From the NCBI RefSeq assembly GCF_013267355.1, contig NZ_CP053985.1, positions 5,828,001 through 5,892,000 of the forward strand: a stretch of 64,000 bases of DNA, written 5' to 3'. Below, piece after piece: positions 1 through 64,000 of this stretch. A program made the position numbers and the translations under genes. A model generated the notes under the pieces. It was not told the DNA's origin. It ran no database searches and saw only the letters and a list, made by a program, of their open reading frames with translations. The number at the start of each line of letters is the position of its first letter. Positions within the stretch are counted from its first letter, which is position 1. This stretch comes from Achromobacter pestifer (lineage in GTDB: Bacteria > Pseudomonadota > Gammaproteobacteria > Burkholderiales > Burkholderiaceae_B).

Positions 1-82
1 CCATGGCGGCCAGCAGGCTTTCCTGCGGCATCACGCCGGCTTCACTGTCCGGCGTGGCGCGGACGATGATCATGTATCGCAT
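1..82 (-). CDS. YciI-like (YCII-related) protein, N-terminal part
   Basis: Only the first 27 codons are in the window; the gene continues past the left edge. The product begins MRYMIIVRATPDSEAG, the usual opening of DGPF/YCII-related proteins, small ferredoxin-like-fold proteins of unclear biochemical role that often accompany ECF sigma factors. A second YciI-like gene lies at 488-841 on the same strand, so the two may be related paralogues. The ATG is preceded on the minus strand by a purine-rich stretch (GAGTCCCAAGA), a weak ribosome site. The family call rests on the N-terminus alone. Confidence 0.65.
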   Translation of the reverse strand, partial: MRYMIIVRATPDSEAGVMPQESLLAAM

Positions 83-283
83 TCTTGGGACTCCTCGATT
101 CGGAAAACACAGCCCGTGGAGGGCTTGTATTGGCACGACGAACGGCAAGACGCGAAATCGACAGAAAAATGATGGGCCTAGGGTAAGTACTAGGAAAGCG
201 GGCCAGCACGCCGTTACAAAGGCACAGCCCTGGTTGCAGCGCGCCTCCATACACTCGCAGCGTCCGCAACTTTGAACACCGAT

Positions 284-436
284 ATGAAAATCCTGTGCAG
301 TTTTGCCCTGCTGGCGTCCTTGCTGACGGGCTGTGCCGTCTATACCCCCAGCGGCGCGGTCATCGTCGATCCGCACGACGGCGGCGGCCGTGGCGGTTTC
401 TGTCCGCCGGGCCAGGCCAAGAAAGGAAACTGTTGA
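284..436 (+). CDS. small lipoprotein, 50 aa
   Basis: A 50-residue open frame starts MKILCSFALLASLLTGC. It has a short charged n-region, a hydrophobic core and a lipobox (L-T-G-C, Cys17), so the mature lipoprotein would be only about 34 residues, Gly/Pro rich, with two more cysteines (40 and 50). The form resembles tiny outer-membrane-anchored lipoproteins common in Bordetella and Achromobacter. No domain is recognisable. It stands alone between two leftward YciI-like genes. The good signal sequence supports a real gene; expression is not shown. Confidence 0.6.
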   Translation: MKILCSFALLASLLTGCAVYTPSGAVIVDPHDGGGRGGFCPPGQAKKGNC

Positions 437-487
437 ATCGCGCGGCTGGCGCGCGCGCCAGCCGCCGGTCCGCCATGGGCCGCGTGC

Positions 488-841
488 CTACATGAAGCAG
501 GGGCCCAGTTCACGCACTTCGACCGTGGCCCATTGGGCCGCCGGACACTCGGCCGCCAGCGCCAGCGCTTCTTCACGGGTGTCGCAGTTCAGCAGGAAGA
601 AGCCGCCTATCATTTCCTTGGCCTCGGCATAGGGGCCGTCCACCAGGGAACGTTCGCCGTCGCGGATCCGCAGGCGCACGGCTTCCGATTCGGACTTCAA
701 GGATTCCGCGCGCGCCAGCTGGCCGCGCGAACTCAGGTCTTCCGCATAGCGCAGCATTTGCGCATAGGCTTCGCGGCCCTCTTCGGGCGTGCGCTGGGCG
801 CGCTGGCCCACCGGTTCGACGATGAAAAGCAGATAGGACAT
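488..841 (-). CDS. YciI-like (DGPF/YCII-related) protein
   Basis: 117 residues, a typical length for the family. The N-terminus MSYLLFIVEPVGQRAQ, the central DGERSLVDGPYAEAKEMIGGFF segment (shortened here to the DGPYAEAKE core) and the C-terminal ATVEVREL strand fit the PCEIRPX-type YCII family with its DGP(F/Y) signature. Homologues are thought to bind small ligands, and many sit beside an ECF sigma factor gene; none is visible here. The start at 841 gives the expected N-terminus. Transcription would be leftward, on the same strand as the partial gene at the left edge but separated from it by the small lipoprotein gene. Confidence 0.8.
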   Translation of the reverse strand: MSYLLFIVEPVGQRAQRTPEEGREAYAQMLRYAEDLSSRGQLARAESLKSESEAVRLRIRDGERSLVDGPYAEAKEMIGGFFLLNCDTREEALALAAECPAAQWATVEVRELGPCFM

Positions 842-1150
842 GGGATCTTCCCGTTCGGACTTCCGATAAGGTTCGCCAGATTACCGCTATTTGTTGCGCC
901 GGTGCCATCCTGCAATACGTGGCCCGGCGTTCTTTGTAAGCAGAGGTAGATGGGTGCTTGGCCACCGGGCGCGGCTTGCGGATTGGTCATCTGCGTCATG
1001 TGGATTCCTGCTTGTGTCTGTATAAAGAAGGAAAGCCGTCCGCGGCTGGACGCGAGCAAGAATAATGCGTCAGACTGCGGAATCGGCGCCACCGGATTTG
1101 CAGCCTGACGCCATCTTCCGGCACACCCTACAGCACACAACAAAGATCCC
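842..1150. other. intergenic region between divergent genes
   Basis: About 310 bases between the YciI-like gene (leftward) and the SulP transporter (rightward). It should hold both promoters. An open leftward frame begins near 1003 (MTQMTNPQAA...), but it has no recognisable protein character and runs into the YciI gene out of frame. No clear operator, hairpin with a T-run or RNA gene was seen. Confidence 0.4.
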
Positions 1151-2887
1151 ATGGCTACCCATGCCTCTGCCTCCGAGGATGCGCCTGCCCCCAGCTGGTT
1201 GCGCTGGCTGCCCGGACTGGCGGTGCTCAGGTCGTACCAGGCCGCCTGGCTGCCTAAGGACCTGGCCGCCGGCCTGGTGCTGACGACCATGCTGGTGCCG
1301 GTCGGCATCGCCTATGCCGAAGCCTCCGGCGTCCCAGGCGTCTACGGCCTTTATGCCACCATCATTCCGCTATTGGCCTATGCGCTGTTCGGCCCCAGCC
1401 GGATCCTGGTGCTGGGGCCGGACTCCGCCCTGGCCGCGCCCATCCTGGCGGTGGTGCTCAGCGTTTCCGACGGCGACCCCATGCGCGCGGTGGCCGCGGC
1501 CAGCCTGATGGCCATCGTTGCGGGGCTGTTCTGCATTGTCATGGGGCTGTTGCGCCTCGGCTTCATTACCGAGCTGCTATCCAAGCCTATCCGCTATGGC
1601 TACATGAACGGCATCGCACTGACGGTGCTGGTCAGCCAGCTGCCCAAGCTGTTCGCGGTGTCGATAGACGATGCCGGCCCCTTGACCGAATTGTGGCAAC
1701 TGGGGCGGGCGGTATTCCTGGGCGAGACCAACTGGTACAGCTTCGCGGTGGGCGCGGCGACGCTGGCGCTGATCCTGCTGCTCAAGCGTTACGAACGCGT
1801 GCCGGGCATCCTGATCGCGGTGATCCTGGCGACGCTGGCCGTCAGCCTGTTCCAACTGGACTCGCAAGGCGTGAAAGTACTGGGTGAAATTCCGCAGGGC
1901 CTGCCCAAGTTCGCCTTGCCCTGGCTCAGCAACGCGGACCTGGTCAAGATCGCGCTGGGCGGCTGCGCGGTGGCGTTGATCGCCTTTGCGGACACCAGCG
2001 TGCTGTCGCGCACCTATGCCGCGCGCACCAACACGCGGGTCGATCCGAACCAGGAAATGGTGGGCCTGGGCGTGGCCAACCTGGCGGCCGGCTTCTTCCA
2101 GGGCTTTCCGATCAGCAGCAGCGCTTCGCGCACGCCGGTGGCCGAGGCGGCGGGTTCGCGCACGCAGCTCACGGGCGTGGTGGGCGCGCTTGCCGTCGCA
2201 GGGCTGCTGGTCGCAGCGCCCAACCTGCTGCGCTATCTGCCGAACAGCGCGCTGGCGGCCGTGGTGATCGCGGCGGCCATCGGCCTCTTTGAATTCAAGG
2301 ACCTGCGCCGCATCTACCGCATCCAGCAGTGGGAGTTCTGGCTGTCGATGGCGTGCTTTGCGGGCGTGGCCGTGTTCGGCGCCATTCCGGGCATCTGCCT
2401 GGCCGTGGTCCTCGCCGTGATCGAATTCCTGTGGGACGGCTGGCGTCCGCACTTCGCTGTGCTGGGCCGCGTGCCCAACCTGCGCGGCTATCACGACCTG
2501 AAGCGCTATCCCAATGCCGCGCTGATCGACGGCCTGGTGCTGTTCCGCTGGGACGCGCCGCTGTTCTTCGCCAATGCCGAACTCTTCCAGCAACGGCTGA
2601 TGGAAGCCGTGGACGCCTCGCCCACGCCGGTGCGCCGGGTGGTGGTGGCCGCCGAGCCGGTCACCAGCGTCGACGTCACGTCGGCGGACATGCTGCGCGA
2701 ACTCAGCCGCAGCCTGGCCCAGCGCGGCGCGGCGCTGCACTTCGCGGAAATGAAGGATCCCGTGCGCGACAAGCTCAAGCGCTTCGAGCTGACCGAGGTA
2801 TTCGGCGACGACCGCTTCCATCCCACGGTGGGGAGCGCGGTGGACAGCTATCTGGAAAGCGCGGGCGGCCGGCATCCTGGCGATTAG
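1151..2887 (+). CDS. SulP family inorganic anion transporter with STAS domain
   Basis: 578 residues. The first ~430 form the many-helix SulP/SLC26 core (for example LAAGLVLTTMLVPVGIAYAE near residue 40), and residues ~445-565 form a cytoplasmic STAS domain with the phospho-anti-sigma-like SVDVTSADML segment. The family exchanges or co-transports sulfate, bicarbonate or other anions across the inner membrane; the substrate here cannot be read from sequence. There is no fused carbonic anhydrase, unlike some bacterial SulPs. The chosen ATG gives a short cytoplasmic N-terminus (MATHASASEDAPAP). The gene stands alone and is convergent with the LysE-type exporter. Confidence 0.9.
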   Translation: MATHASASEDAPAPSWLRWLPGLAVLRSYQAAWLPKDLAAGLVLTTMLVPVGIAYAEASGVPGVYGLYATIIPLLAYALFGPSRILVLGPDSALAAPILAVVLSVSDGDPMRAVAAASLMAIVAGLFCIVMGLLRLGFITELLSKPIRYGYMNGIALTVLVSQLPKLFAVSIDDAGPLTELWQLGRAVFLGETNWYSFAVGAATLALILLLKRYERVPGILIAVILATLAVSLFQLDSQGVKVLGEIPQGLPKFALPWLSNADLVKIALGGCAVALIAFADTSVLSRTYAARTNTRVDPNQEMVGLGVANLAAGFFQGFPISSSASRTPVAEAAGSRTQLTGVVGALAVAGLLVAAPNLLRYLPNSALAAVVIAAAIGLFEFKDLRRIYRIQQWEFWLSMACFAGVAVFGAIPGICLAVVLAVIEFLWDGWRPHFAVLGRVPNLRGYHDLKRYPNAALIDGLVLFRWDAPLFFANAELFQQRLMEAVDASPTPVRRVVVAAEPVTSVDVTSADMLRELSRSLAQRGAALHFAEMKDPVRDKLKRFELTEVFGDDRFHPTVGSAVDSYLESAGGRHPGD

Positions 2888-2904
2888 GGCCCGTCTCGCT
2901 TGGG

Positions 2905-3537
2905 TCAGGCCATCAACACGGCGACCTGTTCGCCGAACAGGATCAGCGCGATGACAATCATGGCCAGGCCCGAAAACTGGCTGACCCTGCGCGCCGCGGC
3001 GGGACGCGATTGCAGCACGGCCTTCGACCCCAGGCCCACCAAGGTGTAGATGACGGCGCAATTGAGGATCTGCAGGATCCCCAAAGCCGTGATCTGCGTG
3101 GAGATCGGCCAGGCGCCGTCGCGGCTGGTGAATTGCGGCAGCAAGGCCAGGAACAGCAGGATGGCCTTGGGGTTCATGCCGCTGACCGCGAAGCCCCGGG
3201 CGGCCCAGCCCCGCCAGTGCCCCGCAGCCTGAGCCTCACCGGCCTTGGGCTCCGATGGATGCGCCAGCACGTTGGCGCCCAGCCAGAGCAGATACGCCGC
3301 GCCGACCAAAGTCAGTACGGTAAGGATGGCGGGTTCGCTCGCCACCAGGGCGCCTATGCCCGCCGCGACCACCATGGTGATCATCAGATAGCCGGTCAAC
3401 ATGCCCGCCACGGCGGGCAGGACGGCCTTGTCCCGTAAACCTGCGGATATGGCATACGCCCAATCCGCGCCCGGGACGACAACCAAAGAAAGCGAAACAA
3501 GCCAAAACGCCACCAGATTGCCGGTTTCCAACTGCAT
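2905..3537 (-). CDS. LysE family amino-acid exporter
   Basis: 210 residues and about six membrane helices. The start MQLETGNLVAFW was chosen because the family begins directly with the first helix; the upstream extension to 3639 has no family character. The LysE/RhtB signature region VVPGADWAYAISAGLRDK is present near residues 20-40. These inner-membrane proteins export basic or neutral amino acids or homoserine lactones. It is divergent from an Lrp/AsnC regulator, the normal arrangement for a substrate-induced exporter, so regulation by that neighbour is likely. Confidence 0.88.
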   Translation of the reverse strand: MQLETGNLVAFWLVSLSLVVVPGADWAYAISAGLRDKAVLPAVAGMLTGYLMITMVVAAGIGALVASEPAILTVLTLVGAAYLLWLGANVLAHPSEPKAGEAQAAGHWRGWAARGFAVSGMNPKAILLFLALLPQFTSRDGAWPISTQITALGILQILNCAVIYTLVGLGSKAVLQSRPAAARRVSQFSGLAMIVIALILFGEQVAVLMA

Positions 3538-3637
3538 ACCCCAAATGAATCTCAGGCGGGGAATGTTATCGGCGAAGCAAGGGGAAGTGCTCCTGCTATC
3601 TACTGGAAGAAGCTCAATATTGGGTAGAATCTTCCTC
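3538..3637. promoter_or_regulatory. shared promoter region of the LysE/Lrp pair
   Basis: The 100 bases between the divergent exporter and regulator must carry both promoters. A short palindrome CAATATTG lies at 3615-3622, close to the regulator start, inside an AT-richer stretch. Lrp-type regulators recognise degenerate AT-rich palindromes, so this is a possible binding site, but eight bases are weak evidence. Confidence 0.35.
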
Positions 3638-4090
3638 ATGGATGACTTAGATAGAAAAATTCTTGCTCAACTTCAGGAAGACGGCCGGATTTCCATCACG
3701 GACCTGGCGGAACGGGTCGGCCTGAGCCTGTCTCCGTGCCACCGGCGGCTGCGCGCGCTCGAAGAGGCGGGCGTCATCAGCGGCTATGGCGCCAACATCA
3801 ACCTGGCCGCGGTCGGGCTGAATTTTTCGGCCATCGTCTTCGTCACAATGCGCGAAGGCAGCAGCGACAGGGTGTCGGCGTTCGAGGCCGCTCTGGCGGA
3901 TATTCCCGAGGTAGTGCAGGCGCAGCGGTTGTTCGGCGATCCGGACTACATGCTGCATGTCGTCACCCAGGATTTGCCCGCGTTCCAGGCGCTCTATGAC
4001 CGCGTGTTGTCCGCGCTGCCCAGCGTGCTGCGGCTGAGGTCGACGCTGGTGATGAAGAACGTGCTGAGAAACCGCCCGGTGCCGCTCTGA
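3638..4090 (+). CDS. Lrp/AsnC family transcriptional regulator
   Basis: 150 residues, the standard length. An N-terminal winged helix-turn-helix starts MDDLDRKILAQLQEDGRIS and continues through LAERVGLSLSPCHRRLRALEEAG; it is followed by a RAM/AsnC effector domain (~residues 65-145) with the family segment VQAQRLFGDPDYMLHV. Such proteins sense amino acids and control transport or metabolism. The neighbour is a LysE-type exporter transcribed divergently, the obvious target. The ATG at 3638 was preferred over in-frame upstream starts because the HTH begins there and the upstream residues are non-conserved. Confidence 0.92.
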   Translation: MDDLDRKILAQLQEDGRISITDLAERVGLSLSPCHRRLRALEEAGVISGYGANINLAAVGLNFSAIVFVTMREGSSDRVSAFEAALADIPEVVQAQRLFGDPDYMLHVVTQDLPAFQALYDRVLSALPSVLRLRSTLVMKNVLRNRPVPL

Positions 4091-4109
4091 GGCGCAGGGG
4101 CGGCGAGAT

Positions 4110-4129
4110 GGCCGCGCGTGCGCGCGGCC
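4110..4129. terminator. GC-rich hairpin between convergent genes
   Basis: A perfect 8 bp stem (GGCCGCGC/GCGCGGCC) with a GTGC loop lies between the convergent lrp-like and motB-like genes. It has no T-run on either strand, so it may be a weak bidirectional or Rho-assisted end rather than a classical terminator. Confidence 0.35.
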
Positions 4130-4138
4130 TGTGTCCGG

Positions 4139-5095
4139 TCAGGATTTGGCGGCGGAGGCGGGCGCTGCCGCCGCGGCGGCAGGCGCCGCACCCGACGCCG
4201 CCTTTTGCGCGGGCGCGATGTCCATGATCAGTTCCACGCGCCGGTTGGCCGCGCGGCCGGCCTGGGTGTCGTTGGACTCGATGGGGCGGGTCTCGGCGTA
4301 GCCGACGGCGCGCAGGCGCTGGGCCGATACGCCGTCGCGGACCAGCTCGCGCAGCACGCTGGTGGCGCGGCTGCTGGACAGTTCCCAGTTGGACGCGAAT
4401 TGCCGGGTCTGGATGGGCACCGGGTCGCTGTGGCCCTCGACCGAGACCTGGTACTCGTTCTTGTTGAGGATGGCGGCCAGGCGCTTGATCACGTCCAGGC
4501 CGGTGGGGCTGAGGGTGGCCTGGCCTGACGGGAACAGCAGTTCATTGCTGATGCGAAAGCTCACCGACTGCTCGTTGATGATCACGTCCACCGATTTGCC
4601 CAAGTCTCCCAGCCCCAGCGACTCCTTGGAGGGCGCGCGCAGCGGCGCGGCGGCGTCGGCAACGATCTCGCCTTCCTGGGCCGGCGCGGCCGCGACTGTG
4701 GTCACCGGCGTCTCGGGCTGCGCCCAGCTTGCGGGAATCTGGACCGCCTCGAATTCGGAATACTCGCCGTCGTAAGTGGGCAAGCCGCTGGCGGCCAGCG
4801 TGCCGACCAGCTCCACGGGCTGTTCCGACTGGCCGAAGGCGCTGCCATGCAGGCGCGTGAGCGCCAGCAGCACGACCAGCATGGCCAAGAGCAAGGTGAT
4901 CAGGTCCAGGTAGCTGAGCAGCCAGTTCTCGGAATCGTGTTCAACGGTTTCCTCGACGTGCCAGCGGGCATAGCGGTCCTTGCGGTCGCTCTTGCTGGGA
5001 CGCCAGCCGCCATTGGCCGCCGCCTTCTCGGCGCGCAGCTGGGCCTGGCGGGCCTGCTCGATCCGCTGCGCCAAGGTGGGGGAAATCAGGCTCAT
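4139..5095 (-). CDS. MotB-type OmpA-domain stator protein
   Basis: 318 residues. After a basic N-terminus comes one membrane helix (~residues 55-77, containing SYLDLITLLLAML) whose Asp matches the proton-binding Asp of MotB. A Pro/Ala-rich linker follows. The OmpA/MotB peptidoglycan-binding domain (~165-295) carries the GHSDPVPIQ and NWELSSSRA signatures. The Ala-rich C-terminal tail is low complexity. The start overlaps the end of the motA-type gene by four bases (ATGA), so the two are translationally coupled. No other flagellar genes are present, so the pair is either an accessory flagellar stator or another ion-driven motor; the sequence does not decide. Confidence 0.85.
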   Translation of the reverse strand: MSLISPTLAQRIEQARQAQLRAEKAAANGGWRPSKSDRKDRYARWHVEETVEHDSENWLLSYLDLITLLLAMLVVLLALTRLHGSAFGQSEQPVELVGTLAASGLPTYDGEYSEFEAVQIPASWAQPETPVTTVAAAPAQEGEIVADAAAPLRAPSKESLGLGDLGKSVDVIINEQSVSFRISNELLFPSGQATLSPTGLDVIKRLAAILNKNEYQVSVEGHSDPVPIQTRQFASNWELSSSRATSVLRELVRDGVSAQRLRAVGYAETRPIESNDTQAGRAANRRVELIMDIAPAQKAASGAAPAAAAAAPASAAKS

Positions 5096-5982
5096 TGGCG
5101 CGCGGCGGCAGGACGGGCGATGGAGACGGGCTGGGTTGCGGCGGGTTTGGCAGCGGGCTTGACGGCGCCTTCCGCCTTGGCTTGCGCGGCCTGGGGCTTG
5201 GCGTCCGCGCCGCCGTCGTAGATTTCGTCCTCGACGTGCATGACGAAGGAATTCAGGGTTTCGCGCACCACCGCGGGGCCGCGCTTCTCGCACATCATGG
5301 CGATGCCCTGCAGCACCATGTTCATGGATTCGACGCGCCTGGCGGTGCGGCGTTCCAGCTTGAGCGCGATCGGCTTGCAGATCAGATTGGCCAGCAGGAT
5401 GCCGTAGAAGGTGGTCATCAGGCCGATGGCCAGATGCTGGCCGATCATCTGCATGCTGCCTTCGCCCAGCACCGACATCAGGTTGATCAGGCCGACCAGC
5501 GTGCCCAGCATGCCGAAGGCCGGAGCGAAGGTCGCCATGACGCGGAACATCTGGGCTTCGGCCTGTTCGCGGGCGCGCAGCCGCGCCACGCGCCATTGCA
5601 GCAGTTCGATGATCTGGTCTTCGGGCGTGTTGTCGATGATCAGCTGCACGCCGGTGCGCAGGAAGGGGTTGCTGACCTTCTTGAGTTCCTGCTCGACCTT
5701 GCGCACGTCGGTGTTCATCCACAGCTGGGCCATGGACACGAGTTCCTCGATGTCGCGCTGCTGGTCGTGCTGGTCGTTGCGAAAGACGGTGCGTACCAGC
5801 TTGAAGACGCGCAGCACTTCCGACAGCGGGTAGGCGATGAACACGGCGGCCGCGGTGCCGCCCAGCACGATGGCCAGGCCCGGCAGGTTGATGTACATGC
5901 CGGGGTCGGTGGCGGCCAGGGCCACGACGATAACCAGGGTAAGCAGGCCGACGGCGGCGCCGATGACGGTAGACGGATTCAT
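5092..5982 (-). CDS. MotA-type proton channel protein
   Basis: 296 residues. Two N-terminal helices (MNPSTVIGAAVGLLTLVIVV and GLAIVLGGTAAAVFIAYPL), a cytoplasmic loop (~60-150), then two more helices including the MotA signature AFGMLGTLVGLINLMSVLG near residue 160. An Ala/Lys/Pro-rich tail follows from ~255. Together with the overlapping MotB-type gene it would form a proton-driven stator anchored to peptidoglycan. The extended tail and the lack of neighbouring flagellar genes mark it as an accessory stator pair. The ATG is preceded on the minus strand by a modest site. Confidence 0.85.
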   Translation of the reverse strand: MNPSTVIGAAVGLLTLVIVVALAATDPGMYINLPGLAIVLGGTAAAVFIAYPLSEVLRVFKLVRTVFRNDQHDQQRDIEELVSMAQLWMNTDVRKVEQELKKVSNPFLRTGVQLIIDNTPEDQIIELLQWRVARLRAREQAEAQMFRVMATFAPAFGMLGTLVGLINLMSVLGEGSMQMIGQHLAIGLMTTFYGILLANLICKPIALKLERRTARRVESMNMVLQGIAMMCEKRGPAVVRETLNSFVMHVEDEIYDGGADAKPQAAQAKAEGAVKPAAKPAATQPVSIARPAAARQ

Positions 5983-6203
5983 GGATCTTGCCCGATAACG
6001 TGGGCATTCCGTGCGCGGAATGCCGGATTTTCGGGAATTCTAGCCAGCGCCGGCCCGGGTCAATCGGCCGGAAAACGGGGCGAAAAGGGCGGTAAGCGGC
6101 GGCTTGGACCGGGTCAGGGGGCGTGCGCCCTCCTGGGAATAAAGGGGGCGGATAAGACGCAAGATCGTCCGGCGCCCCTCGCCGGCCTGTTGCCCGCCCG
6201 GCG

Positions 6204-6773
6204 TCAGCCCTGGCGGCGCTTCCGGGCGAGCCACTCCTCGCGGGTGATCTCCCAGATTTCCGTGGGCAGGCGTCCGCTGACGTAGCCGCGTTCCTCGGTG
6301 CCGACCAGGCGCATGCCGCCGCGCTCCGAGATGCGGCGCGAAGCCGCGTTGACGGCGGCCTTGGGCGCGCGCAGCAGCGGCTTGCCCAGCACCTCGAACC
6401 AGTAGGCGGTGGCGGCCTCGCTGGCCTCGGTCATGTAGCCGCGGCCGTGATGGGCGGGGTCCAGCCAGAAACCGCGGTTGTTCCAGGGATCGTCGTCCAT
6501 CAGGCTGACGATGCCGATCAGGCTGCCGGGCGCCTGGCGGGTGCGGATGGACCAGTGCCACTCCTTGCCCCGCCGCATCGCAGGGATCGCCACTTGCTCC
6601 AGATATTGGCGCGCGCCGTCGGGCGGGTAGGGCCAGGGCACCTGATCGACCAGGTAGCGCACCACTTCCCACTGCGGAAACAGGCGCTGGATGGCCTCGG
6701 CATCGCCGATTTCCAAGGGCTGCAGGATCAGGCGGTCGGTGGCAAGAGCCGGGAACAACGGAGCTTCAGGCAT
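6204..6773 (-). CDS. GNAT family N-acetyltransferase
   Basis: 189 residues of the RimJ/RimL-like acetyltransferase_3 type. It opens PALATDRLILQPLEIGDAEAI and has the acetyl-CoA binding segment LDPAHHGRGYMTEASEAA (~residues 105-125), with the ISERGGMRLVG strand near the C-terminus. It should acetylate a small amine or protein N-terminus; the substrate is unknown. The start at MPEAPLF was chosen over an upstream in-frame extension that overlaps the next gene's promoter. It is divergent from the NYN-domain gene. Confidence 0.85.
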   Translation of the reverse strand: MPEAPLFPALATDRLILQPLEIGDAEAIQRLFPQWEVVRYLVDQVPWPYPPDGARQYLEQVAIPAMRRGKEWHWSIRTRQAPGSLIGIVSLMDDDPWNNRGFWLDPAHHGRGYMTEASEAATAYWFEVLGKPLLRAPKAAVNAASRRISERGGMRLVGTEERGYVSGRLPTEIWEITREEWLARKRRQG

Positions 6774-6875
6774 GGCTGTTGAGGATGGGCGCCGCGTACC
6801 GGCGGCAGATATGTATATCATGAGCGTCATCTGGCAGCGTCTCGCCCGGCGCCGCCGCAGCATTGGAGCAAAAAC

Positions 6876-8594
6876 ATGAATACCCCCAACGAAAACGTCA
6901 GCATGGCGCTTTTCTGTGATTTCGAGAACGTGGCGCTGGGCGTGCGCGACACCAAATACCAGAAGTTCGACATCCGGCCGGTGCTGGAACGGCTGCTGCT
7001 CAAGGGCAGCATCGTGGTCAAGAAGGCCTATTGCGACTGGGAGCGGTACAAGGAATTCAAGGCCCCCATGCACGAGGCCAATTTCGAACTGATCGAAATC
7101 CCGCACGTGCGCCAGTCGGGCAAGAATTCCGCCGACATCCGTCTGGTCGTCGACGCGCTGGACTTCTGCTACACCAAGTCCCACGTCAACACCTTCGTGA
7201 TCATCAGCGGCGATTCCGATTTTTCGCCCCTGGTGTCCAAGCTGCGCGAGAACAACAAGAAAGTGATCGGCGTGGGTGTGAAGCAGTCCACCTCGGACCT
7301 GCTCATCGCCAACTGCGATGAATTCATCTTCTATGACGACCTGGCGCGCGAAGGCCAGCGCGCGGCGGACGCCCGCCGCGACAACCGTGGCGGTGGCACG
7401 GCGAGCCAGCAGCGCCGCACGCCCGACGAGGAACGCCGCCGCAAGGAAGAACTGGAGGCGCGCAAGACCCAGGCCGTGGAAATGGTCGCGGAGACCTTCG
7501 AGGCGCTCATGGCCGAACGCGGCGACAGCGGCAAGATCTGGGCTTCCGCCCTGAAGGATGCCCTCAAGCGCCGCCGGCCGGATTTCAACGAGTCCTACTA
7601 CGGCTTCCGTGCCTTCGGCAACCTGCTGGACGAGGCGCAGTCGCGCGGCCTGCTGGAAGTCGGGCGCGAGGAAAACGCCGGCACTTATGTGTACCGCGAC
7701 AGCGCGGACGGCGCGCCGGCCGCGAATCGCGCCGCCGCCGATGGCGGATCCCGTTCTGCCCCGGCCCGTCAGCCGGCCGCCACGGCCGATACCGGCGACG
7801 CGCCGGCCGTCACGGCTCAGGAAGAACCCCGTTCCCGCTCCGGCCGCAAATCGCGTGGCGGGCGCAAGTCGGGTGGCGAGGGCAAGGGGGCCAGCCAGGT
7901 CGCGGAGCAGGGCGCAAGCAGCGAGAACGCCGCCACGCCGTCCGAAGCTTCATCCGTAACCATTGCCACCGAGTTGTCCGACGCTCCGGCCGAAGCGCCA
8001 GGCAAGGCACCGGCAGCAACGGCGGCAGCCGCGCAGTTGCCGGCTGCCATGCAGGCCACGGCGCAAGCCGACGCCGCCAAGCACGCCGCTGAACAGGCGG
8101 AAGCCGCCAGGCTGGATGCCATGCGGGCTGACGCCCTGGCTCGGGCGCAAGCGCCCAAGCCTGTCCAGCCTTCGCGCCTGCCGCCCATGCCCAAGCCCTT
8201 GCCGCAGGCGCGCCAGCCGCTACCCGCGGTGGACATCGCCGAGTGGACCTTCGCCGAACCTGCCGTAGCCAGCCGCGGCCAGCCGGCGAGCAAGACGCCT
8301 GCCAAGATGCCCGATCCGTTTGAGGGCGGCGTGGCCCGGTCTGCCGATAGGGACGAGCCCAAGGCCAGCAAGCCTGTCGCGGACAAGGCCGAGGCCGACA
8401 AGCCCGCGGCGAAGCGCGCCGCAACCCGCAGCCGCACCGCTGCCAAGAAGACCGCCGTCAAAACCGCGTCGGCCGATCCGGTGCCAGCCGAACCGGCTGC
8501 GGCTGCCGCGGCGCCCGCCAAGCCCGCCCGCAAGGCCGCGAGCAAGGCAGCCCCTCGCGCGCGCCGGGCCGGCAAGACGGCCGAGGAATCCTGA
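6876..8594 (+). CDS. NYN (LabA-like PIN) domain protein with LOTUS domain and basic tail
   Basis: 572 residues in three parts. Residues 1-150 are an NYN/LabA-like PIN nuclease domain with the acidic residues expected for metal binding: D15 (FCDFEN), D87 and D93 (ADIRLVVDAL), D113/D115 (SGDSDF). Residues ~205-275 look like a LOTUS/OST-HTH winged helix that binds RNA. From ~280 the protein is Ala/Pro/Lys rich and ends in a histone-H1-like run (PARKAASKAA). This suggests an RNA-processing nuclease with a nucleic-acid-binding tail. GGAG lies seven bases before the ATG. NYN-LOTUS proteins are widespread in proteobacteria but their targets are mostly unknown. Confidence 0.85.
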   Translation: MNTPNENVSMALFCDFENVALGVRDTKYQKFDIRPVLERLLLKGSIVVKKAYCDWERYKEFKAPMHEANFELIEIPHVRQSGKNSADIRLVVDALDFCYTKSHVNTFVIISGDSDFSPLVSKLRENNKKVIGVGVKQSTSDLLIANCDEFIFYDDLAREGQRAADARRDNRGGGTASQQRRTPDEERRRKEELEARKTQAVEMVAETFEALMAERGDSGKIWASALKDALKRRRPDFNESYYGFRAFGNLLDEAQSRGLLEVGREENAGTYVYRDSADGAPAANRAAADGGSRSAPARQPAATADTGDAPAVTAQEEPRSRSGRKSRGGRKSGGEGKGASQVAEQGASSENAATPSEASSVTIATELSDAPAEAPGKAPAATAAAAQLPAAMQATAQADAAKHAAEQAEAARLDAMRADALARAQAPKPVQPSRLPPMPKPLPQARQPLPAVDIAEWTFAEPAVASRGQPASKTPAKMPDPFEGGVARSADRDEPKASKPVADKAEADKPAAKRAATRSRTAAKKTAVKTASADPVPAEPAAAAAAPAKPARKAASKAAPRARRAGKTAEES

Positions 8595-8619
8595 GTCCCA
8601 GGTTTCCGGATGACGAGGG

Positions 8620-9414
8620 TCAAGCGCCCGGGCCGCCGTAGCGGCCCGGCGTCGCGCCCAGTTCGCGCTTGAACATGGCAATGAAGGCGCTGACGTTGTC
8701 GTAACCCAATTCCAAGGCCACCGTGGTCACGGCGGCGCCCTCCGCCAGCATTTCCCGCGCCCGCATCAGCCGGGCGCGCTGCCGCCATGCCCCCAGGGTC
8801 AGGCCGGTTTCCGCCAGGTAGCGGCGCGCCAGGGTGCGCGGCGACATGCCGATCTCGGCAGCCCATTCTTCCTGCGTCCGCATATCGGAGGGTTGGTCCG
8901 ACAGCGCAAGCGCCAACCGTTGCAGCCGCGGATCGCGCGGCAGGAGCAGCGCCTGGCCGGCATGCGGCAAGGTCCGGATTTCATCGCGGATCACTTCAAT
9001 CAGACGGCTGCGGGCCGGGTCTTTCGTGTCGCCGTCCCAGGACGCGGCACGGCTCACGGCGGCCAGCAGCAGATCCGAGGCATGCAGCACGCAGGGCGCC
9101 GCAGGCAGCCCCGCGCAAGCCGCCGGGCTCAAGTACGCGCTATAGCCGGCATAGGGACCGTGCGAGTACAGCCCGTGCGGCAGGTCGGGGGGGATCCAGA
9201 CCGCCTGGCGGGATGCCACCACCCATTGATGCTCTCCCGCATAGACCGTCAGCAAACCTTGATAGGCGCCCAATAGTTGCCCGCGCGCGTGCTGGTGCAT
9301 GGCGGTATGGCGCAGCGCGCCGTCCTGGCTGCGCACGGCGATCAGCCTGGGGCCGCCGCGGGCGCGGGCGAGTCCGGGGTCGAGCAAGGGCGGGTTGGGA
9401 GCAGGCAGCGCCAT
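8620..9414 (-). CDS. AraC family transcriptional regulator
   Basis: 264 residues. An N-terminal cupin-like sensor (~20-110, with HQHARGQLLGAYQGLLTV) is followed by a C-terminal AraC double HTH (~165-260), including the diagnostic second-helix region VALELGYDNVSAFIAMFKRE. The sensor resembles the AraC_binding domains of drug- and metabolite-responsive regulators. It is convergent with the NYN gene and divergent from a small unknown gene at 9512, which may be its target. Start MALPAPNPPLL fits the usual short N-terminus. Confidence 0.88.
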   Translation of the reverse strand: MALPAPNPPLLDPGLARARGGPRLIAVRSQDGALRHTAMHQHARGQLLGAYQGLLTVYAGEHQWVVASRQAVWIPPDLPHGLYSHGPYAGYSAYLSPAACAGLPAAPCVLHASDLLLAAVSRAASWDGDTKDPARSRLIEVIRDEIRTLPHAGQALLLPRDPRLQRLALALSDQPSDMRTQEEWAAEIGMSPRTLARRYLAETGLTLGAWRQRARLMRAREMLAEGAAVTTVALELGYDNVSAFIAMFKRELGATPGRYGGPGA

Positions 9415-9511
9415 TGGCGGAAATACCGTATTGAATGACCAGAACCACGCAGACTTGCCATGCGGGCGCGTCTATCGTAACTCCTGTCTCGAACTTCAAC
9501 AGGAGCACTAC

Positions 9512-9778
9512 ATGAAAGCAAGCGACGTCCTGCCCGACGGCAGGGATCTGGGAGAGTTCAACGGCGTGGCCGTGCGCAAGGGAACGGTGGGGGCGTTTCT
9601 CGCCAACGCCCGCGTTTGCCTCGACCCGCTGGCGCCGGCCCAGGCCGTGGCCGATGCGCGCAGGGACATCCAGGAGGCCTTGCCGGCGCTGAACGCGCTG
9701 GGGCTGTTCGAGGTGCTGCAAATACGCGATCCCGCGCTGCGCGCCTGGATGCTTGAAATAGGCGCGGCCGCAAGCTGA
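9512..9778 (+). CDS. conserved-looking small protein, 88 aa
   Basis: 88 residues, starting MKASDVLPDGRDLGEFNG at an ATG six bases after a strong AGGAG. It has no signal peptide or membrane segment. The acidic/helical composition with the segments VRKGTVGAFLANARV and RDPALRAWMLEIG reads like a folded cytosolic protein. Its function is unknown. It is divergent from an AraC regulator 97 bases away, which suggests that regulator controls it. Confidence 0.7.
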   Translation: MKASDVLPDGRDLGEFNGVAVRKGTVGAFLANARVCLDPLAPAQAVADARRDIQEALPALNALGLFEVLQIRDPALRAWMLEIGAAAS

Positions 9779-9880
9779 GCCTGGGTAGGCAGGCGCCCCG
9801 GGAACCGGGGCTCGTGCTCTATCATGCTGCTTTGGATACGGGCCGCGCGCCGCGCTGCGGCCCATCGCCTCGGATTACGC

Positions 9881-10387
9881 ATGCAATACGTTCTGGTCAG
9901 TTCCTGCCTGCTGGGCAACCCCGTGCGCTACGACGGACGCGGCGCGTCCCATGACAACGCCGTGCTTGCGCGTTGGCGGGACGAAGGCCGGGTGGTGGCC
10001 GTCTGTCCGGAAATGGCGGGCGGCATGCCGGTTCCGCGCCCGCCCGCCGAGATCGAGCCGGATGCGGACGCGGCGGCGGTGCTGGCCGGCCGCGCCCGCG
10101 TGATGGCGGTGTCGGGCGAGGACGTGACGACCCCCTTCGTGCACGGCGCGCAGGCGGCCTTGGCGGCTGCGCGCCAGCACGCCATCGGCATCGCGGTACT
10201 GAAGGAGGGCAGCCCTTCCTGTGGCAGCGGCTACGTGTACGACGGCCATTTCGCCGGACGCAAGCAGCCCGGCGTGGGCGTGACGGCCGAACTGCTGGCC
10301 CGGGCGGGCCTGCGCGTCTTCAGTGAAAAGCAATGGGATGAGGCCCAGGCCTGTCTGGCCGGCCTGGAGGCGGCCGATGGGCGCTGA
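9881..10387 (+). CDS. DUF523 family protein
   Basis: 168 residues. The DUF523 features are present: SSCLLGNPVRYDG near the N-terminus (residues ~6-18), CPEMAGGMPVPRPPAEI (~45-62) and the Cys-containing KEGSPSCGSG motif (~110-120). The family is widespread, has conserved cysteines and is of unknown function; some members are fused to DUF1722. The start MQYVLVSS was chosen because the family begins with this strand. It overlaps the next gene by 11 bases. Confidence 0.88.
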   Translation: MQYVLVSSCLLGNPVRYDGRGASHDNAVLARWRDEGRVVAVCPEMAGGMPVPRPPAEIEPDADAAAVLAGRARVMAVSGEDVTTPFVHGAQAALAAARQHAIGIAVLKEGSPSCGSGYVYDGHFAGRKQPGVGVTAELLARAGLRVFSEKQWDEAQACLAGLEAADGR

Positions 10388-10694
10388 CGTGGGCGACCTG
10401 CTGGTGCTGCTGGGCGCGGCGGGCTGTGCGGTCCTGGCCTGGAAGGCGGCAGTGCGCACCGGCCGCAGCAAAGGCCTGCTGCGCTTGGCCGCGGGCGTAA
10501 GCCTGGCCCTGTCCGCGCTCTTTTTCTACGCCTGGTACGCGCAGTACCTGAGGTGGGATTTCAACGAGCTGGGCCGCTACTACGACCCGGTCGACCAGGT
10601 GGTCTACACGGATTCGGGATTCGTCTGGATCCTGCCCGCAGGCGCCATGCTGGCGATCGGCCTGCTGTGCGCCTGGCGCGGCTGGCGCCGCTGA
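10377..10694 (+). CDS. small membrane protein
   Basis: 105 residues with three likely membrane helices: VGDLLVLLGAAGCAVLAW, LRLAAGVSLALSALFFYAWY and FVWILPAGAMLAIGLLCA. Between the second and third lies a soluble loop rich in Tyr and Asp (YYDPVDQVVYTDSG). Its start overlaps the DUF523 stop, so the two are probably translated together. No family was recognised. Confidence 0.65.
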   Translation: MGADVGDLLVLLGAAGCAVLAWKAAVRTGRSKGLLRLAAGVSLALSALFFYAWYAQYLRWDFNELGRYYDPVDQVVYTDSGFVWILPAGAMLAIGLLCAWRGWRR

Positions 10695-10722
10695 GCCGCC
10701 AGCCGCTCACTGCCCCCCGCGG

Positions 10723-11700
10723 CTATTCGCTGCGGATATTGGCCTGCTTCACGATCTGGCCGTTGGCGGCATATTCCTTCTGCACCAGGGCCGTGAACTG
10801 CTCCACCGTGCCGGGCGACATGATGTTCAGCGCATCCGTCAGCGGCTTGCTGATGTCCGGCATGGCGGCGATCCGGTTGATGAGGCCGTTCATGCGCTGA
10901 CGGAATTCCGGACTGGTGCTGGCCGGAGCGAAAAAACCGAAGGTGGACGTCATATTGGCCATGGGATAGCCCAGTTCGGCCAGCGTCGGCGTGCCGGGCC
11001 GTCCCAGCAGCCGGGCGGGCGAGCCCACCGCCAGCAGTGTGAGCTTGCCTTCGTCGATCAGCGTATTGACCGGGCCGGAGGCATTGACCAGCATCAGCGT
11101 GAACTGGCCGCCCAGGGCGTCGGGCACCATCTGCGCCATGCCCTTATATGGCACGTGCGTGATGCGCACGTCCGCCTGGCCGTTGATCTGCTCCAGCATC
11201 AAGTGGCCCAGCGAGCCCACGCCGGCCGTCGCCAGCGACAGGCCGCCAGGATCGGCCTTGGCCTGGGCCAGCATGTCCTGGAAGGTCTTGCCGGTGAACT
11301 TCGGGCCGCCCACCAGATAGACCGGCGAATACATTACGGACGCCACGGGCGCCAGGTCCTTCAAGGGGTCGTACAGCGTCTTCATCACATGCGGCGACAG
11401 TGTGACAGGACTGACGGCGGTAAAGGCCAGGGTGTTCTCGTCATGGGCCCGCGCCACCGTATTCATGCCTATCATGCCGCCCGCGCCGCCGCGGTTCTCC
11501 ACCACCACGGGCCGGCCCAGTTCCGCCGCCAGCTTCTGCGCGAAGGCGCGCGCGGTGTTGTCGACGATGCCACCCGCGCCATAGGGCACGACGATGGTCA
11601 TGGCCTGTGCCTTGGCGTCGGCCTGGGCGTGCGCGGCGGCCGAGAACGCGCAGGCCGCGCCGATGGCGCACAGCCCCGCGATCCGCTTGAGATTCAACAT
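10723..11700 (-). CDS. Bug family tripartite tricarboxylate transporter receptor
   Basis: 325 residues. A signal peptide ends at AAAHA (~residue 24), then the Bug fold begins TIVVPYGAGGIVDNTARAFA with the family's characteristic VVENRGGAGG motif (~65) and VPYKGMAQ (~165). Bug proteins are periplasmic receptors that bind carboxylates or amino-acid-like ligands and are hugely expanded in Bordetella and Achromobacter. No TctA/TctB membrane genes are nearby, so it is an orphan receptor. The start MLNLKRIAG gives a normal signal peptide. Confidence 0.9.
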   Translation of the reverse strand: MLNLKRIAGLCAIGAACAFSAAAHAQADAKAQAMTIVVPYGAGGIVDNTARAFAQKLAAELGRPVVVENRGGAGGMIGMNTVARAHDENTLAFTAVSPVTLSPHVMKTLYDPLKDLAPVASVMYSPVYLVGGPKFTGKTFQDMLAQAKADPGGLSLATAGVGSLGHLMLEQINGQADVRITHVPYKGMAQMVPDALGGQFTLMLVNASGPVNTLIDEGKLTLLAVGSPARLLGRPGTPTLAELGYPMANMTSTFGFFAPASTSPEFRQRMNGLINRIAAMPDISKPLTDALNIMSPGTVEQFTALVQKEYAANGQIVKQANIRSE

Positions 11701-11829
11701 GCTTTCCCCTTGTCTATGCCCGACGGCCTGTCCACCGGGACGCGGCGACGGCCCTTCAATGAGGCGCGCCGGCATGCAGTGTGTGCAGGCCGGCGCGGCG
11801 GGACAAGCGGGAATACCCGGAATGGCGTG

Positions 11830-12408
11830 TCAGTGCGCGCGGTAGCCGCGGCTGGTCATGCAGGAATCGAGCGCCCGGTTATAGGAGTCCACCATGACCT
11901 GGGTGGTCCATTGCGTGATGGTGGCCGGGTCGTAACCGCTCTGGTTCATGGCCCAGCGCTGGCAGTCCAGGCTGGCGTTGGCCTGGGCGCTGTTGACGGG
12001 CGGTACGGACTCGTATTGCACCGGCTCGTACTGAGGCTGGGGCGCGCTGTACACGGGCTGCGCCTCGTATACCGGCGCGTTGTAGACGGGGGCCGCGTAG
12101 ACCGGCGGGCTGGTGTAGCCCACGCCCGATGAATAGACGCCTGCCTGGGTGTAGGAGGGCCCGGAATCCGCCGCCAGCAGCAGGCCTATGGTGGCCAGCG
12201 CGAAGGCGCCGCCTATCCACCAACCGTCGGAACTGCTGCTGCCGCCATGGTAATTGTGATATCCGCCGTGGTATCCGCCACCGTGATATCCGCCGCCATG
12301 GCCGCCGCCCCAATAACCGCCACCGCGCCCGCCGGCCATGGCGGGGGCGCTTGCCACGGCCAACGCCAGCGCCGCGACGATGGCCATACGGCCAGAAAAC
12401 CGCTTCAT
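11830..12408 (-). CDS. exported Gly/His-rich envelope protein
   Basis: 192 residues. A signal peptide ends near SAPAMAG. Residues ~27-55 are Gly/His/Tyr repeats (GGGYHGGGYHGGYHNYHGG), followed by a hydrophobic segment GWWIGGAFALATIGLLLA that could anchor the protein. Next comes a repetitive Pro-Val-Tyr stretch (PPVYAAPVYNAPVYEAQPVY, ~100-120), and the C-terminal ~50 residues carry two cysteines (LDCQRW, DSCMTSRGYRAH). The Gly/His block could bind metal ions, by analogy with other GH-rich proteins. The role is unknown. Confidence 0.75.
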   Translation of the reverse strand: MKRFSGRMAIVAALALAVASAPAMAGGRGGGYWGGGHGGGYHGGGYHGGYHNYHGGSSSSDGWWIGGAFALATIGLLLAADSGPSYTQAGVYSSGVGYTSPPVYAAPVYNAPVYEAQPVYSAPQPQYEPVQYESVPPVNSAQANASLDCQRWAMNQSGYDPATITQWTTQVMVDSYNRALDSCMTSRGYRAH

Positions 12409-12527
12409 GATCTTGCTCCTGATCCGCCCCGGGGCCGGCATGGCGCCTGACCCGGACCGATACTGCCACTTTACTGCCTGGCCGCTTCCATAAAGTGTCT
12501 CAAGCGCTACGGAGATTTCAACTGATT

Positions 12528-12713
12528 TCAGCGGGGCGCAGCCGGGTCCTGGTGGTCAGGCCAACTGTTGCAGGAACGCGACTGGCCAGGGCGCGGCGTG
12601 ATTTGCGGCTTGTCGTTTAAGTCCGAGGCGTCGGGTTGCATGGTCTTGTACACGGGATAGGGCACGCAGCCCGAGAGCAGACTGGCGAGCGCCAGGGGTG
12701 CAAGAGTTGGCAA
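12528..12713 (-). CDS. possible small lipoprotein, 61 aa
   Basis: A 61-codon frame with an apparent lipoprotein signal: PTLAPLALASLLSGC followed by VPYPVYKTMQPDASD. The only usable start is TTG (12713-12711), because an in-frame stop lies two codons upstream; no good ribosome site is visible. The lipobox LLSGC is convincing, the start is not. It may be a small outer-membrane lipoprotein or a decayed one. It runs divergently from the TetR gene. Confidence 0.45.
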   Translation of the reverse strand: MPTLAPLALASLLSGCVPYPVYKTMQPDASDLNDKPQITPRPGQSRSCNSWPDHQDPAAPR

Positions 12714-12808
12714 GCACTAGGGGAATGACATTGCAATGGTTGTATCCGTCCTGGGGACCGTGGGTAAAACCAGTGGCTAAAAGCGCCGAAGGGTAGTATT
12801 TTCTCGCG

Positions 12809-13429
12809 ATGATTACGGCACGACCCTCTTCTTTATCGCAAGACAAGCGTCTCACCAAGGGTGAACGCACACGGGCTCAACTCCTGGAGGTCGCGGCGGC
12901 GGAGTTCGCGGAACGCGGATTCCAGCATACGCGGATCAGCGACATCGTCGCCCGGGCCAGCGTGACCCAACCTGTCTTCTATCAATACTTCGCCAGCAAG
13001 CAGGCGGCCTACGACGAACTGGTGGGCATGTTCGCCCAGCGCTTGCGGCAGGCCATCGGACAGGCGCGTCCACCTGACGGACTGAAAGGCGCCGAACTGG
13101 CCGGGCGCATCCGCGGCGGCGTGAGCGGCCTGCTCGCCATCCTGCAGGAAGATCCCAACCTGACCCGCATCGGCTTCTTCCAGGCCGCCGAGGCCGAGGC
13201 GCTGAAGGATGAATTGGTGGCGATGATTGCCGACAATGCGGACGCTGAACGCCAGGCCGGCTGGTTCCGCGAGGATGTGCCATCCAATTGGTTCGCCCAA
13301 TCGATGATGGGCATCATCGAACGGTTCACGCGGCAGGGGCCGGACGCGGCCAGGCAGCAGGCCCTGGCGGAATTCATCACCGATCTGCTACTGGACGGGA
13401 TACGCAAACGACAACCACAAGCCTCCTAG
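12809..13429 (+). CDS. TetR family transcriptional regulator
   Basis: 206 residues. The N-terminal TetR HTH (~residues 15-65) is clear: TRAQLLEVAAAEFAERGFQHTRISDIVARASVTQPVFYQYF, given here only as the landmark pieces FAERGF and VFYQYFASK. The ligand-binding helical domain (~70-200) is not diagnostic. It probably represses a nearby transport or catabolic gene; the divergent small lipoprotein frame is the closest candidate. Its stop codon lies inside the following terminator. Confidence 0.9.
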   Translation: MITARPSSLSQDKRLTKGERTRAQLLEVAAAEFAERGFQHTRISDIVARASVTQPVFYQYFASKQAAYDELVGMFAQRLRQAIGQARPPDGLKGAELAGRIRGGVSGLLAILQEDPNLTRIGFFQAAEAEALKDELVAMIADNADAERQAGWFREDVPSNWFAQSMMGIIERFTRQGPDAARQQALAEFITDLLLDGIRKRQPQAS

Positions 13430-13446
13430 CCGGAGGCTTTTTTTTG
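13419..13446 (+). terminator. Rho-independent terminator of the TetR gene
   Basis: Stem AAGCCTCC (13419-13426) pairs with GGAGGCTT (13432-13439), followed by a T-run of eight or nine. The TetR stop codon TAG (13427-13429) is in the loop, so the terminator overlaps the coding end. Confidence 0.9.
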
Positions 13447-13475
13447 GCCCGAGGGGCGATCGCCCCCTCCGGCTC

Positions 13476-13871
13476 TCAGGCCCAGGTCTCTTGCAGATAC
13501 ATCCATTGCGGCTGGCCGCCGGGCTGTACTGTGAACAGTGCCGTAGCGCGCCGCTGAGTCGCGCCCGCGTTCCAGGCATGGCGTTCGCGATAGCTCAGCA
13601 GCACTGAAGCCGCGTCGGCGTGCAGCACGGTCAGCTCGTCGATATCGATCTTCAGGCCGGGGCGGGCGCCCCGCAAACTGCCGAACAAGGCCGGCAAGGC
13701 TTCCGCGGGCAGGCATCGGCCATCCGCCGCGATCATGCTGAAGCCGGGCGCAAAGTCCTCGAGCAGGGCGGTCAGCTGTGTGTCCGGCGCATCGGGCGAG
13801 CCTATCCAGTGTTCGATACGGGAATGGACGTCGAAGGCCAGACGCAGGCAATGGGATGAAAGGTCGGACAT
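13476..13871 (-). CDS. SnoaL/NTF2-like protein
   Basis: 131 residues with the cone-like NTF2/SnoaL layout: an N-terminal helix (CLRLAFDVHSRIEHWIG), a middle FAPGFSMIAADGRCLPAEALPALF helix-strand segment (~40-65), and C-terminal strands ending in PQWMYLQETWA. The family covers polyketide cyclases, isomerases and DUF4440 proteins; no catalytic assignment is possible. It is divergent from a LysR regulator 111 bases away, which may control it. Confidence 0.7.
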   Translation of the reverse strand: MSDLSSHCLRLAFDVHSRIEHWIGSPDAPDTQLTALLEDFAPGFSMIAADGRCLPAEALPALFGSLRGARPGLKIDIDELTVLHADAASVLLSYRERHAWNAGATQRRATALFTVQPGGQPQWMYLQETWA

Positions 13872-13982
13872 GGGAAGGATTCATGGAAAGGGAGCGCCAT
13901 TCTAGGAGCCTCGTTGTTCCCGAAAAATGCCCTATGGATGGATATACTGTTCTTGTTTTTTTGACAATAAATCCATGCCCTC

Positions 13983-14879
13983 ATGATCAATCTGAATCGT
14001 CTGGCGATGTATGCGGCAGTGGTTGAAGCCGGGACGTTCACGGCGGCGGCCGATGCGCTGGGCACGACCAAGGCGGTGGTCAGCTTCAACATCAAACAGT
14101 TGGAACAGGAGCTGGGCGTGGCGCTGTTGACGCGCAGCACGCGGCGGCTGGCGCTGACCGAAGCGGGCGAGGGCTTCTACGGCCATTGCGCGCGCATGCT
14201 GCGCGCGGCCGAGACGGCGGTGGACGAGGCGCGTTCCGGCCAGGCCGCCTTGTCGGGCAGCCTGCGGGTGACGGCGTCGGTGGATTACGGCAACCGGGTG
14301 GTGGCGCCGGCGCTGGCGGCGTTTGCATGCGCGCATCCCGCCCTGCGGGTGGGCTATCGCGCCGGGTCGGCGCACGCGGACCTGATCGCCGAACGTCTGG
14401 ACCTGGCCATTCGGGTGGGGGCGCTGGAAGACTCCAGCTACCGCGCCACGCGGATCGGCCAGTTCAAGCTGTGGCTGGTGGCCAGTCCGGCACTGCTGGC
14501 GCAACATGGGGCGCCGCGCACGCCGCAGGCGCTGGCGGCGCTGCCCTGGCTGGCGAATCGGCCTGGACGCAGCGACCGCTGGCGACTGACGGACGGCAAG
14601 GGGCGCGAGCATGAGTTACGGGTGGCGCCGGTGGCGCAGGCCGATACCGCCTCGGCCCTATTGGCGTTCGCGGAAGCGGGATGCGGTGTGGCCGCGCTGC
14701 CGGAATGGCTGCTGGAAGAGCCCCTGGCGCGGGGCTCGTTGCAACGCGTGCTGCCTTCGTATGCGCTGCCGCGCCAGGAGGTTTACGCGGTCTATCCCGA
14801 CACGCGCCACGTCAGCGCCAAGGTCCGGCGCTTCATCGATTTCCTGCGAGAGCGGCTGGGGCCGTCCGGCAAGCCTTAG
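13983..14879 (+). CDS. LysR family transcriptional regulator
   Basis: 298 residues. N-terminal HTH of the LysR type (MINLNRLAMYAAVVEAGTFT, ADALGTTKAVVSFNIKQLE), then a periplasmic-binding-like effector domain (~90-295). It is of the CrgA/YhjC-like subgroup that often controls a divergent enzyme or exporter gene. The divergent neighbour is the SnoaL-like gene. The 111-base gap between them is AT-rich near the LysR start. Confidence 0.9.
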   Translation: MINLNRLAMYAAVVEAGTFTAAADALGTTKAVVSFNIKQLEQELGVALLTRSTRRLALTEAGEGFYGHCARMLRAAETAVDEARSGQAALSGSLRVTASVDYGNRVVAPALAAFACAHPALRVGYRAGSAHADLIAERLDLAIRVGALEDSSYRATRIGQFKLWLVASPALLAQHGAPRTPQALAALPWLANRPGRSDRWRLTDGKGREHELRVAPVAQADTASALLAFAEAGCGVAALPEWLLEEPLARGSLQRVLPSYALPRQEVYAVYPDTRHVSAKVRRFIDFLRERLGPSGKP

Positions 14880-14926
14880 GGGCGGAGCAAGGTCCTTTGA
14901 TTGCGCACAGGCCCTGGCCGCGCGTC

Positions 14927-16321
14927 TCAGCGCTCCAATGCCGGCGTGCCGCCCGCGCCCAGGTCCCAATACAAGCCCGTCATCAGGCTCAATGCCTGCC
15001 GCAGCAAAGCCGGTGGCAGGTGTTCGTTCGGCGCATGTTGGGAGCATCCGGGATAGGAATGCGGCACCCAGATCGTGCGCAGGCCCAGCACGTCGGTGAA
15101 GATGTCGTTGGGCAGGGAGCCGCCCAGGTTGGGCAGCACGGCGGTCTTGGCGCCGGAGGTGCGTTCCAGCGAATCCACCGCCCAGCGCACCCAGGCGTCG
15201 TCGGGGTCGATGCGGGTGGCGCGGAACATGTTCTCGCGAGTCAGCGTGATCTGGACCATGGGGAAGCCCTGGCGGTCCAGGTGGCGGCGCAGGGCGGGAA
15301 CCAGATCGTCCGGGTCCACGCCCACCACGAAGCGCAGCTGGCAACGCGCCCATGCCCGCGGCGGAATGGCGTTGACCGGGGTGTCGGGGTTACCGGTTTT
15401 GTAGGCCAGCACCTCGAACGAGCACCAGCCGAACACGCGCTCGGCCGGCGACAGGCCCGGTTCGCCCCACCACGGTTCGATCTCGGGGCCGTCGGCGCCG
15501 CCGTCCACCTGGCAATCGGCCAGGGCGCGCCGTACCGCGTCGGGCAGCTCGCGGGGGACCCATTCGGGGATGCGGATCTGGCCGGTGGGCGAGACCAGCG
15601 TGGAAATGGCGTGCGCCAGCTGGATGCCAGGGTTGGAGATCAGGCCGCCCCAATTACCCGAATGATGTCCGCCTGCGCGGGCCTCGATGCTCAGGTCGAA
15701 GTTCAGGCTGCCGCGCGCGCCCAGGAAAAGGGTGGGGCGCTCCGCGCTCAGCCGCGGCCCGTCCGAGGCGATCAGCAGGTCCGCCGACAGCATCGCGCGA
15801 TGCTCCTCACATAGATCGCGCAGGCCCATGGAGCCCGTTTCCTCGCCCATCTCGATCAGGTACTTGGCGTTGAAGCCCAGCTTGCCGCGCGTCTCCAGCA
15901 CCAGCCGCAAGGCTTCCATGTTGGTGGTGTGCTGGCCCTTGTTGTCGGCGATGCCGCGGCCATACCAGCGGCCCTCGGCTTCGGTCAGCGCCCAGGGCGA
16001 CAGGCCTTCCTTCCATTCTTTTTCCAGGCCGCGGATGACGTCGCCATGGCCGTAGCCCAGCACGGTGGGCAAGGACGGGTCCTCGATGCGCTCGGCGTAC
16101 AGGAACGGCGCCAGCGCCTTAGGATGCGTCAGCGTGCGGCAGGTGAAGCCCAGGGCTTCGAAGGCGGGCCGGATCTCGGCCTCCAGGTAGGCGGCCAGTT
16201 CGGGCGCGCGCGCCGGATTCTGGCTTTCCGTGGGCTGGGCCAGGCGGCGCGCCAGCAGCGCGCGAAAGGCGCCGGAATCAAAACACTGTTCCGCCTGGGC
16301 GATGGCTTGTGCGCGGGTCAT
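14927..16321 (-). CDS. M20 family metallopeptidase (dipeptidase-like)
   Basis: 464 residues. Metal-binding landmarks are GYGHGDV (~residue 91), the GRGIADNKGQ region (~125) and EMGEETGSMGLRD (~160), with a dimerisation domain (~200-320) containing GGHHSGNWGG. This matches the M20 peptidases that cleave dipeptides or acyl-amino acids in the cytoplasm. The start overlaps the upstream ABC ATPase stop by four bases (ATGA), so it is the last gene of the leftward peptide-transport operon and probably hydrolyses what the transporter brings in. Confidence 0.88.
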   Translation of the reverse strand: MTRAQAIAQAEQCFDSGAFRALLARRLAQPTESQNPARAPELAAYLEAEIRPAFEALGFTCRTLTHPKALAPFLYAERIEDPSLPTVLGYGHGDVIRGLEKEWKEGLSPWALTEAEGRWYGRGIADNKGQHTTNMEALRLVLETRGKLGFNAKYLIEMGEETGSMGLRDLCEEHRAMLSADLLIASDGPRLSAERPTLFLGARGSLNFDLSIEARAGGHHSGNWGGLISNPGIQLAHAISTLVSPTGQIRIPEWVPRELPDAVRRALADCQVDGGADGPEIEPWWGEPGLSPAERVFGWCSFEVLAYKTGNPDTPVNAIPPRAWARCQLRFVVGVDPDDLVPALRRHLDRQGFPMVQITLTRENMFRATRIDPDDAWVRWAVDSLERTSGAKTAVLPNLGGSLPNDIFTDVLGLRTIWVPHSYPGCSQHAPNEHLPPALLRQALSLMTGLYWDLGAGGTPALER

Positions 16322-17289
16322 GGTTGCTGGGCTCCGTTGGGGGTAGGGGGATAGAGGTGGCAGGCCACCACGGATTGCGCGCGCCGGGTCAGCGCCGGGC
16401 GTTCGGTCTTGCATTGGGCCATGGCTTGCTGGCAGCGCGGATGGAAGGGGCAGCCCGAAGGCGGGCGTAGCGGATCCGGGAACGACAGGCCCAGGCCCAT
16501 GTCCGGTATGCCCAGGCCGGGCTCGGGCGTCAGCACCGAGGCCAGCAGCGCCTGCGTATACGGATGGCGCGGATCATGGAACAGCTGCGCGGTGGCCGCG
16601 GATTCGACCACCCGGCCCAGGTACATCACCGCCACCTGGGTGGCGATGTGCTCCACCACCGCCAGGTTGTGGCTGATGAAGACATAGGTCAGGTTGAATT
16701 CGCGCCGCAGGTCCATCAGCAGGTTCATGATCTGGGCCTGCACCGACACGTCCAGCGCCGAGGTCGGCTCGTCGCAGATGACGATCTCGGGATGCATCAC
16801 CAGCGCCCGCGCGATGGCCACGCGTTGGCGCTGGCCGCCGGACAATTGGCCGGGCGTGTTATGCGCCAGTCGCGGCGGCAGGCCCACGCGCTCCAGCATC
16901 TCGATGGCCTTCTGTTGCTTCGGGTTGGCGATGCCGTGCACTTCCAGCGGCAACGACACGATGGAGGCGATGGAGCGGCGCGGATTGAGCGAGGAATACG
17001 GGTCCTGGAAGATAGGCTGGACGCGGCGGGCCAAGGCGCGCCGGCCCAGACTGCGGATGTCCTGCCCGTCCAGGCGGATCGCGCCCTCGGTCGGCGGCGT
17101 CAGGCCCAGCAGCATGCGGGCCAGCGTGGACTTGCCGCAGCCCGATTCGCCGACGATGCCCAGCACCGCGCCGCGCTCCACTGCCAGGTCCACGCCATTG
17201 ACCGCATGCAGGGTGCTGCGCGGCCGGAACATGCCCGAGCGGATCGAGAACTGCCTGCTGACGGCCTCGGCTTGCAGCAAGGGACTCAT
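16318..17289 (-). CDS. peptide ABC transporter ATPase (OppF/DppF type)
   Basis: 323 residues. Walker [10 protein letters not shown] (~residues 47-55), signature LSGGQRQRVAIARAL (~158), Walker B IVICDEPTSALD (~180) and the oligopeptide-type C-terminal extension with CPFHPRCQQAMAQC cysteines (~285-300). It pairs with the upstream OppD-type ATPase to power the permease. The start [10 protein letters not shown] was selected because it overlaps the upstream stop by four bases. The genes are all coupled leftward. Confidence 0.93.
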   Translation of the reverse strand: MSPLLQAEAVSRQFSIRSGMFRPRSTLHAVNGVDLAVERGAVLGIVGESGCGKSTLARMLLGLTPPTEGAIRLDGQDIRSLGRRALARRVQPIFQDPYSSLNPRRSIASIVSLPLEVHGIANPKQQKAIEMLERVGLPPRLAHNTPGQLSGGQRQRVAIARALVMHPEIVICDEPTSALDVSVQAQIMNLLMDLRREFNLTYVFISHNLAVVEHIATQVAVMYLGRVVESAATAQLFHDPRHPYTQALLASVLTPEPGLGIPDMGLGLSFPDPLRPPSGCPFHPRCQQAMAQCKTERPALTRRAQSVVACHLYPPTPNGAQQP

Positions 17290-18275
17290 GCCGGGACTCC
17301 TTCGGGTTCGAGGATGCAGCGCCATTGCTGACCGGAGGCGGCGCCACGCACGGGGACTTCATGGCGGCATTGGGCCTGCGCGTGCGGGCAGCGGTCGTGG
17401 AAGGCGCAGCCTTGCAGCTCGCCCAGCAGCGCGGGCACGACGCCCGGGATGGTGCCCAGCGCTTCGCCGGGCGGTGTGCGCCCGGGCACGGGGATACAGC
17501 TGAGCAGCCCCCGAGTGTAGGGATGACGCGGCGAGGCGAACAGCTCCGCCACCGGTCCTTCCTCCACGATCTGGCCCGCGTACATCACGGCGACCTGGCG
17601 CGCGATGCGCGCCACCACGCCCAGGTCGTGGGTGATCAGCACCATGGCGATGCCCAGCTCGGCCTGCAGGTCCGCCAGCAGGCGCAGGATCTGCGCCTGG
17701 ATGGTGACGTCCAGCGCGGTGCTGGGCTCGTCGGCGATCAGCAGTTCGGGGCCGCACATCAACGCCATGGCGATCATCACGCGCTGGCGCAGGCCGCCCG
17801 ACAACTGGTGCGGATACTGGGAAAGCCGTTGTCCGGCCGAAGCGATGCCGACCTTCTCCAGCAGTTCCACCGCGCGGTCGCGCGCCTGCTGCGCGCTGGC
17901 CTTGCAATGGTGGATGTAGTGCTCGGTCAACTGTTCGCCGATGGCGTAGGCGGGGTTGAGCGCCGTCATCGGCTCCTGGAAGATCATGGCCATCTTGCTG
18001 CCGCGCAGCGCGTTGACGCGCCGCCCGCGCGCGGCCGACAGGTCTTCGCCCAGCACCGAGAGCCGCCGCGTGCTGCGCTGCGCGGCCTTGGGCAAGAGGC
18101 CCATAATGGCCAGCGAAGTCATGGACTTGCCACAGCCGGATTCCCCCACCAGGCACAGCGTTTCGCCGCGCCTGACCTGGAACGACACGTCGCGCACCGC
18201 ATGCAGCGGTCCGCGCGGCGTGGCGATGTCGACGGTCAGGCCCTGCACGTCCAGCACGATGTCCGTGGCGCTCAT
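17286..18275 (-). CDS. peptide ABC transporter ATPase (OppD/DppD type)
   Basis: 329 residues. Walker [10 protein letters not shown] (~44-52), signature [15 protein letters not shown], Walker [14 protein letters not shown], and the C-terminal cysteine cluster [14 protein letters not shown] of oligopeptide ATPases, which in homologues binds an iron-sulfur cluster. Two nucleotides separate it from the upstream permease gene and it overlaps the downstream ATPase by four bases. It energises peptide uptake. Confidence 0.93.
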
Positions 18276-18277
18276 GC

Positions 18278-19189
18278 TCAGGCCCTCTCTTCAGGCGTCA
18301 GGAGTTGGTGCAGTCCGTCACCGGCCAGATTGATCGCGAAGATCAGCAAGGCCAGCGCCGATCCGGGTATGGCGATCAGCCAGAAAGAGAAGAACATATA
18401 GGCCTTGGCCTCCGAGATCATCAGGCCCCACGAAGGCAGCGGCGGCTGCACGCCCAGGCCCAGGAAGGACAGGGAGGCTTCCAGCAGGATGGCGCTGGCG
18501 GCTTCCAGCGTGGCGATCACGATCAGCTGCGGCACCACGTTGGGCAGCACTTCGCCCCACACGATGCGCCAGGTGGACGCGCCCGCCGCCTGCGCCGCCG
18601 CCACGTATTCCAGCGAGCGCACCTGCTGGGTGGCGCTGCGCATGACTACCGCGTAGCGGTCCCACTTGAGCAGCCCCAGCACCAGGATCACCACCCAGAG
18701 CGAGCCGCCAACGATGGCGACCGTGGCCAGCGCCACCAGGATGACGGGCATGGACAGGCGGGTGGTGATGAGGAAGGACACCGCCATGTCGACCTTGCCG
18801 CCGAAGTAGCCGGCCGCCATGCCCATGGCCGTGCCGATCAGGCCGGAGATCAGCGCCACGCTGATGCCGATCAAGAGCGAAATGCGGGCGCCGTAGAACA
18901 GGCGCGACAGGTAGTCGCGGCCGAGCTGGTCGGTGCCCAGCGGATGCAGCCAGGTGCCCTTGGCGTACCAGACCGGCGGCGCGGTGCGGTAGGCCAGGTC
19001 CTGATGATAGGGATCATGCGGCGATATCCAGGGCGCGAACAGCGCGATCAGCACGATGACGAGCAGGATGCCGCCGCCGGTCAGCAGCGCCTTGTTGCGG
19101 CGCAGCCGCCGCCAACGCAGGGTGGACGCGGACAGTTCCGGCGGCGCCTGGACGCCGGGAGCGGTCGGGGTCAGGATGGGCGTGTTCAT
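18278..19189 (-). CDS. peptide ABC transporter permease (OppC/DppC type)
   Basis: 303 residues. N-terminal helix NKALLTGGGILLVIVLIALF, the DppC-specific HPLGTDQLGRDYLSRLFYGAR segment (~85-105) and an EAA-like loop (AAAQAAGASTWRIVWGEVLP, ~200). About six membrane helices. Start MNTPILTPTA was preferred over an upstream extension that overlaps the preceding gene. One base separates it from the DppB-type gene. Confidence 0.92.
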   Translation of the reverse strand: MNTPILTPTAPGVQAPPELSASTLRWRRLRRNKALLTGGGILLVIVLIALFAPWISPHDPYHQDLAYRTAPPVWYAKGTWLHPLGTDQLGRDYLSRLFYGARISLLIGISVALISGLIGTAMGMAAGYFGGKVDMAVSFLITTRLSMPVILVALATVAIVGGSLWVVILVLGLLKWDRYAVVMRSATQQVRSLEYVAAAQAAGASTWRIVWGEVLPNVVPQLIVIATLEAASAILLEASLSFLGLGVQPPLPSWGLMISEAKAYMFFSFWLIAIPGSALALLIFAINLAGDGLHQLLTPEERA

Positions 19190-19190
19190 G

Positions 19191-20108
19191 TCAGGACACC
19201 CGGATGCGCGGATCGAGCCACGCGTTGGCGACATCGGCGGCCAGGGTCAGCAGCACATACAGCACCGACAGCAGCAGCACGATGAGCTGCATCACGGGAT
19301 AGTCCTTGTAGGTGATGCTCTGGTAGGCCAGGTAGCCCAGGCCGTCCAGCGCGAAGATGGTTTCGATGACGACCGAGCCGCCCAGCAGGTAGCCCAGCTG
19401 CACCGCGGCCAGCGCCACCACCGGCACGATGGCGTTGCGCAGCGCGTGCTTGAAGACGATCTTGCGCGCCGGCAGGCCTTTGGCGCGGGCGGTGCGGATG
19501 TAGTCGGCGGCCAGGACCTCGATCATGCCGGCGCGTATCAGGCGCATGAAGGCCGGCGCGACGTAATAGCCCAGCGCGATCGCCGGCATGACGAAATGCT
19601 GCCAGCTGCCGCTGCCCGATACCGGCAGGATGCGTAGCGAGATCGAGAACAGCATGATCAGGATCAGCGCGAAGAAGAAATTGGGCAGCGCCTGGCCCAG
19701 CACGGCGATGGCGAGACAGGCGCGGTCGATCAGGCTGCCCTTGTACAGCGCGGCCAGCACGCCCAGCGGAATCGAGATCAAGAGCGCGAAGGCCAGCGCG
19801 CCCATGCCCAGCAGCAGGGTGGTCTTGAGCTTGGAGAGGATCAGCGGCCCGGCCTCGGTCTTGAAATACACCGAGGTGCCGAAGTCGCCCTGCAGGATGT
19901 GCCAGAGCCAATCCGCGTACTGCACGGCCAGCGGCCGGTCCAGGCCGTAGGTCTTGCGGATCATGTCGATGTCGGCCTGGCGCGCGCCTTCGCCGGCCAG
20001 GGCCAGCGCCGGATCGCCGGACAGGTGCAGCAACAGGAACGCCAGGATGGAAACGGTCAGCGCCACCAGCAGCGCCAGGCCCAGGCGCCTGATCGTGAAA
20101 TACAGCAT
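19191..20108 (-). CDS. peptide ABC transporter permease (OppB/DppB type)
   Basis: 305 residues. It has the canonical N-terminus MLYFTIRRLGLALLVALTVS with first helix, the large periplasmic loop with DIDMIRKTYGLDRPL (~48-62), and the EAA loop DYIRTARAKGLPARKIVFKHAL (~205). It partners with the DppC-type permease. A strong hairpin separates it from the binding-protein gene upstream. Confidence 0.93.
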   Translation of the reverse strand: MLYFTIRRLGLALLVALTVSILAFLLLHLSGDPALALAGEGARQADIDMIRKTYGLDRPLAVQYADWLWHILQGDFGTSVYFKTEAGPLILSKLKTTLLLGMGALAFALLISIPLGVLAALYKGSLIDRACLAIAVLGQALPNFFFALILIMLFSISLRILPVSGSGSWQHFVMPAIALGYYVAPAFMRLIRAGMIEVLAADYIRTARAKGLPARKIVFKHALRNAIVPVVALAAVQLGYLLGGSVVIETIFALDGLGYLAYQSITYKDYPVMQLIVLLLSVLYVLLTLAADVANAWLDPRIRVS

Positions 20109-20132
20109 AGGGCTTCCTCTTCGTTGGACTCA

Positions 20133-20161
20133 CGCCGGCCCGGCGCGATGCCGGGCCGGCG
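20133..20161 (-). other. intercistronic stem-loop between binding protein and permease genes
   Basis: A perfect 12 bp stem (CGCCGGCCCGGC/GCCGGGCCGGCG) with a five-base loop sits in the 65-base gap between the binding-protein stop (20174) and the permease start (20108). No T-run follows on the minus strand. Hairpins in this place (as between malE and malF) protect the upstream mRNA and lower downstream expression, so receptor is made in excess. Confidence 0.75.
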
Positions 20162-20173
20162 CGTGCCCGCGCC

Positions 20174-21745
20174 TTACTTCCAGCCCATGTCCCAGAAGCG
20201 CACCAGCTCGTCCGAGTAGGGCTTGAAGTTCACGTCCTTGGTAGCCACGTAGTAGGCGGGCAGGGTCCACAGCGGCACCGCGTAGGCCTTCTGCGCGATC
20301 AGGTCCAGCGCCTGCTTGTAGGCGGCGTTGCGCGCGCCGCTGTCGATGGTGCGGTCGCCTTTGGTGAGCAGGTCGCGCACCTGCGCGTCGCGGGTGACGT
20401 CGTCGTTGCCGAAGGCGAAGTACACCGGCGTGGACGCGGACACGTCGTTGACCAGGTTGGAGCCCCAGGTCTGGTGGGTGAGCGAGGCCTTGTTGGCGCG
20501 GATCATGTCGCGCATGGCGGCGTACTGCAGGAAGTTGAGCTTGGCGCGGATGCCGACCGCCTGCAGGTAGTTGATGATGGCTTCGGTCTGGTTGCGCTCG
20601 CGGTAGGCCACCAGATCGATGTCGAAGCCGTTGGGGTAGCCGGCTTCCGCCAGCAGCTTCTTGGCCTGGGCCGGGTCGTACTTATAGACCGGCGCGCCGT
20701 CCTGGGTGCAGCCCGTCTGGGAAGGCGTGCAGATGGTGTTGATGAGGCCGCCGCCTTCGCCCACGATGTTCTTCAACATCGATTCGCGGTCGATCGCGTG
20801 GATGATGGCGCGGCGCACGCGCTCGTCCTTCAGCTGCGGCGCCGGCGTGCCTTCCTGGATGTTCATCTGCATGAAGACGATGCGCATGGTGTTGCCGGTC
20901 ACCATCTGCAGCGAGGGCATGCCGCCCAGTTGCTCGGCCTGGTCCTTGGGCACGCTCATGATCAGGTCTTCGCCGCCCGAGATGACTTCGGCCATCTGCG
21001 TCTGGCGGTCGGGGATGAAGCGGATCACCACCTTGCCGATCTTGGGCTGGGCCTTGGGCGAATCCTTGAAGTACTCGGCATTGCGTTCCAGCGTGATGGA
21101 CTTGCCGGGCTGGTAGTCCACCACCTTGTAGGGGCCGGAGCCCACCGGCTTGGCATTCATGCCCTTGGGGCCGACTTCCTGGTAGTACTTGGCCGGATGG
21201 ATGGCGGCGGTGGTGGACAGGTATTCCTTGGCGCCGGGGAAAGGCTCCTTGGTGATCAGGCGCACCTTGTATTTGTCGATCTTCTCGACCTTGTCGATCC
21301 AGGCCACGTTCTGCTGCGTGACGGCCTTGTTCTTCGGGTCCGCCACGTAGTTCAGCGTGTACACCACCGAGTCCGCGTCGAATTCCTCGCCGTTATGGAA
21401 TTTGACGCCTTGGCGCAGCTCGAATTCCATGGTCTTGTCATCGACCTGCTTCCAGCTTTTGGCGAGTTGACCCTTGTATTCGTTGGTGACCGGGTCGCGG
21501 TAGAGCAGGGTGTCCCAGACGTTGGCGGCGATGATGACGCCGATCCGCACGTTGTTGTAGTAGGGGTCCACGCTTTCCGGCGCCTGGTCGTAGGCCATGC
21601 GCAAGGTGTCGTCCTTCTTGCCGGCCAGCGCCGGCGGGGCCGCCAGCGTGGCGCAGGCCAGCAGGGCGGCGGCCAGGGCCTTGAGGGGGATGGTGATGCG
21701 CCGGCTGGGCGCGGATGCTGCGGGGGTGATGCGGAAATCAGTCAT
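20174..21745 (-). CDS. peptide ABC transporter substrate-binding protein
   Basis: 523 residues, SBP_bac_5 (DppA/OppA) type. A long n-region precedes a signal peptide ending near APPALAG (~42). The mature part starts DDTLRMAYDQAPESVDPYYNN and contains the family segment FELRQGVKFHNGEEFDADSVVYT (~120). The start may be slightly downstream, because the n-region before the hydrophobic core is unusually long (~20 residues). First transporter gene after the GntR regulator. The ligand, peptide or glycoside-like, cannot be read. Confidence 0.92.
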   Translation of the reverse strand: MTDFRITPAASAPSRRITIPLKALAAALLACATLAAPPALAGKKDDTLRMAYDQAPESVDPYYNNVRIGVIIAANVWDTLLYRDPVTNEYKGQLAKSWKQVDDKTMEFELRQGVKFHNGEEFDADSVVYTLNYVADPKNKAVTQQNVAWIDKVEKIDKYKVRLITKEPFPGAKEYLSTTAAIHPAKYYQEVGPKGMNAKPVGSGPYKVVDYQPGKSITLERNAEYFKDSPKAQPKIGKVVIRFIPDRQTQMAEVISGGEDLIMSVPKDQAEQLGGMPSLQMVTGNTMRIVFMQMNIQEGTPAPQLKDERVRRAIIHAIDRESMLKNIVGEGGGLINTICTPSQTGCTQDGAPVYKYDPAQAKKLLAEAGYPNGFDIDLVAYRERNQTEAIINYLQAVGIRAKLNFLQYAAMRDMIRANKASLTHQTWGSNLVNDVSASTPVYFAFGNDDVTRDAQVRDLLTKGDRTIDSGARNAAYKQALDLIAQKAYAVPLWTLPAYYVATKDVNFKPYSDELVRFWDMGWK

Positions 21746-21843
21746 GGCGAGGCTCCTGTGGAAGTCACTGCACGTACTGCTTATCTGTCATCTTGTTGTG
21801 GGCGGCGCGGCCCGCTGTCCTGCTCGCGCCGGGAACTGCGGGG

Positions 21844-22590
21844 TCAGCTGGAATCGGCGGGCGCCTGGTTCAAGGTCTTCAACGCCGCCTCGCACTTGCG
21901 CTGCAAGTGCTGGCGCATGATGCCGGCCAGCCGGTCGGCGTCGCGCGCGTCCAGGGCCTCGGCCATCTCGATGTGCTCGCGCATCGCCAGATCCCATTTC
22001 TGGCGGTTCTCGTTCGAGACGAAGCGCAGGTTCTGGATGCGGGCGTTCTGGGCGTCGTACAACTGCTTGAGCAGGCTGTTGTGCGCGGCCAGGCTGATGC
22101 GTTCGTGGATTTCGCGATTGGTGCGGAAGTAGGTGGGCAGGTCGTGGCGCGCGTGGCTGGCCATCATTTCGTAGGTCAGCGCGCGGATCTCGGCGATCTC
22201 GGTGTCCGTGGCCCGTTCGCAGGCCAGCCGGCAGGACATGGCTTCCAGCCCGCCGATGACCTCGAAGGCTTCGCGGATGTTCGCCTCTGACAACGCCACC
22301 ACCTGCGCGCCGCGGTTCGGTTCGATCTGCACCAGGCCTTCGGCGGCCAGCACGCGAAAGGCTTCGCGCAAGGGTGTGCGGGACACGCCCAACAAGTCGC
22401 AGAGGGTGCGCTCGTTCAGGCGCGTGCCGGGCGGGAATTCGCCCTGGATGATGCGTTCTCGCAATTGCCCGGCCACCGTGGCCGGCAGCGTGCGGCCGTT
22501 GCCCATGCCGCGGGCCGCTGGCGGCGGCGCGGTTTCGGCGGCCACGCTGGCTGCGCCGGAATCAGGCATCAGGCTGGAAACGCTGCTCAT
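21844..22590 (-). CDS. GntR family (FCD) transcriptional regulator
   Basis: 248 residues. After a ~35-residue Ala-rich leader comes the GntR winged helix (VAGQLRERIIQGEFPPGTRL, LCDLLGVSRTPLREAFRVLA), then an all-helical FCD effector domain (~110-235) with the metal-ligand Asp/His pattern (REIHERI). It heads the leftward peptide-transport operon, and repeated GGTATACA elements at its promoter fit autoregulation plus control of the divergent aminotransferase gene. Confidence 0.92.
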   Translation of the reverse strand: MSSVSSLMPDSGAASVAAETAPPPAARGMGNGRTLPATVAGQLRERIIQGEFPPGTRLNERTLCDLLGVSRTPLREAFRVLAAEGLVQIEPNRGAQVVALSEANIREAFEVIGGLEAMSCRLACERATDTEIAEIRALTYEMMASHARHDLPTYFRTNREIHERISLAAHNSLLKQLYDAQNARIQNLRFVSNENRQKWDLAMREHIEMAEALDARDADRLAGIMRQHLQRKCEAALKTLNQAPADSS

Positions 22591-22604
22591 TGGTATACAA
22601 AAAT
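22590..22604. promoter_or_regulatory. putative GntR operator site 1
   Basis: TTGGTATACAAAAAT, directly in front of the GntR start codon. An identical 15-mer lies at 22757-22771. GTATAC-centred palindromes are typical of FadR/FCD-type GntR regulators (for example GGTATA elements of NanR). At this place it would repress the regulator's own operon. Confidence 0.65.
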
Positions 22605-22654
22605 TCCCCGTGTTTTGCGAGACTATAAACCTGTATTTTCAAATGGTCCGATGG

Positions 22655-22664
22655 GTGTATACCC
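22655..22664. promoter_or_regulatory. putative GntR operator site 2
   Basis: GTGTATACCC contains TGTATACC, the reverse complement of the GGTATACA core of the two flanking sites. It lies between the divergent genes, in a position that could affect either promoter. Confidence 0.5.
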
Positions 22665-22756
22665 TAGGTTATTAACGCAAAAACAATGGGATAGAGTGAC
22701 GCGTGCCGCAAGTCCGCATGCCGGGTACCTCCTACTTGTTTGCCTGGCGCCTTTCG

Positions 22757-22771
22757 TTGGTATACAAAAAT
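22757..22771. promoter_or_regulatory. putative GntR operator site 3
   Basis: TTGGTATACAAAAAT, an exact copy of site 1, 20 bases before the aminotransferase start codon and on the same strand as site 1. It suggests the regulator controls the rightward genes as well as the transport operon. Confidence 0.65.
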
Positions 22772-22791
22772 ATTCCACTTTGGGACTACGC

Positions 22792-23982
22792 ATGCTTACC
22801 CTGAACAGTCATCCGTCCGGCCGGCATTTCCTGCAGATCCCGGGGCCGACCAACGTGCCCGACCGCGTGCTGCGCGCCATCGATCAGCCCACCATCGACC
22901 ATCGCGGCCCGGAGTTCGGCGCGCTGGGGCTGGCGGTGCTGGAAGGCGTCAAGCAGGTCTTCCAGACGCAGTCGCCGGTGGTGATCTTCCCGTCGTCCGG
23001 CACCGGCGCCTGGGAGGCCGCGTTGGTCAATACGCTGTCGCCCGGCGACTGCGTGCTGATGGTCGAGACCGGCCATTTCGCCAGCCTGTGGCGCAAACTG
23101 GCGGGGCGGCTGGGCCTGGAGGTGGACTTCCTGGAAGGCGACTGGCGGCACCCGGTGGACGCGGCGGCCATCGCCGCCCGCCTGGCCGAAGACAAGGGGC
23201 GCAAGATCAAGGCCGTGTGCGTGGTGCACAACGAAACCTCCACCGGAGTGACCAGCGACATCGCGGCGGTGCGCGCCGCGATCGACGGCGCTGCGCATCC
23301 GGCGCTGCTGATGGTGGACACGATCTCGTCGCTGGGCTCCATCGACTACCGCCACGACGAATGGGGCGTGGACGTGACCGTGGCCGGTTCGCAGAAGGGA
23401 CTGATGCTGCCGCCGGGACTGGCCTTCAACGCCGTCAGCGCGCGCGCCCTGGCCGCGGCCGATCAGGCGCGGCTGCCGCGCTCGTACTGGGACTGGCGCG
23501 AGATGCTCACCGCCAACGCCCGCGGCTACTTTCCGTACACGCCTTCGACCAACCTGCTATACGGCTTGTATGAAGCCCTGGCCATGCTGCGCGAAGAAGG
23601 CCTGCCGCAAGTCTTCGCGCGCCACCAGCGCCACGCCCAGGCCACGCGCCTGGCCTTGGCTGGCTGGGGGCTGGAGCTGCTGAGCCTGGATCCGGCCGCG
23701 CACAGCCCGGCGCTGACGGCGGTGATCATGCCGCAAGGCCATGGCGCCGACGCCTTCCGCAAGCTGGTGCTGGAACGCTTCGACATGTCGCTGGGCCAGG
23801 GCCTGGGCAAGCTGTCCGACCGCGTGTTCCGCATCGGCCACCTGGGCCACTTCAACGACCTGACGCTGTGCGGCACCTTGGCCGGCGTGGAAATGGGCCT
23901 GGCCGCCGCAAGCGTGCCGCATCGGGCGGGCGGCGTGCAGGCGGCAATGGAATTCCTGGCCGGGGCGCGCGAGCAAGCGTAG
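22792..23982 (+). CDS. class V aminotransferase (serine/alanine-glyoxylate type)
   Basis: 396 residues. The PLP lysine is K202 in AGSQKGLMLPPG, the pyridine-nitrogen Asp is D176 in LMVDTISSLGS, and the N-terminus FLQIPGPTNVPDRVL is typical of alanine/serine-glyoxylate aminotransferases. These transfer amino groups from serine or alanine to glyoxylate or pyruvate. The start MLTLNSHPSG lies 20 bases after an operator-like repeat. It is followed at 32 bases by a serine hydrolase gene and probably deaminates amino acids released from imported peptides (inference). Confidence 0.9.
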   Translation: MLTLNSHPSGRHFLQIPGPTNVPDRVLRAIDQPTIDHRGPEFGALGLAVLEGVKQVFQTQSPVVIFPSSGTGAWEAALVNTLSPGDCVLMVETGHFASLWRKLAGRLGLEVDFLEGDWRHPVDAAAIAARLAEDKGRKIKAVCVVHNETSTGVTSDIAAVRAAIDGAAHPALLMVDTISSLGSIDYRHDEWGVDVTVAGSQKGLMLPPGLAFNAVSARALAAADQARLPRSYWDWREMLTANARGYFPYTPSTNLLYGLYEALAMLREEGLPQVFARHQRHAQATRLALAGWGLELLSLDPAAHSPALTAVIMPQGHGADAFRKLVLERFDMSLGQGLGKLSDRVFRIGHLGHFNDLTLCGTLAGVEMGLAAASVPHRAGGVQAAMEFLAGAREQA

Positions 23983-24014
23983 CGGCCTGAGACACACACA
24001 TAACGAGGGAAACG

Positions 24015-25067
24015 ATGAACACACTCATGCAGCAGGCGATCCAGTTCGCCAACGACCACGAATCCGCCTGGGACCGCAGCGTCCAGGGCAACTTCGGCGT
24101 GCACCTGAACGATCCGCCGCCCTGGAACCGCCTGCTGGGCCCCATCCACGACCGTGGCCCGGTGTCGGGCGTGGTGACCGTGCGCGGCGAAACCATTGCG
24201 TCCTGGGGCGAGCCCGAGCGTGCCGACCTGACCTTCAGCGTGGCCAAGCTGTACCTGGCGATCCTGGCCGGCGTTGCCCACGACCGCGGCCTGCTGCCGG
24301 ACGTGGATGAACCGGTAGGCAAGCGCGTGCGCGGCATCGGCTTTGATGAAGGGCAGAATGCCGACATCACCTGGCGTCATCTGCTGCAGCAGACCAGCGA
24401 ATGGGAAGGCGAACGCTTCGGCGTGTCCGACCAGGCCGACCGCTATCGCGCCGTCACCTTCGGCGTGCCGCCGGACGGCAAGAAAGGCGAGGCGCGGCCC
24501 TTGCAGCGTCCCGGCACGTACTGGGAATACAACGACGTGCGCATCAACCAGCTGTCGTATGCGCTGCTGCACCTGTTCCGCAAACCCTTGCCCGAGGTCT
24601 TCCGCGAAGCCGTCACGCGGCCCATCGGCGCCAGCGAAGACTGGCAATGGGTGGGCTACGACAACGCCTGGGTCGAGATCGACGGCCAGCGCATGCCGTC
24701 GGTGCCTGGCGGTTCGCACTGGGGCGGGGGCATGTCCATCAGCGCCCGCGACCAGGCGCTGATCGGCCAGATGTTGCTGAACGACGGCATGGCCAACGGC
24801 CGCCGCATCCTTTCGAGCGAATGGATCCGTGCCATGCGCACGCCATGCGCGATCGCGCCGTATTACGGCTATCTGATCTGGCTGAATCATGAAGGCCGCG
24901 TGTTTCCAAGCGTGCCGGCTTCCAGCTTTTTCGGCGTGGGGGCGGGTAGCTCGTTTACCTGGGTGGAGCCGGAGCGGCAGATGGTAGTGATCGTGCGCTG
25001 GCTGGATTCGGCTCACGCCGATGCGCTGTTTGGCAAGATCCTGGGCGCGGTGGACGCTGGCGTCTAG
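24015..25067 (+). CDS. serine hydrolase, beta-lactamase/class C family
   Basis: 350 residues. The SxxK motif is S75-V-A-K78 (FSVAKLYLA) and a tyrosine motif lies in YWEYNDVRINQL (~residue 172). There is no signal peptide, so it should be cytoplasmic, unlike true AmpC enzymes. Members of this family include esterases and D-amino-acid amidases or peptidases. It is cotranscribed with the aminotransferase and faces a peptide-uptake operon, which favours a peptidase or amidase role. Resistance to beta-lactams is not implied. Confidence 0.85.
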   Translation: MNTLMQQAIQFANDHESAWDRSVQGNFGVHLNDPPPWNRLLGPIHDRGPVSGVVTVRGETIASWGEPERADLTFSVAKLYLAILAGVAHDRGLLPDVDEPVGKRVRGIGFDEGQNADITWRHLLQQTSEWEGERFGVSDQADRYRAVTFGVPPDGKKGEARPLQRPGTYWEYNDVRINQLSYALLHLFRKPLPEVFREAVTRPIGASEDWQWVGYDNAWVEIDGQRMPSVPGGSHWGGGMSISARDQALIGQMLLNDGMANGRRILSSEWIRAMRTPCAIAPYYGYLIWLNHEGRVFPSVPASSFFGVGAGSSFTWVEPERQMVVIVRWLDSAHADALFGKILGAVDAGV

Positions 25068-25099
25068 AGTTTTTTGGCTTTTGACGTTCGGGATCTCGG

Positions 25100-25955
25100 G
25101 GGCGGTCGGGGCTCCGAGCTTGCGGATGTCAGGGTTCTTTAGCCGCCGAGGCGGCCCTGCGCCATTCCGATGCTCGCCCCAATGGGGCTGCGCTTCGGAT
25201 GGCTCCGGGCCGCCTCGGCTGGCAGTCGCCTAATGCGTTGGTTTCGGCCCCCCGTTCATGGGTAGATGCCGTGAGCCGGTGGCCGGGCGGAGGGATCCGA
25301 AGCGCAGCCCCACCGGGGCGAGCATCGGAATCCCGCAGTCCGGACGCCGGCGACTCAAGGACCGTGCCTCACAAAACCGAAGTGCAGGGCGGTAGGGCTT
25401 CGAGCTTGCGGATGTCAGGGTTCTTTAGCCGCCGAGGCGGCCCTGCGCCATTCCGATGCTCGCCCCAATGGGGCTGCGCTTCGGATGGCTCCGGGCCGCC
25501 TCGGCTGGCAGTCACCTAATGCGTTGGTTTCGGACCCCGTTCATGGGCAGATGCCGTGAGCCGGTGGCCGGACGGAGGGATCCGAAGCGCAGCCCCATTG
25601 GGGCGAGCATCGGAATCCCGCAGTCCGGACGCCGGCGACTCAAGGACCGTGCCTCACAAAACCGAAGTGCAGGGCGGTAGGGCTTCGAGCTTGCGGATGT
25701 CAGGGTTCTTTAGCCGCCGAGGCTGCCCTGCGCCATTCCGATGCTCGCCCCGGTGGGGCTGCGCTTCGGATGGCTCCGGGCCGCCTCGGCTGGCAGTCGC
25801 CTAATGCGTTGGTTTCAGCCCCCGTCCATGGGTAGATGCCGTGAGCCGGGGGCTGGGCGGAGGGATCCGAAGCGCAGCCCCACCGGGGCGAGCATCGGAA
25901 TCCCGCAGTCCGGCCACCGGCGGTTCAAGAACCCCAGCCTTACAAAACCAAACGT
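25100..25955. repeat. tandem array of ~285 bp units with alternating inverted 34 bp motifs (REP/BIME-like)
   Basis: Three head-to-tail units begin near 25116, 25402 and 25687 (period 286 and 285). Each contains a 34 bp motif and its inverted copy: 25167-25200/25295-25328, 25453-25486/25580-25613 and 25738-25771/25865-25898. Spacing within a unit is 93-94 bases and between units 124. Each motif is itself an imperfect hairpin with CCCC-N3-GGGG at its tip. The GCCGAGGCGGCCC/GGGCCGCCTCGGC pair around the left motif extends the structure in units 1 and 2. The layout resembles BIMEs built from REP sequences. Short open frames cross it but look non-coding. Confidence 0.9.
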
Positions 25956-26058
25956 CAACAATCCAACCAAGAATGCCTTAGATGCGCATTTGACTGGCGC
26001 GGGCTTGCCGTTGCATGCTCCCGTCTAGTCCATTTCCGTGAATGAGAGGAAGCCAACC

Positions 26059-27069
26059 ATGAACTACCGCCGCCTCGGCCGCAGCAATCTCCGCGTCTCT
26101 CCGCTCTGCCTGGGCACCATGATGTTCGGCGAGCAGACCCCCGACGACGAAGCCGCCCGCATCGTCGCGTCCGCGCGTGACCATGGCCTGAATTTCATCG
26201 ACACCGCCGACGTCTACAACGGCGGCCGCTCCGAAGAAGTGGTCGGCAAGCTGCTGAAAGGCCAGCGCCACGACTGGGTGCTCGCCAGCAAGATCGGCAA
26301 CGCCGTCGGTGAAGGCCCGAACCAGGCGCACTATTCGCGCCAGTGGCTCATGCGCGGCGTGGAGGAAAGCCTCACGCGCCTGGGCACCGACTTCATGGAC
26401 ATCCTCTACCTGCACCGCGACTACCACGAGGAAAACCTCGAAGAAGCCCTGTGGGCGCTGGGCGACCTGATCCGCGCCGGCAAGCTGCGCAGCTTCGGCC
26501 TGTCCAACTTCCGCGGCTGGCGCATCGCCGAGGTCATGCGCCTGTGCGAAAAAATGGGCGTGCCGCAACCCGTGGTCTGCCAGCCTTACTACAACATGCT
26601 CAACCGCGGCCCTGAAGTCGAGATCCTGCCCGCCTGCAAGCACTACGGCCTGGGCGTCGTGCCCTACAGCCCGATCGCGCGCGGCGTGCTCACCGGCAAG
26701 TACCTGCCGGGCCAGGCGCCGGCGGCCGACAGCCGCGCCGGACGCGGCGATCGCCGTATCCTGGCCACCGAGTTCCGTGAAGAATCCCTGGAAATCGCGC
26801 AGAAGCTGGTGGCGCACGCCGCGGCGCGCGGCACGCAGGCGGGGCATTTCGCCACCGCCTGGGTGTTGGCCAATCCCATCATCACCGCCGTCATCGCCGG
26901 CCCGCGCACCTTGGCGCAGATGGAGGACTACTACGCGGCCCTGGCCGTGAAGATCACGGCCGAGGACGAGGCCGTCGTCAATGACTGGGTGACGCCGGGC
27001 CATGCTTCGACCCACGGCTACAACGATCCCAACTACCCGTTCCACGGCCGCCCGGTAGCGGCGGCCTGA
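26059..27069 (+). CDS. aldo/keto reductase
   Basis: 336 residues of the AKR (YajO/IolS-like) type. N-terminus MNYRRLGRSNLRVSPLCLGT; catalytic tetrad region FIDTADVYNGGRSEE (Asp and Tyr, ~45-58), Lys in VLASKIGN (~82) and His in LYLHRDYHEE (~118). NADPH-binding residues lie near the C-terminus (VIAGPRTLAQMEDYY). It reduces an aldehyde or ketone of unknown identity. The ATG at 26059 has AGAGGAAG upstream and matches the family start; an earlier in-frame start adds seven unconserved residues. Confidence 0.92.
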   Translation: MNYRRLGRSNLRVSPLCLGTMMFGEQTPDDEAARIVASARDHGLNFIDTADVYNGGRSEEVVGKLLKGQRHDWVLASKIGNAVGEGPNQAHYSRQWLMRGVEESLTRLGTDFMDILYLHRDYHEENLEEALWALGDLIRAGKLRSFGLSNFRGWRIAEVMRLCEKMGVPQPVVCQPYYNMLNRGPEVEILPACKHYGLGVVPYSPIARGVLTGKYLPGQAPAADSRAGRGDRRILATEFREESLEIAQKLVAHAAARGTQAGHFATAWVLANPIITAVIAGPRTLAQMEDYYAALAVKITAEDEAVVNDWVTPGHASTHGYNDPNYPFHGRPVAAA

Positions 27070-27084
27070 GACATAAGCTCCGGT

Positions 27085-27113
27085 AAAAAGGCGCCGGCCC
27101 TCGCGGCCGGCGC
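27085..27113 (-). terminator. Rho-independent terminator of the MHS transporter operon
   Basis: Stem GCGCCGGCC (27091-27099) with GGCCGGCGC (27105-27113); the AAAAAG before it on the plus strand is a CTTTTT tail for leftward transcripts. It ends the GMC oxidoreductase-transporter operon eight bases past the transporter stop. Confidence 0.8.
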
Positions 27114-27121
27114 GTTCACGT

Positions 27122-28462
27122 TCAGGCCTTGCGCAAGCCCGCCGCGGGTATCCCAGTCGCCGCGGCCGCCTCCAGCTCGGCCGGCTGCGCGCCACGCCCG
27201 ATCAGCATGGCGCAGATCGCCGACACCACCCCCGCGAACAGCACATACAGGCAGATCAGCCAAGGCTGGCCGCCACCCGTCTTCAACAGCGCGGTCGCAA
27301 TGATGGGCGTGATGCCCGAAGCGAAGATGCCCGAGAACTGATAGACGAAGGAAATGCCGGTGTAGCGCACCTTGGCATCGAACAGCTCGCAGAACAGCGC
27401 CGCCTCCGGCCCGTACACCGCGGCGTACAGGATGCCGAACGGAATGATGATGGCCAGCCAGATCAGCATCACGCTGCCCTGGTTGTTGGTCATCAGCCAG
27501 AAACCGGGGAAGGACGCCGCGGCGGTGATGAGCGAGCCCCAGAAGTAGACCCGTGTGCGGCCGATGCGGTCGGACAGGCGGCCGAAGAAGGGGATGAAGA
27601 AGCACATCACCAGGGCCGCGGCCATCACGCCGATCAGCGCCTCGGTGCGCGTGATCTGCACGGTCTGCGTCAGGTACGCGATCGAGAACACGCCGAACAC
27701 GTTGAAGAACACACCGTCGATGTAGCGCGCGCCCATGCCCTTGAGAACATTGCCCGGATAGCGCTTGAGCATATCGAAGAAGGGGATGCGGCTTTCTGCG
27801 TTATTGGCCTTGACCGCCGCGAACTCGGGCGTCTCCTTGATGTTCAGGCGGATGTACATGCCCACCGCCACCATGGCGGCCGACGCCAGGAAGGCGATGC
27901 GCCAGCCCCAGGCCATGAACTGGGCGTCGGTCAGCAGGGTGGACAGCAGCGCCACCGTGCCGGAAGCCAGGCACAGCCCGATAGCCAGCCCGATCTGCGG
28001 CAGCGAGGCGTAGAAGCCTTTCTTGCCCGGCGGCGCGTACTCGTAGGCCATCAGCACCGCGCCGCCCCATTCGCCGCCCAGCCCGATGCCCTGGAACACG
28101 CGCAGCAGCAGCAACAGGATAGGCGCCCAGATGCCGATGCTGTCATAGGTGGGCACCAGGCCGATCAGGAAGGTGGCGATGCCCATGATCATCAAGGTCA
28201 TCACCAGCATGCTTTTTCTGCCGATGCGGTCGCCGAAGTGGCCGAAGATCAGCCCGCCCAGAGGCCGCGTGACAAAGCCCACGGCGAAGGTGGTGTAGGC
28301 CAGCATGGTCGAGACCGTCGGGTCGCCGGTGGGGAAATACAGCTTGTTGAACACGATGCCCGCGACGACGCCGTACAGGAAAAAGTCATACCACTCGATG
28401 GTGGCGCCGATCAGCGACGCCGTGACGACTCTGCGCACCGCGGCTTCATTTTGCTTGGCCAT
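27122..28462 (-). CDS. MFS transporter, metabolite:H+ symporter (MHS) family
   Basis: 446 residues and 12 predicted helices. MHS hallmarks: ASLIGATIEWYDFFLYG at helix 1, the GHFGDRIGRKSML loop 2-3 motif (~residue 82) and GGEWGGAVLMAYEYAPPGKKG (~120-140). The family imports organic acids, betaines or osmolytes with protons. Downstream of the GMC oxidoreductase (86 bases) on the same strand, it probably imports that enzyme's substrate or a precursor. MAKQNEAAVRR is the usual family start. Confidence 0.92.
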   Translation of the reverse strand: MAKQNEAAVRRVVTASLIGATIEWYDFFLYGVVAGIVFNKLYFPTGDPTVSTMLAYTTFAVGFVTRPLGGLIFGHFGDRIGRKSMLVMTLMIMGIATFLIGLVPTYDSIGIWAPILLLLLRVFQGIGLGGEWGGAVLMAYEYAPPGKKGFYASLPQIGLAIGLCLASGTVALLSTLLTDAQFMAWGWRIAFLASAAMVAVGMYIRLNIKETPEFAAVKANNAESRIPFFDMLKRYPGNVLKGMGARYIDGVFFNVFGVFSIAYLTQTVQITRTEALIGVMAAALVMCFFIPFFGRLSDRIGRTRVYFWGSLITAAASFPGFWLMTNNQGSVMLIWLAIIIPFGILYAAVYGPEAALFCELFDAKVRYTGISFVYQFSGIFASGITPIIATALLKTGGGQPWLICLYVLFAGVVSAICAMLIGRGAQPAELEAAAATGIPAAGLRKA

Positions 28463-28548
28463 GTCTAGTCTCCTTTGGTGGGGCGGTGGGGCAATCTGCG
28501 TTGTCCTGCGCCGTGAGGTGCTGCTATCCGGGGTCCGTCTTCTCCGAT

Positions 28549-30186
28549 TCAGGCGGCGACGCGCAGCGCGTGCGGCTGCGCTTGCCTGAGGTCCTGCAAC
28601 ATGAAATCGGCCGCGCGTTCGGCCAGCATCACCACGGGCACATTGGTGTTGCCTGATACCAGCGTGGGCATGATCGAGCAGTCCACCACGCGCAGCCCCG
28701 CCACGCCGTGCACGCGCAGGCGCTCGTCCACTACGGCCATGGGGTCGCTGGACGGTCCCATCTTGGCGGTGCCGGACGGGTGGAAGATCGTGGCGCCGTA
28801 TTCGCGGCAGAAGTGCAGGATCTCGTCGTCCGTGCGCACGTCCGGCCCGGGGCGGAACTCGCGCTTCATCAGGCCGGCCAGCGGTTCGGTGGCGGCAAGC
28901 CGGCGCGCGTACTTCACCGCGGCCACGGCCATCTGGCGGTCCAGTTCGGTGGACAGGTAATTGGGCTGCATGGACGGCGCCTCGAAGGGATCCGCGCTGC
29001 GCAGTTGGACCCGGCCGCGCGAGGTCGGCCGCAGCTGGCACACCGAATAAGTGCAGCCTGAGAACGGATGCACCTTGCCGCCCGCCATGTCGGCGGACAG
29101 CGTGGCGAAATGGAACTGGGTGTCGGGCGTGCGGCTGGCGGGATCGACCCGGCAGAACACGCCGCCCTGGTTGATGCCCACCGCCAGCGGGCCGCCGCGG
29201 AACAGCAGCCATTCCAGTCCCATGCGGGCGCGGCCCGTCAGGCTGCGCAGTTGGTCGTTGGTGGTGATGGGGCGCGTGGTCTCGTAGATCAGCCGGATCT
29301 GCAGATGATCCTGCAGGTTCTCACCCACGCCGGGCAGGTCGCGCACCACGCCGATGCCGAACTGGCGCAGCAGGGCGGCCGGCCCGACGCCGGACAATTG
29401 CAGCAGCTGAGGCGATTGCAGGGCGCCCGCGCACAGCACGACTTCACGGCGCGCGCGCACGGTGTGCACCTGGCCGTCGCGCCGGTAGCGCACGCCGCAG
29501 GCGCGGCGGCCCTCGAACAGCACGGCCATGGCGTGCGCGTCGGTCTCCACGCGCAGATTGCTGCGGCCCTGGGCGGGGCGCAGGTAGGCGACCGCGGTGG
29601 AGCAGCGGCGGCCGTTGCGCGTGGTGAGCTGGTAGTAGCCCACGCCCTCCTGGTCGCCGGTGTTGAAGTCCTGCAGATGCGGCAGTCCCAGGGTTTTTGC
29701 CGCGCCGATCAGCGCTTCCACCAGCGGGTGCGGCGTCTTGATCGAGGTGGCGTTGAGCATGCCTTCGGTGCCGCGCGTGGGGCCGGGGCCGAGGTCATTG
29801 TTTTCAAGCTTGCGGAAGTAGGGCAGGCATTCGTCCCAGCTCCAGCCGGGATTGCCGGCGGCGGCCCAGGCATCGTAGTCGCGCTGCTGGCCGCGGATAT
29901 AGATCAACCCGTTGATGGAGCTGGAACCGCCCAGCGTGCGGCCGCGCGGCCAGTAGATGCGCCGGCCCAGCATGCCGGGGTCGGGGTCGGTGTAATAGCC
30001 CCAGTTCACGACCTTGTGGAACATCGTCTTGCCGTAGCCGATGGGGATGTGTATCCACGGGTTGCTGTCCTTGGGGCCGGCTTCCAGCAGGCAGACGCTA
30101 TGCGTGCCGCTGGCGCTCAGCCGGTTGGCCATCACGCATCCGGCCGAGCCGGCGCCAACCACGATGTAATCCACGGTATCGGACAT
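28549..30186 (-). CDS. GMC family FAD-dependent oxidoreductase (choline dehydrogenase-like)
   Basis: 545 residues. An FAD-binding GAGSAGCVMANRL motif begins at ~11; the GMC signature 1 GRTLGGSSSINGLIYIRG is near 85 and signature 2 GALQSPQLLQLSG near 255. The active-site His is in FHPSGTAKMGP (~465). Such enzymes oxidise primary alcohols, often choline or other alcohols feeding a respiratory chain. The gene is followed by an MHS transporter and divergent from an IclR regulator, a self-contained catabolic cassette. The substrate is unknown; it need not be choline. Confidence 0.92.
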   Translation of the reverse strand: MSDTVDYIVVGAGSAGCVMANRLSASGTHSVCLLEAGPKDSNPWIHIPIGYGKTMFHKVVNWGYYTDPDPGMLGRRIYWPRGRTLGGSSSINGLIYIRGQQRDYDAWAAAGNPGWSWDECLPYFRKLENNDLGPGPTRGTEGMLNATSIKTPHPLVEALIGAAKTLGLPHLQDFNTGDQEGVGYYQLTTRNGRRCSTAVAYLRPAQGRSNLRVETDAHAMAVLFEGRRACGVRYRRDGQVHTVRARREVVLCAGALQSPQLLQLSGVGPAALLRQFGIGVVRDLPGVGENLQDHLQIRLIYETTRPITTNDQLRSLTGRARMGLEWLLFRGGPLAVGINQGGVFCRVDPASRTPDTQFHFATLSADMAGGKVHPFSGCTYSVCQLRPTSRGRVQLRSADPFEAPSMQPNYLSTELDRQMAVAAVKYARRLAATEPLAGLMKREFRPGPDVRTDDEILHFCREYGATIFHPSGTAKMGPSSDPMAVVDERLRVHGVAGLRVVDCSIMPTLVSGNTNVPVVMLAERAADFMLQDLRQAQPHALRVAA

Positions 30187-30366
30187 GTCCGCAAGCTCTC
30201 CCTGCAGCAGGGCGCCGCGCCTGGCCTACGGCGCGTTTACCCTGCTTGTCGTTGTGGGGCGCACTTATATACTGGATCGACGCCGGCGCATGGGCGCTAC
30301 GGCATTTGAGGCGATTCTAGGAAGCACGCGCACAGAACAAAGCACAACAGGCGCAGGGGCGGAAAA

Positions 30367-31212
30367 GTGGAACAGAATATGCAGATTCAGTTTCAAAATC
30401 GCGGTGCAGCATCGGCGCAGCAGGCCGAAGACGCCGCGACCCAACAGGAAGCCGCGCGTTCGCTGCGCGCGCTGGTGGTGCTGGACCACCTGGCGCGGGC
30501 CCAGCATCCGCCCACGCTGGCGCAACTGGCGCAGCGGCTGGACATGCCCAAGACTACCTTGATGCGACTGCTGGCGGCCATGCAGCGCGCCGGCTTCGTC
30601 GCTGCCACGCCCACCGAGAACGGGTTCGTGCCGGGGCCGCAGGCAGCGACCCTGGCCCTGGCCACCTTGCGCGCCTCGGCCTTCACGCGCGCCTGCCGCG
30701 CCGTGCTGGCCCAACTGGTCGGCACGCTGGGCGAAACCTGCAACCTGACCGCGCCTGACGGTGACCGCGTGATCTATATGGAACGGGTGGAAACGGCGGA
30801 GCCGCTGCGCCTGTTCTTTGCGGTGGGCAGCCACGTGCCCATGCATTGCACCGCCAGCGGCAAGCTGTTCCTCGCGTCCATGAACCGTCTGGAGCGCGGA
30901 CGGGTGCTGGCGCGCCTGCCGCTCACGCGCAACACGCCGCGCACGCTGACGGACCCGGCCAGGCTGGAAGAAGAATTAGAACGGCTGGCGGCGCGCGGCA
31001 TCGGCATCGACAATGAGGAATTCGTGCGCGGCATGAGCGCCGTGGCCGTGCCGGTGCGCGACGCGGACGACCGCGTGGTGGCGGCGGTGGCCTGCCATGC
31101 GCCGACGGCGCGCGTCATGCTCGACGATTTGCTGCGTGCCGTGCCGGTGCTGGAACGCGCTGCGCGGGCCATGCACGACGTGCTGGCGCAGCACCGAACC
31201 GGCGCGACATAA
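30367..31212 (+). CDS. IclR family transcriptional regulator
   Basis: 281 residues. N-terminal ~30 residues are Gln/Ala-rich, then the winged HTH (LRALVVLDHLARAQHPPTLAQLAQRLDMPKTTLMRLL, recognised by DMPKTTLMRLL at ~55-65) and the IclR effector domain (~110-275) with ALDNEEF-like GIGIDNEEFVRGMSAVAVPV. It is divergent from the GMC-transporter operon (180 bases), its likely target. Translation may instead begin at the second ATG, four codons in. Confidence 0.9.
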   Translation: MEQNMQIQFQNRGAASAQQAEDAATQQEAARSLRALVVLDHLARAQHPPTLAQLAQRLDMPKTTLMRLLAAMQRAGFVAATPTENGFVPGPQAATLALATLRASAFTRACRAVLAQLVGTLGETCNLTAPDGDRVIYMERVETAEPLRLFFAVGSHVPMHCTASGKLFLASMNRLERGRVLARLPLTRNTPRTLTDPARLEEELERLAARGIGIDNEEFVRGMSAVAVPVRDADDRVVAAVACHAPTARVMLDDLLRAVPVLERAARAMHDVLAQHRTGAT

Positions 31213-31231
31213 CGGCCCGGCCTGCGGGTTT

Positions 31232-31945
31232 TCAATCGCGCGTGAACAGGTCCGGCGGCAGGCGGGCCACGGCGTCGTAGGTCAGGCGGATGTGGGCGGC
31301 CAGCAGTGCACAGGCGCGGTCCGCGTCGCGGGCCAGCGTGGCGTCCAGGATGCCTTTGTGTTCGTCGTCCAGGTCGCGCGCGATGGGCTTGCGCGTGACG
31401 GTGAGGCGGCGGTAGCGCTCGGCCTGCTGGTACAGGATGCCCAGGAAGTGATGCAGCCAGCGCGAGGGACAGGCGCGGATCAGTTCGCGGTGGAACTCGC
31501 GGTTGCGCTGCTCCCACTCTTCAAAGCGGGTGTCGGGGTCGGCGGCCAGGCGCTGCTCGGCTTTGCTCAGGCGGTGAAAGGCGGCGAGCACCGCGCTTTC
31601 CCAGTCGTCGTCGCCTAGCGCAATGGACTGGCGCAACGCCTGGGTTTCGAGCAGCACGCGGTTCTCGGTGATGTCGCGGAAATCTTCCAGCGAGATCGGC
31701 GTGACGTGGAAGCCGCGCTGACCTTGCGCGATGACCAGCGCATCGGACACCAGCAGCGCCAGCGCTTCGCGCAGCGTACCCGCGCCCACGCCGTAATCGT
31801 CCTTCAGATGCTCGACCCGCAGCCGCGAGCCCGGCGGGTGCACGCCCTGGATGATGTCGCGGCGCAGGTTGACGTAGGCCGAGCCAACCAGGGTGTTGGC
31901 CGAGGCGGAATGGGCAAGCGGGGGGAGGGTGGCGCCGTCTGACAT
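31232..31945 (-). CDS. GntR family (FCD) transcriptional regulator
   Basis: 237 residues. Winged HTH with VNLRRDIIQGVHPPGSRLRVEHLK and YGVGAGTLREALALLVS (~25-75), then an FCD domain with NREFHRELIRACPSRWL (~150). It is divergent from a Bug receptor gene and an M20D amidohydrolase, which it probably controls. A perfect palindrome lies nine bases upstream of its start. It ends 20 bases before the convergent IclR gene's stop. Confidence 0.92.
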   Translation of the reverse strand: MSDGATLPPLAHSASANTLVGSAYVNLRRDIIQGVHPPGSRLRVEHLKDDYGVGAGTLREALALLVSDALVIAQGQRGFHVTPISLEDFRDITENRVLLETQALRQSIALGDDDWESAVLAAFHRLSKAEQRLAADPDTRFEEWEQRNREFHRELIRACPSRWLHHFLGILYQQAERYRRLTVTRKPIARDLDDEHKGILDATLARDADRACALLAAHIRLTYDAVARLPPDLFTRD

Positions 31946-31953
31946 GAGGCTAC

Positions 31954-31970
31954 TTTATCACTGTGATAAA
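31954..31970. promoter_or_regulatory. palindromic GntR operator
   Basis: TTTATCAC-T-GTGATAAA, a perfect 17 bp palindrome with a single central base, in the divergent promoter region just ahead of the GntR start. This is the form expected of a dimeric FCD-type GntR site and suggests autoregulation and control of the Bug/M20D genes. Confidence 0.7.
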
Positions 31971-32082
31971 AAAATCTCGATAAAAATTATTGACGCCGAG
32001 ATTTATGCTGCTTATCGTAGAAAAAAGGCGTCGCGATCACGACCGGCACTCAGCCGGCGGCAGACGCGCCAGGAGACTAGCA

Positions 32083-33141
32083 GTGACACGGCTACACGAC
32101 GTCCGGCATGCCCGGCTGCGCACCCGCAATCTGTCCGAAACGCCCGCCGGCCGGCCTTTGCTGCGATTGGTGGTGCGACATATTGCGGCCTGCGCCGCCG
32201 CCTTGGCCGCGTTGGCCGCCAGCCCCGTGGCCAGCGCCGACAACTGGCCGTCGCGGCCCGTGACCATCCTGGTCAACGGCGGCCCCGGCAGCCTGCCGGA
32301 CCTGTTTGCCCGGCCTCTGGCCGAACGCCTGCACCACGCCCTGGGCCAGCCCGTGGTGGTTGAAAACAAGCCGGGCGCAGGCGGCATGCTGGCGATGCAG
32401 CAGCTGAAATCCGCGCCGGCCGACGGCCACACGCTGGCCCTGGTCACCAACGCCCACCTGGTGTGGAACCCCTACATTTTTCCGGCCCTGACCTACGATC
32501 CGGCGCGCGACCTGCAGCCCGTCAGTCCGCTGGCGGTCATCCCCATGGCGCTGACGGTCAACGACAAGCTCCAGGCCAAGTCCCTGGACCAGTTGCTGGC
32601 GCTGGCGCGCCAGAAGCCCGGCCGGCTGAACTACGCGTCCTCGGGCAACGGCAGCCCGCCTCACGTGCTGTTCGAGATGCTGCGCGAACAGGCCGGCGTC
32701 GACATCATGCACGTCCCGTTCAAGACCGGCACCGGCGCGCTGAATTCGGTGCTGGCGGGCGACACGGAAATCTACTTCGCCGGCACCGCCCTGGTGGAAC
32801 CCATGGTCAAGGAAGGACGCCTGCGCGTGCTGGCCATGAGCGAAACCGTGCCCGACGCGGCCTTCGGCAAGGCGCCGACGCTGGCCGCCAGCCATTTCAC
32901 GGGCTTCGAGGGCGCGGTGTGGCTGGGCGTGGCCGCGCGCGCCGGCACGCCGGACGCCATCGTGCAACGGCTCAACGAAGAAATCGGCCGCGCGCAGCAG
33001 GACGGCGCGCTCAAGCAGATGTACGCCAGCCACGGCTCCTTGCCGTACCATCTGGCGGCGGCGGCCTTCGCCCAGCGCGTCGCAGCCGAGCGGGACACTT
33101 CCGGTCCCGTGCTGCGCAAGCTGGGCATCAAGCCCGATTGA
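32083..33141 (+). CDS. Bug family tripartite tricarboxylate transporter receptor
   Basis: 352 residues from a GTG start that follows AGGAG by seven bases; the open frame extends further upstream but lacks a ribosome site. An unusual ~30-residue basic leader precedes the hydrophobic core HIAACAAALAALAASPVASA. The mature receptor has RPVTILVNGGPGSLPDLFARP, VVENKPGAGGML and VPFKTGTGALN. No TctAB partner is present. It is 57 bases upstream of an M20D amidohydrolase, so it may bind the N-acyl or carboxylate compound that enzyme uses. Confidence 0.87.
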   Translation: MTRLHDVRHARLRTRNLSETPAGRPLLRLVVRHIAACAAALAALAASPVASADNWPSRPVTILVNGGPGSLPDLFARPLAERLHHALGQPVVVENKPGAGGMLAMQQLKSAPADGHTLALVTNAHLVWNPYIFPALTYDPARDLQPVSPLAVIPMALTVNDKLQAKSLDQLLALARQKPGRLNYASSGNGSPPHVLFEMLREQAGVDIMHVPFKTGTGALNSVLAGDTEIYFAGTALVEPMVKEGRLRVLAMSETVPDAAFGKAPTLAASHFTGFEGAVWLGVAARAGTPDAIVQRLNEEIGRAQQDGALKQMYASHGSLPYHLAAAAFAQRVAAERDTSGPVLRKLGIKPD

Positions 33142-33168
33142 ACTCCCTTCTTCCAACCCTAGTATCCC

Positions 33169-33188
33169 GGGCTCCGCTTGCGGAGCCC
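33169..33188 (+). other. stem-loop between Bug and M20D genes
   Basis: GGGCTCCGC-TT-GCGGAGCCC, a perfect 9 bp stem with a two-base loop, between the two genes and ten bases before the M20D start. No T-run follows. It may stabilise the receptor mRNA, act as a weak terminator or limit translation of the enzyme. Confidence 0.6.
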
Positions 33189-33198
33189 GCAGCAGCTT

Positions 33199-34389
33199 AT
33201 GAACCTGATCGAAGAGATTGTTGAAAACTCCCCGTCCATCCGCGACATCCGCAGGGACATCCATGCGCATCCGGAACTGGCGTTCGAAGAGAACCGCACC
33301 TCCGACCTGGTGGCCCAGTTGCTGGAAAGCTGGGGCATCCCGGTGCATCGCGGCTTCGGCAAGACCGGCCTGGTGGGCGTGATCCGCAACGGCGACTCCG
33401 GGCGCACGCTGGGCCTGCGCGCCGACATGGACGCGCTGCCCATGCACGAGGTCAACCAGTTCAGCCACGCCAGCAAGCATCCCGGCGTCATGCACGCCTG
33501 CGGCCACGACGGTCATACCGCCATGCTGCTGGGCGCGGCCCAGCACCTGGCGCACCATCGCAACTTCGACGGCACCGTCTACCTGATCTTCCAGCCCGCC
33601 GAAGAGCGCGGCGGCGGCGCGCGCGAAATGATGCGCGATGGCCTGTTCGAGAAATTCCCCATGGAGGCGGTGTTCGGCATGCACAACATGCCCGGCATCC
33701 CGGTCGGCTGCTTCGCCTCGTCGGCGGGGCCGGTGCTGGCGTCCAACAGCGAGTTCCACGTGACCATCCGCGGCAAGGGCGGCCACGCGGCCATGCCGCA
33801 TCTGGCCATTGATCCCATTCCTGCGGCGGCCCAGATGATCGAGGCCTTCCAGACCATCATCAGCCGCAACAAGAAACCGCTGGAGACGGCCGTCATCTCG
33901 GTGACGACGGTACAGGCGGGCGGGGTGGTCAACGTCATCCCCGACACCTGCGAACTGCGCGGCACGGTGCGCGCCTATACCCGCGAAACCCTGGACCTGA
34001 TCGAGCGCCGCATGGGCGAGGTCGCGCAGCACGTGGCCGGCATGTTCGGCGCCCAGTGCGACTTCGTCTTTACGCGGCATTACCCCTCGACCATCAACCA
34101 CGAAGCCGAGACCGCCTTCATGCGCACTGCGCTGACCGAGGTGGTGGGCCAAGAGCGCGTGCTGGCGCAGGCGCCCATCATGGCGGCCGAGGACTTTTCC
34201 TTCATGCTGGAAGAGGTGCCCGGCAGCTATTGCTTCATCGGCAACGGCGAAGGCGATCACCGCGAGCCCGGCCATGGCGAAGGTCCGTGCCTGGTCCACA
34301 ACACCAGCTACGACTTCAACGACGCGCTGCTGCCCATCGGCGCCAGCGCCTTCGTGAAGCTGGCTGAGAACTGGATGCCGCGCAAGTAG
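33199..34389 (+). CDS. M20D amidohydrolase (hippurate/N-acyl-amino-acid type)
   Basis: 396 residues. IRRDIHAHPELAFEE at the N-terminus, ADMDALPMHE (~78), metal-binding HACGHDGHTAMLLGAA (~100) and EERGGGAREMM (~138), with MAAEDFSFMLEEVPG near the C-terminus. This pattern is diagnostic for M20D enzymes that hydrolyse N-acyl-amino acids, hippurate or indole-acetyl-amino acids. The ATG was chosen over an upstream TTG inside the hairpin. It shares a transcription unit with a Bug receptor under a GntR regulator. Confidence 0.92.
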   Translation: MNLIEEIVENSPSIRDIRRDIHAHPELAFEENRTSDLVAQLLESWGIPVHRGFGKTGLVGVIRNGDSGRTLGLRADMDALPMHEVNQFSHASKHPGVMHACGHDGHTAMLLGAAQHLAHHRNFDGTVYLIFQPAEERGGGAREMMRDGLFEKFPMEAVFGMHNMPGIPVGCFASSAGPVLASNSEFHVTIRGKGGHAAMPHLAIDPIPAAAQMIEAFQTIISRNKKPLETAVISVTTVQAGGVVNVIPDTCELRGTVRAYTRETLDLIERRMGEVAQHVAGMFGAQCDFVFTRHYPSTINHEAETAFMRTALTEVVGQERVLAQAPIMAAEDFSFMLEEVPGSYCFIGNGEGDHREPGHGEGPCLVHNTSYDFNDALLPIGASAFVKLAENWMPRK

Positions 34390-34390
34390 C

Positions 34391-34424
34391 GGCGCGACAG
34401 CCCCGGTGGCGGTCGCGCCGGGGC
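34391..34424. terminator. overlapping hairpins between convergent genes
   Basis: GGCGCGAC (34391-34398)/GTCGCGCC (34412-34419) and GCCCCGG (34400-34406)/CCGGGGC (34418-34424) overlap in the gap between the convergent M20D and DHA2 genes. They exclude each other. No T-run follows, so a terminator role is tentative. Confidence 0.35.
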
Positions 34425-34440
34425 CACGCGGCCATCAGCC

Positions 34441-35880
34441 TCAGTGGCTGGAACCGGCCTGGACCGATAGTTCGTGGTTGCGTGTGCGCACCAGCAGCGC
34501 GCTGAGCGCAGCGGCCAGCCCTGCGATCAAGGCCCCCGCCAGGAAGGTCAGCTGATAGCCGCCATTCAGCGCCAAGGCCGGCGCCGCGCCAGCCGCCGCC
34601 AATCCCGCGCTGCGAGCTGCGGCCAGGCTGGCCAGCACCGCCAGCCCCAGTGCGCCGCCCATCATGAAAGCCGTGTTGACCACGCCCGAGGCCAGGCCGG
34701 ACTGGCTGGGTTCCACGTCGCTCATCGCGGCCAGCAGCATCGGATTGAAGGCCACGCCCGCGCCCAGGCCCAGCAGCAGCATGGCCGGCAGAACGTCGAC
34801 GGCGAAGCTGCCGTCCGCCGGCGCGCGCGCGAACAGCGCCAGCCCCAGCGCGGCAATGAACAGGCCCGTGGCCAGCGGCCCGCGGATGCCAAAGCGCATC
34901 ACCAGCTTGGCCGACAGGCCCAGCGAGAATGCCGCCATGATGAGGTTGGCCGGCAAAAAGGCCAGCCCGACCTCCATGGGGCTGTAGCCCAGCACCAGCT
35001 GCATGTACAACGCCGATACGAAGAACCACGCGAACATGGCCGCGGCCCACAGTACGCCGACAACGTTGGCCGTGGCCACGTTGCGCAGGCGGAACAGCCC
35101 CAGCGGCATCAACGGCGATTCGACGCGCGCCTCGATGGTCAGGAACAGCACCATCAGCGCGGCCGCCGCGCCCAGCAGGGTCAGCGATTGCGCCGACGTC
35201 CAGCCGGCCTCGTTGCCGTTGACCACCGCATACACCGCCAGCATCAGCGAGGCGGTGACGCTGAGCGCCCCGGCCACGTCCAACCGGGCGCCCGCGGCGG
35301 CGGGCGGCGCGGCCGGAATCAGCCGCAGGCACAGCGCATAGACCACCACGCCGATAGGCAGGTTCACCAGGAAGATCCAATGCCAGGACAGCGCGCTGGT
35401 CAGCAGCCCGCCCAGCAGCACGCCGATGCTGCCGCCGCCCGCGCAGACAAAGCCATACACGCCCATGGCGCGCGCCCGTTCCCCGGTTTCGGTGAACAGA
35501 TTCATGATGAGCGACAGCGCCACCGCCGACACCACCGCGCCGCCCAGTCCCTGCGCCGCGCGCGCGCCGATCAGCAGGGCCTGGTTCTGCGCCAGGCCAC
35601 AGGCCAGCGAGGCCACGGTGAAGACCACCAGGCCCACCAGAAACATGCGGCGATGTCCCAGCAGATCGCCCAGCCGCCCGCCCAGCAGCAGGAAGCCGCC
35701 GAAGGTCAGCATGTAGGCATTCACCACCCAGACCAGCGAGGTTTCCGTGAAATGCAGGTCTTCGCGGATGGAGGGCAGGGCGACGTTCACGATGGTGGTG
35801 TCCAGCACGATCATCAACACGCCCAGGCAAAGCACCATCAGCGCCCACCAGCGTTGCTGGCCGTGTATTCCATGCGTCAT
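34441..35880 (-). CDS. MFS drug exporter, DHA2 (EmrB/QacA-like) family
   Basis: 479 residues with 14 likely helices. Helix 1 motif VLMIVLDTTIVNVALPSI is the DHA2 signature with its membrane Asp; loop 2-3 has GGRLGDLLGHRRMFL, and motif C-like AGGGSIGVLLGGLLTSA is at ~150. These export hydrophobic or cationic compounds with proton antiport. The same-strand VOC gene lies 48 bases upstream and may form an operon with it. No adjacent MarR/TetR regulator is seen. Confidence 0.9.
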   Translation of the reverse strand: MTHGIHGQQRWWALMVLCLGVLMIVLDTTIVNVALPSIREDLHFTETSLVWVVNAYMLTFGGFLLLGGRLGDLLGHRRMFLVGLVVFTVASLACGLAQNQALLIGARAAQGLGGAVVSAVALSLIMNLFTETGERARAMGVYGFVCAGGGSIGVLLGGLLTSALSWHWIFLVNLPIGVVVYALCLRLIPAAPPAAAGARLDVAGALSVTASLMLAVYAVVNGNEAGWTSAQSLTLLGAAAALMVLFLTIEARVESPLMPLGLFRLRNVATANVVGVLWAAAMFAWFFVSALYMQLVLGYSPMEVGLAFLPANLIMAAFSLGLSAKLVMRFGIRGPLATGLFIAALGLALFARAPADGSFAVDVLPAMLLLGLGAGVAFNPMLLAAMSDVEPSQSGLASGVVNTAFMMGGALGLAVLASLAAARSAGLAAAGAAPALALNGGYQLTFLAGALIAGLAAALSALLVRTRNHELSVQAGSSH

Positions 35881-35928
35881 CAGTTCTTGCTCCTTGGATG
35901 GCGGCTCGATCCGCCGCCTGGCTTTTTC

Positions 35929-36357
35929 TTAGTGGGAGACGCGCCCGCCGCTGATCATCCAGCGCGTGCCGTAGCGGTCTATCAGCGAGCCATGGGCCTC
36001 GGCCCAGAAGGTCTTCTGCAGCGGCATGGTGATGCTGCCGCCATCCGCCAGCAGGTCGAAGACGCGCTGCGCGTCCGAGACCGTGGGATAGGCCAAAGAC
36101 AGCGCCACGCCCTGCTTGCCTGGGTAGGGATGGCCGGCAGTGGCGTCGCTGCCCATCAGCGTCTGCTCGTCCAGGCCCAGGCGGGCGTGCATGATGCGCC
36201 CCGCGTCTTCCTCGGACAGGGCCGGCATGGCGGCGTCGGGCGGCGCGTCCGCGTAGCGGATCATGGCCTCCATCCGCCCGCCCAGCACGCGCTCGTAGAA
36301 GTGCATGGCCTCGGCGCAATTGCCGTCAAAGCTGAGGTAGGCGGATAGTTGGGGCAT
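35929..36357 (-). CDS. VOC family (PhnB-like glyoxalase) protein
   Basis: 142 residues. MPQLSAYLSFDGNCAEAMHFYERVLGG is the PhnB/DUF1428-like opening; a C-terminal half repeats the beta-alpha-beta-beta-beta module and ends TFWAEAHGSLIDRYGTRWMI, diagnostic of the PhnB type. Function in this subgroup is unclear: fosfomycin-like or glyoxalase-like enzymes, often catalytically unproven. The start is supported by the family N-terminus. It is divergent from the GFA gene. Confidence 0.87.
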   Translation of the reverse strand: MPQLSAYLSFDGNCAEAMHFYERVLGGRMEAMIRYADAPPDAAMPALSEEDAGRIMHARLGLDEQTLMGSDATAGHPYPGKQGVALSLAYPTVSDAQRVFDLLADGGSITMPLQKTFWAEAHGSLIDRYGTRWMISGGRVSH

Positions 36358-36449
36358 GATGTCTCCAGAGTGACGAGCGGACCGCGCCATGACGGCCGGC
36401 GCCGCTCTATGATGGAAGCCCGACCCGACGTTAACGAAGGAGCCCGGCC

Positions 36450-36794
36450 ATGCTGAAAGGAAGCTGCCATTGCGGACAGATCGCGTTCGAAGTCGATGGC
36501 GAACCGTCCCAGGTACTGGAATGCAATTGCTCGCACTGCAGCCGCAAAGGCTATCTGCTGTGGTTCGTGCCCCGCGCCAGCGTGCGTCTCACCACGCCCG
36601 CCAGCGGCATGTCGACCTACCGGTTCAACAAGCACGTGATTTCACACCACTTCTGCGCCAATTGCGGCTGCGCGCCATTCGGCTTCGGCGTGGGTCCCAA
36701 GGGCGAAGAGACAGCGGCGGTGAACGTGCGCTGCCTGGAAAACGTGGATCTGAACGCCTGGCCCCGCATTCCGTACGACGGCCGCAGCATCTGA
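36450..36794 (+). CDS. GFA (glutathione-dependent formaldehyde-activating) family protein
   Basis: 114 residues with the zinc-binding pattern of the GFA/CENP-V fold: CHCGQIAFE (residues 6-8), CNCSHCSRKG (~27-32) and FCANCGCAPFG (~70-75). The original family member was reported to add formaldehyde to glutathione; most members have unknown substrates. Good ribosome site AAGGAGCCC. It stands divergent from the VOC gene and upstream of a carboxymuconolactone-decarboxylase-like gene. Confidence 0.9.
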   Translation: MLKGSCHCGQIAFEVDGEPSQVLECNCSHCSRKGYLLWFVPRASVRLTTPASGMSTYRFNKHVISHHFCANCGCAPFGFGVGPKGEETAAVNVRCLENVDLNAWPRIPYDGRSI

Positions 36795-36900
36795 GCGCCG
36801 CGAACCGCGCTACATCATAGGGCAAGCGCGTGCCGCGCGATATGGCGAGCGCGTGACATGTCTTTTCATCGAATTGAACTAGTTTTCAGGGAAGCGCCGC

Positions 36901-37308
36901 ATGAGCACCGTAAAACTGCTGTCCGACGACGACGTCCGCAAAAATCCGCAAGCCTGGGCCGTGTTCGAGGACATCCGCGCCACGCGCAAGTCGGACTTCG
37001 TCAACAACTTCTGGCGCGTCCTGGCCAACGATCCGCCGCAGCTGGAGCGGGTCTGGGGCCAGCTCAAGCTAGTCATGATGGCGGACGGCGAACTCTCGCC
37101 GCTGGTGCGCGAAATGATCTATATCGCCGTGTCCACCGCCAACGGCTGCACCTACTGCATCCATTCCCACACCGCCGCCGCCCGCGCCAAGGGCATGACC
37201 GACGGCCAGCATGCCGAACTGCTGGGCGTGATCGGCATGGCCGCGCAGACCAACGCCATGGTCACCGCCATGCAGGTGCCCGTCGACGAGGCATTCATCG
37301 TGAAATAG
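36901..37308 (+). CDS. carboxymuconolactone decarboxylase/AhpD-like protein
   Basis: 135 residues. The CMD-domain helix with the redox CxxC-H motif CTYCIHSHTAAARAKG (~residues 80-95) marks an AhpD-type alkylhydroperoxidase-like protein. ELSPLVREMIYIAVSTANG precedes it, as usual. It is likely a thiol-based peroxidase helper or a general redox protein. Nine bases separate it from the LON-domain gene downstream, so they are cotranscribed. Confidence 0.9.
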   Translation: MSTVKLLSDDDVRKNPQAWAVFEDIRATRKSDFVNNFWRVLANDPPQLERVWGQLKLVMMADGELSPLVREMIYIAVSTANGCTYCIHSHTAAARAKGMTDGQHAELLGVIGMAAQTNAMVTAMQVPVDEAFIVK

Positions 37309-37317
37309 GAGGCCGCC

Positions 37318-37929
37318 ATGTCTCTGATCCCGCTGTTTCCGCTATCCAACGCGCTGTTTCCCGCCGGCGTGCTGCACCTGCGCATCTTCGAGGTGCGCTA
37401 CCTGGACATGATCCGCCGCTGCATCGCGGACGGCAGCGAATTCGGCGTGGTCGGCCTGTTGTCGGGCCAGGAGGTCCGCACCCCCGAAGGCACGGAGACC
37501 CTGGCCCCCGTGGGCACCATGGCGCGCATCGACGCCTGGGACGCACCCATGCCGGCCCTGCTGGAACTGCGCTGCGTCGGCACCAGCCGCTTCCGGCTGC
37601 TTTCCAGCGAGGTGGCAAAATACGGCCTTTGGATGGGCCAGGCCGAGCCCATCCCCGACGACCCGCCCGCGCCCGTGCCGGCCGCCATGCAGCCCAGCGC
37701 CGACGCGCTGGGACGCTTGGTGGCCCAATGGCAGCAAGACGGCGTGTCTCCTGAAAGAATGCCCCTGGGCCCGCCATTCCGGCTGGACGACAGCGGCTGG
37801 GTCGCGGATCGCTGGTGCGAACTGCTGCCGCTGCCGCCGGACGACAAGGTCACCTTGCTGGGCATGACGGACCCGGTGGCGCGGCTGGCGGCCATTCAGG
37901 ACGTGCTGCGGGGACAGGGGCTGGCTTAG
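37318..37929 (+). CDS. LON substrate-binding (N-terminal) domain protein
   Basis: 203 residues, all matching the Lon N-terminal domain: LIPLFPLSNALFPAGVLHLRIFEVRYLDMI at the start is diagnostic, followed by the beta-rich half and a C-terminal helical bundle ending VARLAAIQDVLRGQG. It lacks the AAA+ and protease domains of Lon, so it may act as an adaptor or protein-binding module. Cotranscribed with the AhpD-like gene. Confidence 0.9.
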   Translation: MSLIPLFPLSNALFPAGVLHLRIFEVRYLDMIRRCIADGSEFGVVGLLSGQEVRTPEGTETLAPVGTMARIDAWDAPMPALLELRCVGTSRFRLLSSEVAKYGLWMGQAEPIPDDPPAPVPAAMQPSADALGRLVAQWQQDGVSPERMPLGPPFRLDDSGWVADRWCELLPLPPDDKVTLLGMTDPVARLAAIQDVLRGQGLA

Positions 37930-37989
37930 GGCAGATGCAAGGGGCCTCGTATTGCGTACGGGGCCAGGACGTAACCGTATTTGGACACC

Positions 37990-38829
37990 ATGGAAATCAG
38001 GATAGACGAGGGCCTGCGCGCCTATATAGACCCCTTGACCGACGACGAACGCGAGGCGCTGGAGCGCAGCCTGCTGGCCGAAGGCTGTCGCGATGCCCTG
38101 GTGCTGTGGGGCGACTTGCTGGTCGACGGCCACAACCGCCATGCGCTCTGCATGAAGCACGGCATCCCTTTCGAGACACGGCAGAACACCTCGTTCAAAT
38201 CCGTGGAGGACGTGCATCTCTGGATGATCGAGAACCACCTGGGCCGGCGCAGCGTGTCGGATTTCCAGCGCGGGGTGCTGGCGCTGCGCAAGAAGGAAAT
38301 CCTGCAAGCGCGCACCGCCTCGGCGCCCGCGCCTGACGATCCGCCCTGGGACGAAGATTCCGGCGAACCGCCGCCGCTGCCGGCCGCAGTCGTGTCGCAG
38401 GCGCTGAGCCGGCAGGCGCTGGCTCGGGCTGCGCGTATCAGCAGCAATACCTTGGGGCAGATCGAGAAGATCCAGAAGGCTGCGGCGCCGGAATTGGTGC
38501 GGGCGGTGAAGGATGGGGCTATCTCCATCAACGCTGCGGCAGCGGTGGCGACGTTGCCGCCCGAGCGGCAGGCTGCGGCCGTGGCTGGCGGCCGGAAGGA
38601 GTTACAGCAGGCCGCCCGCGAAGTCCGTCAGGCCAAGGCTCCGCCGCCGCGGGAGGCAGTGCCGGATATTCCTATCGAGAATATTGCTGATTTGCCGGCG
38701 GAGGTGGCGCGGTTACGGGAGTTGCTGACCCGGCTGACGGACGAAAGGGATCAGCTTAAGAAGAAGGTGATGCATTTGACGGTGGCGCTGGCTGAGGCGA
38801 GGAACGCGTCGGGGGGAGGGGATGATTGA
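37990..38829 (+). CDS. ParB/Spo0J-like DNA-binding protein, stand-alone
   Basis: 279 residues. The N-terminal ~90 resemble a ParB nuclease/CTPase-like fold (LLVDGHNRHALCMKHGIPF, analogous to the DGHHR-type motif), the middle holds an HTH-like region (LARAARISSNTLGQIEKIQ) and IEKIQKAAAPELVRAVKDGAISI, and the C-terminus is a coiled coil (AEVARLRELLTRLTDERDQLK). No ParA is adjacent, so it is not a standard partition locus; similar proteins are annotated as plasmid-related regulators. The ATG was chosen over an upstream TTG. It borders the AT-richer region that follows. Confidence 0.8.
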   Translation: MEIRIDEGLRAYIDPLTDDEREALERSLLAEGCRDALVLWGDLLVDGHNRHALCMKHGIPFETRQNTSFKSVEDVHLWMIENHLGRRSVSDFQRGVLALRKKEILQARTASAPAPDDPPWDEDSGEPPPLPAAVVSQALSRQALARAARISSNTLGQIEKIQKAAAPELVRAVKDGAISINAAAAVATLPPERQAAAVAGGRKELQQAAREVRQAKAPPPREAVPDIPIENIADLPAEVARLRELLTRLTDERDQLKKKVMHLTVALAEARNASGGGDD

Positions 38830-39069
38830 CGGCTTGGGTGGCGTAGGGGGCGGGAACTGATTGCCAAGCACAAGCTTTGGACCGGGGCATTAGTCAGCAC
38901 GGAGGAAGGTTCCAGCGGATAGTCGCATTGTGGTAGTTATCGTGACTGAAGAGAGTCTGACTGATGAAATGCGCCACTTCCTTGATTACCACGGTCGGAG
39001 GCGGCGCCCGCCGTCAATCTGATGCAGGTTTCAGCCTCAAGCAACCTACCTTTTCCTGTTCTCGAGAAA
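38830..39069. other. intergenic region entering AT-richer segment
   Basis: About 240 bases after the ParB-like gene. A short GTG frame at 38944-39021 (VTEESLTDEMRHFLDYHGRR...) ends before the next gene; its protein-like composition hints at the tail of a lost gene, but it is too short to call. Base composition drops from about two-thirds GC here onward. Confidence 0.35.
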
Positions 39070-39369
39070 ATGACAAATACCGACCTACCGATCAATCCAT
39101 CCGAGCTGGTGATCCATCTCGAACGACCTATGGATCAGTTGCCCCTCGACGGCCCTTCAGCCAGAGAAATTGTGATCGCTGGTCTAAAGTGGCCAACGGA
39201 ATATTGGCCTCAGTTGGCATTGGCCTGGCTTGAAGAAGGACTTTCCATTGATGAGGAGATAGCCGCTCTGCTCCTGGCGGTCTCTCGCCAGCGTGTTTTC
39301 CCTCAGCGCCTCAGGCATCAAGCATTCGCCATGGCGAGGCGGTGGCAAAAGAAAAGACCCTTGCCCTAG
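39070..39369 (+). CDS. hypothetical protein, possible immunity-like
   Basis: 99 residues starting MTNTDLPINPSELVIHLERPMDQL. The segment IVIAGLKWPTEYWPQLALAWLEEGLSIDEEIAALLLAV (landmarks KWPTEYWP and GLSIDEEIA) is a compact helical design like many small immunity or regulatory proteins; the tail is basic (ARRWQKKRPLP). No signal peptide. The frame is open further upstream, but the ATG at 39070 gives the cleaner N-terminus. It is the first of four small genes in the AT-richer region. Function unknown. Confidence 0.6.
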   Translation: MTNTDLPINPSELVIHLERPMDQLPLDGPSAREIVIAGLKWPTEYWPQLALAWLEEGLSIDEEIAALLLAVSRQRVFPQRLRHQAFAMARRWQKKRPLP

Positions 39370-39739
39370 TTTTGAGATTCGTCTTTCTGTATAGCGGACA
39401 GAGAAACGGAAATGGCGCAGCAATACAGGCAGCAAGGGCATGTCGCTTCTGGCAAACGCGAAGGGCTGCCAGGGTCGAAAGCAGTCGTCGTGCTTATTGC
39501 GGGCTATTCACCAAACACTTGCTAAAAAGGGTGTCAACCTAAAATTTCACTAGTTCAGAGCTGAGAAATTGTAGTTTGAAATCCTCTCCAAGGGATAAGA
39601 CTGGAGCTAAGCACGCGCTGATGACCTATCAATCAAAAGCCAGGCTCGTCCTTTACAGAAAACCATTGATTAAGAGTGATTTTCCCCGAGATTTGCGGAA
39701 ATATCTTAATATATCATATATTAAATTCGCGAGGCAAAA
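39370..39739. other. AT-rich non-coding stretch
   Basis: About 370 bases without a convincing gene. The 3' half is markedly AT-rich (around 39690-39730, with ATATATCATATATTAAATT-like sequence) and could hold the promoter of the next gene. Short frames lack ribosome sites. It may contain remnants of a decayed gene. Confidence 0.4.
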
Positions 39740-40192
39740 GTGGAAGAAATTTCGATCAAGTGGGAGCCCGTAAATACGGTTCCGTTGCGGGATATCGAAA
39801 AAGCGATCGGCCCTCTGGTTTTCAATAGGGGAGGGGTTTCTATTATGAAAAATGGAACTCTTCTTTTTATTAAGAAATCTGACGATGATTGCAAAAATGC
39901 ATGTTTGGCATTGAGCGAGGCTAAGTATTTGACCGATTTTAGGGTCAAGCACATCTCCGACGGGAATTTTTTAGTAGCCTTGCACGGAGCAATAGGAGTT
40001 TTTGTCGGAAGAGGGGAGCTGTCGGAAAATATCGAAGAAATAAAAACCAGAATGGACGAGCTGAAATTCCCCGGTGAAGACCTGATCGTTCCACAAGGAT
40101 GGGCGGAGGAGGATTTTTTGGCAGGATTGTACGGCAGGGGGAAACTGCAGAGAGATATTCGTGAACAGAATTTTTATGCTCGTATAGATTGA
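39740..40192 (+). CDS. hypothetical protein, possible immunity protein
   Basis: 150 residues from a GTG start that follows GAGG. Acidic and mixed alpha/beta, without signal peptide: VNTVPLRDIEKAIGPLVFNRGG, then FRVKHISDGNFLVALHGAIGVFVGRGEL and a C-terminal YGRGKLQRDIREQNFY. Composition is Lys/Asn/Ile rich, clearly unlike the GC-rich chromosome. It lies two genes upstream of a SUKH protein, so an immunity role against a toxin is plausible, but no family was recognised. Confidence 0.65.
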   Translation: MEEISIKWEPVNTVPLRDIEKAIGPLVFNRGGVSIMKNGTLLFIKKSDDDCKNACLALSEAKYLTDFRVKHISDGNFLVALHGAIGVFVGRGELSENIEEIKTRMDELKFPGEDLIVPQGWAEEDFLAGLYGRGKLQRDIREQNFYARID

Positions 40193-40335
40193 GAATATTA
40201 ATGGTTGGCGAAATTTTAAAAAATTGAAACGGAATCAATGTGTAAGACCGTCGCGGACAAAATTGCTTGTGTAGTTCTTAGTAAGATGGTGTTGAGCTTG
40301 GAAGGAAGAGCAATGAAGAGCGGCGCACTGACACG

Positions 40336-40608
40336 ATGCGATATTTAAAGGTGAGGTGGATTCACGAGTATTTGGACGAGCCTTTATTGATCTATAGCGA
40401 GATAGACGTTGATGGATTCGAGGTGAGGAAGGTGGATGTGCTGCGAGATGGACGAATGCACTTCGCCGATGGAGGTTGTAGCGAGGGAGGGTGCGGGCTA
40501 AGTAAAGAGCCGCTTCCGAGCAATGATGAAATCTCTAGTGATAAGCAATTTGAATTGAAGGAGATATCGAGAGACGATTTTAATAAAATATGGTCGAAAA
40601 AAATCTAA
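40336..40608 (+). CDS. DUF6881-like small protein
   Basis: 90 residues. The opening MRYLKVRWIHEYLDEPLLIYSEID, then FEVRKVDVLRDGRMHFADGG and LPSNDEISSDKQFELKEIS follow the layout of the DUF6881 family (MKYIKVxWxHxxxDEPxxxYSExD, DGR, PSxxEI). The family is common beside SMI1/KNR4 and other immunity genes in polymorphic toxin loci, so an immunity function is suspected. It precedes the SUKH gene by 20 bases on the same strand. Confidence 0.7.
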   Translation: MRYLKVRWIHEYLDEPLLIYSEIDVDGFEVRKVDVLRDGRMHFADGGCSEGGCGLSKEPLPSNDEISSDKQFELKEISRDDFNKIWSKKI

Positions 40609-40628
40609 GGTGTTCAAGAGGAGGGTAA

Positions 40629-41036
40629 ATGGATTCCCTTGACAAGAAAGATTGGACGGGGGGCGTCGGCGCCTCGGCTTCAGCCCTAAGCCAATTGCAG
40701 AAATTGGCACATGCAGAAATCCCCAGTGGTTACTACGAATTCCTCGCTGTGAGCGACGGAGGCGAAGGGCCTCTACCGGTTGCACCCTATAACGCGTGCT
40801 TGGATAACGTTGGGATGATGCTGCGCGAGGTGTCCGACAGGTGGCATCAAGAGTGGGTCACTGAGGGTTTCTTCCCAATAGGTGGAAACGGTGCGGGTGA
40901 ACTCATCGGCTTCGATTTAAGAAATCCTGCGCCGTTCGCGATTATCTACGTTGATATGATCGCAGGTGTGGATAGTGCCGAGGTGATTGCGCTGAACTGG
41001 GAAAAATTCAGTGAGTTGCTAGGACGCCAGAGTTGA
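40629..41036 (+). CDS. SMI1/KNR4 (SUKH) family immunity protein
   Basis: 135 residues with the SUKH core: IPSGYYEFLAVSDGGEGPLP (the usual LPxxYxxFLxxxNGG motif, ~33-52), GFFPIGGNGAGELIGFDLRN (~83-102) and a C-terminal IALNWEKFSELL. SUKH proteins are the largest class of immunity proteins to contact-dependent and polymorphic toxins. It is cotranscribed with the DUF6881-like gene. No toxin gene is present in the window, so this is an orphan immunity gene. Confidence 0.85.
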   Translation: MDSLDKKDWTGGVGASASALSQLQKLAHAEIPSGYYEFLAVSDGGEGPLPVAPYNACLDNVGMMLREVSDRWHQEWVTEGFFPIGGNGAGELIGFDLRNPAPFAIIYVDMIAGVDSAEVIALNWEKFSELLGRQS

Positions 41037-41112
41037 AATCCGCGTTATTGTGGAAAAAAGGTAACGAATTTCAATTCTGAAAAAGTGCGATCCGGAATGT
41101 TCTTGCGCAGAT

Positions 41113-41150
41113 AAAAAAAGCCCCTGCTCGAATATGCGGCCGGGGCTTGT
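41113..41150 (-). terminator. Rho-independent terminator for the leftward small gene
   Basis: On the minus strand CAAGCCCC ... GGGGCTTTTTTTATC: stem AAGCCCC/GGGGCTT (41119-41125 and 41143-41149) with a seven-base T-run. It lies about 65 bases past the stop at 41213 and separates it from the convergent SUKH gene. Confidence 0.85.
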
Positions 41151-41212
41151 ATTGCGGCACTAGCTGTAGACCGAAGAATGCCAAAGAATACACGCTGGTC
41201 GTAGTTTTACAT

Positions 41213-41548
41213 CTAACGCACTCTTGGTATGCCTGGGAGACGGTCCTCGTGAGACTCGCCCAGGAGGATTAAATCGAAGGTCATATAAAGCGTGCCCGCC
41301 ATCTGACTGACAAGGGCACTATCTTGCGAGTACGGGGCTTCGTTCTCAAGGATCTTGGCTGTGATGTAGAGGTCGTTGATGATATTTCGCGGCAACTGCT
41401 CAGCTCCCCTCAGTAGCCTCGCCAGCTCTCTGGATGCTTTATCCAGACGCTCGAATGCCTGCCGCTTGATCTCTTTGGTAGTTTGCAGCGCCATGACAAA
41501 TTCTGCTCCACTACTCCGCAAATCTGCTGCTACGTCTTCAATAGTCAT
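41213..41548 (-). CDS. hypothetical small helical protein
   Basis: 111 residues, predicted mostly helical: MTIEDVAADLRSSGAEFVMALQ, ERLDKASRELARLLRGAEQLP, and a C-terminal QMAGTLYMTFDLILLG. There is no signal peptide. The spacing and the good terminator downstream support a real gene. It faces the immunity-like cluster; whether it belongs to it is unknown. No family recognised. Confidence 0.65.
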   Translation of the reverse strand: MTIEDVAADLRSSGAEFVMALQTTKEIKRQAFERLDKASRELARLLRGAEQLPRNIINDLYITAKILENEAPYSQDSALVSQMAGTLYMTFDLILLGESHEDRLPGIPRVR

Positions 41549-41705
41549 AAATTCTCTCCAGACCCCAATGTTTGGTCAAGATATCCGGCTATCATTTTTA
41601 TCGCAATTTGTTGTCTGGCAGCCATTTTTTTCCCATCATGCTTCTTTCCTCCGGGAGAGCATACTCGACGGCATTAATTTCCCGTCTGTCTAGAGACGCT
41701 TCAAA

Positions 41706-42341
41706 TCAAGCGAAAGCGGGCTTGTCGCCATCGCTATTGGGCTTGTTCACCCCCACGTTGGCCCGCATCAGCCGTTCAGGGTGCCTCACCAGTTCCGTCA
41801 CCAACGCTGCCACGCTCTTGCGCGATACTTCGGTGCCCCTGAATGGCTCGTCCCGGCCGGTGATCTCGTAGTCCACTTCGTCCTCGTCCTGCAGCCAGGC
41901 AGCGCGCAAGATGGTGTAGTCGGTATCGGATGCCTCGATCAGATCCGCCGACTTGCGGTAAGGCGTCAGATACTGACCGATCTCGTGGCGGTTCCATTCG
42001 CCGAACTGACCAGGCACTTCGTCATAGATGCCCAGCGAGTTCACGATGATCAGGCGCTTGACGCCCTTGGACCTCATCACCGCCAGGATGTGCGCAGTCT
42101 GTTTGTCCACGTCCCCCGCGAGATTGGCATAGACCACATCCTGCCCCTCCATCAACTGGGGCAGCAGCTTCTTGTCCATCACGTCGCCGATGGCGATCCT
42201 GGCGTTGCTGGGTTCCGCGCCGGTGAGCTTCTTGGGATCGCGCACCAGCAGGGTCTGTTCGATATTCTGGCGTTCGCCCAGCATCCGTACGACCCAGCGG
42301 GCAATCTGGCCGCTCGCGCCCAGGATCAATACCTTGGTCAT
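41706..42341 (-). CDS. NAD(P)-binding oxidoreductase (NmrA/SDR-like)
   Basis: 211 residues. An N-terminal Rossmann motif [15 protein letters not shown] (~residues 8-22) is followed by NAD(P)H-binding protein features VYANLAGD and [13 protein letters not shown]. This YwnB/NAD(P)H-binding type includes quinone or flavin reductases and regulators. The start [11 protein letters not shown] is unambiguous. It lies 101 bases downstream of the alpha/beta hydrolase on the same strand, both divergent from a LysR gene. Confidence 0.88.
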
Positions 42342-42442
42342 GTTGTTCCTCTCCAAATGAATCGGCCCAGCCGTCTCCGGCAAGGCCGATGGCTTGTTCT
42401 CGCAGACAGCCGCGGAGCCGCAGGCTCGCGCTCTGCCCGCGT

Positions 42443-43363
42443 TTACAGGTTTTCCTGATAGAAGGGGATCAGCTTGGCCAACGCCTGGCCGACCGGCTCG
42501 GGCTTGTCGTACAGGTCGTAATGCGACCAGCCTTCGACCACTACCAATTCCTTCTTCTTCGAGGCGGCGCGGCCGATGATCTCGCAGCCGTCGCGGTAAG
42601 CGCCAAAAGCCCCGACCTGATCGCCGACCACCACCATCAGGGGCTGCGTCAACAAGGTCTCGCAAAGGTGAAAAGCATCCCAGCCTATGGCCGCGGACTG
42701 GTGCGAGAACAGCGCACGGTTCAGGCCATTGGGCGCGCGGCCACGGTCACTGCGGTAGTACTCGGTGGCGCCCAGCACGTCAATTTCCTTGATGCCCGCT
42801 TCCTTGGCAGCTTCGGGCGAAGGCGGCAGCAGGTCGTCCACGCGCAGCGCGGCCCCCCGGGCCTCTGCCGTGCGCTGTTTGGCCATGGCCTCCAACGCGC
42901 CGATCGGATCAAAGCCGCTGAAGCCTTCGCGCATCAGACGGCCATAGTTGGCGCCCGTGACGGTGCCCACGGCCTTGATCCGGCGCTCGGTCATGGCGGC
43001 GTTGATGGAGTACCCGCCGCCTCCGCAAATGCCCAGCACGCCGATGCGTTCTTCGTCCACATAGGGCAGCGTTACCAGGTAGTCGCACACCACCCGGAAG
43101 TCCTCGACGCGCAGCGTGGGGTCTTCGGTGAAACGCGGTTCGCCGCCACTGACGCCCTGGAAGCTGGCATCGAAGACGATAACGACGAAACCTGCCTTGG
43201 CCAGGGCCTCGCCGTAGACATTGCCCGAGGTCTGCTCCTTGCAGCTTCCTATGGGGTGCGCACTGATGATCGCCGGGTACTTCCTGGTTTTGTCGAAATC
43301 CGGCGGGAAGTGCAGGTCCGCCGCAATGTCCCAGTAGGTGTGCTTGATCTTGACGCTTTGCAT
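42443..43363 (-). CDS. alpha/beta hydrolase (dienelactone-hydrolase-like)
   Basis: 306 residues. The sequence [21 protein letters not shown] and the nucleophile elbow [12 protein letters not shown] (~residue 110) with Cys at the usual Ser position, a GxCxG motif typical of DLH-like and YcjY/UPF0255-type hydrolases; the late His lies in [12 protein letters not shown] (~280). It hydrolyses an ester or lactone of unknown identity. The start MQSVKIKH follows AGGAG well. It is divergent from a LysR regulator. Confidence 0.88.
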
Positions 43364-43521
43364 GACGCGCTCCTGGTAGGCGCTGAATAGGAATTGCCGG
43401 GCCACTTTTCTCTGAAGGCTCAAACCCGAGCCCGATGGATGCACTGTACGCCGAGCGTTTGGTTAGCCATAGACCTCAATCCGAACTACAGTAGTATTTC
43501 TAAATTGACAATGAGCGCTGC

Positions 43522-44457
43522 ATGGACCCGTCACTGCTTCCGTCCCTGGCCTGGTTCGCCCATGTGGCGCACCATCGCAGCTTCACCAAAGCCGCAGCTG
43601 AAATGGGGGTCTCCCGGGCCAATCTGTCGCAGAATGTGAAGGCACTGGAGCGCCGCTTGAACGTCAAGCTGCTGTACCGCACGACGCGGGACATGTCGCT
43701 CACCGAAGAAGGCCAGCGTCTCTATGACGTGTGGTATCCGGCATTGATCGCCGTGGAGCGCGCGGTACGCACCATGCACGACATGCGTGACGAGCCCTCA
43801 GGATTGGTGCGGGTGAACACCTCGCGCGTAGCGGCCAAAACGCTGCTGGAACCCCATTTGCAGGAGTTTTGTACGCGCTACCCCAGGCTCCAACTGGAAC
43901 TGGTCATGGACGATGCGCTGGCCAACATCGTGGCCGAAGGCTGTGATGCGGGCATACGCATAGGCGAGAGCCTGGCCGAACACATGGTGGCGGTGCCGAT
44001 CACGCCTGCGCTGGAAATGGCGGTAGTGGCCACGCCCGCATACTTCGAGCAACATGGTTCGCCCGCCACGCCGGCAGACCTGTCCCGGCACAACTGCCTG
44101 CGTTTCAGGCAGACCCGAGGTGCGATCCATCCATGGGAATTCACCTCGCCCGAGGCAGGCGGGCACACCTTCACCGTGGAGCCTCAGGGTCGCATCATCA
44201 CCAACGACGACGATGGAATGATCCGTGCCGCATTGCAAGGCGCTGGGCTCATGCAGCATATCGACATTGCTGTCCGGCAACACCTGGAGTCCGGCGCGCT
44301 GGTGCGTGTGCTGCACAACTGGTGCAAGCCTTTCGCGGGGTTCTATATTTATGCGCCGACTCGGGCGCAGATGCCTGCCAAGGTACGCGCGTTGATTGAT
44401 TTCTTGGTTGAGAAGCGCGAGGGCATGACAGGTCTGCGAAAGTCCCTTCTTAGGTAG
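43522..44457 (+). CDS. LysR family transcriptional regulator
   Basis: 311 residues. HTH: SLAWFAHVAHHRSFTKAAAEMGVSRANLSQNVKALE (landmarks FTKAAAEMGVS and NVKALERRL), followed by a LysR effector domain (~90-300). Of the DmlR-like subgroup. Divergent from the hydrolase and reductase genes by ~160 bases, which is AT-rich near its start; it probably controls them. Confidence 0.92.
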   Translation: MDPSLLPSLAWFAHVAHHRSFTKAAAEMGVSRANLSQNVKALERRLNVKLLYRTTRDMSLTEEGQRLYDVWYPALIAVERAVRTMHDMRDEPSGLVRVNTSRVAAKTLLEPHLQEFCTRYPRLQLELVMDDALANIVAEGCDAGIRIGESLAEHMVAVPITPALEMAVVATPAYFEQHGSPATPADLSRHNCLRFRQTRGAIHPWEFTSPEAGGHTFTVEPQGRIITNDDDGMIRAALQGAGLMQHIDIAVRQHLESGALVRVLHNWCKPFAGFYIYAPTRAQMPAKVRALIDFLVEKREGMTGLRKSLLR

Positions 44458-44688
44458 GAGCGGGGGCATCGAGTGGTTTGATCACGCCGACTGTTAGCCG
44501 AAGACCAAGGCAGTTAGGCTAAAGAAATTCGCTACCTATGCTGCGGAATTGCAGTCAGGCATCTTTATTTCCTCGATCTGGGGAAGGTTCGTATCGCCTA
44601 GAAGGATTGGATTGCTCCTTCCGGGCTAGATACATACATCGCGATAGCGAATACCCTACTTGTTCAAAAAATGAGTGGGGGGGCGATC

Positions 44689-45288
44689 ATGAAGAATTGG
44701 CTATGCGGTGCGGGCGTGATAGGCATGCTGCTGGCTGGTCCGGCTGCCGCGCAATACATCGCCACCTGGCAGGATCCTGCCGGAGTGTGGAAGGGGCCTG
44801 CGGCAAACCAACCAGGGACCGATCTGAATTTTGCGGAAGGGGCAGCGCATCGGGCCTGCTTGGATCGCGGTATTCCCAAGCTTTGGAACCGCGTAGCGAA
44901 AGTGACGGAGAAGGCTACTGGGAAGGTCGTACTGGAACTGGACTGCAACGCGGAGCGAGCTAAAACCAAGGAACGCCAGGCAGCAACCAACCCGCCGCAG
45001 GACACGACGATGTATCAGGCGTACTGGCAGGAACAATCCGGCCAGTGGAAAGCGGCGGTTACCGCTCCGCGCCATCCTGGGTTGCTACTCGCTTCCGCAA
45101 AAGGCTATGCATATGAAGCATGCAAGGATCGGGGCAACCCGAAAGACCTGAAGCTGGCATCGAAGGTCACGGAAAAGGACACGGGGAAAGTGGTCCTGGA
45201 ACTTGACTGCAACGTGGAGCGCGCGAAGTTAAAGGCTGGCAGCAACGCTGCAAAGCCTGGCCGGGATGCCGCGAGCGCTAAACAGTAG
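44689..45288 (+). CDS. exported protein with two internal ~70-residue repeats
   Basis: 199 residues. A signal peptide (MKNWLCGAGVIGMLLAGPAAA) ends near residue 22. Two copies of the same domain follow: residues ~23-92 and ~109-180, both with W near the start, an AxxACxDRGxPK segment and an identical-style end VTEKxTGKVVLELDCNxERAK. Each repeat has two cysteines, probably a disulfide. The DNA of the repeat ends is also alike, so duplication is fairly recent. No family recognised; the role is periplasmic and unknown. Confidence 0.75.
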   Translation: MKNWLCGAGVIGMLLAGPAAAQYIATWQDPAGVWKGPAANQPGTDLNFAEGAAHRACLDRGIPKLWNRVAKVTEKATGKVVLELDCNAERAKTKERQAATNPPQDTTMYQAYWQEQSGQWKAAVTAPRHPGLLLASAKGYAYEACKDRGNPKDLKLASKVTEKDTGKVVLELDCNVERAKLKAGSNAAKPGRDAASAKQ

Positions 45289-45373
45289 CGTCTCGCGACC
45301 CGCAGTTTGCTCATCGAGTTCAGGCGTCCTGCGTAGGACGCGTTCATTCTTCACGGCTGATGGATGAAAAAAG

Positions 45374-46015
45374 ATGCAAAACGTGCTTCCGAAACTTCTG
45401 CTGCTGGGCATTCTTTTGATGGGATCCCCTGGAAGTGCAACCGCGCAGCCTTCTGAAAAAACAAATGCCGATGCCAAGAGGGTTGCAACTGCGCTTCTAG
45501 CTATAGCGAGCCCGCAGAAAGAGACCAAGCAAGCGTTCGCTCAGCGTGTTGGTCCTAGCTTCAAGCGCCTGGTAGCAACCGAGACCATGACGCGAGTTGT
45601 GCTTGGACCGGCGTGGAGAACAATGTCACCGTCAAGGCAGGCAGAAGCCGTTGAACTTTATGGCCGGTTCCTGATGAGGACCCTCCACGGCGCCTTCGAA
45701 GGCCCGTTGCCCTCGCAGTTTGCGTTGGAGTCTGGGGAGATGTTCCGAAGTAAGCCCAGCTCGATTGCTGTGATCCAGATCACCTGCCTGGCGCTGAAGA
45801 TGGCGGACTGTATTTATTATTCGGCGAAATCGAAGGCCCGCGAGTTCACCATGGAGTTTCAACGTCTTTACATTGATGGTAGATGGCGGGTGGTCGAAAT
45901 TTATACGAGCGGGCTGTCCGTTCAGCAGACCTATCATTCAAGTTTCAGCTCCATTATCAAGTCCAGTTCGGTCGAAAAATTTCTGGAAAAGCTTCGCGCG
46001 CGGGTCGATAGCTGA
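45374..46015 (+). CDS. MlaC/Ttg2D-like periplasmic protein
   Basis: 213 residues. A signal peptide ends near SGSATAQP. The rest resembles the MlaC/Ttg2D fold: KETKQAFAQRVGPSFKRLVATE, RTMSPSRQAEAVELYGRFLMRT (the usual SPEQRxxFxxxFxxLL helix) and a C-terminal DGRWRVVEIYTSGLSVQQTYHSSF. MlaC shuttles phospholipids between the outer and inner membranes. No mlaDEF genes are near, so it is a stray paralogue. It follows the duplicated-domain protein on the same strand by 85 bases. Confidence 0.75.
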   Translation: MQNVLPKLLLLGILLMGSPGSATAQPSEKTNADAKRVATALLAIASPQKETKQAFAQRVGPSFKRLVATETMTRVVLGPAWRTMSPSRQAEAVELYGRFLMRTLHGAFEGPLPSQFALESGEMFRSKPSSIAVIQITCLALKMADCIYYSAKSKAREFTMEFQRLYIDGRWRVVEIYTSGLSVQQTYHSSFSSIIKSSSVEKFLEKLRARVDS

Positions 46016-46228
46016 TCTGGCCGCAACGCCGGCCATGTGGCCAAATTCGAAAGCCGTCCGGTCTGCTGCTGGCCGAATGATCTGCGCTTAGGAAACGGTA
46101 GTCGAACTACAGTTTCTCTATCTGAATGCTGTGGAAACTTTAGCCCGGCATCTATTTTATTATTTGCACAGCTAGGTGTGTCGTAGTGTTCCGATCTGAT
46201 TTCAGGCAATCGCCTAAATGGAGGACCT

Positions 46229-47002
46229 ATGCTTGAACGTAGCTATCTCAGCAACAGTTTCACCGTCTCGGATCCCGACGCGCGGTTGAGGCAAGCAAAC
46301 AATCTCATGGCTTTCGAAACGGCCAATGGAAAAATCCGAATAATACCGAAAGGAATTGTCGTACGTGTTGATGCGATTCAGCGCTTGCAGACTGGAGCAA
46401 AGAAGGTCGCACTGTTTGCGCATGCCGTCCGAGAAGATGGCGTGCCACTTGGCTGGACCTCGACAAGGAACTTCGACGGCGAGTTTATCAATGAGACACT
46501 CGATCTGCTCAAGCCCGGGGCTGGAAGTGGAAAGTTCGGTTCTAATGCCGCGTGGTCGCGTGGTGCTTATATAGGCCAGATTGACCTAGTCGAAATAGTC
46601 GACTCGACAATGGAGATTGAGCGCCTTTCTACGGATACCGTTTCACCATATCTGGAAATGGTCGGTAAGGCGAAGTCGTCGAGAGTGGCCCTCGCCATCA
46701 ATAGTGGATTCCGATCCTATCCGGAGCAGAAGATGCTGTGGGATGGGTATGACAAGCGGCTTCCCGGCTTCAATTTGGCCGCGAAGCCGGGCAACTCGAA
46801 CCACCAGAACGGGATCGCCATCGATATCGCTGTCGCCGGCGCGGACGGCAACGAGGTTTATGAGTGGCTAAAACAGAACGCGACCAAGTTTGGATTCGTT
46901 CGCACCGTCAGCCGTGAGCCATGGCATTGGGAATACGATCCCATACGCGCTGAGCAGGCGGTTCAAAATGGGACCTACAAGATTCCAGCTGTGAATGACT
47001 GA
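46229..47002 (+). CDS. M15 family D-Ala-D-Ala carboxypeptidase-like protein
   Basis: 257 residues. The zinc peptidase domain is C-terminal: GFRSYPEQ (R162), SNHQNGIAIDI (H192 and D199) and EPWHWEY (E230, H233), the full SxHxxGxAxD/ExWH set of VanY/M15 enzymes. The N-terminal ~120 residues look like an SH3-like wall-binding module (IIPKGIVVRVDAIQRLQTG). There is no signal peptide, which is unusual for a wall enzyme and fits a toxin, lysin or secretion-system-delivered effector. GGAGG precedes the ATG by five bases. Confidence 0.85.
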   Translation: MLERSYLSNSFTVSDPDARLRQANNLMAFETANGKIRIIPKGIVVRVDAIQRLQTGAKKVALFAHAVREDGVPLGWTSTRNFDGEFINETLDLLKPGAGSGKFGSNAAWSRGAYIGQIDLVEIVDSTMEIERLSTDTVSPYLEMVGKAKSSRVALAINSGFRSYPEQKMLWDGYDKRLPGFNLAAKPGNSNHQNGIAIDIAVAGADGNEVYEWLKQNATKFGFVRTVSREPWHWEYDPIRAEQAVQNGTYKIPAVND

Positions 47003-47058
47003 CAGGGCGAATCTCTGTGGAACTGCTTGTGAATCCGTAAGCAGAGAAAAGGTTCAGA

Positions 47059-48132
47059 CTACGGGCGGTCCCGCCCTAGGCAGCTTCCAGCTTTGCCATG
47101 CGCATGCGCCGTAGTTCGACCACCTGCTCCGCGCCAACAACCCCGAGCGCGCAACTGCCCACAGCCTCCATCCACGTCCTGCCCGGCGCTATTCCTCACC
47201 TTGGTCAGCACGCCACGGCTTTGCAGGGAGCCGACGATCTCGCGGATGCGCTCGGTATCGGGGCGCTGGTAGTCGTCACCTTCGAGACTATTGAAGGGAA
47301 TGACGTTGAGGACGCCGTATTTGCCCTTGAGCAGACGCACGACGGCATCGAGTTCGTCGTCGCCGTCGTTGATGCCCTTGAGCAGCGTCCATTGATACTG
47401 GATCGGGTAGTCGGTGTCGCGAGCGTATCTCTCGCCAAGTTCGATCAGTTCTTCTGGCGTGATTTTCGGTGCGCGTGGCAGCAGGTGTGCGCGCAGTTCG
47501 GCCTTGGTCGTGTGCAGTGACAGCGCCAGCGCGGGCTTGACGCGTTGTTGCGGCAGGGCTTCGAACACGCGCAGGTCGCCCACGGTGGAGAACACGAGAT
47601 TCTTATGGCCGATATTGCCTTCGGTGCCGAGCAGGTCGATGGCTTCGAGCACGTTGTCGAGGTTGTGCGCCGGTTCACCCATGCCCATGAAGACCACTTT
47701 CTTTACCGCGCGCAGACGCCGCGCCAGCACGACTTGGGCTAGGATTTCCATGCTCGTGACCTGGCGGATCAGGCCGCTCTTGCCGGTCATGCAGAAGCGG
47801 CAGCCGACCGCGCAGCCGACTTGGGTCGAGACGCAAAGTCCATCGCGCGGCAACTGCACGCTTTCCACCATCTGCCCGTCGGCGAGTTCGACCAGCAAGC
47901 GCGAGCCGTCGTTGCCGGCGTGTTCGGAGCGGACGCGGGCGAGGGCGTCCAGCTCTGCGGTCAAGGCGGGCACGGCATCGCGCAGCGCGAGAGGCAGAAA
48001 GTGCTCGGCGCTCCGCCGTCGCGTGCCGGTGTCGAGCGCTTGCCCTTGCAGCCAGACGCGCATGACCCGGCCACGATGGACGGGCAGGGCGCCGAGAGCG
48101 GCGAGGCGTTGGTTGAAGTCGGAGTAGCGCAT
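47059..48132 (-). CDS. RlmN/Cfr-family radical SAM methyltransferase, C-terminus frameshifted
   Basis: 357 residues as read. The radical SAM cluster is CAVGCRFC (C-x3-C-x2-C), MGMGEPAHN and the catalytic second Cys in DGGCGQL are present, so the enzyme core is intact. After GQLR the frame changes: the other frame encodes VVGAEQVVELRRMRMAKLEAA, the normal family end, with stop at 47076-47078. The break lies in a GC dinucleotide run (47146-47153) and fits a two-base loss. RlmN methylates A2503 of 23S rRNA and tRNA; this shorter form may be a paralogue. A run of nine C immediately precedes the ATG. Confidence 0.85.
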   Translation of the reverse strand: MRYSDFNQRLAALGALPVHRGRVMRVWLQGQALDTGTRRRSAEHFLPLALRDAVPALTAELDALARVRSEHAGNDGSRLLVELADGQMVESVQLPRDGLCVSTQVGCAVGCRFCMTGKSGLIRQVTSMEILAQVVLARRLRAVKKVVFMGMGEPAHNLDNVLEAIDLLGTEGNIGHKNLVFSTVGDLRVFEALPQQRVKPALALSLHTTKAELRAHLLPRAPKITPEELIELGERYARDTDYPIQYQWTLLKGINDGDDELDAVVRLLKGKYGVLNVIPFNSLEGDDYQRPDTERIREIVGSLQSRGVLTKVRNSAGQDVDGGCGQLRARGCWRGAGGRTTAHAHGKAGSCLGRDRP

Positions 48133-48442
48133 GGGGGGGGGTTTACCCTGCCGCCGGAACGGGCAGTCGGAGGGTAGATGGTCTCGTTGGCGACTACTGC
48201 CGGGATTCGAAGGTCGATAACTGCCGCATGGTCTCTTGTCGGCCATGACCAGCCGTTGACGTTTTCCCTGGAGGTGGACATTCCAAGCGTTACCCTGGGA
48301 GCCGCATTAGGGATTCGACAAGCAGACCCTCTGGGCGAGGTAACTTCCTTGTTCAGAGGGTTAATCCCTCTGCCATAATTCTAATATTTATCAATCAAAA
48401 TTCGGATGCGGTAGGTCCGTTTAATAACGGCGAGGACATGAC
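48133..48442. other. intergenic region with homopolymer tract
   Basis: About 310 bases. It starts with nine G (48133-48141; C on the coding strand) right against the methyltransferase start, after which the upstream frame stays open to 48246, so tract length could alter an N-terminal extension. The rest contains short frames without support. AT content rises toward the next gene. Confidence 0.45.
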
Positions 48443-49057
48443 ATGTGGATAAAGGCATTGACCAGATGGAGCCAGACTGCGTACGGCTTGGTGCACTCGG
48501 TCACTATCAGCAGCAAGATTGATTTGGGAAACATCAACCGAATAGGCAGTAGCATTACCGACGCGTTTGGTTGGCTTCCTAGGCAAGACCAATTTGACTC
48601 AAACGTCGAGCATCGTCCCTACAAGGAAGACGATTTTCGCCTTAATGATGGAGACGTATCGGCGGTGGTTTTAAATCTTAAAGCCAACCTCTTAAGCCTT
48701 CTCCTTGTTGACTTAGCCGCCCTGACCGACGAATTGCTTTCGTCAATTATGCAGGCGAAGGGTAAGAACCCGGAGACATATCCGTACCTGCGCAACAAAA
48801 CCAGGAATGTGACGTGCGCTCCTGAACAGGAGTGGGCACGCCGAGGTGTCCTAGAGTTAAACGTAATCCGAAACTGCATTGTTCACAATGATGGAAAGTG
48901 GAGTGATCGTGGACTAAAGGACATTGCGCCGCTTGTTAAAAATCTTGTCGCCAAAAATGGAGACCGCGTCGAGGTTAACTTTGAGGATGTATTCCGGTAT
49001 AAACGAGCAGTCCGCACATTGCTCAATCAAGCGGAGATAAAAGGTTTTGCGCCTTAA
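48443..49057 (+). CDS. HEPN-like protein (Rx4H), possible defence gene
   Basis: 204 residues. Mostly helical, with VLNLKANLLSLLLVDLAALTDELLSS and the HEPN-type motif RNCIVH (R-x4-H) in VLELNVIRNCIVHNDGKW (~residues 140-157). HEPN domains are ribonucleases or their helpers in toxin-antitoxin, abortive-infection and CRISPR settings. The AT-rich coding and position beside an integrase and a second HEPN gene suggest an acquired defence function; activity is not shown. Confidence 0.65.
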   Translation: MWIKALTRWSQTAYGLVHSVTISSKIDLGNINRIGSSITDAFGWLPRQDQFDSNVEHRPYKEDDFRLNDGDVSAVVLNLKANLLSLLLVDLAALTDELLSSIMQAKGKNPETYPYLRNKTRNVTCAPEQEWARRGVLELNVIRNCIVHNDGKWSDRGLKDIAPLVKNLVAKNGDRVEVNFEDVFRYKRAVRTLLNQAEIKGFAP

Positions 49058-49281
49058 CTCTAGCGTTACTCCGACAAGCCTGCATCGTGCCTGGCGACTT
49101 CACGGTATTTTGAACGTCCTGCTTTTCTCAATTATCGCTTTGGGTCGGAAGCGGACTACCGCAATCGCCTGCTTCCGGCCAGGGAGCAGCCTTTTAATTA
49201 ATCCCCGCGAACGACCGCGTCAGGCGAGAACCGGGCATTTGTCTACCCATATCTTGGGGCACAGGCACCTGAAGTCGTGCG

Positions 49282-49620
49282 TCAACTCCCGCCCTTCCCG
49301 AGCACTGCCTTTAGATAAGGCCGTAACTCGACCCACTCGATAACTTGGGATACGCGGCGAAGTTCGCTAAGCGTTTCTTTCATTGTCACCGGGTCGAAAG
49401 TCTCCGGAATAGCGAACGAAGCACCCTTTCTATCTGTCGCGTACCGATGGCGCTGGTCCAATACACCATGGAATGCGTCGGTATCTTCAGGAAACAGCTC
49501 CTCGTTCAGGGACACCAAAAACTGGCGCGGCACCTCGAAATGGTACCGAAGTTCTGGGTAAAGGCGTCGGTATTCTCGGTACAGCTTATTGAGGTTGTGG
49601 CCAAGGTGTTCATCCGAGCA
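49282..49620 (-). pseudogene. C-terminal remnant of an unknown gene
   Basis: About 110 codons of protein-like sequence read leftward: EHLGHNLNKLYREYRRLYPELRYHF, then EELFPEDTDAFHGVLDQRHRY and the end ELRPYLKAVLGKGG. Its upstream part is cut at ~49620, where sequence from an ATPase gene on the other strand begins; the longer frame there is the antisense of that ATPase. Charged and helical; no family recognised. Confidence 0.5.
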
Positions 49621-50085
49621 GGAACCTGCTAGTGGGGAGGAACCACACGGGCAAGACGACGCTGATTCGCAGCTTGTTTGAGACGCTAGGCGCGACGCCA
49701 CAGGGAAAGCTCGAACAATGGGACGAAAACGCTGCGTCGCTACTCGAGTTCTCAGTAGACGGCCGGCGCTACTTCGCCCTCCATCTGGCGCACCGTGCAA
49801 AGCAATGAAGGCACGTACGACGTCCCGGTAGTCATCGATTCGCCAAACCAGCAAGCGCAAGACGACTTTAACCTTCCTGCCGTCCTGAGTTTCATCGCGA
49901 AGGACTTGCCCGCCGGCATGCAACTTATCGTTGGCTTGGAAACACCTATCGACCTCAAGTTCGACCACGAGATGACGCTGACAGAGAGATACAGCATGCT
50001 TACCGAGGATGAGTGGGAGCAAACGGACAAGTTGATGGAGCCGTTGTTGAAGAAGATGTACGACGCGCCCCTTTCTCAGAGCTAA
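49605..50085 (+). pseudogene. P-loop ATPase remnant, internally deleted
   Basis: Two fragments of one ATPase. The first has a Walker A motif, NLLVGRNHTGKTTLIRSLFE, and stops at 49807. The second, in another frame from 49795, has VPVVIDSPNQQAQDDFNL (a Walker B/D-loop-like motif of SMC- or OLD-like ATPases) and runs to 50085. Only about 60 residues separate them, where intact relatives have several hundred, mostly coiled coil. The N-terminus is also missing. This looks like a deleted defence or plasmid-maintenance gene. Confidence 0.65.
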
Positions 50086-50259
50086 CGGTCGATATTCGTG
50101 CTCTGGCGTCGATTGCATAAATCTTTAGACGCAGCTTCGATAAAATGACCGCTTGCGCAAAGCGAACATTAGCCATGGAAACTCGAACGGCAGCTAGGGT
50201 CGGATAGCGCCCCTCCGTAGGCGCACACTGAATCTCCCTTTACTCGAAAGGAGATTGTC

Positions 50260-50886
50260 ATGGAATCCGCGAACGCCACCGTTGACCGTCGTGTGCCATG
50301 GAACAAGGGAAAGCTCACCGGGCAGAAGCCGCCCCTAAAGCTCCGAGAAATTTGGGCAATCCGAGTAAGACTTCAGATGGCTTCGAACATCCGGGAACTC
50401 GCGATGTTCAATCTCGCAATCGATAGCAAGCTTCGAGCGTGCGATCTCACGCGCTTGCAGGTGCAGGACATCCGCCATGGGAGCCACGTGGCCGTGAGAG
50501 CCACCGTCCTGCAACAAAAGATCCAGCGTCCGGTCCAATTCGAGATCACGGAGCAAACCCGTGAGAGCGTTGAAGCATGGATCGATGCACGAGGGCTAAA
50601 GTCGGCAGATTTTCTTTTTCCGAGCCGCTTGCATACGTCGCCGCATCTGTCGACGCGGCAGTACGCCCGGATTGTGCATCGCTGGGTCGCATCGATTGGC
50701 CTCGACGATACCGCATATGGCACCCACACGATGCGCCGTACAAAAGCCTCGTTGATCTACCGCCGGACGAAGAATCTTCGGGCGGTACAGCTGCTGCTCG
50801 GGCATACGAAGCTGGAAAGCACAGTTCGCTATCTGGGCATCGAGGTCGACGATGCTCTTGAGATGGCTGAACAAACCGAGGTTTGA
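50260..50886 (+). CDS. tyrosine recombinase/phage-type integrase, short form
   Basis: 208 residues covering only the catalytic domain. Active-site residues are R59 (SKLRACDL), K87 (VLQQKIQR), H156 and R159 (GTHTMRRTK), H182 (LLLGHTKLES) and nucleophile Y191 (TVRYLGI). The N-terminal arm-binding domain is missing, as in many small integrases of plasmids and ICEs. AAAGGAG precedes the ATG well. It marks the surrounding region as mobile; no att sites could be fixed by eye. Confidence 0.9.
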   Translation: MESANATVDRRVPWNKGKLTGQKPPLKLREIWAIRVRLQMASNIRELAMFNLAIDSKLRACDLTRLQVQDIRHGSHVAVRATVLQQKIQRPVQFEITEQTRESVEAWIDARGLKSADFLFPSRLHTSPHLSTRQYARIVHRWVASIGLDDTAYGTHTMRRTKASLIYRRTKNLRAVQLLLGHTKLESTVRYLGIEVDDALEMAEQTEV

Positions 50887-51135
50887 TGCGTCCTGGCCGG
50901 CGAGAGGTCGCTTGCCGGCCACTTCCGGACAGTCGATGGCGACGTCCATATCATCAACGAGCCCAGGTCAAATCAAACATCACCAATGTGCGCTCCAGCA
51001 CATCCGAACGGAGCACTCCCTGGCTACGACTCCACGTCCTCAGCCGCGGGTCGGTATCGCGGATGCGGGAGTTCGGAGGCGGCGATGGCTCCCGTGCATA
51101 TCGAAAGGCGCCGCGATCTCATTGCTTCACTCATT
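50887..51135. other. gap between integrase and HEPN gene
   Basis: About 250 bases downstream of the integrase and of the leftward HEPN gene. No terminator with a clear T-run, no RNA gene and no convincing coding sequence was seen. Confidence 0.4.
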
Positions 51136-52203
51136 TTAATTGCCGTTCTGTTCGCTTCTTGGCACGGAAGAGTCGAGTGCGGTAACAGTGGCTCGCTTGC
51201 GCCCCGGTCCATTTATCGCTAACCCTAGCTCTGTCGGGGAGGTCAGTGTTACCTCTCTTTGATCGGCACCATCGATTTGAATACTCCTGATTTCACGCGC
51301 GACACAGTAATCGGATCCGTGGAGATATATGATATCTCCCACGCGAAATTTTCCGGTTAGTTTCCCGATAATAACTTCCCTATTTTTTAGGCATTCATCG
51401 ATTTTTCCTCGTTTCGAAGCGATGCCGGCATCGATCAGTTTCTGCAACCCAACGAGCTGGACCCGCTCCGAAACCGCTTCGCAGATGGCACTAATGAAGT
51501 CGCAAAACTCAAATAGATAATCGATACCTGGAAGCTCGTCGATATCTATACTTCCATGTGCAGCGTCATTTCGATATTTTATTAGTTCTCGCATTTCATG
51601 ATCGGCTGAAGCGCCCAGTCGACCACCGGCCGCAAAAAAATCAACAACGCTTGGGTGCTGATCGATCCACGACGCGATGTTCTCGATACCGCAACCCGAG
51701 AACAAGCGAGTCAACTCCTGGATTCTGAGGTTCTGCTCCTGAACCAACAGCGCAAGTGGCTCGAGAATATATGGTTGACCTGTGAGTGCCTTTCCATACT
51801 GCTCAACCAAAGATCGCAGATCAAGGTGCGCATAACGTGGCCCGTCCTTCTTTTCAAGGATAGCGGAAATCCCACGCCTATACGCCTGCCTTACCTCTTC
51901 AGGAAAGGCAGAAAAAGGTAAATTCTTCTGCAGCAGACCGATGTGCTCGCGAAGCATCTCATGAGAGAACTGCTCATAAATAGCATAGATACGTGTAACC
52001 GTAGTGCAGTGCTCTATTAATCGCCACTCCACCCTGTCGGGCGCCTTCTCTGTGGAGAGAAGAGATTGGTCAAAGCATTTTGCATCGGCTTTGCAAAGAA
52101 ACGTTTTCTCATGGATAGTGCTCCGGATGACGTCTGACACCGAGATGTATTTTCTCAGTGCGTCGATGCGCTTCTGCGTTTGCTCTAAAAACGCGTTGTA
52201 CAT
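51136..52203 (-). CDS. MAE_28990/MAE_18760-like HEPN nuclease-like protein
   Basis: 355 residues. The HEPN-like core lies around residues 60-240; the motif R211-N-D-A-A-H216 (ELIKYRNDAAHGSID) is R-x4-H. The N-terminus DALRKYISVSDVIRS and YAIYEQFSHEMLREHI resemble the MAE_28990/MAE_18760 group. A C-terminal ~100 residues look beta-rich (VGDIIYLHGSDYCVAREIRSI). The ATG overlaps the stop of the DUF262 gene by one base (TGATG), so the two are coupled. Likely an RNase effector or its partner, activity unproven. Confidence 0.75.
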   Translation of the reverse strand: MYNAFLEQTQKRIDALRKYISVSDVIRSTIHEKTFLCKADAKCFDQSLLSTEKAPDRVEWRLIEHCTTVTRIYAIYEQFSHEMLREHIGLLQKNLPFSAFPEEVRQAYRRGISAILEKKDGPRYAHLDLRSLVEQYGKALTGQPYILEPLALLVQEQNLRIQELTRLFSGCGIENIASWIDQHPSVVDFFAAGGRLGASADHEMRELIKYRNDAAHGSIDIDELPGIDYLFEFCDFISAICEAVSERVQLVGLQKLIDAGIASKRGKIDECLKNREVIIGKLTGKFRVGDIIYLHGSDYCVAREIRSIQIDGADQREVTLTSPTELGLAINGPGRKRATVTALDSSVPRSEQNGN

Positions 52204-53390
52204 CACTGGCCTAGCAAGGAACCCAACATTTTGTCATAGAGGCTTATTCGTCCGAGGATATCCTGTTTAGTATTTCCGCGGCCGGTAAACGTCCCATCTT
52301 CATGCGCCGCGAACATCTGCTTGGTCGCTTCGATTACATCTGCCGAGCGCTTCCTTAGAGTGCCCCCTTCGTGCAACCGCGACGACAGGGCTACCATGAC
52401 CGCGTCATAAAAGGCTTTGTGCGGTTTGGGCTCCCACTTTTCATTGCCTGAGTTATAAGGTCGAAAGACCTTGTCCTGATAGATATCCTTTGCAAGATCT
52501 AATGTTTGATCATAAAGATCACGAAGAAAAGCCACGTCATCGTCCCCGAAGAAACTGGCCCTGCGCATATAGAGGTCTAGAAATCCCTGCATGCCATTGC
52601 GGTAATGGGATGCATGGCGCAACGCGAAAAAACGAAGCACGATCTCAGAATCGCCCATTTTTGCATACATCGGGTTATCCAAAAGCTCCGTGTTTGTTTC
52701 GATTTCATTGTCGACCCAACGCGGCAATCCCCATACGTCACGAAACTTATCCCATCGAGTAATTTCGTCTAGGAGATCGTTAAATTTACCGCGATATAGA
52801 GCGTTTCGAATTTCTTGCCGCTCTAACCTGATGCCACCTGTGTTCAATCTTTCGAATACCGTCTCGCGAAGGAAAGAAGCCTCCTCCTCGTTTTCGGTAG
52901 ACTCTTTCATCAACACAATTGACGTGATCGAGCGCCGATCAATACCAGCCTTGATCTTCTCGGGCAACGTCTTATAGCTGCGGCCGTTGAGCTCTGGCCA
53001 CATTTGAAGGCCCTTCAACTTGAAACTGTTGGAATAAAAATCTCTAATTGCAGTAATTCTTTGCTGGCCATCCATAACCTCATACGAATTGAAGTCTCTT
53101 TCATATAGAAAGACCGGTGGAACCGGTATGTTCATAATGAAAGACTCGATAAGCAAGCTCTGTTGCCTCGCATCCCATCTAGGACGTCTCTGGTAGAAAG
53201 GGCGCAAGTCCATGTAGCCAGGATCTTGAAGTTGATTGACAAATCCCGGCAGCTTCTCCCTATTCGTCTCTATGACGATGCGCCCCTCACCTCGTACGTA
53301 TCGCTCGTTGATAGCACGATCATCCAGGCGCTCTGGCTTGTCCTCATGATTGCCACTCCACATGTTTGACTCTGTTGGAGAGAGATTCAT
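52203..53390 (-). CDS. DUF262 domain protein (ParB-like nucleotide-binding)
   Basis: 395 residues. DUF262 landmarks: YMDLRPFYQRRPRWDARQQSLLIESFI (RPxYQR-x-xxW, ~60-80), IPVPPVFLYE, and the DGQQRITAI motif (D107-R111). Then ERLNTGGIRLERQEIRNALY (~170-190), typical of the group. The C-terminal DUF1524 HNH nuclease of GmrSD/BrxU is not seen, so the partner HEPN protein may supply the effector. DUF262 proteins bind NTPs and recognise modified DNA or phage features. First gene of a two-gene operon. Confidence 0.85.
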   Translation of the reverse strand: MNLSPTESNMWSGNHEDKPERLDDRAINERYVRGEGRIVIETNREKLPGFVNQLQDPGYMDLRPFYQRRPRWDARQQSLLIESFIMNIPVPPVFLYERDFNSYEVMDGQQRITAIRDFYSNSFKLKGLQMWPELNGRSYKTLPEKIKAGIDRRSITSIVLMKESTENEEEASFLRETVFERLNTGGIRLERQEIRNALYRGKFNDLLDEITRWDKFRDVWGLPRWVDNEIETNTELLDNPMYAKMGDSEIVLRFFALRHASHYRNGMQGFLDLYMRRASFFGDDDVAFLRDLYDQTLDLAKDIYQDKVFRPYNSGNEKWEPKPHKAFYDAVMVALSSRLHEGGTLRKRSADVIEATKQMFAAHEDGTFTGRGNTKQDILGRISLYDKMLGSLLGQ

Positions 53391-53792
53391 AGCAAAATCC
53401 TTTCAATAATCGTCGGCGCAGCGAGCGATGAGCGGCGGCGTTCAACTCCACCTGATGCGTCACATCATAACGCGGCTTTGGTTACGCCTAGTGTCCGTTT
53501 CGCCTTGGGGGCAGTCGCTGCGCCCTTTCCGTGCCGGTGGACGACTGCGGGTCGACTGCAGCCTATGGGGCGTGGTGACAGCGTCCGATTAGCGCTTCCG
53601 CGACTGTCTCTTCAGGGTCGGAATCGGTCGGTCAACAATGACGGCTGCCGGCTACGAATGGTCATTCGGAAGACATCGCGGAAACCGGTCATTCGCCTAT
53701 ATTGACCTGCACAGCCAAGAGCCGCTAGGATTGCAGGCATGACTATTAGCTCCAAATCCCTCTTTTCGCTGGTCCGCGCATGTTGTCAGAAC

Positions 53793-53816
53793 ATGCCGGG
53801 GGGAAACTGCGTCTAG
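53793..53816 (+). other. possible Cys-containing leader peptide
   Basis: ATG CCG GGG GGA AAC TGC GTC TAG encodes MPGGNCV just upstream of the cysS terminator hairpin. A Cys codon before an attenuator in front of cysteinyl-tRNA synthetase would fit leader-peptide control, but no good ribosome site is seen and so short a frame can arise by chance. Confidence 0.25.
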
Positions 53817-53847
53817 CAATAGCTACACGTTGAATCAATCGCCTCTG

Positions 53848-53877
53848 GCCGCCCGTTGCAAAACCGGCGGCTTTTTT
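53848..53877 (+). terminator. terminator/attenuator hairpin before cysS
   Basis: GCCGCC (53848-53853) pairs with GGCGGC (53866-53871), followed by six T. It lies only 35 bases before the cysS start codon and on its strand. Because no gene ends just upstream on the plus strand, it looks more like an attenuator of cysS than an ordinary terminator. An upstream GCCGG (53795-53799) could pair with CCGGC as an alternative fold. Confidence 0.7.
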
Positions 53878-53911
53878 GTTTTGCCTGCGCCTTTCGATAC
53901 GGAGAGAGTTG

Positions 53912-55315
53912 ATGCCACTTGCGTTGTATGACACCTGGTCGCGTACCGTGCGCTCGTTCACGCCAATCCACGCTGGCCATGTCGGCATGTATTGCTGCGG
54001 ACCCACCGTCTACGACCATGCGCATATTGGCAATCTAAGAACGTATGTGTTTGAAGACATTCTGCGCCGGGTACTCGTTCGGAACGGCTATGAGGTCCGT
54101 CACGTCGTTAATATCACCGACGTCGGTCATCTGACTTCGGATGCGGACGAAGGCGAAGACAAGATGGAAAAAGGTAGCAGACGGACCGGGGAGTCCGCAT
54201 ATGCCATTGCTCAGCGCTACACCGAGGCCTTCGTCGCGGATTGGCATGCCCTCAACTTGCTGGAGCCGACGGTATGGTGCCGCGCGACCGATCACATCGC
54301 CGAACAGATCGCGTTTATCGGCGAGTTGGACCGGTCCGGCTACGTGTACAGGACCAACGACGGTCTCTATTTCGACACAAGCAAACAGGATGACTACGGC
54401 TTTCTGGCCCGGCTCGACCGTGCCGGCCTGCAGGCGGGCAAGCGCGTAGCACTTGGCGCGAAGCAGAACATCACGGATTTTGCGCTATGGAAGTTCAGTC
54501 CGGAGGGCGTAGCGCGGCAGATGGAATGGGATAGCCCATGGGGGCGTGGATTTCCGGGCTGGCATATTGAGTGCTCGGCCATGTCGGCGAAACACCTCGG
54601 CATCTGGTTCGACATCCACTGTGGCGGAGAAGACCATATCGCCGTGCATCACAGCAACGAAATTGCGCAAACACAAGCGGCCCACGGCACTCGTCTTGCG
54701 AACTTCTGGATACACGGACATTTTCTAACACTCAATGCCGACAGCAAAATGTCGAAGTCGAGTGGGGATTTTGTTCGCTTGCAGACCTTGCGCAGTCGGA
54801 ACATCGATCCGCTTGCCTACCGTTACCTGTGCATGACAGCTCATTACCGGAGCAAGCTGCATTTCAGTTGGGTGTCTCTTGGTGCCGCGCAGACAGCCTT
54901 GAACCGGCTGCGGCATCTCTATTCCGGTTGGTCGGACGGTGGCCGCATCGATCCGGATTTCGCCGCGCGCTTCAATGCCGAATTGAATGATGACCTGAAT
55001 CTGCCGCGGGCATTGGCCGTGCTATGGGAACTCGTCAAGAGCGAGCTCCCACCTGCGACCTTGAAAGCGACTGTGGACAGCTTTGATCTTGTACTGGGCC
55101 TCGGGTTACGCGATTGGAACCCAGTTGCGTCTGATATTCCGGAAAGTATCCGGGTGCTGCTCGGTGAACGCGCTCAAGCCCGAGAGGCAAAGAACTGGGA
55201 TAAAGCCGATGAGATACGGAAGATGTTAAACACCCGAGGCTGGAGAGTCGAGGATGGCAACGACGGGCAACGCCTGACTGAAATCGCCACGCCCCTCACA
55301 GATATCGGAAGCTAG
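53912..55315 (+). CDS. cysS: cysteinyl-tRNA synthetase
   Basis: 467 residues, normal length. HIGH-type motif HAHIGN (~36-41) after MYCCGPTVYD with the zinc Cys residues, HxxC and WHIECSAMSAKHLG (~205), KMSKS-type SKMSKSSGDF (~275), and the C-terminal anticodon-binding helices ending RKMLNTRGWRVEDG. It charges tRNA-Cys with cysteine. Its base composition is nearer 57% GC than the chromosomal two-thirds, and it sits in an island beside an integrase, so it may be a second, acquired cysS; the housekeeping copy would be elsewhere. Start MPLALYDTW has GGAGAGAG upstream. Confidence 0.93.
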   Translation: MPLALYDTWSRTVRSFTPIHAGHVGMYCCGPTVYDHAHIGNLRTYVFEDILRRVLVRNGYEVRHVVNITDVGHLTSDADEGEDKMEKGSRRTGESAYAIAQRYTEAFVADWHALNLLEPTVWCRATDHIAEQIAFIGELDRSGYVYRTNDGLYFDTSKQDDYGFLARLDRAGLQAGKRVALGAKQNITDFALWKFSPEGVARQMEWDSPWGRGFPGWHIECSAMSAKHLGIWFDIHCGGEDHIAVHHSNEIAQTQAAHGTRLANFWIHGHFLTLNADSKMSKSSGDFVRLQTLRSRNIDPLAYRYLCMTAHYRSKLHFSWVSLGAAQTALNRLRHLYSGWSDGGRIDPDFAARFNAELNDDLNLPRALAVLWELVKSELPPATLKATVDSFDLVLGLGLRDWNPVASDIPESIRVLLGERAQAREAKNWDKADEIRKMLNTRGWRVEDGNDGQRLTEIATPLTDIGS

Positions 55316-55474
55316 TGATAACTGCATGGGCGCCGTAAAAAGGTGTCAGACGACAATTCTCATCGAGGTTCGGCAGCAGCCGTCGAAATCAAGAAAGACC
55401 AAGAGAGCGCAAGAGGTCGCGGGGGCGATCATCCGACGATCGGAGCGGAAACCGATCACCCCCGGCGAGGGCGT

Positions 55475-55843
55475 TCAGGCGGTCAGGAAGCGCAAGACTT
55501 CGGCCCAATCGTTAGTCGACAAGGCGACGTCCTCGTAGTCGCCAGCTTCCTCGTCGTAGCGCGAAACGCAGAAGCGCTGGCTCCTGCCGGATTCGCGGTC
55601 GGCATAGTTGGCGTAGTCGACATACACTTTCAAGCCGCGCGCCTCGTTCTCGAATGAAGGAGCTGCATCGATGTAGCTCGATGTGTCGAAATACCCTTCG
55701 GGTAGGGGCGGCAGGGTTGCTATGTCGAAGTCGGGAAATTCGCGGCGCAGTCGTTCAAGGTTCATAAAGGAAGCATATGGAGGATCGAAGCCTGGCATTT
55801 TACGTTGCTCAGTGTCAGTCGCCACGATGCCTCCCGAAAGCAT
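55475..55843 (-). CDS. hypothetical protein
   Basis: 122 residues. Acidic with the core PDFDIATLPPLPEGYFDTSSYIDAAPSFENEARGLKVYVDYAN and the end DYEDVALSTNDWAEVLRFL. Asp/Tyr-rich and soluble. Start is uncertain: ATG at 55843, or in-frame ATGs at 55798 and 55765. Unique small protein of this type are common on plasmids and islands. Function unknown. It is convergent with cysS. Confidence 0.6.
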   Translation of the reverse strand: MLSGGIVATDTEQRKMPGFDPPYASFMNLERLRREFPDFDIATLPPLPEGYFDTSSYIDAAPSFENEARGLKVYVDYANYADRESGRSQRFCVSRYDEEAGDYEDVALSTNDWAEVLRFLTA

Positions 55844-55879
55844 AACCTCTGGCCGGCTTTGCGCCGGCCAGGCCTGCGA

Positions 55880-56266
55880 TCAACCGCAGCGAATCGCAGT
55901 CATAACGTCCTTATCATCCACGATCAAATTCAAGCGCGTAGCGTTGTACTCCATCGTGACCAATTGCCCCGGACGCAGCATGCGTGCGGTGCTGCTCCCG
56001 CTGCGGCTGCGCAGGTCTTCCATGACGGACGGGGTGGCCTTTTGGCCGATTTGGGATTGCAGGGCAGCGGCGTCGCAGGTTTTGCCGCCGCCCATGGACG
56101 ACGACGAGCCGTAGGACGACCCGCCATAGCTGGTTCCGGCGTCAGCAGTAGACGAGGGGCTTGAGGAGCTGGAGGCTGTTGGCGCGCTGGGTGAGCGCGG
56201 GGCGCCGGTGTTGGCGCACGCGGTCAGGCTGGCGACCAGCAGGAAAGGGATCAGCTTTCGGATCAT
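55880..56266 (-). CDS. I78 family peptidase inhibitor lipoprotein
   Basis: 128 residues. Lipoprotein signal MIRKLIPFLLVASLTAC (lipobox S-L-T-A-C), a Ser/Gly-rich linker, then the I78 inhibitor domain (~65-128): CDAAALQSQIGQKATPSV and the diagnostic YNATRLNLIVDDKDVMTAIRCG. The family inhibits serine proteases in the periplasm. The ATG has GGAG at a normal distance. It lies at the right edge of the island region and is chromosomal in composition. Confidence 0.9.
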   Translation of the reverse strand: MIRKLIPFLLVASLTACANTGAPRSPSAPTASSSSSPSSTADAGTSYGGSSYGSSSSMGGGKTCDAAALQSQIGQKATPSVMEDLRSRSGSSTARMLRPGQLVTMEYNATRLNLIVDDKDVMTAIRCG

Positions 56267-56424
56267 GTAACGCTCCTTACAACAACACGTCTGAAAAAAG
56301 CCATGATAGACCAGCGCGGGCGCGCTGTGACCTGGGCCTGGCAGGGCCGCAAGCGGCATTCCTTACCTTGGCTTCGATGATCCAAATTTTGCATTGACAC
56401 TAAAGTTTCATGAGAATATATTTC

Positions 56425-56440
56425 TGAAACTATAGTTTCA
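56425..56440. promoter_or_regulatory. palindromic RpiR operator
   Basis: TGAAACTATAGTTTCA, a perfect 16 bp palindrome, 14 bases before the RpiR start. A half-site AGTTTCA recurs 30 bases upstream at 56404-56410. The TGAAA-TTTCA form is typical of RpiR/MurR binding sites, so autoregulation of the regulator and the operon is likely. Confidence 0.75.
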
Positions 56441-56454
56441 TAGGCGGGATCATC

Positions 56455-57303
56455 ATGACTTCGGTGTTGCAGGAGCGCATCCTCGCGCTGCAGGACAGCT
56501 TCACGGACAGCGAGCAGCGGTTGGCCAGCGTGACCCTGGAGTGCCTGGGCAATATCGCGGCCTATTCGGGGGCTGAGCTGGCGCAGAAGGCGGGCGTGTC
56601 CAAGGCGACGGCGGGGCGGTTCTTCCGGCGTCTGGGCTACGAGAACTTCAACGAAGTGCGGGCGCAGGCGCGCGATGAGGCCGATCGTGGGTCGCCGCTG
56701 TACGAGATGGCGGGCGTGCGTCCGCCGGACGCGACGGGCGATGCGCTGGCGGAGCATCTGGCCACCGACTTGCAGAATCTGGCGCAGACTTTCGAGCGCC
56801 TGGATAGCCGCGACGTGGAACGAGCCATCGAGCTGTTCGCCGGTGCGCGCCGCATCTGCATTGCGGGCTTTCGCAATGGGCGGGTGCTGGCGCAGTACGC
56901 CTGGGCTTTGCTGACGCAGCTGCGCGACGGCGTTGCGCTGGTGCCGGGCGCGGGTTTGAACCTGGCCGAGGATCTGGCGGATCTGGGGCCTGACGACGTG
57001 TTGCTGGTGATGGATTTCCGGCGTCGCGTCACGCTGCTCAAGCCCATCGTCGAACATGCGAACCGGGTGGGCGCGAAGGTCGTGGTGCTGACCGATCCCA
57101 CCGCCACCGAATTGCCCGCGCGCTCGGACTTGGTGCTGCGCTGCGTGAACAGCGGCGCGGCCGTGTTCGATTCCTACGTCGCGGCCACCAGCGTCATCAA
57201 TCATCTGTGCTCGGCCCTGGCCCGGAAACTCGGGGCGGCCGCGCGCGAACGTCTGCAGAACATAGAACGCCTGCACGAACACTACGGCGACTTGCATCGC
57301 TGA
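56455..57303 (+). CDS. MurR/RpiR family transcriptional regulator
   Basis: 282 residues. An N-terminal HTH_6 (~1-75) with GAELAQKAGVSKATAGRFFRRLG, then a SIS sugar-phosphate-like binding domain (~125-260) with ICIAGFRNGRVLAQYAW and VVVLTDPTATELPARSDLVL. RpiR proteins with a SIS domain often sense phosphorylated or amino compounds. It heads the diaminopropionate operon, 19 bases before dpaL, with a perfect palindrome in its promoter. Confidence 0.93.
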   Translation: MTSVLQERILALQDSFTDSEQRLASVTLECLGNIAAYSGAELAQKAGVSKATAGRFFRRLGYENFNEVRAQARDEADRGSPLYEMAGVRPPDATGDALAEHLATDLQNLAQTFERLDSRDVERAIELFAGARRICIAGFRNGRVLAQYAWALLTQLRDGVALVPGAGLNLAEDLADLGPDDVLLVMDFRRRVTLLKPIVEHANRVGAKVVVLTDPTATELPARSDLVLRCVNSGAAVFDSYVAATSVINHLCSALARKLGAAARERLQNIERLHEHYGDLHR

Positions 57304-57322
57304 ATTCCAAGAGGAGACTGAC

Positions 57323-58570
57323 TTGAACCATCCCATTCCGAACATCCGGCTGCAGTACGCGCCCAATCCGGCCTTCGAACCCGCCGCGTCTTATGGCCAA
57401 CGGCAGCTGGACGTGCTGGGCGGCCAGGCCTATGCGCAGGCCGAGGCGCAGATCCGCCGCTGGCCGGGCTATCAGCCTACGCCGCTGCGCGACCTGTCGG
57501 GCCTGGCGCGCGCCGTGGGCGTGGCGGGCATCCGGTACAAGGACGAGGGCGGCCGTTTCGGGCTGGGCAGCTTCAAGGCCCTGGGCGGCGCGTACGCGGT
57601 CAGCCGGCAGTTGCTGCGGGAGCTGGCGGCGCGGTTGGGGCGCGACGATCTGTCTGTGGATGATTTGCTGTCCGGCCGCTACCGGGAGCTGACGCAGGCC
57701 ATGACGGTGACCTGCGCGACGGACGGCAACCACGGCCGTTCGGTGGCCTGGGGCGCGCAGCGCTTCGGTTGCCAATGCGTGATCTACATCCACGCGACGG
57801 TCAGCGAAGGGCGCAAGCGAGCGATCGAGCAATACGGCGCGCAGGTCGTACGTACGCCGGGGAACTACGACGACTCGGTGCGCCAGGCGGCGCAAGACGC
57901 GGCGCGGCTTGGGCGTTATGTGGTCTCGGATACGTCTTATCCTGGCTATATGGAGGTGCCCAAGGACGTGATGCAGGGGTACGCCGTGATGGCCGACGAG
58001 GCATTGCGCCAGCTGCGCGAGGCGGGCGATGGCGAGTTGCCGACGCACGTGTTCCTGCAAGGCGGCGTGGGCGGGCTGGCTGCCGCGGTCTGCGCGCATT
58101 TCTGGGAGCAGTTGGGCGAGCGCCGTCCGCGCTTCATCGTGGTGGAGCCGGACAAGGCGGCCTGCCTGTACGAGAGCGCCCGCGCCGGCAAGCCGGTGGC
58201 GGTGCATGGCGATCTGGATACCGTGATGGCCGGGTTGGCCTGCGGGGAAGTGTCGCTGCTGGCGTGGGAGGTGCTGCATCCCGGCGCGCAGGCTTTCCTG
58301 ACGGTTGACGACGAGGCCGCGCTGGAGACGGTGCGTTTGCTGGCAAGCGGCAAGTATGGCGATGCGCCCATCGTCGCGGGCGAATCGGCCGTGGCGGGGC
58401 TGACCGGTTGCCTGGCGGCGCTGGCCGATCCGGCGGTGCGCGATGCGCTGGGCCTGGATGCCGACAGCCGCGTGCTGGTGTTCGGCAGCGAAGGGGCGAC
58501 CGATCCGGAACTGTATCAACGCATCGTCGGCAAGAGCGCCGCCGAGGTCGAAGCCGAGGCCGTGGCATGA
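57323..58570 (+). CDS. dpaL: diaminopropionate ammonia-lyase
   Basis: 415 residues from a TTG start that follows GAGGAG by six bases; no ATG in frame fits better. It matches the fold-type II PLP enzyme DpaL/YgeX: PLP lysine K85 in GLGSFKALGGAY, TCATDGNHGRSVAWGAQRFG, VSDTSYPGYMEVPKDVMQGY and GGVGGLAAAV. DpaL splits D- or L-2,3-diaminopropionate into pyruvate and two ammonia. The stop overlaps the next gene by four bases (ATGA), so it is translationally coupled to the amidohydrolase. Confidence 0.93.
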   Translation: MNHPIPNIRLQYAPNPAFEPAASYGQRQLDVLGGQAYAQAEAQIRRWPGYQPTPLRDLSGLARAVGVAGIRYKDEGGRFGLGSFKALGGAYAVSRQLLRELAARLGRDDLSVDDLLSGRYRELTQAMTVTCATDGNHGRSVAWGAQRFGCQCVIYIHATVSEGRKRAIEQYGAQVVRTPGNYDDSVRQAAQDAARLGRYVVSDTSYPGYMEVPKDVMQGYAVMADEALRQLREAGDGELPTHVFLQGGVGGLAAAVCAHFWEQLGERRPRFIVVEPDKAACLYESARAGKPVAVHGDLDTVMAGLACGEVSLLAWEVLHPGAQAFLTVDDEAALETVRLLASGKYGDAPIVAGESAVAGLTGCLAALADPAVRDALGLDADSRVLVFGSEGATDPELYQRIVGKSAAEVEAEAVA

Positions 58571-59823
58571 CTGGCGCCACGCTTGAGGCCGGCCGTGAGG
58601 CCGTGCGGATGGACGGCGCCCGGCTGTTGCGCCGCATCGCCGACCTGGCGCAGGTCGGCGCCATCGAGGGTGGCGGCGTTTGCCGCCTGGCGCTGACCGA
58701 CGCGGACCGGCAGGGACGCGATCTGGTGGTGCAATGGATGCGCGAACTGGGCCTGGCCGTGACGGTGGACGGCATCGGCAATGTGGTCGGCTTGCGGGCT
58801 GGGCGCAAGGCCGGTCCGCCCGTGATGACGGGTTCGCACATCGACACGGTGCGCACCGGTGGCCGCTATGACGGCAACCTGGGGGTACTGGCTGGGCTGG
58901 AAGTGATCGCGGCATTGAATGACGCAGGCGTGGTCACCGAGAGACCGATAGCGGTGGCGTTCTTCACCAACGAGGAAGGCGCGCGCTTTGCGCCGGACAT
59001 GATGGGCAGCCTGGTGTTTCAAGGCGATCTGTCACTGGCGGATGCGCTGGCCACGGTCGGCATAGACGGCACCTCGGTGGGCGAGGACCTGGCCCGCATC
59101 GGCTATGCCGGGACCGCCCCGGTTGGCAATAACGAGGTGCATGCCTTCGTCGAATTGCACGTGGAACAGGGGCCGGTGCTGGAGCACGAGGACTACACCA
59201 TCGGCGCGGTGACCGGCGTGCAGGGCATCCACTGGATCGAGTTCACCGTGCGCGGCGTGTCCAACCATGCCGGCACCACGCCGATGGCATTGCGCCACGA
59301 CGCCGGCATCGTGGCGGCGCGCATCGCGTGCTTTGCCCGGGATTTGACCGTCGAGTTGGGGGCGGGCCAGCTGGCGACTGTGGGGCAGGTGAATCTGTTT
59401 CCCAACCTGATCAACGTCATTCCCAACCGCGCGACCTTCACGCTGGACCTGCGCAACACCGACGGCGCGGCCTTGCAGGAGGCGATTGCACGCTGCATGG
59501 CGTACGCGGCGCAGGCTGCGGCGGCTGAAGGCGTGGAACTGAGCCATCGGGTACTGGCCGATTTTGCGCCGGTGGCGTTTGACGAGGCCATCGTCGGCCG
59601 GGTCGAGGAAATCGCCCGCAGCCGCGGACACCGCGTGCGGCGGCTGCCCAGCGGCGCCGGACACGATGCCCAGATGCTGGCGCGCATGTGCCCGACGGGC
59701 ATGGTGTTCGTGCCCAGCGTGGGCGGGCTGTCGCACAACGTCGCCGAATTCACGCATGACCAAGATATCGAGGCGGGCGCCGGCGTGTTGCTGGAACTGA
59801 TGCTCGAACTCGCAGAACAATGA
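58567..59823 (+). CDS. M20 family allantoate/N-carbamoyl-L-amino acid amidohydrolase
   Basis: 418 residues. Metal-binding GSHIDTV and GGRYDGNLGVLAG (~83-105), NEEGARF (~137), ELHVEQGP (~198) and the C-terminal GHDAQMLARM (~360) are diagnostic of the AllC/hydantoinase (HyuC) subfamily, which hydrolyses ureido groups or N-carbamoyl amino acids using two metals. It begins within dpaL's stop and lies 18 bases from the nitrilase. It probably removes a carbamoyl group from the substrate that feeds DpaL (inference). Confidence 0.9.
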   Translation: MTGATLEAGREAVRMDGARLLRRIADLAQVGAIEGGGVCRLALTDADRQGRDLVVQWMRELGLAVTVDGIGNVVGLRAGRKAGPPVMTGSHIDTVRTGGRYDGNLGVLAGLEVIAALNDAGVVTERPIAVAFFTNEEGARFAPDMMGSLVFQGDLSLADALATVGIDGTSVGEDLARIGYAGTAPVGNNEVHAFVELHVEQGPVLEHEDYTIGAVTGVQGIHWIEFTVRGVSNHAGTTPMALRHDAGIVAARIACFARDLTVELGAGQLATVGQVNLFPNLINVIPNRATFTLDLRNTDGAALQEAIARCMAYAAQAAAAEGVELSHRVLADFAPVAFDEAIVGRVEEIARSRGHRVRRLPSGAGHDAQMLARMCPTGMVFVPSVGGLSHNVAEFTHDQDIEAGAGVLLELMLELAEQ

Positions 59824-59841
59824 AACCGTAGGAGACTGAAC

Positions 59842-60795
59842 ATGTCACGCATCATCAATGTCGCGGCCGCGCAGCTTGGGCCGATCCAGCGCAGCGACAC
59901 GCGTCGCGACGTCGTCGAGCGCCTGCTCGCGCATCTGCGCCAGGCCCATGCCATGGGCTGCCAGCTGGTGGTATTTCCGGAGCTGGCGCTGACGACTTTC
60001 TTCCCGCGCTGGTACATGGAAGATCCGGCCGAGATCGACGCGTTCTATGAAAGCGAGATGCCCGGTCCGGAAACCCGGGTGCTGTTCGAGACCGCGCGCA
60101 AGCTGGGCATCGGTTTTTACCTGGGCTATGCGGAACTGGCGGTGGAGCAGGGCGTCAAGCGCCGCTTCAACACGTCGATCCTGGTGAACCAGAACGGCGA
60201 AATCATCGGCAAGTACCGCAAGGTGCACCTGCCTGGGCACGCCGAGAACGAGCCCTGGCGCGCTTTCCAGCATCTGGAGAAGCACTACTTCGAGCCGGGC
60301 GAATCGTTCGATGTCTGGCGCGGCTTTGGCGGCGTAATGGGTATGGCGCTGTGCAATGACCGCCGCTGGTCCGAGACCTATCGCGTGATGGGGTTGCAAG
60401 GGGCCGAAATGATCCTGCTCGGCTACAACACGCCAGTGCACAACCCGCCGGCGCCCGAGCATGACGACCTGTCCATGTTCCACAATCATCTGGTGATGCA
60501 GGCCGGCGCCTATCAGAACGGCACCTGGGTGGTGGGCGTGGCCAAAGCCGGCAAGGAAGAGGGCTGCGAGATGATAGGCGGCAGCTGCATCATCGCGCCG
60601 TCGGGCGAGATCGTGGCCGCCTGCTCGACCAAGGGCGATGAGCTGGCGATCGCGCGCTGCGACCTGGACCTGTGCCTGTCGTACAAGAACACCACGTTCA
60701 ATTTCGAGCGGCACCGGCGTCCCGAGGCTTACGGCCTGATCACGGAACGCAGAGGCGCGGTGGAACCTGCGCCGGAGGCGGCGATCACCGCCTGA
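59842..60795 (+). CDS. N-carbamoyl-D-amino acid hydrolase-like nitrilase family protein
   Basis: 317 residues. The catalytic triad is E47 (FPELALTT), K127 (KYRKVHLPG) and C171 (MALCNDRRW), matching D-N-carbamoylase spacing, and downstream motifs EPWRAFQHLEKHYFEPG and LGYNTPVHNPPAPEHD follow the Agrobacterium enzyme closely. It hydrolyses N-carbamoyl-D-amino acids to the free D-amino acid with CO2 and NH3. It lies in the DpaL operon, so one could expect an N-carbamoyl substrate; exact substrate unknown. Confidence 0.9.
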   Translation: MSRIINVAAAQLGPIQRSDTRRDVVERLLAHLRQAHAMGCQLVVFPELALTTFFPRWYMEDPAEIDAFYESEMPGPETRVLFETARKLGIGFYLGYAELAVEQGVKRRFNTSILVNQNGEIIGKYRKVHLPGHAENEPWRAFQHLEKHYFEPGESFDVWRGFGGVMGMALCNDRRWSETYRVMGLQGAEMILLGYNTPVHNPPAPEHDDLSMFHNHLVMQAGAYQNGTWVVGVAKAGKEEGCEMIGGSCIIAPSGEIVAACSTKGDELAIARCDLDLCLSYKNTTFNFERHRRPEAYGLITERRGAVEPAPEAAITA

Positions 60796-60942
60796 CCTGC
60801 GGCGCGGCCAGCGCGGCCGGCCGTTAGGCTGGCCGCATAACCGGCCCGGACGTTCCCTTCCCATAAAAAACAGCATGCGGGCGCCCCGAGCGCCTGCAGG
60901 GGAGCGTTCGGCCTAAAAAAATACAGACCCCAAGGTGAAAAT

Positions 60943-62274
60943 ATGGACCAGTCAGTAGAGAGCATTGCGGCGCCTCCCGTTGCCGCAGACAAGGATCCCC
61001 TGGCGGCGCGGGATGATGCGCTGTATCGGAAGGTGGCGTGGAGGCTGCTGCCGTTTTTGATGGTGTGCTACATCGCGGCGTTCCTGGACCGGGTGAACGT
61101 CGGCTTTGCCAAGTTGCAGATGCTGGACGATCTGAAGTTCAGCGAAACGGTGTACGGCCTGGGCGCGGGCATTTTCTTCATCGGCTATTTCCTGTTCGAG
61201 GTGCCGAGCAACGTGCTGATGCACCGCATCGGCGCGAAGAAGACGCTGGCGCGCATCATGATCTTGTGGGGCATCATCTCGGCCGCCATGGCGCTGACGC
61301 AGACGCCGACCCAGTTCTACATCCTGCGCTTCCTGCTGGGGGCGGCCGAGGCCGGCTTCTATCCCGGGATCATCCTGTACCTGACCTATTGGTTTCCGTC
61401 GAACCGGCGCGGCCAGATCGTGGCGGTGTTCATGACGGCGGTGCCGTTCGCCGGCATCCTGGGCGGGCCGCTGTCGGGGTGGGTGATGGAGGCTTTCCAT
61501 GACACGCACGGCATGGCCGGCTGGCAGTGGATGTTCATCATCGAGGCGATTCCCTCGGTGCTGCTGGGCCTGGCGGTGTTCTGGTACTTGGATGACCGCA
61601 TCGACGATGCGCGCTGGCTCTTGCCGGCGGAGAAGTCGCGGCTGGGTCAGAACCTGCAGAGCGAGAAGACCGCCAAGACGGAGCATGTGTCGATGCTGAC
61701 GCTGCTCAAGGACCGGCGCGTCGTGCATATGGCGCTGATCTGCTATTGCACGGTGTCCAGCCTGTCGGGCCTGGCGTTCTGGATTCCTTCAGTGATCCGT
61801 TCCACCGGCGTGGTGTCGCTGCTGGACATTGGCCTGCTGACGGCGGTGCCGAACGTGTGCGCGGTGATCTCGATGGTGCTGGTGTGCCGCCATTCGGACG
61901 CGACGCGGGAACGCCGCTGGCACATGATCGTGCCTTTCCTGGTGGGCGGGACGGGCTTGGCGCTCAGCACGCTGTTCAGCCATAACCCGGTTCTGGCCGT
62001 GGCCATGCTGTCGGTGGCGGCCGCCGGCTGCATGGTGTGCTCGCCGTTGTTCTGGAGCCTGCCGACCTCGTTCCTGGAAGGCAAGAGCGCGGCGGCGGGC
62101 ATTGCCGGGATCAATTCGTTCGCCGGGCTGGCGGCTTTTGTCAGCCCCTATGCCATCGGCTGGATCAAGGACCTGACCGGGTCGACCGACTGGGGCATGT
62201 ATTTCCTTGCCAGCTTCGCGCTGATCGGGGCGGTGCTGGTCTACCGCGTGCCGAAGAGCCTGGTCAACCGGTAG
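60943..62274 (+). CDS. MFS transporter, anion:cation symporter (ACS) family
   Basis: 443 residues, 12 helices. ACS hallmarks: LPFLMVCYIAAFLDRVNVGFAK at helix 1, GYFLFEVPSNVLMHRIGAKK in loop 2-3 and RFLLGAAEAGFYPGIILYLTYWF (~125-148). Family members import organic anions such as phthalate, tartrate, allantoate or 4-hydroxyphenylacetate. It lies in the DpaL operon and is the probable uptake system for the pathway's substrate. A good ribosome site is not obvious; the frame and start MDQSVES fit the family. Confidence 0.92.
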   Translation: MDQSVESIAAPPVAADKDPLAARDDALYRKVAWRLLPFLMVCYIAAFLDRVNVGFAKLQMLDDLKFSETVYGLGAGIFFIGYFLFEVPSNVLMHRIGAKKTLARIMILWGIISAAMALTQTPTQFYILRFLLGAAEAGFYPGIILYLTYWFPSNRRGQIVAVFMTAVPFAGILGGPLSGWVMEAFHDTHGMAGWQWMFIIEAIPSVLLGLAVFWYLDDRIDDARWLLPAEKSRLGQNLQSEKTAKTEHVSMLTLLKDRRVVHMALICYCTVSSLSGLAFWIPSVIRSTGVVSLLDIGLLTAVPNVCAVISMVLVCRHSDATRERRWHMIVPFLVGGTGLALSTLFSHNPVLAVAMLSVAAAGCMVCSPLFWSLPTSFLEGKSAAAGIAGINSFAGLAAFVSPYAIGWIKDLTGSTDWGMYFLASFALIGAVLVYRVPKSLVNR

Positions 62275-62334
62275 GCGCCGCCCTCCATTCACAGGCGGGC
62301 GCGTCGCGCCCGTCATTCTCAGACAGGAATGATG

Positions 62335-63477
62335 ATGACTCTGGACGTAGTTGCGTTGACGCAGGCAATGGTGCGCATTCCCAGCCTTTCGGGCAAGGAA
62401 GGCGAGATGGCGGCGCTGATGGCCGCGACCCTGCGCGAGGCGGGCTTCAGCTCGGTCACGACCGATGGCAATGGCTCGGTGCTGGGCCTGATCGGCCCGG
62501 CGGATGCGGACGTGGCCTTGCTGTTCGACGGGCACATGGATGTGGTGCCGGTGGCGGGCGACTGGCGCTTTGATCCGTTCGGCGCCGAGATCCGGGATGG
62601 CCGGCTGTACGGGCGTGGCAGCACCGACATGAAGGGCGGCATCGCCGCGGCGATCTGCGGCGTGGCGGAGGCGGCGCGGGAGGGCTTGAAGCGCCGCGTG
62701 GCGGTGTCGGCCAGCGTGCTGGAGGAAATCATCGAAGGGCATGCGCTGGCTTCGGTGCTGGACGCCTGCGCGCCGCAGGCGGTGGTCATCTGCGAGCCTT
62801 CGAAATTGCAGATCAAGGCGGGGCAGAAGGGACGGGTGGAGCTGCTGCTGACTTTCCACGGCAAGCCGGCGCACGCGGCGACGCCGCATATTGGCGTCAA
62901 TCCCCTGCATGCGGCGGCGCGGGCACTGGCCGTGCTGGAAAGCCTGCCGCTGCCGCGCGACGAGGTGCTAGGCCAGGCGCTGCTGGTGCCGACGGACATC
63001 GTGTCGCATCCTTACCCGTCGATCTCCATGATTCCGATCTCGACGACGATACGCTTCGACCGGCGCACCGTGTCGGGCGAAAGCCTGGAGGACGTGTTGG
63101 CGCAGATCCGCGGGCATCTGACGGCACATGGCCTGTCTGATTTCACCTTGCAGGTCAGCGAGGATCGGGTGGCGACCTATACCGGGCAGCACGCGACGCC
63201 GCCGCGCTGGCTGCCGGGTTGGCGTTGCGACGAAGAGGCCGGGCTGTTGCAGGCTGCACGCGCGGCGGTCAGCGGCAGCGGCCGGGATCCGGTGGTCGGC
63301 AGTTGGGCATTCTGCACCAACGGGTCGGAATCGGCCGGGCGCCGCGGCATTCCGACGATAGGCCTGGGACCGGGCAATGAAGAGGATGCCCATACGATCG
63401 ACGAATCCATTGCGCTGGAGCAGCTGGAAGGCGCCCGCGGCATCTATCGGAACCTGGTGCGCGCCGTCTGCGGTTAA
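62335..63477 (+). CDS. YgeY-like M20 family hydrolase
   Basis: 380 residues from the third of three clustered ATGs, the one with the best distance from AGGA; the first lies six bases upstream. M20 landmarks: LLFDGHMDVVPV (~60), YGRGSTDMKGGIAAAI (~100), EEIIEG for the metal glutamates (~130) and NEEDAHTIDE with the last His (~350). In E. coli, ygeY sits beside ygeX (dpaL) and ygeW, and this gene keeps that association. It probably deacylates or deamidates a diaminopropionate derivative. It overlaps the convergent LysR stop by two to four bases. Confidence 0.88.
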   Translation: MTLDVVALTQAMVRIPSLSGKEGEMAALMAATLREAGFSSVTTDGNGSVLGLIGPADADVALLFDGHMDVVPVAGDWRFDPFGAEIRDGRLYGRGSTDMKGGIAAAICGVAEAAREGLKRRVAVSASVLEEIIEGHALASVLDACAPQAVVICEPSKLQIKAGQKGRVELLLTFHGKPAHAATPHIGVNPLHAAARALAVLESLPLPRDEVLGQALLVPTDIVSHPYPSISMIPISTTIRFDRRTVSGESLEDVLAQIRGHLTAHGLSDFTLQVSEDRVATYTGQHATPPRWLPGWRCDEEAGLLQAARAAVSGSGRDPVVGSWAFCTNGSESAGRRGIPTIGLGPGNEEDAHTIDESIALEQLEGARGIYRNLVRAVCG

Positions 63478-64000
63478 GGCACCTGCATGCCGGGCAGGCG
63501 GGCCAGCCGGTCATTCAGGAAGTCGATCAGCAGCCGCGCCCGCAGCGACTGGTAGCGGCGCGATGGATAGATGAGGAAGGCTTCTTGCGGCGTGGCGCTC
63601 CATTTGGGCAGGACGCGCAGCAGTTCGCCGCTGGCGATCAGGTCCTGCACCAGCCACGCGGGGCACAATCCGATGCCGGCTCCCATGGCCAGGCTTTCGC
63701 GGATGGCCAGGGCGTTGTTGACGCGGAAACGCCCCTGGGTCTGGACCGTGGCGAGCGTGGCGCCCTGGTGCAGTTCCAGGGTGTCGCCGGCAGCCAGCCA
63801 GGCAAAGCGCACGTACTCGTGAGCGGCCAGATCGCGGGGCGCGCGGGGCTTGCCGTGCTGCGCCAGGTAGGAGGGGGCGGCGACCAGATAGCGCGGCGAC
63901 ATGGCCGCCTTGCGCGCGATGGCGTTGGGCGGCAGGTTGCCGCCCAGTCGCAGCGCCACGTCCACGCCTTCTTCCACCAGGTCCACGTAGCGGTCGTTCA
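63474..64000 (-). CDS. LysR family transcriptional regulator, C-terminal part
   Basis: The last ~175 residues of a LysR effector domain; the gene runs off the right edge (the upstream codons at 64000 still read in frame NDRYVDLVEEG). Landmarks: DLVEEGVDVALRLGG, the usual YLVAAPSYLAQHGKP, and the FLIYPSRRYQSLRARLLIDFL C-terminus of CrgA/DmlR-like regulators. The HTH is outside the window. Convergent with the YgeY-like gene, so it may control genes to the right. Confidence 0.9.
   Translation of the reverse strand, partial: NDRYVDLVEEGVDVALRLGGNLPPNAIARKAAMSPRYLVAAPSYLAQHGKPRAPRDLAAHEYVRFAWLAAGDTLELHQGATLATVQTQGRFRVNNALAIRESLAMGAGIGLCPAWLVQDLIASGELLRVLPKWSATPQEAFLIYPSRRYQSLRARLLIDFLNDRLARLPGMQVP

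Follow-up and report, generated by a model that had tools for sequence, protein, structure and literature searches.

A conserved DUF262–HEPN gene pair in Achromobacter pestifer, a candidate anti-phage module whose HEPN protein carries a predicted translation-factor-like barrel

Two coupled genes in a 64-kb stretch of the Achromobacter pestifer genome (the whole stretch analysed, hereafter the window) encode a DUF262 protein and a HEPN protein, and form a conserved linked two-gene module without an HNH nuclease. Judging from the predicted folds and from related systems, we propose, at a probability of roughly 0.6, that this is an anti-phage module in which the DUF262 protein would control a HEPN RNase, and in which a C-terminal barrel of the RNase may direct it to tRNA or the ribosome.

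Table 1. Features of the DUF262–HEPN locus (positions in the window)
Feature	Position	Strand	Description
DUF262 (GmrSD_N) gene	53390..52203	-	395 aa; PF03235; predicted sensor/regulator
HEPN RNase-like gene	52203..51136	-	355 aa from ATG; PF18735 and PF18737; predicted effector
DGQQR motif, DUF262 residues 107-111	53058..53072	-	invariant among relatives
Shine-Dalgarno-like GAAAGGA 5' of the DUF262 ATG	53398..53404	-	read from sequence
TGATG, DUF262 stop/HEPN start overlap	52201..52205	-	read from sequence
HEPN domain, residues 62-246	51466..52020	-	Pfam match range
R-N-D-A-A-H, R211 to H216, putative HEPN active site	51556..51573	-	R211/N212/H216 invariant
C-terminal beta-barrel, residues 262-343, translation-factor domain-II-like	51175..51420	-	AlphaFold2 strands, Foldseek, profile comparison

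The ATG of the HEPN gene shares one base with the DUF262 stop codon, the overlap that a first-pass annotation of this DNA had described; an alternative GTG start lies one codon 5' of this ATG and would raise the residue numbers by one. A scan of the locus for promoters and terminators was uninformative: it gave 2 promoter-like sites (shuffle mean 2.4) and 4 terminator-like sites (shuffle mean 2.7). In Pfam the pair matches only PF03235 and HEPN models, and neither protein has a match to HNH or DUF1524.

The first-pass annotation had also read the upstream protein as a DUF262 protein with DGQQR and without HNH, and this reading holds: GmrSD_N (PF03235) matches it with E 2.2e-24 (87.1 bits against a cut-off of 33.2), and it is the sole match to this model at E<=0.001 in the 7.18-Mb genome. 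VMDGQQR is present in all 81 DUF262 proteins compared (A. pestifer and the best 80 of 340 loci), and D107 to R111 are invariant in an alignment of 52 rows. The AlphaFold2 model (pLDDT 87.9) has no match in the PDB at E<=1e-3 by Foldseek; the best are ParB-CDP (2.2e-3), BrxU (3.8e-3), Noc (7.9e-3) and another ParB (8.2e-3). PadC and sulfiredoxin rank lower, and the likeness to ParB, BrxU and Noc agrees with the ParB/Srx fold reported for DUF262, a family for which excerpts of PMC10952713 give nucleotide binding as a property. By model and analogy, the A. pestifer protein is predicted to be an NTPase-like, nucleotide-binding sensor of ParB/Srx fold. Searches of PDB sequences with each of the two proteins singly had no significant match (best E 0.69 and 0.72).

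The downstream protein scores above the Pfam cut-offs of two HEPN families, HEPN_RiboL-PSP (PF18735; E 4.9e-11, 43.3 bits against 28.4) and HEPN_MAE_28990 (PF18737; E 4.1e-7, 30.8 bits against 26.8). Its R-x4-H motif lies at R211/H216, where it had been placed beforehand, with numbering from the ATG; R211, N212 and H216 are invariant in 52/52 aligned HEPN proteins, which are full-length picks from A. pestifer, the 74 downstream ORFs described below (best 80 of 340 loci) and 3 plasmid or phage ORFs. On this basis we predict that the protein is a putative RNase effector. An alternative would place the nuclease in the other partner, the DUF262 protein being a ParB-like DNase and HEPN an accessory RNA- or DNA-binding subunit in a type-IV-like DNA restriction system; this would suit the term 'ParB nuclease' applied to the partner in a 2013 survey (excerpts of PMC3710099), and the occurrence of DUF262 in GmrSD, as its GmrS half, and in BrxU (excerpts of PMC10952713). 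We regard it as improbable, since neither protein has an HNH domain and the invariant R-x4-H suggests that catalysis sits in the HEPN partner.

Relatives were collected from GTDB genomes with the DUF262 protein as sole query and the best 80 of 340 were taken; a downstream ORF was defined as one on the same strand, of at least 100 aa, starting from 150 bases before to 400 after the DUF262 end. Such an ORF is present at 74 of these 80 loci, and in 4 of the 6 others the contig ends within 200 bases. The linkage check across genomes had been set beforehand by the first-pass annotation, and 73 of the 74 downstream ORFs proved homologous to the A. pestifer HEPN (phmmer, E<=1e-5). The motif RN-x2-[ASC]-H occurs in 70 of the 74, being absent from three short ORFs and from the one non-HEPN ORF (L056), which is methyltransferase-like by sequence; the intergenic gap is -4 to +9 bases in 64 of the 74 pairs.

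The DUF262 and HEPN distance matrices of 51 pairs are correlated (Spearman 0.80, phylogeny not removed), and 0 of 2000 permuted matrices reach this value (best 0.37); such a correlation indicates joint inheritance, not contact. Mean identity over these pairs is 54% for DUF262 versus 32% for HEPN. In comparisons with three near relatives, where synonymous sites approach saturation, DUF262 has a pN/pS of 0.21-0.23 and HEPN one of 0.40-0.45. The predicted sensor is thus better conserved than HEPN, which departs from the classic arms-race pattern.

The first-pass annotation had missed a C-terminal barrel of translation-factor type, which marks the subtype. The AlphaFold2 model of HEPN (49 alignment rows; pLDDT 92.8, pTM 0.90) is helical up to residue 258 and then has seven strands across 262-343. 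When this predicted structure was compared with the PDB, Foldseek returned 33 matches at E<=1e-3, of which 31 have titles naming EF-Tu, eIF5B/aIF5B or the isolated U32 peptidase C-terminal domain; the titles of the other two, 3vmf ('Archaeal protein') and 8vvr_HC (a ribosome complex chain), are uninformative. Many of the long alignments have a high rmsd, presumably because they extend into the helical part; it is the matches to small domains that are informative. The barrel matches EF-Tu with E 1.4e-4 and the U32 C-terminal domain with E 2.0e-4, and aligns with the latter (4he6/4he5) at 2.3 A over 82 columns with a target TM of 0.72-0.77.

A barrel profile matches 64/64 relatives of at least 320 aa and 3/10 shorter ORFs (best 80 of 340 loci), a count that is partly self-matching, as 47 of the 64 matched relatives or A. 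pestifer built the profile. No single segment among 47 gave a significant HMM match: in Pfam, EF-Tu D2 (PF03144) was matched by 3 segments (best 0.013), EF-Tu D4 and U32_C by 1 each and unrelated families also singly, down to 0.012, and the A. pestifer segment itself scored 0.12 for EF-Tu D2 and 0.16 for MS_channel_2nd. A search of PDB sequences with the profile brought up 7 matches at E<=10; a V-type ATP synthase chain ranks first (0.45), and 5 of the 7 are eIF5B (E 0.53-0.87).

Profile–profile comparison was performed with hhalign, with z scores taken against 60 column shuffles. The profiles were built from 24 chosen loci for EF-Tu D2 (9/10 of one set and 15/29 of another), 24/26 loci for U32_C (2 were discarded, their excised segments containing stops) and 24/30 loci each for the S1 and MscS controls. 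Locally, the barrel scored 43% with EF-Tu D2 (E 2.5e-4, 37 columns, z 7.9) and 24% with U32_C (47 columns, z 4.9), against z 0.8 for S1 and 3.0 for the MscS beta domain; as a yardstick, EF-Tu D2 and U32_C score 40.5% with each other. In global mode the values are 4.7% for EF-Tu D2 and 2.9% for U32_C, and the ranking is the same (z 7.4 for EF-Tu D2, 5.2 for U32_C, -0.6 for S1 and 1.8 for MscS). A smaller set of 9 D2 domains gave 10.7%, with a score of 19.3, the highest among 150 shuffles being 15.4. A translation-factor domain-II type of fold is therefore well supported for the modelled barrel, and homology to EF-Tu domain II is, from the sequence profiles, plausible, not proven.

To place the barrel in the wider family, a DUF262-family profile was run against 398 genomes of the same phylum (E<=1e-10); it matches 54, A. 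pestifer included, and the loci of the best 30 (29 besides A. pestifer) were examined. A downstream ORF is present at 28 of the 29, and the partners are 16 HEPN-clan proteins with R-x4-H, 11 NsnB-like ATPases and one protein (L131) assigned to neither class. All 16 HEPN-clan partners have a Pfam HEPN match, with marginal scores in L127 (only HEPN_Swt1, 26.9 bits against 27.5) and L121 (28.5 against 28.4); among the NsnB-like partners 7/7 tested match PADLOC NsnB, and 4 were judged from N-terminal sequence only. The barrel profile matches 1/16 of the HEPN partners (L111).

A tree of 59 DUF262 proteins, in which barrel-partner rows were thinned to 29 and L114 and L131 left out, sorts by partner type. 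All barrel partners fall to one side of a single branch, unstarred at support 93/70; another branch (100/99) holds the NsnB partners, and short-HEPN partners occur in several lineages. The plasmid, phage and G303 rows labelled as barrel partners match the barrel profile with E 7.6e-13 to 8.9e-4; among short partners, L083, L090 and L095 give E 2.6-3.6 and L082 no match. L090, a PD-T4-2-type DUF262, has a branch length of 3.14 and an unsure place in the tree. Barrel rows come from seven named phyla, Pseudomonadota, Cyanobacteriota, Bacteroidota, Acidobacteriota, Thermodesulfobacteriota, Armatimonadota and Uhriibacteriota.

Small barrels of the domain-II fold serve several roles, and the fact that the barrel tracks one DUF262 group is what would be expected of a docking surface for DUF262. 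There is an appreciable chance, somewhat below even, that the barrel is such a surface, or a structural or dimerisation domain, unrelated to tRNA and ribosomes; this concerns the barrel only and is compatible with the other readings of the pair. Its best fold matches argue for a different role, being translation factors and the U32 peptidase C-terminal domain, both from RNA-handling families, and the modelled resemblance suggests a hint at the HEPN target. A bolder and decidedly more tentative idea is that of a widespread DUF262 branch whose HEPN gained a barrel, so that a DNA or NTP sensor would be wired to an RNase docking on tRNA, on the ribosome or in the place of EF-Tu. If true, translation shut-off would be triggered via a restriction-type sensor. 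The barrel makes the target of the HEPN arm in DUF262 systems a testable question.

The adjoining integrase pointed out by the first-pass annotation is a tyrosine recombinase of 208 aa (50260..50886, +; PF00589, 3.2e-20), which converges with the HEPN gene, with ~250 bases between its end and the HEPN stop. G+C content in 2-kb windows is 48-62% from 38 to 57 kb versus 63-70% elsewhere in the window, and this low-G+C stretch of ~19 kb (38000-57000), with VanY-like, integrase and hypothetical genes, is probably partly foreign DNA. The pair does not sit in a dense defence island, and ARAGORN finds no tRNA genes within the window. A 204-aa ORF ~2 kb from the pair (48443-49057, +) contains RNCIVH, an R-x4-H motif, and weakly matches the PADLOC model RTasHEPN (E 0.018); it is a possible second HEPN protein. 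RTasHEPN, a model of retron/DRT-linked HEPN, also matches 20/52 of the HEPN relatives (best 3.9e-6).

A third gene was sought among 139 flanking ORFs at 21 chosen loci (from the best 80 of 340 relatives), without a control set, so that no enrichment is claimed. The matches listed include DNA_methylase 2, AAA_21 5 and OLD-like TOPRIM 2 (best 25 of 161 families) and, in a second scan, the mad3 model 4 and one MTase_II model 3 (best 25 of 192). No fixed third operon gene is seen among them, and a conserved one, such as the DNA methylase of the 2013 survey, was rejected for these loci.

The pair is patchily distributed. Matches were found in 3 of the 61 related genomes searched, which include A. 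pestifer's own and 36 congeners: its own, G303, which has a full-length relative (51%), and G314, whose DUF262 is divergent; the close form is present in 1/36 congeners. Some DUF262 relative occurs in 182/72,556 plasmid and 27/50,697 phage records, and among the 7 plasmid records and 1 phage record in which pairs were examined, related pairs are carried by plasmids from E. coli, Klebsiella, Shewanella and Tabrizicola and also occur in the record of a Vibrio phage; two of the partners, those from Shewanella and Tabrizicola, are annotated as 'MAE_28990/MAE_18760 family HEPN-like nuclease'. On Nostoc plasmid p057_H (L088) the HEPN partner is split into ORFs 5135-5539 and 5552-6166, absent from the listed annotation, and is probably a broken copy. 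On A. baumannii plasmid pAB1 (L089) the ORF after DUF262 (4814-5317, 167 aa), likewise absent from the listed annotation, lacks R-x4-H. Two congeneric genomes carry different DUF262 and HEPN pairs (L093, 5792-7063/4746-5795; L095, 3684-4937/4897-5697) beside the same two genes of the chromosome, an arrangement that resembles a defence hotspot.

Two coupled genes with a toxin-like HEPN, in a low-G+C region adjoining an integrase and with related pairs on plasmids, would also suit a toxin–antitoxin or addiction system in which DUF262 neutralises the HEPN toxin and the two genes together keep mobile DNA stable, defence being secondary or absent. Typical antitoxins are small, unlike the DUF262 regulator, which is large, highly conserved and NTPase-like, with fixed pocket motifs. 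As, in addition, the related PD-T4-2 defends against T4 (excerpts of PMC9519451), we consider addiction unlikely.

Under the anti-phage reading that we prefer, the DUF262 protein, with a nucleotide-binding fold of ParB/Srx type and without any known nuclease domain, would hold and/or license HEPN. Infection, signalled perhaps by phage DNA or by a change in NTPs, would flip the DUF262–HEPN state, upon which a HEPN dimer with paired R-x4-H motifs would cut RNA and thereby halt the phage or the cell; the barrel, with its EF-Tu-domain-II fold, may steer cleavage towards tRNA or the ribosome.

Among known systems, Menshen, which we take to be denoted by the PADLOC labels NsnA, NsnB and NsnC, shares the DUF262 protein, the best PADLOC model for that of A. 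pestifer being NsnA (8e-64). The second gene of Menshen is the NsnB ATPase, whereas that of A. pestifer is HEPN, and identity with Menshen was rejected on this ground; NsnB has weak partial matches only across the A. pestifer genome, and NsnC has none there, but its control also matched nowhere, so that its absence does not follow. As NsnA is the best model though the partner is not NsnB, we infer that automated callers may misname or miss this subtype. The type IV enzymes GmrSD, BrxU and SspE also contain DUF262 with a DGQQR-type motif, and the A. pestifer model resembles BrxU, but they carry a DUF1524/HNH nuclease where the A. pestifer effector is HEPN. Type III-A CoCoNuT (PMC11090510) is a predicted RNA-targeting defence system whose helicase has a small barrel best matching EF-Tu domain II, according to excerpts of that paper; it is a McrBC-related helicase-nuclease, and 'DUF262' is absent from the text of PMC11090510.

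The first-pass annotation had called the pair a little-described defence module. A conserved, HNH-less, patchy and plasmid- or phage-borne pair with a defensive cousin stands; 'little-described' fails for the architecture, because excerpts of PMC3710099 and PMC10952713 already list DUF262 or ParB with HEPN. Anantharaman et al. (2013, PMC3710099) predicted the same HEPN families with the same kind of partner from gene neighbourhoods, MAE_28990 being 'In operon with a ParB nuclease and DNA methylase genes' and Ribo L-PSP-HEPN in an 'operon with ParB'. In excerpts of that survey these two families come without a reported experiment or an EF-Tu-like domain, whereas the A. pestifer HEPN has the barrel; 'EF-Tu' and 'beta-barrel' are absent from its main text, and its 'novel beta rich domain' belongs to MAE_18760, not MAE_28990. 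PMC10952713 (2023), in the part available, places PD-T4-2 under both DUF262 and HEPN PF18735. In the literature searched, which took in few subscription papers or preprints, only these two papers contain both 'DUF262' and 'HEPN', and no title names a HEPN–translation-factor fusion.

The closest tested system is PD-T4-2 (Vassallo et al. 2022, PMC9519451), also a DUF262 and HEPN pair (PADLOC components A and B), which, by excerpts of that paper, protects E. coli against T4, T4 plating on ECOR65 rising once it is deleted. The A. pestifer DUF262 matches PD-T4-2_A at 5.5e-34, more weakly than NsnA, and identity was rejected at the B component: no PADLOC model matches the A. pestifer HEPN at E<=1, and PD-T4-2_B matches 2/52 relatives at E<=0.1 (best 0.0075). 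The PD-T4-2_B-type reference partner (L090, found with the PADLOC model in 1/299 genomes) has 169 aa and no barrel, whereas the A. pestifer HEPN has 355 aa and a barrel; Pfam has no match to this reference at E<=1, which suggests that the effectors of the two pairs may be distant. The DUF262 and HEPN pairing itself is thus already described, with PD-T4-2 as a tested cousin, and the barrel-bearing subtype seems to be a distinct, undescribed variant of it.
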